A DNA stretch of 32,365 bases, taken from a virus. The stretch covers positions 1 to 32,365 of IMG/VR virus record IMGVR_UViG_3300027741_000172, one strand, 5' to 3'. Made by a program: the position numbers and the translations under genes. Positions within the stretch are counted from its first letter, which is position 1, and every line of letters starts with the position of its first letter. The notes under the pieces were generated by a model. The model did no database searches and was not told the origin of the DNA. It saw only the letters and a list, made by a program, of their open reading frames with translations. Shown piece after piece: positions 1 through 32,365 of this stretch.

Positions 1-57
1 TCACGGAGCGCATTGAAGTCTAAGGTAGATGCTATCTTAGGTAAGTTCGATTGGTAA
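1..57 (+). CDS. C-terminal end of a truncated upstream gene
   Basis: Frame 1 is open from the window edge and ends at TAA 55-57, giving the last 18 residues of a protein ending ..KSKVDAILGKFDW. The next gene follows 18 bases later behind a good Shine-Dalgarno (SD) sequence, as expected for an operon continuing from the left. The fragment is too short to identify. Confidence 0.6.
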   Translation, partial: SRSALKSKVDAILGKFDW

Positions 58-75
58 TTAAACAAAGGAAATGAT

Positions 76-942
76 ATGAGTGAATCACTAGGAGTAAGTA
101 TGAATCTATTTGCATTGAGCAATGTGGAGTTGCATCCCGATGTATCTAAGAAGTTGGGTCAGGAGTCGATAGGTGACCCACCTACGGATATGTGCAGACT
201 GGTAATGAATCTAGCGATGGCGAATCCATTGTGGCGGTTCGTCGTTACCGATACCCTGAGTGGGCACAAGCCCGTGGGGTTCAGTGTGATTGATAGTGGT
301 GAGACTATTGGCAAGATTGGTAGACAGTATTACCGAGGTGACTTCAAACTATCGCTTACCAACGACCGCATTAGTGATAAGAGAGAACGCACAGAGTCAT
401 ACCGCACAGGAGATGTGGACAAGGCGGTGCTCATGGCGAAGAAGATGTTCTTTCGTCTCAAGCCCAACGAGCGTATCGACAAGGCGTATGACAAGGCGAA
501 GCAAGTGATGAACAACCAAGCGCACGAGAAAAGTAGAGAGCATCGCTACTCCGAGAGGGATACGCAAAACTCTGCGCAAGAATTCATCATGGGTAGTGGC
601 TTTCACTTGTTCTTAGCGCATGTAAACGGACTACCTGAAGCAGAGAAGAAGCCCATGCTAAAGAAGATGGAGCAGACCAAGAAGTTCAAAGATGACATGT
701 TGACTATTGAATCAATCCGTGAAAGGTTTGGTGATAACAAAGCCGCACTTGTTATCAAGGATGAGGGTAAATACTTGGTAAAGATTGGACAAGATGTGCA
801 ACTTTACGATGATAATACGCTCCCCGTAGAGATGCGAGGAAAGCTAGGTATGTTGAAGTTAGTTGAAGCCGAGCACTTTGTATCGGACATAGGGTGTCGT
901 ATCAACGACGAAATCTTTGTAGTATTAACAGAAGGGGCATAA
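76..942 (+). CDS. Hypothetical phage protein, 288 aa
   Basis: The start ATG is preceded by AAAGGAA at 64-70 with good spacing. The protein is soluble, with no signal peptide or membrane segment. It has a basic, helical middle (about residues 95-165, rich in Lys, Arg and Glu) and a more beta-like C-terminal third. I do not recognise a domain. It is co-directional with the small early-type genes that follow, and the next start lies 2 bases after its stop. A role in early takeover or nucleic-acid handling would fit the position but is only a guess. Confidence 0.8.
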   Translation: MSESLGVSMNLFALSNVELHPDVSKKLGQESIGDPPTDMCRLVMNLAMANPLWRFVVTDTLSGHKPVGFSVIDSGETIGKIGRQYYRGDFKLSLTNDRISDKRERTESYRTGDVDKAVLMAKKMFFRLKPNERIDKAYDKAKQVMNNQAHEKSREHRYSERDTQNSAQEFIMGSGFHLFLAHVNGLPEAEKKPMLKKMEQTKKFKDDMLTIESIRERFGDNKAALVIKDEGKYLVKIGQDVQLYDDNTLPVEMRGKLGMLKLVEAEHFVSDIGCRINDEIFVVLTEGA

Positions 943-944
943 CA

Positions 945-1115
945 ATGTTAGATAACAACCAAACAACAGAAATCTATTCACGAACACTCAGGCGCACGGA
1001 CTCTTACTTAACAGTAGAGGGCCCGTATAGAGCAGAGAGTGATTTGCCTACCCTAGCAGGGATAGCAGTAATAGTTTGTCTCACAGCCGTGGGGTTATGG
1101 AGTTGGCTATGCTAG
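945..1115 (+). CDS. Small single-span membrane protein, 56 aa
   Basis: The SD GAAGGGG at 931-937 sits about 7 bases before ATG 945, which makes this start better than the in-frame GTG at 894 inside the previous gene. Residues 1-33 are polar; residues 35-55 (LPTLAGIAVIVCLTAVGLWS region) form one clear transmembrane segment reaching almost to the C-terminus. It overlaps the next gene by 7 bases (ATGCTAG). The function is unknown. Tiny membrane proteins of this kind are common in early phage operons, where some modify the host envelope. Confidence 0.65.
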   Translation: MLDNNQTTEIYSRTLRRTDSYLTVEGPYRAESDLPTLAGIAVIVCLTAVGLWSWLC

Positions 1116-1219
1116 AAACAATTGCATGGGCGGTAATGCTGATGTGCCTTGGTGGTGCAATCGTAGTGATTGTGGGTGTAGCAATATTTATGTTGGGGAG
1201 TGATGATGAAAGACCATGA
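1109..1219 (+). CDS. Tiny membrane protein, 36 aa
   Basis: ATG 1109 overlaps the stop of the preceding membrane-protein gene (ATGCTAG), so it is probably translationally coupled. Residues 4-30 are almost entirely hydrophobic (AVMLMCLGGAIVVIVGVAIF) and would form one membrane helix with a short acidic tail, SDDERP. The next gene starts inside it at 1203. The size and composition suit a real membrane peptide, but there is no recognisable family and the short length keeps confidence moderate. Confidence 0.5.
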   Translation: MLETIAWAVMLMCLGGAIVVIVGVAIFMLGSDDERP

Positions 1220-1373
1220 AATGATTTCTGCGATTACCCTGCGTGATTTCTTTGCTACTCATGCTATGCAAGGGATGTTGTCAGAAAACTCAGGCATCAG
1301 ATATCCAACTGATGAACTTGTAGATTTTGCTTACAAGGTAGCAGACGCAATGTTAAAAGCGAGGGAAGAATGA
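1203..1373 (+). CDS. Small conserved-type phage protein, 56 aa
   Basis: ATG 1203 follows GGGGAG at 1196-1201. A second ATG follows directly, so the true first residue could be either. The protein is soluble. It has the pattern RDFFATHAMQGML followed by a C-terminal helix AYKVADAMLKAREE. That layout (DxFA..AMQ..L then a Y..ADAML.AR helix) recurs in many short phage proteins of unknown role. It overlaps the previous gene by 17 bases and the next by ATGA at 1370-1373, so it lies in the same coupled operon. Confidence 0.65.
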   Translation: MMKDHEMISAITLRDFFATHAMQGMLSENSGIRYPTDELVDFAYKVADAMLKAREE

Positions 1374-1816
1374 GCACCGACCAAGAATACTGGGATGCGT
1401 GTCTGATAAAGACATGGCGCAATGATGGATGCTTTTTGGACGCATTGCAAATGTTTAAAAGCATTACGGGGCGTTTAGTGTTTGGTAGAGAAGAACCACT
1501 ACTGCGCACCCCTCTAGAAGGCGTCCCCCTAAAAATACGAGTGCGTCCGTATGTTGCACAACATTTAGAGAAGATAAGCAGACGACTGTGGGACTACGCA
1601 CCTGAGCATGACGTAGCCCTACTGAAGAAGTTGCAAACCTCTAAATACACAACAACCGAGCAAGCCACTAATCCTGACAAAGAGATGAACAACGAGAGAA
1701 ATAGAACCTTGACCAACAGAAAGCGAATGGCTATGAATTCTTTGCAACGCTCAGTTAGAAACCAAGCGACAGATTGGGGAGTGACTAAGGGCGCAGTGAG
1801 GATAAGAAGGAGATGA
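1370..1816 (+). CDS. Hypothetical phage protein, 148 aa
   Basis: The start overlaps the previous stop (ATGA). The N-terminus (YWDACLIKTWR) is rich in aromatic residues, and the C-terminal 60 residues are strongly basic with many Arg/Asn, which suggests nucleic-acid contact. There are no membrane segments and no recognisable catalytic motif. The gene ends in ATGA with the zinc-ribbon gene that follows, and its last bases carry that gene's SD (AAGGAG at 1807-1812). The function is unknown. Confidence 0.7.
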   Translation: MSTDQEYWDACLIKTWRNDGCFLDALQMFKSITGRLVFGREEPLLRTPLEGVPLKIRVRPYVAQHLEKISRRLWDYAPEHDVALLKKLQTSKYTTTEQATNPDKEMNNERNRTLTNRKRMAMNSLQRSVRNQATDWGVTKGAVRIRRR

Positions 1817-2058
1817 AGTGCCCGACATGCGGTGCATGGACACTAGTAAAGCAAACAACAACATCGCCCACATTTGGGCATATACGAAGGAGAGAATGTG
1901 CAAACGAACACAGATTTACAACCAAAGAAGTCGCTATCCCGCAAGAGGAAATCGACGAAGAGAGACGAAACCATCTCGCTAATAATAAAAAACGACTGGA
2001 ATCCATTCGAGCGAGCCGACCCAAAAGTGTTAGAAAAAATAAAGCGAAAATTTACTAA
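1813..2058 (+). CDS. Zinc-ribbon protein, 81 aa (NrdR N-terminal-like)
   Basis: Residues 3-6 (CPTC) and the C29/H33 pair within RRRECANEHRFTT form a zinc-ribbon signature. The RRREC..HRFTT stretch resembles the ribbon of NrdR-type regulators, which is CPxC followed by RRRECxxCxxRFTT. Here the last ligand is His rather than Cys. The remaining 45 residues are charged and helical, and there is no ATP-cone domain, so it is not a full NrdR. It may be a small DNA-binding or regulatory protein. It starts by ATGA overlap behind AAGGAG, and an out-of-frame gene very likely overlaps its 3' half. Confidence 0.7.
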   Translation: MKCPTCGAWTLVKQTTTSPTFGHIRRRECANEHRFTTKEVAIPQEEIDEERRNHLANNKKRLESIRASRPKSVRKNKAKIY

Positions 2059-2086
2059 GAATGATTTTAAGGATGCACTGCTATGA
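1898..2086 (+). CDS. Candidate overlapping gene, 62 aa basic protein
   Basis: This frame is +1 relative to the zinc-ribbon gene and shares 161 bases with it. It begins at GTG 1898 behind a strong SD (AAGGAGA 1887-1893, 4-base gap). It ends at TGA 2084-2086, forming the ATGA overlap with the next gene that is typical of this operon. The product is very basic at first (KKSLSRKRKSTKR), then has NPFERADPKVLEKIKRKF and an acidic end. An upstream TTG at 1874 has no SD. The alternative is a chance open frame, since the SD bases are also Arg/Glu codons of the zinc ribbon. Confidence 0.4.
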   Translation: MQTNTDLQPKKSLSRKRKSTKRDETISLIIKNDWNPFERADPKVLEKIKRKFTKNDFKDALL

Positions 2087-2286
2087 CAACAGGAATTGAA
2101 GAGTTAAAACCAATAACAAAACGCAAGGGTAGGGGTCTTGGTAAGAAGCCCGCACTCTATTGCACGAGCTTGCGTCTACCAAAGGATGTGATGGATTACT
2201 TCAACACAAACTATGCGTATACAAAGCAAGCCAAGATGAGAGAAGTTCTTACTGAATTCGTTAAACAACAAACCAACAGGAGTTAA
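2083..2286 (+). CDS. Ribbon-helix-helix-like DNA-binding protein, 67 aa
   Basis: AAGGA at 2069-2073 precedes the ATG. Residues about 27-62 (TSLRLPKDVMDYFNTN, then KQAKMREVLTEFV) match the beta-strand plus two-helix pattern of BrnA/MetJ-type ribbon-helix-helix proteins, in which a short strand S.RLP.DV.dyF is followed by a helix with a Lys/Arg-rich turn. The N-terminal 25 residues are basic and probably flexible. No partner toxin gene (such as BrnT) is adjacent, so a regulator role is more likely than an antitoxin. It is one of the candidates to bind the palindromic promoters at 2971 and 9493. Confidence 0.6.
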   Translation: MTTGIEELKPITKRKGRGLGKKPALYCTSLRLPKDVMDYFNTNYAYTKQAKMREVLTEFVKQQTNRS

Positions 2287-2289
2287 CAC

Positions 2290-2769
2290 ATGGCTACAGC
2301 CACAAAACCAAACAAGTCACAACAAATCCGTGCCTACATTGCTAAGCACCCGACTGCGAAAGCACGAGAGGTAGCAGACGCACTGAAGCTGATACCGCAG
2401 TATGTGCATCAGGTAGTCCACAAAATGAAGGGTGATGCCAAGATACCTACCGCAGTAGATACAGTCACGCAGATAACACCCGAGCGCATGAAAGAGTTAG
2501 TGCATCAACACACGAAACCTAAAAAGCGTATGCAGAGTGCTACACCTAGAGACATTGTTTCTACGCATCACACCGACATGGTCAACCATCCTCCGCATTA
2601 CAAAGCAGGTGGAATAGAGACTATCGACTTCATTGAGGCGAAAGAATTAGGCTATCACCTTGGCAATGTTGTGAAATACATAACACGCGCTGACCACAAG
2701 GGCAACAAGTTGGAAGACTTGAAGAAGGCACAGTGGTATCTCAGCCGAGCCATTGAGAAACTGAACTAA
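2290..2769 (+). CDS. Winged-helix + DUF3310 protein, 159 aa (T7 gp1.7-like C-terminus)
   Basis: Two parts are visible. Residues about 8-48 (IRAYIAKHPTAKAREVADAL, then a second helix) look like a winged helix-turn-helix. Residues 97-159 are a clear DUF3310 domain, with NHPPHYK, GIETIDFIEA, GNVVKYITRADHKG and the helix DLKKAQWYLSRAIE. DUF3310 is the C-terminal part of T7 gp1.7, a phage nucleotide kinase acting on dTMP and dGMP; whether this shorter protein is catalytic is not known. It starts 3 bases after the previous stop. It is the last gene before a terminator, so it closes the first + strand operon. Confidence 0.8.
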   Translation: MATATKPNKSQQIRAYIAKHPTAKAREVADALKLIPQYVHQVVHKMKGDAKIPTAVDTVTQITPERMKELVHQHTKPKKRMQSATPRDIVSTHHTDMVNHPPHYKAGGIETIDFIEAKELGYHLGNVVKYITRADHKGNKLEDLKKAQWYLSRAIEKLN

Positions 2770-2828
2770 TCTAAGGGGGTATCGTAAATTGGAGGATGAC
2801 CTAGCCGATAGATGTGACGGTGTCTTTC

Positions 2829-2865
2829 TCAAGCAGAGTCCCCCTTGAGATTTCACTCTGCTTGA
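2829..2865. other. Perfect 11-bp stem-loop in the intergenic region
   Basis: TCAAGCAGAGT (2829-2839) is repeated as its exact reverse complement ACTCTGCTTGA (2855-2865) around a 15-base loop. No T-tract follows, so it is not a standard terminator. Together with a G6...C6 pair (about 2880-2906) and the inverted repeat at 2912-2928, it makes this gap unusually structured. It could be part of a small RNA, an mRNA 3' processing element or a protein site. Confidence 0.55.
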
Positions 2866-2911
2866 ACCTTTAGCGTGACGGGGGGCACGTAATCTATCAA
2901 CCCCCCAACCC

Positions 2912-2928
2912 CCCTAACATTGTTAGGG
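2912..2928. promoter_or_regulatory. 17-bp perfect inverted repeat, possible operator
   Basis: CCCTAACA-T-TGTTAGGG is a perfect 8+1+8 palindrome placed 9 bases before the terminator stem and about 43 bases before the -35 box at 2971. The one-base centre makes it more like a protein-binding dyad than an RNA hairpin, although a 7-bp stem with a 3-base loop is also possible. Confidence 0.4.
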
Positions 2929-2936
2929 TATATCCT

Positions 2937-2959
2937 AGCTACCTATCGGTGGCTTTTTT
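2937..2959 (+). terminator. Rho-independent terminator after the DUF3310 gene
   Basis: AGCTACC (2937-2943), loop TATC, GGTGGCT (2948-2954) form a 7-bp stem with one G-T pair, followed directly by a run of T to 2958. It separates the small early genes from the replication operon, which has its own promoter 12 bases further on. Confidence 0.7.
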
Positions 2960-2970
2960 ATTGTCCGTAG

Positions 2971-2999
2971 TTGACAAAGTCAAATCACTGTGTTAGACT
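2971..2999 (+). promoter_or_regulatory. Sigma70-like promoter with palindromic operator (P1)
   Basis: TTGACA (2971-2976), a 17-base spacer and TAGACT (2994-2999) form a good host sigma70 promoter for the replication operon starting at 3029. The -35 box is the left half of a perfect palindrome, TTGAC-AAA-GTCAA (2971-2983). A near copy lies at 9493, including the flanking AAT and the downstream ACTGACC. This is the layout of a repressor or activator site on a promoter. Confidence 0.75.
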
Positions 3000-3028
3000 G
3001 ACCGCTTGAAAACAAATTCGAGGGTTAG

Positions 3029-3391
3029 ATGGCACAAACTCCTGAGGCCAAGGTCAAGGCCAAAATCAAAGCAATCCTTAAAGCACACGGGGCTTACTAC
3101 GCTATGCCGATTGGCACAGGGTTAGGCAATAGCGGTGTGCCCGACTTCCTTGTGTGTCACAACGGATATTTCTTAGGCGTTGAAGCCAAGGCGGGTAGGG
3201 GTGTTCCTACTGCGCTACAAGAAAAGAACCTACGAGAAATCGACAAAGCTGGCGGTTGGACGCTTGTGATTAACGAAGAATCCTTAGAGAACAAGATTCT
3301 GGAAGCGATATTAGCAAACATGGGGGAAGAGTCCGAATACGACCCACAACAAATACAACCCCCAATAGGCAAGGACGGCAGATACAAATGA
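3029..3391 (+). CDS. VRR-NUC domain nuclease, 120 aa
   Basis: The protein is essentially one VRR-NUC (PD-(D/E)XK) domain. It has an N-terminal helix, GTGLGNSGVPDFLV with D39, GVEAKAG with E52 and K54, and Q64 in the following helix (LQEKNLREI). These are the expected metal-binding and catalytic positions. In phages, standalone VRR-NUC proteins sit beside the DNA polymerase and are thought to process branched or replicative DNA. GAGGG precedes the ATG, and the gene ends in ATGA with the polymerase gene. It is the first gene under the P1 promoter. The acidic, Pro/Gln-rich tail after residue 100 is outside the fold. Confidence 0.88.
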   Translation: MAQTPEAKVKAKIKAILKAHGAYYAMPIGTGLGNSGVPDFLVCHNGYFLGVEAKAGRGVPTALQEKNLREIDKAGGWTLVINEESLENKILEAILANMGEESEYDPQQIQPPIGKDGRYK

Positions 3392-5208
3392 ACATCCTCA
3401 CAATCGACTTTGAAACCTACTACTCTGCCGACCTAGGTTTCGCCAAGCAGACCACTGAGGAGTATGTGCGGGATCAGCGTTTTGAAGTTATCGGTGTTTC
3501 AATACAAGTAAACGATGGTGAACCAGCATGGTTTAGCGGAAGCCGTGAGGACATGCACCAGTTCCTAGACCAATTTGATTGGGACAATTCTCTTGCCCTA
3601 GCCCACAACGCAATGTTTGATGGGGCAATTTTGAACTGGGTCTACGGCATCAAACCCAAGGGTTGGCTTGACACTCTCTCGATGGGGCGTGCATTGCACG
3701 GTACTGAGGTGGGCGGTAGCCTCAAAGTATTAGCTACGCACTACGATGTTGGCATAAAGGGCACAGAGGTAGAGGATGCCAAGGGCCTGCGCCGTGAGGA
3801 CTTTACTCCTACGCATCTAGCCACTTATGGGGAGTATTGCAAGAACGACGTTAAGCTGACCTACTCCATATTCTTGCTTATGAGTAACGACTTCCCCGCA
3901 GCGGAGTTACGTTTAATTGACCTAACCATCCGTATGTTCACTGAACCTACGCTCGAGTTGGATGGGGACTTGCTTGACGAGCACCTACTCCTGATTCAGT
4001 CCACAAAGATTAAGTTGCTTGCCCATTACGATAAAGATGACTTGATGAGCAACCCAAAGTTTGCCCAGTTACTTTTTGCGAATGGCGTTGTGCCCCCGAT
4101 GAAAAAGAGCCCTACTACTGGCAAAGAAACCTATGCCTTCGCTAAGACGGACGAGGGGTTCAAAGAGTTACTTGACCATGTGAACCCAGTTGTACAAACA
4201 TTAGCTACCGCAAGGCTAGGCATGAAGTCTACGATTGAAGAGACACGGACAGAACGATTCATTGGTATTGCTGACAGAGGCACAATGCCCGTCCCGCTTA
4301 GATATTACGCGGCACATACTGGACGATGGGGCGGAGACGACAAACTAAACCTACAAAACCTGCCGAGGGGGTCAATGCTCAAGAGGGCGATCAGAGCCCC
4401 ACAAGGCTACATGATGATTGACTCAGATTCATCACAGATTGAAGCCCGCACACTCGCATGGTTAGCGGGGCAAGACGACTTAGTAAAGGCATTTGAAGAT
4501 GGCGAAGACGTATACAAAATCATGGCATCGGCTATTTATGGCAAGAGAATCGAAGAGATTACAAAGGACGAGCGCTTTGTCGGTAAAACGACGATTCTTG
4601 GAGCGGGCTACGGCATGGGGGCGACAAAGTTTCAAGCGCAACTTAAAAATTTTGGTGTTACGGTTGAGGCTGAAGAAGCACAGCGAATTATCAATACGTA
4701 CCGAAATACATATCCGAAAATTACTCAACTATGGAAAGATGCGGGCTATGCGCTCAAAGCCATACTCCAAGGGCAAATGACTCAGCTAGGTCGGGGCGGT
4801 GTTTTGCAGATTCACGGCAAGCAAGGCGTATACCTACCCAACGAGTTATATATTCGATACCCCAACTTACGTATGTATCAGGCTGAGGACAGCGAGAAGG
4901 CCGAACTTGTATACGACACCAAGAAGGGCAAAGCAGTTATACCCAACCGAATCTATGGCGGTAAGTTAATCGAGAACGTCTGCCAAGCACTAGCCCGAAT
5001 CATCATCGGTGAGCAAATGCTCATGGTTGCTAAGAAATATAAAGTAGTAATGACAGTGCATGATGCGATTGCACTGATTGTCCCGGAGCAGGAAGTTGCG
5101 ACTGCTGTGGAATACGTAGAGTTATGTATGCGGCTACGCCCCAAGTGGGCACAAGAGTTACCTTTAAACTGTGAGGCGGGATATGGAAAAAGCTACGGCG
5201 AGTGTTAA
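3388..5208 (+). CDS. Family A DNA polymerase with 3'-5' exonuclease, 606 aa
   Basis: The N-terminal DnaQ-like proofreading domain shows Exo I D7/E9 (IDFET), Exo II AHNAMFD (N74 to D78) and Exo III Y150-x3-D154. The polymerase domain shows RYYAAHTGRWGG (about 305-316), motif A DSDSSQIEAR (345-354), motif B around K400 to YGMG (408-411) and motif C VHD (557-559). All catalytic residues appear intact. It lacks the 5'-3' nuclease of bacterial Pol I, as is usual for phage replicative enzymes. The start overlaps the VRR-NUC stop (ATGA), and its 3' end overlaps the next gene by 26 bases. It is the main replicase of this phage. Confidence 0.95.
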   Translation: MNILTIDFETYYSADLGFAKQTTEEYVRDQRFEVIGVSIQVNDGEPAWFSGSREDMHQFLDQFDWDNSLALAHNAMFDGAILNWVYGIKPKGWLDTLSMGRALHGTEVGGSLKVLATHYDVGIKGTEVEDAKGLRREDFTPTHLATYGEYCKNDVKLTYSIFLLMSNDFPAAELRLIDLTIRMFTEPTLELDGDLLDEHLLLIQSTKIKLLAHYDKDDLMSNPKFAQLLFANGVVPPMKKSPTTGKETYAFAKTDEGFKELLDHVNPVVQTLATARLGMKSTIEETRTERFIGIADRGTMPVPLRYYAAHTGRWGGDDKLNLQNLPRGSMLKRAIRAPQGYMMIDSDSSQIEARTLAWLAGQDDLVKAFEDGEDVYKIMASAIYGKRIEEITKDERFVGKTTILGAGYGMGATKFQAQLKNFGVTVEAEEAQRIINTYRNTYPKITQLWKDAGYALKAILQGQMTQLGRGGVLQIHGKQGVYLPNELYIRYPNLRMYQAEDSEKAELVYDTKKGKAVIPNRIYGGKLIENVCQALARIIIGEQMLMVAKKYKVVMTVHDAIALIVPEQEVATAVEYVELCMRLRPKWAQELPLNCEAGYGKSYGEC

Positions 5209-5599
5209 GAAGCGTTGCCCTCATTGCGACGCGAAGATGGTTGAGTATCGGCATGTGTTCAACAAAGGTTTGGCGCATGGGTTGTACGAACTATTCTCTG
5301 CGGGCGGTGGCCCTGTTAGTTTGCGTGCTTTGCGTATCACAAGAACACAATGGACTAACTTTCAAAAGCTACGCTACTGGGGTTTGGCTAGTAGAACTAG
5401 GGTAGATGGTGAGTGGACACTAACTGCTAAGGGCTTTGCATTTATTACGCAAGGTATAGGGATACCAAAGTGGGCATGGACTTATCGTGGCGACACAGTA
5501 CGATTTGAAGGTGACACATGTTTCTTCTTGTCGGTACACGAGCCGAAGTATCAGAAGAAAGCCGACTACGCAGATAGCGCAGTAGCGCACGGAGGGTAA
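5183..5599 (+). CDS. Hypothetical protein with CPHC motif, 138 aa
   Basis: ATG 5183 has GAGG (5173-5176) at ideal spacing, so it is preferred over the upstream in-frame GTG 5171. The N-terminus has KRCPHCDAKM (C12, C15), half of a zinc-binding site. Residues about 45-90 (LRALRITRTQWTNFQKLRYW, GEWTLTAKGFAFI) look like a winged helix. The C-terminal part is beta-rich and aromatic. It could bind DNA, but no named family is recognised. It lies inside the replication operon and starts within the polymerase gene. Confidence 0.65.
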   Translation: MEKATASVKKRCPHCDAKMVEYRHVFNKGLAHGLYELFSAGGGPVSLRALRITRTQWTNFQKLRYWGLASRTRVDGEWTLTAKGFAFITQGIGIPKWAWTYRGDTVRFEGDTCFFLSVHEPKYQKKADYADSAVAHGG

Positions 5600-5601
5600 A
5601 C

Positions 5602-5769
5602 ATGATTCTTAACCAAGGACAAATTGCGGGTGGTTTGGCAGAGGAACTGCTAGAAGTGCTACACAAGTATGACGAGACGCTATACACATCTACTGTGATT
5701 GGCGTATTAGAGTTAGTAAAGCGTCAGTTAATTGACGAAGCAATGTGGGGAGAAACAGAAGATGACTAA
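5602..5769 (+). CDS. Small hypothetical acidic protein, 55 aa
   Basis: A strong SD (GGAGGG 5591-5596) precedes ATG 5602, 2 bases after the previous stop. The protein is acidic and predicted helical throughout (GLAEELLEVLHKYDE, then VIGVLELVKRQLIDEAMWGE), with no cysteines or membrane segments. It overlaps the next gene by 8 bases. It looks genuine because of its SD and spacing, but the function is unknown. Confidence 0.6.
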   Translation: MILNQGQIAGGLAEELLEVLHKYDETLYTSTVIGVLELVKRQLIDEAMWGETEDD

Positions 5770-6079
5770 AGAAGATGAAATCATTGAGATGGCTAAACAA
5801 GTGGGTATTCGTGGTCCTGTAATTGACTTTCATAAAAAAGAACTTGAAACTTTTGCCAAACTGGTAGCAGAGAAAGAGCGTGAGCGATTAACTGATGCCG
5901 CAATGAAAGCGGCTGAGAAAGCAGTTGATGTAGCAGTTGCTCTTGAGCGTGAGGCGTGTGCAAAGTTGTTTGAGTTAACAGATTTGAGCGGACTTAAAAG
6001 CGATGTATGGCTTCAAAATTACACAGCAACAATACTTGATGGATACGCCAAAGCAATCAGAGCAAGGGGACAAGCATGA
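5762..6079 (+). CDS. Helical hypothetical phage protein, 105 aa
   Basis: ATG 5762 follows GGGGAGA (5747-5753). An upstream TTG in frame at 5732 lacks such a site. The protein is largely alpha-helical: KELETFAKLVAEKERERL, a central Ala/Glu/Lys coiled-coil-like stretch, ALEREACAKLFEL and a final AKAIRARGQ. The EREACAK...AIRARG arrangement recurs in many small phage proteins with no assigned role. The end overlaps the next start (ATGA). Confidence 0.7.
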   Translation: MTKEDEIIEMAKQVGIRGPVIDFHKKELETFAKLVAEKERERLTDAAMKAAEKAVDVAVALEREACAKLFELTDLSGLKSDVWLQNYTATILDGYAKAIRARGQA

Positions 6080-6258
6080 CTAGTCGCATAGAAATAGAGT
6101 ACGAATTAAAAGCAGAAGAAGATGATGACATCCAAGACTACAAGAAGCCTTGGGTTGGGTTGTCAAACGGAGAAATGATAGAACTTTCAGAAATGAAATT
6201 AGGTAGTTGGGATTTGATTCTTGAAGTTGAAGCCAAATTAAAGGATAAGAACACATGA
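6076..6258 (+). CDS. Small acidic hypothetical protein, 60 aa
   Basis: ATG 6076 overlaps the previous stop, with AGGGGA just upstream. The protein is acidic (EYELKAEEDDD near the N-terminus), with a compact middle (PWVGLSNGEMIELSEMKLG) and an amphipathic C-terminal helix. It ends in ATGA with the next gene. No family is recognised. Overlaps on both sides support it being translated. Confidence 0.6.
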   Translation: MTSRIEIEYELKAEEDDDIQDYKKPWVGLSNGEMIELSEMKLGSWDLILEVEAKLKDKNT

Positions 6259-6959
6259 CTACTGTTTATTGGACTCCAACAACAACTCAAAGCAAAGAAG
6301 GAGAAGAGTTGTTTGAAGCAGATATTTTGTTTGGTGAACCAAAGTCTCTAGCCAAAGAAATAGCCACGGCATACAAAGACCATGTGTTTTTGCAGTGCCC
6401 CGCTACACAAGCGTTTTACAGAAATACATTTGTTATCACTGCCCCTATGAGTGGAGTAATTGATATCGGTGAAAACAAAGATGGTTCAGCTAGTATTACT
6501 CTTACTGGTTACGGATGGGACCAAACTTATTACGAAGCATTTAGCCATATCAGAGAAGATAAAACAGTAGGGCTACCCCCAACTTATTTGTTCTACGCAA
6601 AAGAATCTTTGGAGATGGAAGTATTACCTGTCTTCTTGTTGAATTCACCCTCCATAGAAAATACACATCTTCTACCCGCATCTTTTGATATTGGTAAATG
6701 GATTCGCCCTGTTGATTTTTCTTTCGTGCCCAAAGACTACAGGAAACCGATAACAATAACCCGAGGTGACCCTTTGTACTTTGTTAGGTTTAAATGCCAA
6801 GACCGCGTTGAGTTAGAGCGCGTTGCGTTTAGCAAGGATGTGCAACACATGGTTAATTCATGTGTTTCGGTAAAGAAAAGGTTGAAGAGCATAACGCTTC
6901 CTGTGCTGTACGACATGGCTAAGTCACGTATTGATTTATTTTTTAGGAGCAATCGATGA
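6255..6959 (+). CDS. Hypothetical phage protein, 234 aa
   Basis: The start overlaps the previous stop. The protein mixes beta and alpha structure. It contains LQCPATQAFYRNTFVITAP (about 47-65), then a long aromatic/proline-rich central part (YLFYAKESLEMEVLPVF), WIRPVDFSFVP and GDPLYFVRF. The pattern CPA...TF.I..P plus RP..F.F...P..I..GDPL.FVRF is familiar from uncharacterised proteins of aquatic phages. I cannot attach a function. There is no signal peptide or membrane span, and the C-terminal 45 residues are basic. The end overlaps the next start (ATGA). Confidence 0.7.
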   Translation: MTTVYWTPTTTQSKEGEELFEADILFGEPKSLAKEIATAYKDHVFLQCPATQAFYRNTFVITAPMSGVIDIGENKDGSASITLTGYGWDQTYYEAFSHIREDKTVGLPPTYLFYAKESLEMEVLPVFLLNSPSIENTHLLPASFDIGKWIRPVDFSFVPKDYRKPITITRGDPLYFVRFKCQDRVELERVAFSKDVQHMVNSCVSVKKRLKSITLPVLYDMAKSRIDLFFRSNR

Positions 6960-7135
6960 CACCCGAAGACGAAGCCTTCAACGAGATTGAGCGTAGAAGT
7001 AAAGTAAAGCAAGAGATGGTGCGTGCTATGTACGAGCCACATGACTGCCCAAGATGTGCTGAACACAAAGAAGCTCGAGCCCTATGGCGCAAGTTAGCGT
7101 TAGAGTTGTGGGATAGATACAAGGATAAAAGATGA
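6956..7135 (+). CDS. Small CxxC protein, 59 aa
   Basis: ATG 6956 overlaps the previous stop (ATGA) behind TAGGAGC, and the stop overlaps the nuclease start (ATGA 7132-7135). The protein is helical and highly charged, with DCPRCAEH in the centre (C31, C34, H37), possibly a zinc site. The gene fills exactly the space between two coupled genes, which strongly supports it. Function unknown. Confidence 0.65.
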   Translation: MTPEDEAFNEIERRSKVKQEMVRAMYEPHDCPRCAEHKEARALWRKLALELWDRYKDKR

Positions 7136-7794
7136 ATATTGTTTGGTCGTTCAGTAGCTTAAAGACATTTCAGCAGTGCCCGCGCAAGTATCACCACACC
7201 AAGATACTTAAAGACATTGTTGAGCCTGACACAACAGCTACGTTGTACGGCAAAACTGCACATACTGTGGCAGAGGAATACATCAAGGACGGTAAACCTA
7301 TACCGCCCGCGTTCGAGTATATGAAGGACACACTGGATGCCCTCAACAGAATTGAAGGAGAGAAGTTATGCGAAGTGAAACTGGGACTGACCAAGAACTT
7401 GGAGTCTTGCGAATTCAATGCACCGAATGTTTGGTGGCATGGGATAGCCGACTTGGTAGTTATCAATCGGAAGAAGGGTCTAGCGCACTCAGCGGACTAC
7501 AAGACAAGCAAGAGTGCGAGATATGCGGACGTAAAGCAATTGGATTTGGTGGCCTGTGGGCTTTTCGCCAAGTTTCCGGAGATCGGGCGAGTGAAGTCTG
7601 CTTTGATCTTCACCGTATCTAAAGAGTTCGTTCGTGCCGAGCACCACAGAGAGATGCTAGATAAGTACATAGAGAAACCAGCACGAGACGTTGCAAGAAT
7701 TGAGGCGGCGTTGGACAATGGAGTATGGAACCCCATACAAGGCCCGCTGTGCAAGTTCTGTGCAGTGAAATCATGCGAATACAACAGGAACTAA
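7132..7794 (+). CDS. PD-(D/E)XK exonuclease, Cas4/AddB-like, 220 aa
   Basis: The N-terminal FSSLKTFQQCPRKYHH is typical of PDDEXK_1 (RecB/AddB/Cas4-type) nucleases. Catalytic residues are H44, D107 in GIADLVV, D122-x-K124 in SADYKTS and Q136 in the following helix. C16 plus C207, C210 and C215 at the C-terminus (CKFCAVKSC) reproduce the four-cysteine layout that holds a 4Fe-4S cluster in Cas4 and AddB. It probably digests DNA ends in replication or recombination, or degrades host DNA. The adjacent SNF2 helicase may be a partner. It is not part of a CRISPR locus: no cas1/cas2 or array is present. Confidence 0.85.
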   Translation: MNIVWSFSSLKTFQQCPRKYHHTKILKDIVEPDTTATLYGKTAHTVAEEYIKDGKPIPPAFEYMKDTLDALNRIEGEKLCEVKLGLTKNLESCEFNAPNVWWHGIADLVVINRKKGLAHSADYKTSKSARYADVKQLDLVACGLFAKFPEIGRVKSALIFTVSKEFVRAEHHREMLDKYIEKPARDVARIEAALDNGVWNPIQGPLCKFCAVKSCEYNRN

Positions 7795-7796
7795 CC

Positions 7797-8111
7797 ATGC
7801 CATACGTGAACAAACCCCGTCCATATAAAAAAGAATACCAACAACAAGTTGCTCGAGGCGAATCCGACGAACGCTTAGAGCGTCAGCGTGCTAGAGAAAA
7901 CATTGACAAGAAGAACCCTGACCGTGATAAAGATGGTCGTGCAGATGTTAGAGAAGGTAAAGATGTCGCGCATCGTATGGCACTATCAAAAGGTGGGTCA
8001 AACAAAAACGGTGTGCGCTTAGAGAGCGCATCTGTTAACCGCTCATTCAAGCGTGGGTCAAACCACAAAGTTGTATCAGAAGTAAGCACGAGAGAGCGAA
8101 AGAAAAAATGA
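7797..8111 (+). CDS. HNH-like conserved phage protein, 104 aa
   Basis: ATG 7797 follows CAGGAAC and the previous stop by 2 bases. The first 60 residues are extremely charged (Arg, Lys, Glu, Asp) and probably helical. Then comes DVAHRMALSKGG, GVRLESASVNRS and a basic tail ending in RERKKK. The H..A.SKGG.N..G.RL.S.S.NRS order is like the beta-beta-alpha core of HNH nucleases (DH..P.S.GG.N...NL....N..K). However, the second conserved His is missing and the preceding Asp is displaced, so nuclease activity is doubtful. The end overlaps the helicase start. Confidence 0.65.
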   Translation: MPYVNKPRPYKKEYQQQVARGESDERLERQRARENIDKKNPDRDKDGRADVREGKDVAHRMALSKGGSNKNGVRLESASVNRSFKRGSNHKVVSEVSTRERKKK

Positions 8112-9496
8112 AATTATCAGAGTATGAGTGGCCCCGTCCTCACGGGTTCACCCCGTTCGATCATCAGAAGACAACATCAGAGTTTTTAGTTAATAACCGC
8201 AAAGCGTTCTGCTTCAACGAGCAGGGCACAGGTAAAACGGCATCAGTTATATGGGCAGTTGATTACCTCATGCAGTTAGGGTTAGTGAAGCGAGTGTTAG
8301 TGATTTGCCCGCTGTCAATCATGAAGTCCGCATGGCAACAAGACTTGTTCAAGTTTGCCATTCATCGCACCGTGTCGATTGCTTATGGCTCAGCCAAAAA
8401 GCGTAAAGAGATTGTTAATGCGGGCAACGAGTTCGTCATCATCAACTTCGACGGTGTAGGCATAGTTAAAAAAGAAGTTATGGATGGTGGCTTTGACTTA
8501 GTTGTCGTAGACGAGGCGTCAGCCTACAAGAACAATAAGACTGTGCGGTGGAAAGACCTGCGTGACGTAATGAAAGTCGTCAAGGGTTTATGGATGTTGA
8601 CCGGAACACCAGCGGCTCAATCTCCTGTGGATGCTTTCGGATTGGCAAAGCTAGTCAACCCAACGGCTGTGCCTATATTTGTATCGCAGTTTAAAGATTT
8701 AGTTATGGAGAAGGTTAGCGAGTATCGGTGGATACCACGCCCCGTGGCTAAGCAAATCGTGCATAAAGCTCTACAACCCGCGATCAGGTTTGAGAAGAAG
8801 GATTGCCTAGACCTACCGCCTGTGACATTCATTGACCGTGATGCCCCACTAACCCCGCAACAGTTGGTGTATTACAAAAAGCTAAAGCAAGAGATGCTGA
8901 TTGAGGCCGACGGGGAAGAAATCTCCGCAGTCAATGCTGCCGTAAAAATCAACAAGCTATTACAAATCTCAGGCGGCGCGGTCTATACCGACACGGGTGA
9001 AGTCTTAGAGTTTGATGTATCAAGCCGACTCAAGGTGGTGCATGAGGTTATAGATGAGACTAGCAATAAAGTATTGGTGTTCGTACCCTTTACGCATACG
9101 ATTGAATTGCTACAAAAGTATCTAACTAAGCACGGCATAACCAATGAAATTATCAATGGGAATGTCTCTGTCAATAGACGTTCCGACATAGTTACGCACT
9201 TCCAAAACAACTCGCAACCAAAGGTTCTAATCATCCAGCCTCAGGCCGCATCTCACGGACTAACCCTAACTGCCGCCGACACAATCATCTGGTACGCTCC
9301 GTGTACTAGTGTAGAAACATACCTCCAAGCCAACGCTCGCATTGACAGACCCGGTCAAGTTAATGCAATGACTATCGTCCACCTCAGTGGTAGTCAAGTT
9401 GAGCGAAGGATGTATTCCCTACTACGGGGTAACGTAGCAAACCACAGCGAGATCATTGACCTGTACAAACAAGAAATTATTTCTGAAAGTACTTGA
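8108..9496 (+). CDS. SNF2-family DEAD-like helicase, 462 aa
   Basis: This is a superfamily 2 ATPase. Residues 14-20 are the Q-like entry (TPFDHQK). Walker A is EQGTGKT (38-44), Walker B is DEAS (135-138), motif III is TGTPA (165-169) and motif VI is QANARIDRPGQ (407-417) with arginine fingers R411 and R414. RIDRPGQ is characteristic of SNF2-type translocases. The length (462) is compact, as in phage members that accompany VRR-NUC, family A polymerase and VapE/AEP primase genes. It probably remodels DNA or unwinds at forks. It is last in the first replication transcript before promoter P2. Confidence 0.92.
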   Translation: MKLSEYEWPRPHGFTPFDHQKTTSEFLVNNRKAFCFNEQGTGKTASVIWAVDYLMQLGLVKRVLVICPLSIMKSAWQQDLFKFAIHRTVSIAYGSAKKRKEIVNAGNEFVIINFDGVGIVKKEVMDGGFDLVVVDEASAYKNNKTVRWKDLRDVMKVVKGLWMLTGTPAAQSPVDAFGLAKLVNPTAVPIFVSQFKDLVMEKVSEYRWIPRPVAKQIVHKALQPAIRFEKKDCLDLPPVTFIDRDAPLTPQQLVYYKKLKQEMLIEADGEEISAVNAAVKINKLLQISGGAVYTDTGEVLEFDVSSRLKVVHEVIDETSNKVLVFVPFTHTIELLQKYLTKHGITNEIINGNVSVNRRSDIVTHFQNNSQPKVLIIQPQAASHGLTLTAADTIIWYAPCTSVETYLQANARIDRPGQVNAMTIVHLSGSQVERRMYSLLRGNVANHSEIIDLYKQEIISEST

Positions 9497-9520
9497 CAAT
9501 GTCAAATGTTGTGATATACT
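9493..9520 (+). promoter_or_regulatory. Sigma70-like promoter with palindromic operator (P2)
   Basis: TTGACA (9493-9498), a 16-base spacer and TATACT (9515-9520) form a strong promoter. The -35 region is the palindrome TTGACA-A-TGTCAA (9493-9505), a close copy of the P1 site at 2971, again followed by AAT and with ACTGACC at the -10 end. The -35 box begins inside the helicase stop region. The leader to ATG 9550 is about 23 bases. Confidence 0.75.
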
Positions 9521-9549
9521 GACCAACCAAAAACAAAATGGAGCTAACG

Positions 9550-9987
9550 ATGGACGCAGAAGTTCAGGACGAAGTCACCCCCGTCCGACCCGACATATCC
9601 CTAGACAAACTTACGATGATCTACATAAAGATTCGTGATGCGCGTGACAACCTCACCGCAAAATACAAAGCCGACCACGCAGAGTTAGAAGAACAACTCG
9701 AAGTGCTCGAACAACAGATGCTAGACACTTGCAAAGAGCAAGGCGCTGATAGCATACGCACCCCACATGGCACGATCGTTCGTACAGTTAAGTCACGGTA
9801 CTGGACTAACGATTGGGATTCTATGTACGCCTTCATTGAAGAAGTTGGCGACTATGGCCTGTTAGAGAAGAGACTTCATCAGACACACATGAAAGAGTTT
9901 CTTGCAGAGAATCCAGACATTTACCCGAAAGGACTTAATGTCGAAAACGAATTTACCGTGGTAGTTAGACGTTCAAAGGAAAAATGA
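9550..9987 (+). CDS. Hypothetical coiled-coil phage protein, 145 aa
   Basis: ATG 9550 has GGAG (9540-9543) at ideal spacing. The in-frame ATG at 9538 has no SD and sits only about 12 bases from the probable transcription start, so 9550 is chosen. Residues 20-65 are a helical, charged coiled coil (IKIRDARDNLTAKYKADHAE...). Then come a small beta part (GADSIRTPHGTIVRTV), NDWDSMYAFI and a basic end. The order of helix, GADS.RT.HGT, SDWD and helix is seen in phage proteins encoded next to polymerase or SSB genes. No function is established. It is first in the P2 transcript. Confidence 0.72.
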   Translation: MDAEVQDEVTPVRPDISLDKLTMIYIKIRDARDNLTAKYKADHAELEEQLEVLEQQMLDTCKEQGADSIRTPHGTIVRTVKSRYWTNDWDSMYAFIEEVGDYGLLEKRLHQTHMKEFLAENPDIYPKGLNVENEFTVVVRRSKEK

Positions 9988-9988
9988 G

Positions 9989-10900
9989 ATGAGTGACTTA
10001 ACACTTTTAAACCAAGACCTCCCAGACTTTTTGCAAACAGCAGGAGTCAGCGAGCTTACAAAACAATTAGCTGGCCGTAAAACCGCTGGCGTCAAGCGCA
10101 TCGTACCGAAGAACGGAATCTTCCGTAAGACGGTTGGTGGTGAAGAGATGGGCAAGGTCAAGGGTAACCTTAATGTTATCGTTGTGAGTGCATCTCCTAA
10201 AGTTGGTCGTATCTTCTACGCTAAGCAGTGGACACCCGAGGTAGAGCCATCTGCACCAGACTGTTTCTCAAACAATGGTCAGTCACCTGATGAAAGTTCA
10301 GCGAGTCCACAAGCAGAGCGTTGCGATTCATGCCAACAAAACATCAAGGGCTCAGGCCAAGGTAACTCTAAGGCTTGCCGTTACTCACGTCGTATTGCCG
10401 TAGTGTTAGAAGAGGACTTTGGTTCTTCACTCGAGGGTGAGGTTTATCAAATGAACTTGGCATCTAAATCTTTGTTTGGTGAAAGCGTTGGCGACAACAC
10501 CCACCCATTCGAGAGCTACACCAAGTATTTGGCTAACAACGGCAAGAGCTTGGACTACGTCGTTACACAGTTGAGCTTCAACGAAGACAACGACAACCAG
10601 TCTATTCTGTTCACGCCGACTCGCTTCATCAACAAGGGTGAGTACGCAGTGACTAGCAAAGTTGCGGCCAAGCCCGAAGTGCAGAAGATGGTAGTTATGA
10701 CACCATACCAAGCCGACGTTGCTGGCAGACCTAAGTTAGAAGCACCTGCTCCTAAACCCGTGGTCAAAGCAATTCCTGTGACTGATGACGATGCAGTCGA
10801 GGAACCAAAGAAGCGCGAGTCTAAGAAAGCCGAAGCACCCGCACCTACAGTCAAGAAAAGTTTGGACTCTGTAGTTGCCGCTTGGACTGACGAGGAATAA
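9989..10900 (+). CDS. Probable phage single-stranded DNA-binding protein, 303 aa
   Basis: AAGGA at 9976-9980 precedes the ATG. Residues 37-80 are beta-rich (RIVPKNGIFRKTVGG, LNVIVVSASP, GRIFYAKQW). Four cysteines, C92, C112, C115 and C130 (DCFSN, RCDSC, KACRYSRR), could bind zinc within the fold. After about residue 240 the chain is a Pro/Ala/Lys linker ending in a short acidic tip (DSVVAAWTDEE), the arrangement bacterial and phage SSBs use to recruit replication partners. The neighbours (primase-helicase, polymerase, helicase) fit. The fold was not confirmed by search, and a different replication accessory role is possible. Confidence 0.65.
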   Translation: MSDLTLLNQDLPDFLQTAGVSELTKQLAGRKTAGVKRIVPKNGIFRKTVGGEEMGKVKGNLNVIVVSASPKVGRIFYAKQWTPEVEPSAPDCFSNNGQSPDESSASPQAERCDSCQQNIKGSGQGNSKACRYSRRIAVVLEEDFGSSLEGEVYQMNLASKSLFGESVGDNTHPFESYTKYLANNGKSLDYVVTQLSFNEDNDNQSILFTPTRFINKGEYAVTSKVAAKPEVQKMVVMTPYQADVAGRPKLEAPAPKPVVKAIPVTDDDAVEEPKKRESKKAEAPAPTVKKSLDSVVAAWTDEE

Positions 10901-10902
10901 GC

Positions 10903-11136
10903 GTGTCAGGCTACAGCTTAAATTTGATGTTGGCGAATAAATCCGCTGACGGAAAACATATAGGTGTAGCTTTGGGACGTATTTGTATAAAGACTGGCGT
11001 TAGCGTTTCTTCTATTGCGGAGAGATTCGACGTCAGTCGTCAGACGGTTTACAACTGGTTCGAAGGGCGGGTAATTCCAAACAGTCGAATGGTTGAGCCC
11101 ATCAAAGAATACATCACGATTTTGAAGCACCAATAA
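10903..11136 (+). CDS. Cro/CI-like helix-turn-helix protein, 77 aa
   Basis: GTG start, with GAGGA (10892-10896) 6 bases upstream. Residues about 22-60 hold a clear helix-turn-helix, VSSIAERFDVSRQTVYNWFEG, where SRQTVYNWF is the recognition helix, followed by P and a last helix. It is a compact DNA-binding protein of the Cro/CI class. It is encoded within the P2 transcript, so it could feed back on P1 and P2. It could equally act in origin recognition, since it directly precedes and overlaps the primase-helicase gene by one base (TAATG). Confidence 0.78.
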   Translation: MSGYSLNLMLANKSADGKHIGVALGRICIKTGVSVSSIAERFDVSRQTVYNWFEGRVIPNSRMVEPIKEYITILKHQ

Positions 11137-13982
11137 TGTTTGACCTACTCAATGCAGTGCTCCCAACGGAGGGACGGTACTGTGTATTCGGGGGTGGCAC
11201 GTTTCCAGATCAAAGATTTGTAGATACTAGAGAAGAAGCTGAAGAAATAATTCAAGAGTTTGTAGGTAAGAAGATTGACGCGTTTTTCGGATGCGCTAAA
11301 TTTGGACCAGCGAACGACAGGACTCACGGTAACGCTCAATACTTCCGCGCATTGTGGATGGATATTGATTGCGGCCCCACCAAGGGCGTACCTAACTCCA
11401 AAGGGATTATTGAGGGCTATCTAGATCAACAGACTGGACTAGCAGAATTACAAAAGTTTTGCAAAACCGCTGGACTGCATAGACCCATACTGGTGAACTC
11501 TGGCAACGGAATTCACGCCTACTGGTTGCTCGACCGCACGGTTACTCGTCAAGAGTGGACGCCGTTAGCTAAGCGACTAAAAGCATTGTGTAAAGAGCAT
11601 GGACTAATCGTTGACCCACACGTCTTCGAAGCCTCACGTATCTTGCGCCCGATGCACTCGGCTAATTTCAAGAACAAAGATGACCCTAAATCCGTCACAG
11701 TTTGGAACGAGCACACGAAGCCTCTATCGTACGAAGCCTACAAAGAATTACTCGGTGCAGATGCGCCTGAGCAAGAACAGCCTGACTTTGTACCGAGAGC
11801 GATGAGCCCAATGATGGAAGCATTACTGGGTAACAAGGTTAAGAAGTTCAAGACAATCATGATGCTAGGCGAGAAGGGTTGCGCCCAACTCAATTACTGC
11901 TATGAGAATCAAGAAGAACTTAGCGAACCACTGTGGATGTCTGCGTTATCTATTCCCGCTTTCTGCGTAGATGGAGACAAAGCCGCCCACAAAATGTCAG
12001 AGAAGCATCCCGAGTATGACCCCGCAGAGGTTAACCAGAAACTAAAGAATATAAGAAAGAACGGTGGGCCACACCACTGCGACACATTTGAGGAGCGAAA
12101 TCCCGGAGGTTGTGAGGGTTGCCCACACCGAGGTAAGTTCAAGTCACCTATTGTTTTAGGTGTGGAGATTGAGCAAGCCACCGAAGAAGATAACGAAGTT
12201 GAAGTTGAAACCAAACAAGGTGTAGTCAAGCACCAAATACCTGAGTACCCATTCCCATTTTTTCGTGGGAAAAAAGGTGGCATCTACGTCAGACCACAAC
12301 AAGATGATGAAGAGGGCGAGCCAAAGCTAGTCTATGAACATGATCTGTATGTGATTAAGCGGATGCGGGACAAAGAGTTAGGAGAGATGGCGCTGTTTAG
12401 GCATCACCTACCGCACGACGGTATGAAAGAGTTTGCTATTACGACAGCAGCTATATCTTCTAAAGACGAGCTGCGCAAGCATCTTGCACAACAGGGAGTG
12501 ATGGCACACCACAAGCAGTATGAAAACCTTGCTACGTATGTCGTTACATCAGTCAAAAACTTACAGTACACAAAGAAAGCAGAGCTAATGAGAACACAAT
12601 TCGGATGGGTAGATGGAGACAGCAAATTTATTATGGGTGACAAAGAGATCACCAAAGACGGGACGTTCTATAGCCCGCCGTCATCAACAACAGACTTCTT
12701 CGCAGAAAAGATTCACACCAAAGGCGACATGGAGAAGTGGAAAGAAGTATTTAATCTGTATGCAAAACCGGGCATGGAGCCCCATGCGTTTGCCGCTCTT
12801 ACGGCATTCGGTGCCCCATTGTTCAAGTTCACTGGCTTAAAGGGTGCAATCATTAACGTAATCTACGAGCAGGCTGGATCAGGAAAATCAACGATTCTGC
12901 GCATGTGCAACAGCGTGTACGGAATGCCGTACGAAATGATGGCGATTGAGAAAGATACGCTCAACGCCAAGATGCAACAACTGGGTGTGATGAACAACCT
13001 GCCCAACACGATTGACGAGATTACCAACATGCTACCCAAGGAGTTTTCCGACTTGGCATACGGCATCAGTCAAGGTCGAGGCAAACACCGAGTTAAAGGT
13101 TCAGAGAATGCACTGCGCGTTAACAATACTTCTTGGCAGAACATGACTCTGGCATCGGCTAACGCCAGCTTCCATGAAAAGCTACTGATGTTAAAGAACG
13201 CTCCGGATGGTGAGTCAGTGCGTCTACTAGAGTACAAGATTGAGCCTAACGACGTGATTGGTATGGCTTACGGCAAGGAGATGTTTGACCATCAACTCAA
13301 CGAGAACTACGGCCACGCAGGGGAAATCTACATTACTTGGTTAGTTAACAACCTTGAAGAAGCCAAGAATACATATAAACAGATTCAAGCCAAGATTGAC
13401 AAAGAAGTCCAGTTCACATCACGCGAACGTTTTTGGTCAGCCGTATGCGCCACCATCATTACTGGCGGTTTAATAGCCAAAGAACTTGGTCTGCATAACT
13501 ATGACATGAAAGAAATCTATAAGTGGATGAAAAGCATGTTGTCTGAGATGCGCCTTGACGTTAAGCCACCGACAGATTCTCCAGTTACAGCCCTTGGCGA
13601 GTTTGTGAACGCTCACTTAGCAATGAACACATTGGTGGTTAACGGTGAAGTTGATGCACGGACAAACATGCAGGCAATGCCGGGTATGGAACCGCGTGGA
13701 GAGTTACTAATACGCTACGAGCCAGATACCAAACATCTATATGTAGCTGCAAAGCAGTTCAAAGAGTTCTGCGTTAAACAGCAGATCAACTACAAGAGCC
13801 TGCTTAAAACCATGACCGACCAGCAAATCCTATTGGAAACCGTCAACAAGCGTATGTCTAAGGGTATGAAGTTGTCGTCACCAGTCGTACGGACATTAAA
13901 GTTTGACGCGGGTAAGTCTGAATATCTACAACTTGATACATTGACCGCAGATGCAAATCGAGACAGTGTCGTATCAGATTGA
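11136..13982 (+). CDS. AEP primase-helicase fusion, 948 aa
   Basis: The N-terminal archaeo-eukaryotic primase domain has the metal site D76-x-D78 (ALWMDIDCG), H127 in NSGNGIHAYW and R168 in SRILRPM. Residues 260-335 hold a PriCT-like helical part with cysteines at C315, C326 and C329 (CDTFEER, GGCEGCPH), a possible zinc site. The C-terminal half is a DUF927-type P-loop ATPase, with Walker A AGSGKST (580-586) and Walker B-like TIDE (625-628). Such fusions make primers and unwind DNA in phages and plasmids with no DnaG/DnaB homologue of their own. None is seen here, so this is probably the replicative primase-helicase. The start overlaps the HTH gene by one base. Confidence 0.9.
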   Translation: MFDLLNAVLPTEGRYCVFGGGTFPDQRFVDTREEAEEIIQEFVGKKIDAFFGCAKFGPANDRTHGNAQYFRALWMDIDCGPTKGVPNSKGIIEGYLDQQTGLAELQKFCKTAGLHRPILVNSGNGIHAYWLLDRTVTRQEWTPLAKRLKALCKEHGLIVDPHVFEASRILRPMHSANFKNKDDPKSVTVWNEHTKPLSYEAYKELLGADAPEQEQPDFVPRAMSPMMEALLGNKVKKFKTIMMLGEKGCAQLNYCYENQEELSEPLWMSALSIPAFCVDGDKAAHKMSEKHPEYDPAEVNQKLKNIRKNGGPHHCDTFEERNPGGCEGCPHRGKFKSPIVLGVEIEQATEEDNEVEVETKQGVVKHQIPEYPFPFFRGKKGGIYVRPQQDDEEGEPKLVYEHDLYVIKRMRDKELGEMALFRHHLPHDGMKEFAITTAAISSKDELRKHLAQQGVMAHHKQYENLATYVVTSVKNLQYTKKAELMRTQFGWVDGDSKFIMGDKEITKDGTFYSPPSSTTDFFAEKIHTKGDMEKWKEVFNLYAKPGMEPHAFAALTAFGAPLFKFTGLKGAIINVIYEQAGSGKSTILRMCNSVYGMPYEMMAIEKDTLNAKMQQLGVMNNLPNTIDEITNMLPKEFSDLAYGISQGRGKHRVKGSENALRVNNTSWQNMTLASANASFHEKLLMLKNAPDGESVRLLEYKIEPNDVIGMAYGKEMFDHQLNENYGHAGEIYITWLVNNLEEAKNTYKQIQAKIDKEVQFTSRERFWSAVCATIITGGLIAKELGLHNYDMKEIYKWMKSMLSEMRLDVKPPTDSPVTALGEFVNAHLAMNTLVVNGEVDARTNMQAMPGMEPRGELLIRYEPDTKHLYVAAKQFKEFCVKQQINYKSLLKTMTDQQILLETVNKRMSKGMKLSSPVVRTLKFDAGKSEYLQLDTLTADANRDSVVSD

Positions 13983-14145
13983 GTGGAAGAAGTTCCGCAA
14001 AGGGTACAGCTTCTTTGTACCCTGCATAGACGAGAAGGCCGCACGGGAAGAACTAAACCGTGTGGCTAAAAGATTAAAGATGGATATTGTTACGAAAGTA
14101 GTGTTGCTAGATGGTATCAAAGGGCTTCGAGTCTGGCGAACCTAA
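13951..14145 (+). CDS. Small conserved-type phage protein, 64 aa
   Basis: The ATG at 13951 lies inside the end of the primase-helicase gene (32-base overlap), with only a weak SD, so coupling is likely. The protein has IEWKKFRKGYSFFVPCID, a central helix (EELNRVAKRL) and GIKGLRVWRT at the end. The pattern W...RG.SFF.PC ... GLRVWR recurs in short proteins of many tailed phages, role unknown. It is the last gene of the replication operon before the terminator. Confidence 0.72.
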   Translation: MQIETVSYQIEWKKFRKGYSFFVPCIDEKAAREELNRVAKRLKMDIVTKVVLLDGIKGLRVWRT

Positions 14146-14197
14146 TGTAAAATCCACTTATCAGTTGTCTAGGATGTTAGCTCCATCCCTCCTTTGT

Positions 14198-14221
14198 CCC
14201 CGCCTAGTGCGGGGATTTTTT
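14198..14221 (+). terminator. Rho-independent terminator between converging operons
   Basis: CCCCGC (14198-14203), loop CTAGT and GCGGGG (14209-14214) form a 6-bp GC stem followed by A and six T, in the orientation that ends + strand transcription. The stop codon of the - strand giant gene (14220-14222) overlaps the T-tract. The - strand side has no T-run after the stem, so termination in that direction is less certain. Confidence 0.85.
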
Positions 14222-17200
14222 ATGGGCGTTCTAGTCGGCCAGAGACTTCTCTTGTATTTTCTACGCGACCTTTAGCTTCTGCCGTCCTAGCCGCTTTACG
14301 AGACGGAGCAAGTGCATTACCAAGTAGAGGCATGTTCTTCTCGTTGAGTTCAAACCCACGTAAAGCCTTTGCGCGTTTCTCGGCATTACCTTCGAGCGCA
14401 TCTGAAAGGTTGTCACCACTGATTTGGTACGTTGGGAACTTGCGATTGAACTCGTTCATGTCCTTCATGTAGGTGCCAAACTTCTTCATGTTTTTGTTTC
14501 TAAACTCACGATCAAGATTGTTTAGCAATGCCTGACGTTCATTGAGGATGCGTTGCTGAATACCGATCGCCTTGAAGTTTACGTATTGCGTGTTAGCCAG
14601 TAAATCAGAACGGAAGCCGACAGCTTGACCAATTATTTGACCAGTAGTAAACGCATCCTTGGACAGAATCCGAGTGCCTTTGTTGTCCTTAGCGCCTTCT
14701 TTCCAATACTCATTTGCAGTGACAAAGTTTCTAAAGCCAGCGGGCAATAGTTTTTTCACACCTTTGGCCGTGTCCCCATGCGCCAGAGCAGAAAGCCCTT
14801 CAGCCATAGACACCATCATATTCACGCCAGCACCAGACTTCTCGAGCATCATGTTCATGACCTCTTCTTTGATTGTCTTGGCTTCTTTAGTGTCTCGCAA
14901 CCATAAGTTGTTGAGGCTGGTACGGCCAGAAATATCAAGCCCAGTCAATGCGTTAACAGGACCGCGCTCAAGGATGTCGGACAGCTTCTTACCACCAATT
15001 TCAGTTTCGCCAAGTTGCTTAGGCATCCAAACAGTACGGAACCAGAACTCAAAGCTCATAGACCGTAAATCCTCAGGCCAATCTTTATCTTTCAATGCTT
15101 CCCATGCCCAGCCAAGCAAGCCCATGATAGTGCTAAACATTGGTAAAGCGACATAGCCGCCGAGGATGTAAGTCGTACCTAGAGTACCAAAGAACTTCTG
15201 CACTGCCTCAACACGGGTGCGTCCGTCCATCGGCTTAATCATCTCTTTAAAGTTTTTGAGCAAGAATAGCGTTACATGCAACGGATACATCATGAACTGC
15301 GTCAGTAACTTGCCGCCCAAACCCTTCATGAATGTAGGTCGGTTGTACTCGCCATAGTTGCCCAGAGCTTCGTTGGTATCGTAGGTTGCTTGGTCTACCG
15401 CCTCTTCAAAAGATTTGCCTTCTTTTATGTTTAAGCGGAACGAGCTCATGAACATGATCTCACGAGACAAGCGCTCGGTCGAGTGCATCAGGCCACCAAG
15501 CACTAACAAGTCCACGGTACCTTTGCCAAAGTTTGTGATAGGCGAGCTTAGGTTCTCGGTAGGCGTCTTCTTATAGTCAAACACTGCGCTCGCATAAGTG
15601 GAAGTAGTCACATCACGCGCCAGCATCTCGCGTATAGCCTTGCGCTCTAACGGAGTTAAATCCTTAGCGTGTTCAATGGAAGGTGCGACCCATGATTGAG
15701 TTCCGTCTTTGTTGGTTTTGTACACGCCGTACTGCTGCCATACCTTTAGCATAGTACCCAATTCACGGGTAGCATTGAACGCGCCGTAGCGAGACAGTAC
15801 AGGCAGACCAGTCTGGAAAATACTTAAGGGTTGTAGCAAAGCAGAAGATGCGCCACCCAAATAGTAGATGTAGGAAGCTTTAGTGATACCGCCAACTATG
15901 CTGGCTGCTACGCCTTCTTTAACAGGAGAAAGAGAAGAGTCAACCCGGCCCCGCATCTCAGTCACGAACGGTTGCATACTTGGTCGGTTAGCAATCGAAT
16001 CCTGCGCAGCAGATATAGCATTACGCAACAGCGGAGCATACTTAATACGGGCAAGCTGAGTAGCCATCTTTGTAGATGTGTGTGCTACGTTACGCAGGAG
16101 GTCAGGACGGAATCCAGTTGTTCCCTTGCGGTGGATAAACTGCCGACGGAAACTTTGCTCAGGCATGGACTGTAGGTACACCTGATACACAGCGTCTTTC
16201 AAGCGTTCTTTGGCCTCACTGTCACCTAAACTTGCACCGTCAATCGTTACAAAGATGTCACGAAGTAACACGCTTGTATTACCAGAGGCTCTGCGCAGAG
16301 TGCTGATATCGTTACCAAAGTTGTACTCTTGGTCGCCGATTAGTTCTTCTAAGTTTTCAGCCCTACGCTTTTCAAACTCTTCAGTAGTTTCGTTGGGTTT
16401 CTTTTTAACGCGCTCGTCTGCAAATTGCTGCATCGCCTCATCGCGCTGAGCTTCCGTTTCGTACATAAAAAACTTACGGGTTTTCCCTGAGCCGATAGAC
16501 AGCCAGTAATCACCTTCACGTACCAACGGAAAGTATGGGCTAATCTTTGACCCCGTCTCGTAAATTGCCCTGATTTTTTTCATCAGGTTAGCTTGCTCAG
16601 CAATCGGCAACTTGGAGTTTGTAATCTGATCGTCCAACAAACGGGACATGTACTCAGACAGGACTTCAAAATGATTCTTGATGCGCTTGTATACGCGTTG
16701 ACCGTCTGTGCCAAGTTCAGCGTACATCTTGTCTAAGTTAAGACTACGTTCTTTTGCGTTGGGGTTGGACGGATCAATCTCCATCAAAGTAGACATGAAC
16801 GCAATCTTGTCGAGCTTAGCCCGCAAAGTTTTGTCTGCGCGGAATGCCCGCTCAATTTCGTTTGTTAATTCACCAGCTGACCTCAACAGTTGCAGCGTCA
16901 TGCCGTTCATGCGTTGAAGCAGATTAGAAACCGTCTTTAATTGCGGGACGTTGTTGCCAGCCCAATCAGCTAAGAATTCCGTAGTAGGTGCAGCTACCAA
17001 AGCTCTACGTTGCGCCGCGTTTGCTCTCTTCCATAACGCTGCTAAAGCAGGTATAACTTTACGGGGGTCCTGTGCCATCTGCAAAGCCGTTGCAGCTTTG
17101 CCAAACTCGTAGCCCTTTACGGACTCATTGAACTTTTCACCGACTACCTGAGCCTCACGCTCAATAGCCTTTTGACTTCTTACTACCTCTCCGACTTCTT

Positions 17201-20200
17201 GAGCTTCGTTATCAAGTCCTTCACCGATGCCGATTTGTCCAGCGTTCTGATCGCTAGGCCCAGCGATTTGGGATAGGCTGGGTCGCCACCCTTCTCTTGC
17301 TCCGCTAGTGCCTTCCACTGACTCAGTAGAGCCTTCATTTTCAATTTGCTGGTACCCACCAGCGTCTTTGAAGCGGTTTCCACGAGGTTTGAGATTTCCA
17401 CTACGGAACTCCTTATCTAAAAAGTCAAAAATGTCTTTGTTCTTAGCGACATGCTTAGTTAAGTTTTTCTCGACTTGGTCTAAATCAATAGCAGGGTAGA
17501 CCTTCAATAAGGTCATTACCCTCTGCATCTCACTAGCAAACTCGGCACCGTGATTGCGTGCTTTAAAGTGAGCCAATTCGTGGATCATTGTACCAATCAT
17601 TGATATGGCAATTTCCTCAGGACTGCCGCGCATGTCGGTCGTCGTCGGATTGATGAACATACCCTTGAATGGGACCATGATACTAACACCGTAATACTCG
17701 TTGTCAATACTTGTACCGATTGCTTGGCTTGCTAAATCACCATATTCGCCACGGCCACCGGCTACTAGAGCACCACGAAGTAATTGGAATGTTTGGCCTA
17801 TCTCAGCAAGATATTTGTCGTACCGAGCGCCAAACTTTTCACGAGCACGGTCAGAAAGAGATTCGGTTTTTATTGCCCCGTCAGCTTCCATCTGAGCTAC
17901 TAACTCTTCCATCGTACCGGGTTCAGTGTATTTTTTACCGTTTTTAACAGCGACCCATGCGTTGTCTATTACTACTACATCCCAGCCCTGCTGCGTTAAA
18001 ACTTTATCGTCTATCTCGAACCGAGTGTTGTCATGAATCATGACCTTCTTTGGGTTGATATCTTTCTGTGGAATAGTCAACTCATCAATGCGCACCGCAG
18101 TATTCTTCAAGTCATCGGCAGTAAGCTCCGGCAACTTTCTATTGTTGACATACAAAATTCCTTCACGAACTTCTACGCTATCTCCGGGTTTAATCAGAGT
18201 AAAAGCGTTATCAGATACTGGCGTTTTAGGTTCAAGGATTTCTGCGGTAGTCAGGCTACCGTCTAGATTGACATACTGAACTGTGCCAAAGTTTTTAATA
18301 CCTGCGGCCAAATCTAGTTGGCTATAGATTGCAGTGATGTAATTAAAGATTTTTTCAAAGTCGGAATTGGCTTGTTTTGAAAATCCTTGGCGGTTTAATT
18401 CAAACGGATAGCCAGCATCTTCAGGCTTAACGTCTGGAGAAGGAGATACATCAATATAAAAATCGCGTTGAATTGCCTTACCACCAAATCCGGGACGATC
18501 TGAAATAGTTCTATCAAACTGCCATAAACCATTAGATAGTACATGGGTGTTATCACCATAATTTCTTTCTATCTTTTTAGATACATAGACACGCGCAGTG
18601 CCCCAAGCAAAATTTACATTTGCAAAAGGTGTGAAATCATCAATTGGAAAATTTTTACCAAGAGATAATTTATCTGGACCATAGCCTCTATCAAACGTAA
18701 CTTCTATGTCGTCAAATAAAGGGCTTTTCCCCAACACAGGATAGTAATGAGCTGAAATGGGGAATTTAATATCCTTTTCGTCGCCACTGGAAGAGTCAAC
18801 ATACGTCTCAGGAATCTGAACAGTTACAGACGTGCCATGCCCATCAGGGAATATGTTTTTGTATTTTTCAATCTCTTTTGAATCAGAAGAAGTTTCAATT
18901 TTTATTTCGGGTACAACTTCTCCATTTTCCCGCATACGAGTAATAGCTGCCTGTATTGCGGGCGCAATAATTTGAATGTCTTCCGGGGAAAGAAAATCTT
19001 TTAGTTGTTCTAAAAGAGTAGCTGGGTTTGCCGCCATAGCAGCTTTTAATTCGTCGCCCGTAGTAATCAATCGAGACAGTTTGCCATCGCGTAAAGAAAC
19101 AACTTCTAATTTTTTGTTCTCAAACAAGAACAACATCTTGGCAACACCAAGACCACCTGACGCACGGGATGTACCTTTTACAGTACCAGCAATCTGCAAG
19201 AACTGATTACCCATCACACTAGTGGGCATACCGAGGCCGTTGTCAGTAATGTTGATAGTCCGTTTATCTTTATCTAACTTAATTGCAACCTTACCGTTTT
19301 TAACCTGACCGTTTTCAATAGCTTCTTTAATAGCATCAAAAGAGTTTTGAAACAGCTCTTTGACCGATACCGTAGTAATGTCTTCGGGTGTGCCATATAA
19401 CTTAGTACCAAGCATTTTTGCAAGACGTTGGACGTTAGCACTTGGTTTAGCACTTACTGTTTCTCCACTGATAGAAAACGTACTGTCAGCTTCCGTATCC
19501 TTACCTTTGCCAAATCCAAACATGCTACTGACGGACTGGCCGTTTATTTGAACTCCGGGGACACGCGCTTTCAAAATGTTGTCGGTTGCGACAATGAGGT
19601 CGGTCAGTGCGTTGATGTCGGTATCTTTCATACCAAGCAGATCACGCAGTGCAGAAACAAACCGAGTAAAGAATGGCATGTCTGCCTCGTAGCCGTGCGC
19701 TTGCATCAAGAAGTTCTGCATCTGTGGGTCGGTTAAACCATAGGACACAAACTCACGGGGGTCGTTGAAGATGTCTCCGTCATAGCGAAGCGCAACCATA
19801 TCCATCGACAACTTCTTCTGCTTAGCTAGGTCTTCGTATGTACGAGCCGCACTGTTCATGATGCGGATTAAATCTTGCGCTGCTCTAACTGCCGGAGTGT
19901 TTAGGTAGACACCCTTTTTGATGTACTCAAATGCAATAGCCAACTTGCGGTTAGTCGCAGCGTGCAAGAGTTCATGCAAGATAGTGATGTTGTTGATACC
20001 TTGAGAATTGCCAAATGACGCGCCACGCACATAGATAACGCGGTCACCTGTCTTGTAGTTCTCAATATAGAGCGCAATCGAACGATCCCATGCCTTAGCA
20101 TTTCTAGGAGTCTTGAGTTGCTCAGGTATTTCTTGACCTTCTTCCAGTACAACAAACTTAACACCCTGCACAAAACTGCGAAGGCGCTTAGCCAACCGAG

Positions 20201-23120
20201 CTTGGAATGGCGAGCCTGTCTTGATGACATGCGTTACAGCTTGAGCGCCAGTTGTGAACTTACTTATTCTTTCGTCGGCGGGTTCTTTGTTGATTGTTGA
20301 AGATGCACCAGTTTCCTCTTCACCAGATTCTTGAGCGGTTAAGCTTTCTTCTTGAGCGGCTAAGTTGGCTTGTACGGCTGAAACTTCGCGTGCGTTGGCT
20401 TCTAAAAACTTTTTGATGCGCTTGCCTTCTGCTGAACCGGCCAACCCAGCATCGCGTAGCTCTTGTTGGTTTTTAAGTAGCTTTGTAACTTCAGTAGTTA
20501 TCTTTGCACGCGCAGCAGCCTCATTAGTTTTACCTTCGGCTAACTGCTTAGGCAGTTCCTCAAATAGTTTTGTAATACTAGTAAGCGCACGGCGTGCTCT
20601 GCCAATCAAAGCATCGGTGGCTTTCTTCTCTACCGCCTTCTTTTCTTTTTCTTCTGCGGCTAACCGAGGACCTTTTGGCCCACGCTTTTTAGCTGGGACT
20701 ACTTGCGCAGTGGCGGCAATCTCTGGAGTAACTCTAAACTCAGCGCCTTTTGCTACTGCCCCAACAGATTCGTACTTACTTAAGTCTGCAGTTGGCACAT
20801 CCACATAGGATAGATCGCCGCCATATGACTCATTAAATGGGAGCGCAATACCGACTAAAGAATTAGTAAACGATGGGTTTTGACCAACTTCACCGGGACG
20901 GTTACCACGCCACAAACGAGTCATACCCTCAGGTACAGACGGCACAGCCTTGTTAATGTTGTCGGCTTTTTTAATCAGCGAACGAATACGGGGTGTATCT
21001 AGGTAATCTTGCCCTTCGTAACTTACTGTAGCGGGCTTTGGAGTTTCTCTTCCATTAGCGCTAGTAGCATCCGGTTTAGTAGGAACCACTCTAGGTCGTT
21101 CACCTCCTCCAACTCCTGTGGCGGTGGGTTCTTTATTGGTTGCGCCAGCCACTTTAGCGCTTGTTCCACTTGGGGCTGCGTTAGGTTGTCCAACATTTGT
21201 TTCTCCTTTAGCTTCACTTTCGGCAAGCGCATCGGCTTCATCTTCGTCTTGTATTTGAGTTTTTGCTGTATCAATAGCTTCTTGAGCGTCTTGCACATAG
21301 CCTTCTGACAGTAACTCCTGCGCTCTGGCTCTGATTCTGTCGTCTTGTGGTTTAGCTGCAAGTTTGGCGGTGTCGCGCTTTTGTTGTTGCTCTTGCGCAG
21401 TAATCCTAGCCTCAGCCATACGACGTGCGTCTTCATCAGGGACGCCTTGTGTCTCGGCAATCTCTGTGGCTAACTGAGCAATCGTAGCTTCCCTTGCTTC
21501 TGGTGCTACGGCAAGTGGTGCTGGCTGTTGTAAGTCTGTGCTTGGGCGCACTTCTCCTAATTCACCTAGGCTAGTATCAGGTGGCGCGGCTTGTTCTTGT
21601 TGCTGTTCTTCTTGTTGTCGCTGGCGCTGTTGCTGATCTTGCGGAGTCAAGAATCCTTTTTGCCTAGCAATTAGTTCAGACAAGCCTTCGTAACTTGAGT
21701 CACGTTGATATGCGCCTTCACGGGGGGCACCAATCTTAGATAGTGCTTCACCTGCTTTTTGAGCGCCTTTAGTAAGGGCAACAGTTCCGCCAGCAGTAAC
21801 ACCCGCCTGTAACACTGTTTGGCGTACAGTTTCTTCCATCTGTTTGTAGAAGTCGGCAAGGCTTGGGTTCTTATTGAGGCCAATCTTGGGGGCCATATCA
21901 GTAAGGTATTGCGTAGCAGTGGTAGCTAATTCAGGTGGAATTTCTGTAGCAATAGCTCTGGCTAAATACTTTGGAACACTATCTACACCATACTTAGCAA
22001 TGTGCGCTTTCAACCCTGCAAGGGCTTTAGTCATACCGAAACGCTCAAAGAACACCTCGGCAGTAGCCATAGCCACTGCTCGCGTAGCGGCAGCTTGACC
22101 AGATAAACCAGCGGAACGGCCTTCGCTATAAGAGTCGCCAAATTGTTGGATGGCTGCTTGGGCTAATAAAGGCGCTGAGCCTCCAGTCATTGCAGTCATG
22201 GCTATGAATGGCGCTTGGGAAGCCAAACTAGTCATCGCTCCCTGAGCCGACTTCTCAAAAATACTCTTACCCTGTGGGATAGCACCTTCACGAGCATCCT
22301 CAATGCGGCGTGCACCCATCAAGTCTTTACTGAACTGTTTGTCGCCAGTTAAGTCAGCGTAAGCACTTAATAAACCTAGACCCGATTTTGTATATTGTGA
22401 ACGAACTCCAGCACCAACTCGGTCCAAGAAGTCGGCGTTTTCAAGTTCTTTAGCGCGTTCCGCAGCATAAAACCCAGCTTTTTCTCCAACCACATCGCGT
22501 GTCATTTGCTGGTAATCGCGCTTTAAATTTCCTGTAGACTGCCCCATAGCATCGCGGGTGGCGTCTTCTTCCGATCTACCTTGCTCCATAAAGCGCTGTT
22601 TCTGCGCTTCAAGTCGAGGATCAAATTTAGACAGAGTAGGGCTTACATTTTTATCAAGCGCTTCATACCTACCAGCGACTACTTTAGCCGCGCGGCCATA
22701 AACAGTGGGAGATTCGGCTAGTTTTGCTAATGCTCCAGCGCGTTCTTCTGCGGGCAGTGCATTAAGGTGTGCTTCTACTGCGCTAACAAACTGAGGGTTT
22801 AAAAGTTTATCTTCCGTAGAGGCAATAGGTGGAAGCGGCGTTTTTTCTAAGACACTTTGTTCTTTTTCTTTTTTAATTTTTAGGTAATCTTCGGCAGTAA
22901 TAGGCGCACGAATACCGCTATTGTCGCGGGATAGCATTGATGAAAACGAATCATCCTTAGCCAACGCAGATGAAAGCCCTAATTTTCTTTCGGCGGGCGC
23001 TGGTTTTTCCTCAGCAGGGGCAGATTGTTTTTCTAGATAACCTAATATCTTGGCTTTAGCCGCAGCAGGGTCTTCGGTAGCCATTTCATACTGCTGGCCT
23101 TTGTACTCATAAATAGGCAT
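14220..23120 (-). CDS. Giant polyvalent virion protein, 2966 aa (ART, two metallopeptidases, GHKL ATPase, PLxRFG/LPD38-like)
   Basis: Domains in order: a short N-terminal MPIYEYKGQQYEM element; a helical, hydrophobic region (about 200-460); a Gln/charged linker (480-720); a candidate ADP-ribosyltransferase (R738 in LWRG, S750-F-T752, E794 in GAEF); a coiled coil; zincin 1 with HELLH at 1049-1053 and a downstream EFVSYG; a GHKL ATPase with N-box E1255/N1259/D1262, DNGLGM at 1293-1298 and SGGLG at 1321-1325; a SprT-like zincin 2 with HELAH at 1847-1851 and H1857; a long helical part; a PLxRFG-like PVLSRYG near 2440-2446; and an LPD38-like region with membrane-like helices (about 2500-2700). Phage polyvalent proteins are thought to be packaged and injected to protect or reprogram. 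It is last in the virion operon. Confidence 0.85.
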   Translation of the reverse strand: MPIYEYKGQQYEMATEDPAAAKAKILGYLEKQSAPAEEKPAPAERKLGLSSALAKDDSFSSMLSRDNSGIRAPITAEDYLKIKKEKEQSVLEKTPLPPIASTEDKLLNPQFVSAVEAHLNALPAEERAGALAKLAESPTVYGRAAKVVAGRYEALDKNVSPTLSKFDPRLEAQKQRFMEQGRSEEDATRDAMGQSTGNLKRDYQQMTRDVVGEKAGFYAAERAKELENADFLDRVGAGVRSQYTKSGLGLLSAYADLTGDKQFSKDLMGARRIEDAREGAIPQGKSIFEKSAQGAMTSLASQAPFIAMTAMTGGSAPLLAQAAIQQFGDSYSEGRSAGLSGQAAATRAVAMATAEVFFERFGMTKALAGLKAHIAKYGVDSVPKYLARAIATEIPPELATTATQYLTDMAPKIGLNKNPSLADFYKQMEETVRQTVLQAGVTAGGTVALTKGAQKAGEALSKIGAPREGAYQRDSSYEGLSELIARQKGFLTPQDQQQRQRQQEEQQQEQAAPPDTSLGELGEVRPSTDLQQPAPLAVAPEAREATIAQLATEIAETQGVPDEDARRMAEARITAQEQQQKRDTAKLAAKPQDDRIRARAQELLSEGYVQDAQEAIDTAKTQIQDEDEADALAESEAKGETNVGQPNAAPSGTSAKVAGATNKEPTATGVGGGERPRVVPTKPDATSANGRETPKPATVSYEGQDYLDTPRIRSLIKKADNINKAVPSVPEGMTRLWRGNRPGEVGQNPSFTNSLVGIALPFNESYGGDLSYVDVPTADLSKYESVGAVAKGAEFRVTPEIAATAQVVPAKKRGPKGPRLAAEEKEKKAVEKKATDALIGRARRALTSITKLFEELPKQLAEGKTNEAAARAKITTEVTKLLKNQQELRDAGLAGSAEGKRIKKFLEANAREVSAVQANLAAQEESLTAQESGEEETGASSTINKEPADERISKFTTGAQAVTHVIKTGSPFQARLAKRLRSFVQGVKFVVLEEGQEIPEQLKTPRNAKAWDRSIALYIENYKTGDRVIYVRGASFGNSQGINNITILHELLHAATNRKLAIAFEYIKKGVYLNTPAVRAAQDLIRIMNSAARTYEDLAKQKKLSMDMVALRYDGDIFNDPREFVSYGLTDPQMQNFLMQAHGYEADMPFFTRFVSALRDLLGMKDTDINALTDLIVATDNILKARVPGVQINGQSVSSMFGFGKGKDTEADSTFSISGETVSAKPSANVQRLAKMLGTKLYGTPEDITTVSVKELFQNSFDAIKEAIENGQVKNGKVAIKLDKDKRTINITDNGLGMPTSVMGNQFLQIAGTVKGTSRASGGLGVAKMLFLFENKKLEVVSLRDGKLSRLITTGDELKAAMAANPATLLEQLKDFLSPEDIQIIAPAIQAAITRMRENGEVVPEIKIETSSDSKEIEKYKNIFPDGHGTSVTVQIPETYVDSSSGDEKDIKFPISAHYYPVLGKSPLFDDIEVTFDRGYGPDKLSLGKNFPIDDFTPFANVNFAWGTARVYVSKKIERNYGDNTHVLSNGLWQFDRTISDRPGFGGKAIQRDFYIDVSPSPDVKPEDAGYPFELNRQGFSKQANSDFEKIFNYITAIYSQLDLAAGIKNFGTVQYVNLDGSLTTAEILEPKTPVSDNAFTLIKPGDSVEVREGILYVNNRKLPELTADDLKNTAVRIDELTIPQKDINPKKVMIHDNTRFEIDDKVLTQQGWDVVVIDNAWVAVKNGKKYTEPGTMEELVAQMEADGAIKTESLSDRAREKFGARYDKYLAEIGQTFQLLRGALVAGGRGEYGDLASQAIGTSIDNEYYGVSIMVPFKGMFINPTTTDMRGSPEEIAISMIGTMIHELAHFKARNHGAEFASEMQRVMTLLKVYPAIDLDQVEKNLTKHVAKNKDIFDFLDKEFRSGNLKPRGNRFKDAGGYQQIENEGSTESVEGTSGAREGWRPSLSQIAGPSDQNAGQIGIGEGLDNEAQEVGEVVRSQKAIEREAQVVGEKFNESVKGYEFGKAATALQMAQDPRKVIPALAALWKRANAAQRRALVAAPTTEFLADWAGNNVPQLKTVSNLLQRMNGMTLQLLRSAGELTNEIERAFRADKTLRAKLDKIAFMSTLMEIDPSNPNAKERSLNLDKMYAELGTDGQRVYKRIKNHFEVLSEYMSRLLDDQITNSKLPIAEQANLMKKIRAIYETGSKISPYFPLVREGDYWLSIGSGKTRKFFMYETEAQRDEAMQQFADERVKKKPNETTEEFEKRRAENLEELIGDQEYNFGNDISTLRRASGNTSVLLRDIFVTIDGASLGDSEAKERLKDAVYQVYLQSMPEQSFRRQFIHRKGTTGFRPDLLRNVAHTSTKMATQLARIKYAPLLRNAISAAQDSIANRPSMQPFVTEMRGRVDSSLSPVKEGVAASIVGGITKASYIYYLGGASSALLQPLSIFQTGLPVLSRYGAFNATRELGTMLKVWQQYGVYKTNKDGTQSWVAPSIEHAKDLTPLERKAIREMLARDVTTSTYASAVFDYKKTPTENLSSPITNFGKGTVDLLVLGGLMHSTERLSREIMFMSSFRLNIKEGKSFEEAVDQATYDTNEALGNYGEYNRPTFMKGLGGKLLTQFMMYPLHVTLFLLKNFKEMIKPMDGRTRVEAVQKFFGTLGTTYILGGYVALPMFSTIMGLLGWAWEALKDKDWPEDLRSMSFEFWFRTVWMPKQLGETEIGGKKLSDILERGPVNALTGLDISGRTSLNNLWLRDTKEAKTIKEEVMNMMLEKSGAGVNMMVSMAEGLSALAHGDTAKGVKKLLPAGFRNFVTANEYWKEGAKDNKGTRILSKDAFTTGQIIGQAVGFRSDLLANTQYVNFKAIGIQQRILNERQALLNNLDREFRNKNMKKFGTYMKDMNEFNRKFPTYQISGDNLSDALEGNAEKRAKALRGFELNEKNMPLLGNALAPSRKAARTAEAKGRVENTREVSGRLERP

Positions 23121-23128
23121 GGCGCGCC

Positions 23129-25405
23129 TTATCGTTGGTTATCGAGATTGATTATGTTAGAACCTCCACCGCCACCACCCGGTTTTGTTGGGTTTGTAGC
23201 AGTTTGACGACTCCGTATATTAGCAGCAAGTGCGTCTTCTGCTTTAGCCATGCCTTGAGTATCTCCGTTTTCGTACGCCCTTGTCCAATCTGGATCAGAA
23301 AACTTAGAACTCTTAACTACTTTCTCAACCTCAGTGTCCGAAGTTGCAGAGGTACGGAATGTATCAACCGCAGCTTTAAGTTGCGGATCGTTCTTAATTT
23401 GTGTTGCAGTTTTGGCAACAGCAGCAGCTTTAATACGAGCCTCAAACGCTTTCGGTGATTCGCCTTCTTTTGGTTTCTCTCTGTTCAACATGTCTTCAAT
23501 GTTGAATTTAAGCGCAGCTTCGTTGAACTTAGGTTCTTTGCCAGCCCCGCCAGCCCCACCTGTGCCAGTCGGTTTAACAGTAGACGCCATACGAGCCGCC
23601 AAGTTAGCGACGTCCATAGCCTTCTTACCGCGAGCGGCTTCTGCGGCATCATTAGATTTGCGTGCTGCGTCTGCTGCGGTACGGGCTTGAGTAAATGCGC
23701 CAATGTTTTCTTTGCGCTCTGCGTCGGCCAAGTTAATTCTCATGCCAATCATTGAGCGTTGGAGGTCTTGGTCGGCTTTAAGGATAGGTGCATAAGCATC
23801 GGCAAACTCTCCGCTGGCTTCGCCTACGCCACGCAAGAAATTGTTACCTTTTAACATACCACGTGCCGCCCTTAAAGCGCTTAGACCTTTACCTTGTGAT
23901 AAGTTTTCTTTACCTTGCTCACCCAGTTTGGTAACTAAATCACCAATGTTGCCGTAGGAACTTGGCCCTGCGGCTTCTCTATACAACGCCATTTCTTTTT
24001 TTGTACGGGTATCGTATTCGTCATCAGTCATGTATTTGGGTCTTTGCCCAGCCACATTTGCAAGGAGTTGTGGGTATATGTTAGTAAGTGCAGCGTACTG
24101 AGTTGGATTACCTCTAGATGGCAACAACGCACCGAGCCCTTGGGAAGAATCAACAAGTGAGCCTTCTTCACCATCAAAAGCCAATATGCCACCCTTAGCA
24201 GCGTTCACAACACCATCGGCCATTTGCTGTGGCATAGCGCCAGCGATACCATTTTGTATAGATTTGTTTGTTTCTTGCCCTTGTACTTTTTCTATCTGTT
24301 GAGCAATCAACATGGCCATTTGCTTGTCACCACGCGCTTGTGCATTTTGAAATGCGTCTTGTAGTTGTTTCAAGCTGAGCGTACCAATAATATCTTCGGT
24401 GTTATCCGAACTTGTTACTGAGTCATCATGAGCGCCGTTATAGCGTTTAACTTCTCCACCATCGGCGTACCCGTAAACTGAACCGCCGTCAGCTTTGTTT
24501 AATTGGTTAAGTCCATACGCAGTCAAGCCCAAAGAACCCGCAGCTTGCAGCCCAGTAGGAGGAGCCTGATACATCTGCGTAGTAGATTGCTGACCCAGTG
24601 GTAAACCACGAATCATGTCGGACATGAAGCCCAACTGTTTGTATGGATAGTTCTGTTGGTTGGTAAAATCTTGGTACGCAGTATCCAAACCTTTTTGTGC
24701 TTGGGCTTGTTGTTGCGCGCCGTATCCAGCTTGCAACTGATTGATACCCATTTCTTGACCGTACTGGTTTTGACCTAATTGGCCTAAATTGGACGATGCT
24801 TGGTTCATCAAACCAAAACCTGCAAGTTGATTCTGCAAATTCTGGTTGTATTGCTGTTGAGCGTTATTGAATGCAGTGTTGTAGCCTTGACCGACAATTT
24901 GGTTTAGACCCGTATTACGATTACGTTCATTCTCCGCAGCCATGATTGCTTCACGGGAACCGCCAAACGCACCGGCTTGCGTAGCTGCGCTCTGCTGTTT
25001 AGTAGCACCAATATCATACGCACGATTAGCCTCCGCTAACTGAGGAGCCAAGGACATTTGCAAGTAGGGGTTCATGTACCCACCGACTTGGTTTTGGAAT
25101 CCGTAAGGGTTAGCCTGACCTGCAACACCTAAACCACCAATGCCAGCCATAGTCGCGCCAGCAGTAGCCTCACCTGTTTGTGGGGCAACTGTCATGCCTT
25201 GGGCGTTCTGCATAGCCTGCTGCTGCATTGGGGAAAACCCTGCAATACGTGCTTGGTCGTATTGTTGATAGGGGTTTTGGGTGACGTCGGTTAACGCCTG
25301 ACCTTTAGCCAGTATGTCTTTAGCATACGGTTTCGCCCATTCGGGCAGTTCTGTACTAGCCTTTTGTTCTGCGGCTGGTTGTTGGCTGTTACCTAAATCA
25401 GGCAT
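23129..25405 (-). CDS. Gln/Ala-rich virion protein, probable internal/ejection protein, 758 aa
   Basis: AGGAG precedes the ATG, and the start overlaps the previous gene by 8 bases. The first 300 residues are rich in Gln, Asn, Ala and Gly with helical heptad-like blocks (ANRAYDIGATKQQSAATQ, NNAQQQYNQNLQNQL). They begin with NPYQQYDQARIAGFSPMQQQ, an element seen near the N-terminus of structural proteins in other phages. Two short glycine motifs follow (YADGGEVKRY, AKGGILAFDGEE), then a helical C-terminal half and a GGGGGG-containing tail. The position directly before the giant polyvalent gene and the composition suggest an internal or DNA-ejection protein. Exact function not shown. Confidence 0.65.
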   Translation of the reverse strand: MPDLGNSQQPAAEQKASTELPEWAKPYAKDILAKGQALTDVTQNPYQQYDQARIAGFSPMQQQAMQNAQGMTVAPQTGEATAGATMAGIGGLGVAGQANPYGFQNQVGGYMNPYLQMSLAPQLAEANRAYDIGATKQQSAATQAGAFGGSREAIMAAENERNRNTGLNQIVGQGYNTAFNNAQQQYNQNLQNQLAGFGLMNQASSNLGQLGQNQYGQEMGINQLQAGYGAQQQAQAQKGLDTAYQDFTNQQNYPYKQLGFMSDMIRGLPLGQQSTTQMYQAPPTGLQAAGSLGLTAYGLNQLNKADGGSVYGYADGGEVKRYNGAHDDSVTSSDNTEDIIGTLSLKQLQDAFQNAQARGDKQMAMLIAQQIEKVQGQETNKSIQNGIAGAMPQQMADGVVNAAKGGILAFDGEEGSLVDSSQGLGALLPSRGNPTQYAALTNIYPQLLANVAGQRPKYMTDDEYDTRTKKEMALYREAAGPSSYGNIGDLVTKLGEQGKENLSQGKGLSALRAARGMLKGNNFLRGVGEASGEFADAYAPILKADQDLQRSMIGMRINLADAERKENIGAFTQARTAADAARKSNDAAEAARGKKAMDVANLAARMASTVKPTGTGGAGGAGKEPKFNEAALKFNIEDMLNREKPKEGESPKAFEARIKAAAVAKTATQIKNDPQLKAAVDTFRTSATSDTEVEKVVKSSKFSDPDWTRAYENGDTQGMAKAEDALAANIRSRQTATNPTKPGGGGGGSNIINLDNQR

Positions 25406-25880
25406 GGTTATGCTCCTGTAAGAAATCCGCGAAATCTTCGTGCGCCAGTACAGTACGGGCTTCTAGTGAGATTTCACGCATGTGGCTAAAGCCACCCATT
25501 AAGAATGCGACTGAGCCATATAGCTCAACGCCCATTTGTTTTAACCACCACGCAGCTTGAAGATCACGTTTGACAGGAGATTTCTGCAAGTCGTTTGAGT
25601 CTAACCAAGCGTTTATACAAGTCATCATTATGGGCAACAAGTACCCTTTGTTACGTTCAAAGAACGGATTCTGAGGCATAAAGAACATTAGGTTTAGGAA
25701 CACTCGATTTATGTCGTCACCCTTAACATCTTTGTCCTTATCTACAAGATCGTCCCAAATCTCAACCGCATCCATAACGGTGCTTAGGAATACCAAAGCG
25801 TTGCTATCCCCGCAACAAGCTCTTTCACGTAGCTCGTTTCGTTTCTCCACCCATTCTGGGGCTAAGCGGTTGTCGCTCAT
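25398..25880 (-). CDS. Conserved-type phage virion-operon protein, 160 aa
   Basis: The start overlaps the previous stop (ATGA 25877-25880). The protein is soluble and helical, with many aromatic residues: AVEIWDDLVDKDKDV, INRVFLNLMFF, INAWLDSNDL, a central Trp pair, and GGFSHMREIS followed by a C-terminal helix with AHEDFADFL. It has no membrane span or known catalytic motif. The same IWDDLVD...INRVF...NPFF...INAWL..G..HMREIS order is familiar from unannotated phage proteins. Placement between two large virion proteins suggests a structural or assembly role. Confidence 0.68.
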   Translation of the reverse strand: MSDNRLAPEWVEKRNELRERACCGDSNALVFLSTVMDAVEIWDDLVDKDKDVKGDDINRVFLNLMFFMPQNPFFERNKGYLLPIMMTCINAWLDSNDLQKSPVKRDLQAAWWLKQMGVELYGSVAFLMGGFSHMREISLEARTVLAHEDFADFLQEHNHA

Positions 25881-27634
25881 GCAGGTAAATATTTAGAAGA
25901 ACGGCTGTTATGTGCAACCTTATCTTTACCTACTGTCTTCTTACGTGCTGACTGGATTCTGTCCATCATTGCGTATAGCTTACGAGCACCAGCTTCAGTG
26001 GAGCCATTGCCCAACTCAGAAACAATACGGGCTGGAACTACGAATTCACCGTCGGCTAAACGAGCGGGTTGCTTTTTGCCAATCACAGCAGGTATCGAAT
26101 CAGATACGCCATCCCCCGGCCCGCGAAGTAAGCGCCCGCCATCAGAATAACCACCCAAGTTATAGTGCGCATCGGAGAGTCCTCCTGTTGCCTGCTGTTG
26201 AACATACTGCTGATCGTCAGGGTTGTAAGCGTATTTAAGCCCGGGGTTTGCGTCTTGTTGTTTTGTTCTTAACCCGCGAAGCAACGAGCCTAAAGGACCA
26301 ACAGGTTGATCATCAGGTACGTCAAAATCTGAACGTCCAATACCACCCCCAGCCAACCGAGTGCCCTGCATGTTAGGTTCACCAGACATAGCGTCCACAG
26401 TGCCGCCACCAGACGGAGCCATGCTTTGCATCATATTAGTAGAGCGGGGGTCTTGATAGGGCGTAGCAAAAGACGATGTAGTCATGTTTGCCATTGGGTA
26501 CATGGTATTTGCACCTAACGTGGCTTGGTTAGACATCTGCTCAACAGGTCCACCACCAGCAAAATGGTAGAGGTCTTTAGCCGCAGAAGCAGAAATTGGG
26601 GAGTACGAAGGGCTGAAATACTTTTGTTGACGACCGTAATTACCACTTCCGTATAACATTTGATCGTACGAAGGTACGTCAGGGGCAGGTAATGGGTTTG
26701 TTTTGTCCGCGCTGTATGAATACCGCTGACCCATATCTTTGTCTGGTGCGGCTGGCGCTGCGGGATCTTTTTTCATACCGTAGGCTACGCTTCCAAGAGC
26801 AGCAACGGAAGTTTTGGGGTTTGCAGAAATAAAATCACCTGCGTTACTAAACGATGCACCGCTTCTAATAGCTGAAGCACGATCGGCGGCGTTCATGTCT
26901 GCAAAAGATGATGGTGTTGCCGTCGGTGTCGGTGTGGGAGAACTTAACCCCATGCCATCAATGTTATATTGTGGCCCACCCGCTGCTTGTACTGCTTGAG
27001 CCGGTTGGATACCTGCTGTCGGGTTTGTTGCCCCAAATGATTCTGCGGGAGTCATCGTAAGCCCATTGACCCCACCTTGCGTAGCAGCATTAAAAGCTTG
27101 AGTAGAACTTGCAAGAGGCGTTGCCCCCGCCGCCACGTTTCCAGTTGTTGCTGCTATAGAAGGTACAGCACTTTGTTGAGCGGCAATATTAGCGGCGGAA
27201 CGTGCGGCTTCTGTAGCCTCTAGCCCCTGAGCAGCCGATGCCCCTGCGTTTGTTGCATTTACTCCCACTTGCGAAGCACCGGCAGCACCAGCCGAACCAG
27301 CCAGACCAGCGCCACCATAAGCGCCGAGGCCAGCCATAATGCCTTGCTTCAAACTACCTGTACGCGCTGTTTGCAGTGCGCCAACAATACCAGCGGCTCC
27401 CCATGCTTGCATACCGGGAATCATCATTAGGCCCGCGCCAGCAACCATAGGCAAAATAGCGGAAAGGAATCCCGCTTCAGGAAGTCCAGTTTGCGGATTG
27501 ATAGTTAAAGACCCACCATGAGCCATAGCAATTTTTTGAAGGCTGGCTACTTCGCCTTTGTCCATATGGACGAGCATCTTGTCTTTGCCACGACCGTGGG
27601 ATGCTAAATGTTTGGCAGCAAGTTGTAGGCTCAT
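25877..27634 (-). CDS. Ala/Gly-rich virion protein with GDG...SDSIPA motif, 585 aa
   Basis: GAGGC precedes ATG 27634. The N-terminus (GRGKDKMLVHMDKGEVASLQ, then NPQTGLPEAGF) leads into a hydrophobic segment of about 55-115 (AILPMVAGAGLMMIPGM, AGLGAYGGAGLAG) that could cross or insert in a membrane. The middle is low-complexity Ala/Gly/Ser/Pro, including PTPTPTATP. The C-terminus has GPGDGVSDSIPAVIG, ARLADGEFVVPARIVSELGNG and a last helix. This conserved cassette ends tail or internal virion proteins in many phages. It is probably an internal/ejection or tail-tip protein. Several FAGGG/LAGGG motifs occur between 370 and 450. Confidence 0.7.
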   Translation of the reverse strand: MSLQLAAKHLASHGRGKDKMLVHMDKGEVASLQKIAMAHGGSLTINPQTGLPEAGFLSAILPMVAGAGLMMIPGMQAWGAAGIVGALQTARTGSLKQGIMAGLGAYGGAGLAGSAGAAGASQVGVNATNAGASAAQGLEATEAARSAANIAAQQSAVPSIAATTGNVAAGATPLASSTQAFNAATQGGVNGLTMTPAESFGATNPTAGIQPAQAVQAAGGPQYNIDGMGLSSPTPTPTATPSSFADMNAADRASAIRSGASFSNAGDFISANPKTSVAALGSVAYGMKKDPAAPAAPDKDMGQRYSYSADKTNPLPAPDVPSYDQMLYGSGNYGRQQKYFSPSYSPISASAAKDLYHFAGGGPVEQMSNQATLGANTMYPMANMTTSSFATPYQDPRSTNMMQSMAPSGGGTVDAMSGEPNMQGTRLAGGGIGRSDFDVPDDQPVGPLGSLLRGLRTKQQDANPGLKYAYNPDDQQYVQQQATGGLSDAHYNLGGYSDGGRLLRGPGDGVSDSIPAVIGKKQPARLADGEFVVPARIVSELGNGSTEAGARKLYAMMDRIQSARKKTVGKDKVAHNSRSSKYLPA

Positions 27635-27668
27635 TTTTGCCTCGTAGATGGGGGGTTAATCGAGTTTA

Positions 27669-28004
27669 TCATGCCTTAATCCTTAATGGGTAACTTGTTG
27701 CTACACCACCAGACGTATCGTAGTAAATATCACCTGAGCGCAAAAGAGCAAAATCTGCGTCTGTCGGCAAACTAATAACAGAGACTCCAGCGTTGTTTGG
27801 CTCGGTACAACTTAAAGCTGAGATTACTACAGCAGGCGTAGACCCAATTGCGGGTCGTCTTTGTGTTGATGCAAGTATTGGTCCGGGGTTATCTAAGCCA
27901 TTAAAGTATTGACGCAAAATACTAGTAAGTGCATCCATATATACGCGGTCGTATTCAACAGGAGCGGCTGGGAGTCGTGGAGCTATTACACCTTTATTTG
28001 CCAT
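27669..28004 (-). CDS. Small structural-module protein, 111 aa
   Basis: GGAGA lies before ATG 28004, and the gene starts 2 bases after the tail-hub-like gene ends. The N-terminal half has RLPAAPVEYDRVYMDALTSI, LRQYFNGLDNPGPI and a helical look. The C-terminal half is beta-like (SLPTDADFALLRSGDIYYD) and could be a small receptor or hub contact domain. The P.EYD..YM..L...L..YF..LDNPGP pattern is widespread in short phage genes next to tail genes. The role is not established. Confidence 0.7.
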   Translation of the reverse strand: MANKGVIAPRLPAAPVEYDRVYMDALTSILRQYFNGLDNPGPILASTQRRPAIGSTPAVVISALSCTEPNNAGVSVISLPTDADFALLRSGDIYYDTSGGVATSYPLRIKA

Positions 28005-28006
28005 GC

Positions 28007-30574
28007 TTATCTCCTACCATCTGGGCGAACATCAATACGTGGAGCGCCTAACTGCCACTGCGTACCAAGGTCTGATGAAGAAATCTTAAATGCCATCTGA
28101 CGTCCACGAATCCGCACATAGACCTGTTGGGTAAATTGCTGGACGTTATATGTTGTTGTACTGGCGTAAGACTGCGCGCTGTTTACAAAGGGATTATCTG
28201 AAGAACCGTAATTTGCTCCGGGGTTTTGACGCGGTCTTACTGTAAAGTTAGTGGAGGGCGCTGCTGAGGTGGAGCCATCAAAAGTGATGTCGGGAATAAG
28301 TCTCCAAACAAAACCAAAATTATGACCGTCACCAATATCAAAATCCGAGGATTGAACATAGGCATCAATAGCAGTGGGCGTGCTAGTCTCGTTGTTGTCC
28401 ACAGTAGTTTCATGGTACACAACAGCACCATTTGTGTAAGCACCACTAGCGTTATATCCAATAGCCGCCATAGGTTCGGCACGTAATGGGCTATCCAACC
28501 AAGCAGTACGTGGGCGCACAGTTGTGCCGTTAAATGTGCCGTAGTACCAAGTGCGCTCAAGGTGGTTATAGATTACATAGCGGTCTATCAAACTATTGGG
28601 TGTACCCGCTGTCCCTGTCCCATTACCACCATCAGAAGTGGTTCCTGTAATAGACGGGTAGAACCACCAGATTTCGTTGTAACCTTCATTAGTTCCGCAA
28701 TGCACTTGGAACGCTTCTGTCAAGTTAATGTTGCCATAGATGTACTGACGTAACGCGCAAGGTAGTGTTTCCACGCGACCAGAGTACATATAGAACTTAT
28801 CTGTCCCCATCCAATAAGTGACGTTGTTAACCACTTGCATTGCATTAGGGCTAACAATAGAAATGTTGTCGGCAAGAATTTGACTACCCCAAACATATGG
28901 AGCGCCTAGATATTGGAATGAGTAGATAGCCGCATCAGTTACTACCAATATTTCTTGGCGTGTTTGTATTGCAGTAACAATAGTAGAACCGTGGCTTAGA
29001 CGGATACCACCTGCTTGGTTGGTAATAGACGGAGTCCATGTAACAAGCGTGTTTTGGTCAGACCAGCGAACTTGCAAAGGGTCTTGGGCTACCGTCGCAT
29101 ACACACCCGTTGGGTCGTTACAACCAAAAGCAAAAGTGAAACGTGAAGCATCAGATACCAACACAAAGTTAGCAACGGATGGGCAGGTTGTATCAGGTGT
29201 AAACGAACCAGATTTTGTAACTATAGCCGTACTTGCTTTAACAATTTGTCCACGGTCATAGACGTTAGGGCTTCCGTTATTTGCCCAGTAGTACATAGCG
29301 CCGCCACGCGGGTTAAACACTAAGTCTTCGCCGTAGTTAGACTGACTCCATAAACGCAACTGAATACCCACAGAAAGACCCGCTGGTGCAGCTAGTCCCC
29401 ATCCTGATGCAGTAGAAGGAAACTGAGAAACTAATTCACCACTAGCATGGGCAGATGCTGGCGTATTGCTTACGCCACGGGTAATAGTTCCAGCAAGCGT
29501 GCTTCCGCTAACCGTTGTGTATGTAATAGTTTCAATTCCAATAAACACAACTCCGCCAGCGCCCGTGATGGTTGTAGAGGCTACCGCAGTGGTTGTATTA
29601 GTATTCCAAATAGAACCCGTACCTGTACCAGACACGTTAGAAAGAATGTATGTACCTGCGGCAACACCTGTGCCAGTAACAACCATGCCAACGTAAATAG
29701 TTCCAGAGGCAAGTGTTCCGACAGTCAACACACCCGTAGCCGAGATGGTAGAAGTCGTCATGGACGCTGCACCATTGTTAAAACTTGTAGTAGATGCAAG
29801 CGTGATTGCAGTTGTTGAACTAGCAGTAACTGCCGTACCACCATTTATCGTAGATGAAGCCGAAGGTCCGCTAGAGCCACCCCAACCGCCAACACCCCAA
29901 CCCGTACCATAAGTAAAAGTTGTATTACCCGTAGTTAATTGATAATTAAATGTAGCGGTAACAGCAGATGTGCTACCGGATGTTGCCGCACTCTTTGCAG
30001 TGACTGTGTACTGGCTAGAACTTACATAGGTAACAATTTGAAACTCACCAGTTAAATCGGTAGCGGGTATGCCATTAACAGTACCAGACACACTAGTGAT
30101 GTTTACAAAATCCCCTACCTGCGCCCCATGTCCGGGGTCATTAACTATGACACTTGTTGAAGCATTTGTTGTAGTAAAAGCGTTGGCTACGCCTGTACTT
30201 GTTAAACGTATAGGAGTTACGTCGTTATACGCACCGCCAGAAGAGTTTTGGATGTAATACTTGAGGTTAGTTCCTACTGCCAAAAGGTTGTAGCCAGTCA
30301 GGTTAATCCAATTCCACATAGCCTTAGCAATACCCCAATACGAGCCAGTACTAGACGTTACAGTAGCGGCAGTCGTAAGCCCGCTAGTAGATATAAGGGT
30401 TGTAACGGGTTCTGTTGTAGCAATCGAACCGCCGTCACGTTGCCAACCACCAATCTTCTCTGGGTAGCCAGAACGGAAACGAATTTTGTCGCAGTCAAAC
30501 CAACCGCCCTCGTTAGATAGGGTAGTGCCTTCGCGGTTAACGCCGGGTCTAAACTGTAGTTTTTGTAATGGCAT
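28007..30574 (-). CDS. Tail hub / stabilisation-like virion protein, 855 aa
   Basis: AGGAA precedes ATG 30574. The N-terminus is FRPGVNREGTTLSNEGGWFD, then CDKIRFRSGYPEKIGGW, a recurrent start of large phage structural proteins with beta-propeller-like folds. These have been compared with the P22 gp10 hub, and I infer a similar role here. Residues about 138-208 (NDPGHGAQVGDFVNITSVSG) and about 250-350 (VGMVVTGTGVAAGTYILSNV, GTGTGSIWNT) are beta-rich inserts typical of exposed virion decorations. The rest (380-830) returns to Trp/Tyr-rich repeats (YYWANNGSPNVYDRG, NVTYWMGTDKFYMYSG) as in propeller blades. No enzyme motif is seen. Confidence 0.68.
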   Translation of the reverse strand: MPLQKLQFRPGVNREGTTLSNEGGWFDCDKIRFRSGYPEKIGGWQRDGGSIATTEPVTTLISTSGLTTAATVTSSTGSYWGIAKAMWNWINLTGYNLLAVGTNLKYYIQNSSGGAYNDVTPIRLTSTGVANAFTTTNASTSVIVNDPGHGAQVGDFVNITSVSGTVNGIPATDLTGEFQIVTYVSSSQYTVTAKSAATSGSTSAVTATFNYQLTTGNTTFTYGTGWGVGGWGGSSGPSASSTINGGTAVTASSTTAITLASTTSFNNGAASMTTSTISATGVLTVGTLASGTIYVGMVVTGTGVAAGTYILSNVSGTGTGSIWNTNTTTAVASTTITGAGGVVFIGIETITYTTVSGSTLAGTITRGVSNTPASAHASGELVSQFPSTASGWGLAAPAGLSVGIQLRLWSQSNYGEDLVFNPRGGAMYYWANNGSPNVYDRGQIVKASTAIVTKSGSFTPDTTCPSVANFVLVSDASRFTFAFGCNDPTGVYATVAQDPLQVRWSDQNTLVTWTPSITNQAGGIRLSHGSTIVTAIQTRQEILVVTDAAIYSFQYLGAPYVWGSQILADNISIVSPNAMQVVNNVTYWMGTDKFYMYSGRVETLPCALRQYIYGNINLTEAFQVHCGTNEGYNEIWWFYPSITGTTSDGGNGTGTAGTPNSLIDRYVIYNHLERTWYYGTFNGTTVRPRTAWLDSPLRAEPMAAIGYNASGAYTNGAVVYHETTVDNNETSTPTAIDAYVQSSDFDIGDGHNFGFVWRLIPDITFDGSTSAAPSTNFTVRPRQNPGANYGSSDNPFVNSAQSYASTTTYNVQQFTQQVYVRIRGRQMAFKISSSDLGTQWQLGAPRIDVRPDGRR

Positions 30575-30582
30575 TTCTATTC

Positions 30583-31059
30583 CTATGACAAGAAAAGGGC
30601 ACGCTCATCGTTGCGTCGCGTCACTAACCCTTTTAACACTTTTCCGCCTGCCTTAGTGTATTTCAAGAACTCGTCTGCCGCACCTTCAATATCGCCGCGA
30701 AGAACCTTTTGACGGAGGGTTGAGCGCTGTAGTGTTCCCAAACCAACATTAAAGCTAAAAGATACAAGACCATCGAAGTTGCCTTGGGTAAGTTGAACTG
30801 GGCATAGAGTTGATACACCCCGCTCAAACCTAGCCAAATCTGCTCTAAGAATTGCATCAACTTCCTCCATCGAGTACACGCGGTTATCTTCTGGTAGCAA
30901 CTGTATTGCCGCCCTTTGGTCTACAGGCAACCTAGCCTGTGAGTCATACATTAAATGACCAACGCCCACTGTCCAGAGGTACACCGAGTCCCGATAAGGC
31001 TTCTGCCTCACCCCCTCATGGTGCTTTATATCCTCAATACAAAGGGCGCTTATTTTCAT
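30583..31059 (-). CDS. Endolysin, T4-type lysozyme (GH24), 158 aa
   Basis: The catalytic triad of phage lysozymes is present: E15 in HHEGVRQKPYRD, D24 and T30 in LWTVGVGH (E-x8-D-x5-T, as in T4 E11/D20/T26). The rest carries QGNFDGLVSFSFNVGLG and RRNDERALFL, standard for the family, and 158 residues is typical. No signal peptide or SAR anchor is seen, so release through a holin hole is expected. It cleaves the glycan strands of peptidoglycan. The start overlaps the holin-like gene (ATGA 31056-31059), forming a lysis cassette. Confidence 0.92.
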   Translation of the reverse strand: MKISALCIEDIKHHEGVRQKPYRDSVYLWTVGVGHLMYDSQARLPVDQRAAIQLLPEDNRVYSMEEVDAILRADLARFERGVSTLCPVQLTQGNFDGLVSFSFNVGLGTLQRSTLRQKVLRGDIEGAADEFLKYTKAGGKVLKGLVTRRNDERALFLS

Positions 31060-31562
31060 TTCTTGCCAAATGCTTGTGTACCAAACCAGAACGACACCAC
31101 AGATGCCCAGATGATCTGAGTCTCGTTATCCCATAGCAGGTCTAGCGCCACATCAAACGGCACTTCCTTGTGATAAGCAAACCAGAAACCAAATATTTCC
31201 ACAAAGGCAAACAGAATAAACATTCCATAAGTTATGGCGGGGCGCACCATAGCACGGGCATTGATTACCCACAAACTGGCTCCTTGACCAATAGCAATGT
31301 CGTGGGCATACAGGGCTTGGCGCTCTTGCATAGCAGTCTGCGCGTTGGTTACTTCAGCGTTAATCTGTATCTGCTCTGTTTGGATATGCTCAATACGTTC
31401 TTGCGCTTCTAAACCAGCTTTACGTAAAGTTAGTTCCCTCTCCGTCTGCATGGCGGCAAGGGCAATTTCATGCTTCTTATCAGCACGGTCTTGGAAGAAG
31501 TCCATCAGTTTCGGTAACCCACCCATCAGGAAAGACAGTAGGGTTGAGAATAGTGTCATCAT
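31056..31562 (-). CDS. Holin-like protein, 168 aa (3TM GTA-holin type)
   Basis: There is a hydrophobic N-terminus (LFSTLLSFLMGGLPKLM, about 4-20), a long cytoplasmic Glu/Gln/Ala coiled coil (25-90), a transmembrane segment near 105-128 (ITYGMFILFAFVEIFGFWFA) and a last segment near 150-164 (IIWASVVSFWFGTQAF). RPAITY...ETQIIWASVVSFWFG resembles the three-span holins of phages and gene transfer agents. It would open the inner membrane for the lysozyme whose gene overlaps its 3' end. Two tandem ATGs give a possible start choice (31562 or 31559); dual starts are a known holin control, but here they lie only one codon apart. Confidence 0.72.
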   Translation of the reverse strand: MMTLFSTLLSFLMGGLPKLMDFFQDRADKKHEIALAAMQTERELTLRKAGLEAQERIEHIQTEQIQINAEVTNAQTAMQERQALYAHDIAIGQGASLWVINARAMVRPAITYGMFILFAFVEIFGFWFAYHKEVPFDVALDLLWDNETQIIWASVVSFWFGTQAFGKK

Positions 31563-31735
31563 TTTGATTCCTTTAGTTCACGTTTAAGTTTGCGCAACTC
31601 TTTCATTTCTTGTTTGAGTTGTGCTCGCATGTATAGGGTTTCTACGTATGCCATTGAAGTAACTCCTACCACAATACATATTGCGACTCCAATCAAAACC
31701 CAGTAGACCAGCTTCGTAGTTGCCACATCATCCAT
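31559..31735 (-). CDS. Small membrane protein, spanin-like topology, 58 aa
   Basis: ATG 31735 gives an N-terminal membrane span (about 9-30, LVYWVLIGVAICIVVGVTSM) followed by a charged helix (RAQLKQEMKELRKLKRELKE), i.e. one transmembrane segment with a coiled-coil tail, as in inner-membrane spanins. It overlaps the upstream gene by 43 bases in another frame and ends in an ATGATGA overlap with the holin-like gene. No lipoprotein partner (outer-membrane spanin) is visible, so the spanin call is tentative. Confidence 0.55.
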   Translation of the reverse strand: MDDVATTKLVYWVLIGVAICIVVGVTSMAYVETLYMRAQLKQEMKELRKLKRELKESK

Positions 31736-32365
31736 CCAAAAAACAAAGATATAAACACAACTGCGACTCCACTACTTACCAACCCAATAAATTCAATCTC
31801 GTCCTGCTCTTGCTTCCACCTTGCCATCCTAGCCCTGCGAATCATTTCTGCCCTAGCCCACTCCTGCTCACGTTCAATCTTGCCGTGCATCACCAGAAAT
31901 CTGCTGTACAAATCTTTTAGTTCTGGCGGGGCGTAGACCATTGCCTCTCTGGTCTGCTCCATCAACTTCTCCATCTGCAACTCAATCAAAGCACGCTCAA
32001 TAGCCTTTTTGCTGGTGTTCTGCGCTGGGTCGTAGTTGGTTTTGCTTGTCTCTTCAAGTTCTGCGTAGTAGTTGCTTATCTCTTGTTGTGTGTCAAAAAG
32101 GACGCCGAGGTTTGCCCCAATCTCGCTGATAAGTTTGAGTTCAAGTTCCTCGTAGGACTGTTGCTGTTTGGTTGCTGGCTTGGCTTTCTTTTGCGCCACA
32201 GGCTTGGGCGTCTCGGCGGCTGGTTTACTAACAAATAGACCAATGAACCAATCAAAAATTCCTTTGATTGCCTTGACATCTCCGATGACCTGCTCTGCCG
32301 TCTTCTTTGCGCCCTCAAGTTCCATGCGGCCTTCATGCAGGAAAGCGCACCCCTGCTTGATGAAA
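31693..32365 (-). CDS. Membrane-anchored helical protein of the lysis region, 5' end outside the window
   Basis: The frame is open to the window edge. Upstream of ATG 32325 it reads KQGCAFLHEGR, which continues the same helical style, so the real start probably lies beyond 32365; a 210-residue product from ATG 32325 is the alternative. The visible part has WFIGLF (about 27-32 of that product), a Lys/Ala/Pro linker, long charged helices (AIERALIELQMEKLMEQ, REAMVYAPPELKDLYSRF, REQEWARAEMIRRARMARW) and one C-terminal membrane span (GLVSSGVAVVFISLFFGWMM). The REAMVY..PE..DLY.RF and E.ARAEMIRRAR stretches are recurrent in phage genes near lysis genes. The function is unknown. Confidence 0.65.
   Translation of the reverse strand, partial: FIKQGCAFLHEGRMELEGAKKTAEQVIGDVKAIKGIFDWFIGLFVSKPAAETPKPVAQKKAKPATKQQQSYEELELKLISEIGANLGVLFDTQQEISNYYAELEETSKTNYDPAQNTSKKAIERALIELQMEKLMEQTREAMVYAPPELKDLYSRFLVMHGKIEREQEWARAEMIRRARMARWKQEQDEIEFIGLVSSGVAVVFISLFFGWMMWQLRSWSTGF

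Follow-up and report, generated by a model that had tools for sequence, protein, structure and literature searches.

A giant ejection-type phage protein that carries a GHKL ATPase-metallopeptidase cassette

Results

Overview and gene setting

The 2966-residue protein encoded on the minus strand of the phage DNA analysed here (14220-23120, ATG start) very probably consists of an ejection chassis that bears a cassette formed by a GHKL ATPase and a zincin-type metallopeptidase (Z2); the safest statement is that the ejection chassis carries an ATPase-peptidase cassette. This architecture, the conservation of the predicted active sites, the behaviour of the cassette as a unit and the setting in an ejection operon were read from sequence comparisons and structure models. 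The open reading frame was exactly that of the initial annotation, which had placed the product among the phage polyvalent proteins, an assignment supported by its nature as an ejection-type giant protein at the end of an ejection operon and by PLxRFG- and LPD-type regions in the protein or its family.

The window, that is, the whole stretch of DNA analysed, is an entire virus record of 32,365 bases that was classed as linear, and is therefore perhaps a fragment of a genome; a record of 45,078 bases (L005) was identical to it over 28,143 bases of the compared stretch. No near-identity DNA match to the first 25 kb of the window was found among deposited phages. The replication genes (DNA polymerase, helicase, exonuclease and primase/helicase) lie on the plus strand, and the minus strand carries an endolysin, a virion structural protein, small genes, a homologue of DNA-ejection proteins and then the giant gene. 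The latter shares its strand with two late virion genes, those for the 855-aa virion structural protein (28007-30574; phrog_3287, E = 1.6e-46) and for the 758-aa ejection-protein homologue (23129-25405; phrog_4287, E = 2.4e-19). This homologue is directly upstream, in the gp15/gp51 place, so that the giant gene occupies the place of gp16 and of the N4 vRNAP. A 160-aa protein (25398-25880, minus strand) was assigned to the place of N4 gp52 and T7 gp14 by position and size only. The three products measure 160, 758 and 2966 residues in the window, and 150, 644 and 3500 residues, calculated from coordinates, in N4 (gp52, gp51 and gp50).

A homologue of the 758-aa ejection protein was encoded directly upstream in 121 of the 156 giant ORFs having an upstream ORF (85/118 with the cassette and 36/38 without it; 60/88 clusters). 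In 35 of the 156 the upstream ORF showed no detectable ejection-protein homology, 33 of these being beside cassette proteins. A terminase search across eight records matched two of them, one above the cut-off. Three further genes of the window were recorded: a minor-head-protein family match at 9538-9987 on the plus strand (phrog_13900, E = 1.9e-24), amid the replication genes and on the opposite strand to the giant gene; a small protein at 2290-2769, plus strand, with similarity to nucleotide-kinase families in its C-terminal part (31 PHROG families matched at E<=0.05); and a 585-aa protein within the structural operon (25877-27634, minus strand), with no match in Pfam (E<=1) or PHROGs (E<=0.01).

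The ejection chassis

The HExxH motif occurs just twice in the protein, at residues 1049-1053 and 1847-1851, and the two different HExxH domains proposed at the outset were both conserved and differed in kind; conservation led us to reject the idea that they are chance motifs. The first domain, Z1 (residues 970-1189; 19554-20213, minus strand), is of the kind found in phiKMV-type internal virion proteins and in C1 of the N4 vRNAP. Its HELLH (residues 1049-1053; 19962-19976, minus strand) was located by motif search, and H1049, E1050, H1053 and a later glutamate, E1123, were identical in 19/19 homologous rows of alignment A7, from whose 22 rows three ART-only ones were set aside; the 19 rows include LUZ19 gp37 and the Limnohabitans phage protein, and two of them (the window and L013) have an identical Z1.

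Profile searches of the PDB with Z1 yielded an "Internal virion protein" of 1337 aa (9sfn_G, E = 7e-19) and, weakly, a "Tetrameric ejection protein (gp48)" (8vb2_A; E = 0.0019 for the whole sequence, 0.12 for the best single stretch). In a ten-protein set, LUZ19 gp37 (1337 aa) and the Limnohabitans phage protein were matched at about 1e-12. When predicted viral structures were searched with the Z1-bearing model, names of internal virion or core proteins stood on the top two named matches and on four of the 13 at E<=0.001. VIA-align superposed model residues 264-491 on residues 2133-2366 of N4 gp50 (Z = 10.0, 191 aligned, 3.9 A, 16% identity), the other rows with Z about 10 being helical bundles on a different part of the model, and hhalign gave a probability of 92 for Z1 against N4 C1, with HELVH (2228) and EFMAWGL of N4 opposite HELLH and EFVSYGL. 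With the plain HMM of Z1, N4 C1 was not significant (E = 0.99, Z being set to 100000). N4 gp50 is described in a part of PMC12633501 as an ejected protein made up of NTD, RNAP, C1 (2124-2375, with a conserved HExxH) and C2, and the region of N4 containing a C1-type domain is needed for encapsidation according to section 8 of PMC5512222. Z1 belongs to the ejection chassis as a regular component, found also in phiKMV-like internal virion proteins, and its kinship with C1 of the N4 vRNAP is less secure: the C1-type HExxH domain of the gp16/N4-vRNAP class was recognised through 9sfn_G, the resemblance to N4 itself being middling.

At the other end of the chassis, the PLxRFG region named in the initial annotation was clearly recovered by NCBIfam tail-700 over residues 2195-2930 (14331-16538, minus strand; E = 1.2e-99, 334.7 bits against a cut-off of 100). 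The C-terminus also matched the C-terminal end of the DarB-like family phrog_10089 (E = 1.8e-49) and 27 isolate-phage records at 23-28% identity; among PDB sequences nothing usable was found with the C-terminal region, and no N4 chain was matched by the tail profile. Residues 1990-2190 (16551-17153, minus strand) are LPD39-like, with 22.8 bits in the window protein against a Pfam cut-off of 27, which the relative L008 passes with 29.8. LPD38, initially suggested for this protein, was rejected, since the Pfam search gave no LPD38 and the weak, below-cut-off LPD39-like similarity was found instead. In 17 cassette-bearing relatives chosen for diversity, LPD39 was detected in seven and LPD38 in three (E<=0.01), with ART-PolyVal in three, LPD22 in two, and SLT, lysozyme, NUDIX and FtsK-gamma in one each.

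The N-terminal part (residues 1-540; 21501-23120, minus strand) is a second exchange hotspot, because residues 61-480 are replaced between near-identical phages: in the giant gene of L003 (L013/L003), although otherwise near-identical to that of the window, these residues have 18-45% amino acid identity per 60-residue block. No PDB relative of residues 1-689 was found by sequence at E<=1.

The ADP-ribosyltransferase (ART) domain that had been placed at residues 700-830 could not be confirmed. The corresponding slot (residues 690-830; 20631-21053, minus strand) is variable and resembles an ART by motif only: BLAST homologues were found in L010-L013, which are the same or a near-identical phage, and in three further giant proteins whose backbone differs (L091/L092, L093 and L094), and an arginine, a serine and a glutamate or aspartate were invariant across five rows, two of them nearly identical, a pattern that suits an R-S-E-type ART but proves nothing. 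The slot gave no match in Pfam at E<=5 or E<=10 or in PHROGs at E<=1, no meaningful PDB sequence match and no phage tblastn match. In fold searches, for which the slot was modelled with its neighbours, no ART was present among the 50 PDB rows listed of each. One viral-structure match named "ART-PolyVal-like" (E = 1.9e-4) cannot be assigned to the slot, given that the model was searched together with the neighbours, the matched part is not shown and the list is led by Z1-type proteins; the VIA rows of the second model were mostly helical bundles on residues 123-245, uninformative for the slot, and anthrax lethal factor, listed by Foldseek at E = 0.097, was discarded as too weak a match. The version of this slot borne by the window phage (20631-21053) was unmatched in most cassette relatives, and two hints under the cut-off came from the slots of L014 and L030, one of a GNAT (E = 0.018), the other of a Kdo-type kinase (E = 0.046).

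The GHKL ATPase and the second metallopeptidase

The cassette sits at the junction of Z1 and the LPD39-like region (residues 1190-1960; 17241-19553, minus strand). Its first component, at about residues 1225-1650, is the GHKL ATPase that had been predicted, here confirmed by profile matches of relatives, by model matches to HtpG/Hsp90 and by invariant motifs; together with an S5-type transducer it was mapped to residues 1219-1625 (18246-19466, minus strand). The motifs are an N box (E1255/N1259), DNGxGM (1293-1298), GGLG (1322-1325), K1328, GT (1429-1430) and R1577. Thirteen GHKL positions (E1255, N1259, D1262, D1293, G1295, G1297, M1298, G1322, G1325, K1328, G1429, T1430 and R1577) were invariant in 38/38 representatives, obtained by clustering at 80% identity the 72 cassette ORFs minus seven truncated or odd ones (L043, L069, L075, L076, L078, L080 and L081). 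The SRE motif is present in HtpG and in rIIA proteins, and through it we take R1577 to be equivalent to the catalytic arginine of Hsp90.

The window protein alone scored 20.7 bits for HATPase_c, under the Pfam cut-off of 26.4; the relative L008 passed HATPase_c_3 (36.6 against 25), and HATPase_c was found at E<=0.01 in 17/17 cassette-bearing proteins picked from the 72 for diversity, 11 of which also matched top6b. An AlphaFold2 model of the cassette (pLDDT 82, pTM 0.73) retrieved with Foldseek, in its best 50 rows, HtpG/Hsp90/TRAP1, MORC (MORC2/MORC3) and one GyrB (E = 6e-11 to 5e-9); the TM-scores by model length were low (0.23-0.30) because only one domain of the model was matched. VIA tied three folds, Hsp90B (Z = 19.0), Top6B (18.7) and GyrB (18.6). 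In a PDB profile search the best 60 of 168 rows all bore Hsp90-type or heat-shock names (best E = 2e-7). Hsp90 proper was not reached at family cut-offs (PRK14083, 27.6 bits, its equivalog cut-off being 455; HtpG, 21.8 against 371).

The GHKL family HMM scored three of the four rIIA-family proteins tested like HtpG: PD38 rIIA at 1.8e-7, Atuin gp154 (rIIA family) at 7.6e-7 and N4 rIIA at 3.2e-6, with HtpG at 2.1e-6 and MutL at 1.8; GyrB and T4 rIIA were not reported. The hhalign probabilities were 97 for Atuin, 95 for HtpG, 94 for PD38, 90.7 for N4 rIIA, 86.8 for MutL, 61 for GyrB and 3.3 for T4 rIIA, and alignment A2 against an rIIA alignment reached 96.6. A divergent cassette (L077) matched the rIIA of Microcystis phage LMM01 at 6e-7. 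The window and L008 cassettes had no match to PHROG rIIA families at E<=1, and the possibility that the cassette is rIIA itself was rejected for want of an rIIA family match.

The second component, Z2 (residues 1734-1929; 17334-17921, minus strand), was delimited by conservation, by the model and by PDB profile matches. Its HExxHxxxxxH motif (residues 1847-1857; 17550-17582, minus strand) is also typical of YgjP and Wss1-type enzymes. H1847, E1848, H1851 and H1857 were identical in 38/38 representatives, which brings to 17 the invariant motif positions over the two cassette enzymes (13 in GHKL and four in Z2), and H1857 would be the third ligand of the zincin site. In the model, Z2 is composed of helices, three strands, the HExxH helix and further helices. 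The leading PDB matches of its profile were zincins, albeit weak ones (best E = 0.0027), among them Wss1p (0.0084) and the S. pombe WLM protease (0.024); in Pfam it stayed under the cut-offs for YgjP (20.4 against 26 bits) and WLM (13.1 against 26 bits).

GHKL and Z2 behave as one exchangeable cassette

The first cassette scan gave 72 loci, and a broader scan of viral contigs gave 225 confirmed stretches, of which the best 80 were kept; the cassette is therefore common in uncultured phages. The counts below rest on these and on the best 80 of 230 Z1 stretches (Z1-LPD39-tail), not on all relatives, and clustered counts are given besides, since some contigs appear under more than one locus id. 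Among the 80 Z1 relatives, GHKL and Z2 were both present in 33, neither was present in 47 and none carried one alone, by which their independent acquisition was rejected; after clustering at 90%, there were 25 clusters with the cassette and 25 without it. The distance from Z1 to LPD39 was 28-57 residues in relatives without the cassette and 742-988 in those with it. Both components were found in 80/82 cassette clusters, the other two being cut by contig ends. That GHKL and Z2 form a single swappable cassette, never apart in the intact ORFs tested, is well supported. The unusual arrangement noted initially, a GHKL ATPase between two peptidases, stands as far as position is concerned, but Z1 belongs to the chassis, and GHKL with Z2 makes up the swappable unit.

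In L006 and L007, 43-45% identical to the window protein, the stretch from about 1185 to 2000 is missing, whereas L008/L009 share residues 1220-1925 at 42%, with no BLAST match before them and a tail match of just 22%. Thirteen ORFs (nine clusters) had the reversed order GHKL-Z2-Z1; it is firm in L099 (Z1 match, E = 3e-29), and the other 12 had partial Z1 matches (E = 3e-4 to 7e-9) with a second HExxH within the partial match or 35-43 residues before it. Between the window and L003, DNA identity was 97-100% over residues 541-1200 and 92-100% over residues 1981-2966, and 72-94%, with indels, over cassette residues 1201-1860, the left border of the divergence being sharp and the right one gradual; the cassette and the N-terminal part have therefore been exchanged while the rest of the giant protein stayed. 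The cassettes of the window and L013 differ with dS = 0.47 and dN = 0.06 (dN/dS about 0.13), indicating purifying selection. Both enzymes look active, judging by their conserved predicted active sites and by this selection.

In deposited phages, 0/50,697 records held at least 80% of any of the three cassettes tried, and in isolate phages the GHKL-type matches spanned no more than 36% of the cassette (window and L077 queries) or were absent (third query). With the window cassette, 104 records were matched at E<=10 (best about 0.06-0.1), the 60 rows listed consisting of rIIA/rIIB, topoisomerase II/gyrase, one htpG and unannotated or hypothetical proteins, with one "virion structural protein" beneath the same GHKL stretch; with the L077 cassette, 156 records were matched at E<=0.01, and the tellingly named ones among the 40 listed were of rIIA type. 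Plasmid matches covered at most 23% of the query, all at the GHKL end (12 of 16 rows listed). The first search of genome contigs confirmed no cassette, and a broader profile gave four MAG loci: L095 has GHKL and Z2, L096 has Z2 in a 419-aa frame, L097 matched just 127 residues at the end of a stretch, and L098 (ORF from 3262, 2817 aa; Acidobacteria MAG) has GHKL followed by HETTH with a glutamate replacing the third histidine. The last is read as a distant or altered version of the cassette, on a contig that is perhaps a prophage. A possibly split giant protein was seen in L079 (5575-11183), where the cassette apparently has a gene of its own, 901 aa long between stop codons or 812 aa if read from a TTG, and a 970-aa ORF comes next.

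Discussion

Proposed function and alternative explanations

The explanation we consider best overall, and give an even chance, is that of an injected chassis with a GHKL ATPase coupled to a metallopeptidase, acting early on a host protein or a DNA-bound protein. In a phage with a short tail (podovirus type), the giant protein would be the third and large ejection protein, the counterpart by position of T7 gp16, phiKMV-like gp37 and the N4 vRNAP; it would be packaged, and by analogy with the relatives of Z1 it would be injected with the DNA. The chassis (N-terminal part, Z1, LPD39-like region and PLxRFG C-terminus) would bring into the cell a cargo that here and in many uncultured relatives may be an ATP-driven clamp of Hsp90/rIIA type joined to a YgjP/Wss1-like metallopeptidase. 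With ATP bound, the clamp would close around its target, either a host protein or one attached to the incoming DNA, and the transducer would hand the captured protein to Z2 for cutting, with the outcome that a defence or regulatory factor would be removed in the first minutes of infection. The ATP-gated step is inferred from two intact active sites, neither of which occurred without the other in the family's intact ORFs, and we rate it slightly below even; against such a coupling, the ATPase and the peptidase may act separately, and the ATP-dependent proteases so far known are driven by AAA+ motors, not by GHKL. A role in host takeover or anti-defence is plausible, given the rIIA/Hsp90-type GHKL, the injection chassis and the recombining cassette. 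A bolder reading, a good deal less likely, sees in the cassette an ATP-dependent protease of a new kind, powered by a GHKL clamp rather than an AAA+ motor and delivered from the phage head as interchangeable cargo, which would destroy a defence or regulatory protein before phage gene expression.

DNA clamps, too, make use of GHKL domains, and Top6B and GyrB are not set apart from Hsp90 by VIA. In the corresponding alternative, which is unlikely, the GHKL domain would close around the incoming phage DNA, as in Top6B, GyrB and MORC, and Z2 would cut the proteins bound to it (restriction enzymes, nucleases or crosslinked proteins), as a protease guarding the DNA rather than a killer of free host proteins. 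The tied VIA scores, the MORC2/MORC3 entries returned by Foldseek, the top6b matches and the similarity of Z2 to Wss1p and the S. pombe WLM protease, with the precedent of Wss1/SPRTN, are in line with it; however, Hsp90 and rIIA lead by sequence profile, no DNA-binding family was matched confidently in the window protein in Pfam, PHROGs or NCBIfam, and the YgjP and WLM scores lie under the Pfam cut-offs. That the cassette is a virion-borne rIIA, directed at the membrane or at abortive-infection systems of RexAB type and having the peptidase for its variable C-terminal part, is distinctly less probable. The GHKL similarity to PD38, Atuin and N4 rIIA, at the level of HtpG and with MutL at 1.8, the L077 match to LMM01 rIIA and the A2 alignment would all suit it, as would the description of rIIA as a GHKL domain with a highly variable C-terminal domain (in a part of PMC7824862), but this similarity is limited to about 110-210 residues at the GHKL end, PHROG rIIA families are unmatched at E<=1, T4 rIIA was aligned at a probability of 3% and went unreported by the HMM, and the three rIIA proteins aligned have no HExxH.

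Self-processing, another unlikely reading, would have Z1, Z2 or both cutting the giant protein before or after ejection to free its domains, and the GHKL domain acting as a chaperone that refolds the chain once it has passed the narrow tail. Autoproteolysis has been proposed for the zincins of polyvalent proteins, with the processing of P1 DdrB cited, in section 8 of PMC5512222, and an Hsp90-like fold would suit refolding; the same section nevertheless describes the N4 vRNAP as packaged unprocessed, and recombination exchanges the cassette but leaves the chassis constant. The chassis can do without the cassette, which 47/80 relatives with the same chassis lack, and for this reason self-processing is, beside the DNA clamp and the packaged rIIA, the least natural account of the cassette. 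Finally, some relatives lack the cassette and virion proteins tolerate insertions, as would be expected if it were a degenerate passenger kept for size or folding only; this scarcely credible reading is already largely refuted by conservation, namely the motif positions invariant in 38/38 representatives and the dN/dS against L013.

Under the preferred reading, that of an ejection chassis with a GHKL-Z2 cargo, a rule suggests itself for polyvalent giants, a constant ejection chassis (Z1 and the PLxRFG end, common in part to phiKMV-like proteins and the N4 vRNAP) plus exchangeable cargo. The cassette, by which host proteins may be disabled as infection begins, ties the rIIA puzzle, the role of a GHKL ATPase in counter-defence by phages, to a module that can be expressed and for which an active-site mutant is obvious.

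Comparison with known systems

Polyvalent proteins and ejected giants bearing zincins are already known, as described in parts of PMC5512222, and the window protein resembles the former in its several enzyme-like domains, MPTases, putative LPD-type regions and late-gene setting; the several disparate enzymatic domains in one chain by which polyvalent proteins are defined are here GHKL and two HExxH domains. The main text of PMC5512222 contains none of the terms GHKL, HSP90, histidine kinase and gyrase; ATPase occurs 26 times, in the listed passages with reference to SWI2/SNF2, and topoisomerase, MutL and chaperone once each, MutL in a reference title. No account of a GHKL domain joined to a metallopeptidase in a virion protein stood among the papers listed in literature searches, and the GHKL-Z2 two-enzyme unit seems to be undescribed.

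The cassette shares with Hsp90/HtpG the GHKL N domain and the transducer, by sequence and model, and differs from it in having a zincin-type domain in place of the dimerisation domain. With Wss1/WLM and YgjP it shares the HExxHxxxxxH with an aromatic residue after it and weak profile matches, but Z2 is below the family cut-offs and fused to GHKL. The GHKL core is also similar in sequence to that of rIIA, including the SRE motif; in contrast, the three rIIA proteins aligned have no HExxH, the cassette has no rIIA family match, and rIIA genes are early and non-virion. In PMC7824862, rIIA is linked to a counter-defence that is poorly understood.

LUZ19 gp37, a phiKMV-like internal virion protein in the place of T7 gp16, as is the window protein, and a 1576-aa protein of Limnohabitans phage YIMV22061 both share Z1 with its HExxH...E and an E-[FL]-x-[AT]-[YW]-GL stretch, and differ in having no GHKL-Z2 cassette match among the matches listed. 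N4 gp50 (Schitoviridae) is likewise the giant last protein of an ejection operon, with an HExxH domain (C1), a large C-terminal region and an enzymatic cargo. The C-terminal regions of the two proteins have no detectable sequence relation, and no RNA polymerase family was matched in the window protein in Pfam, PHROGs or NCBIfam; the cargo of N4 gp50 is an RNA polymerase placed before C1, whereas that of the window protein is GHKL-Z2, placed after Z1.
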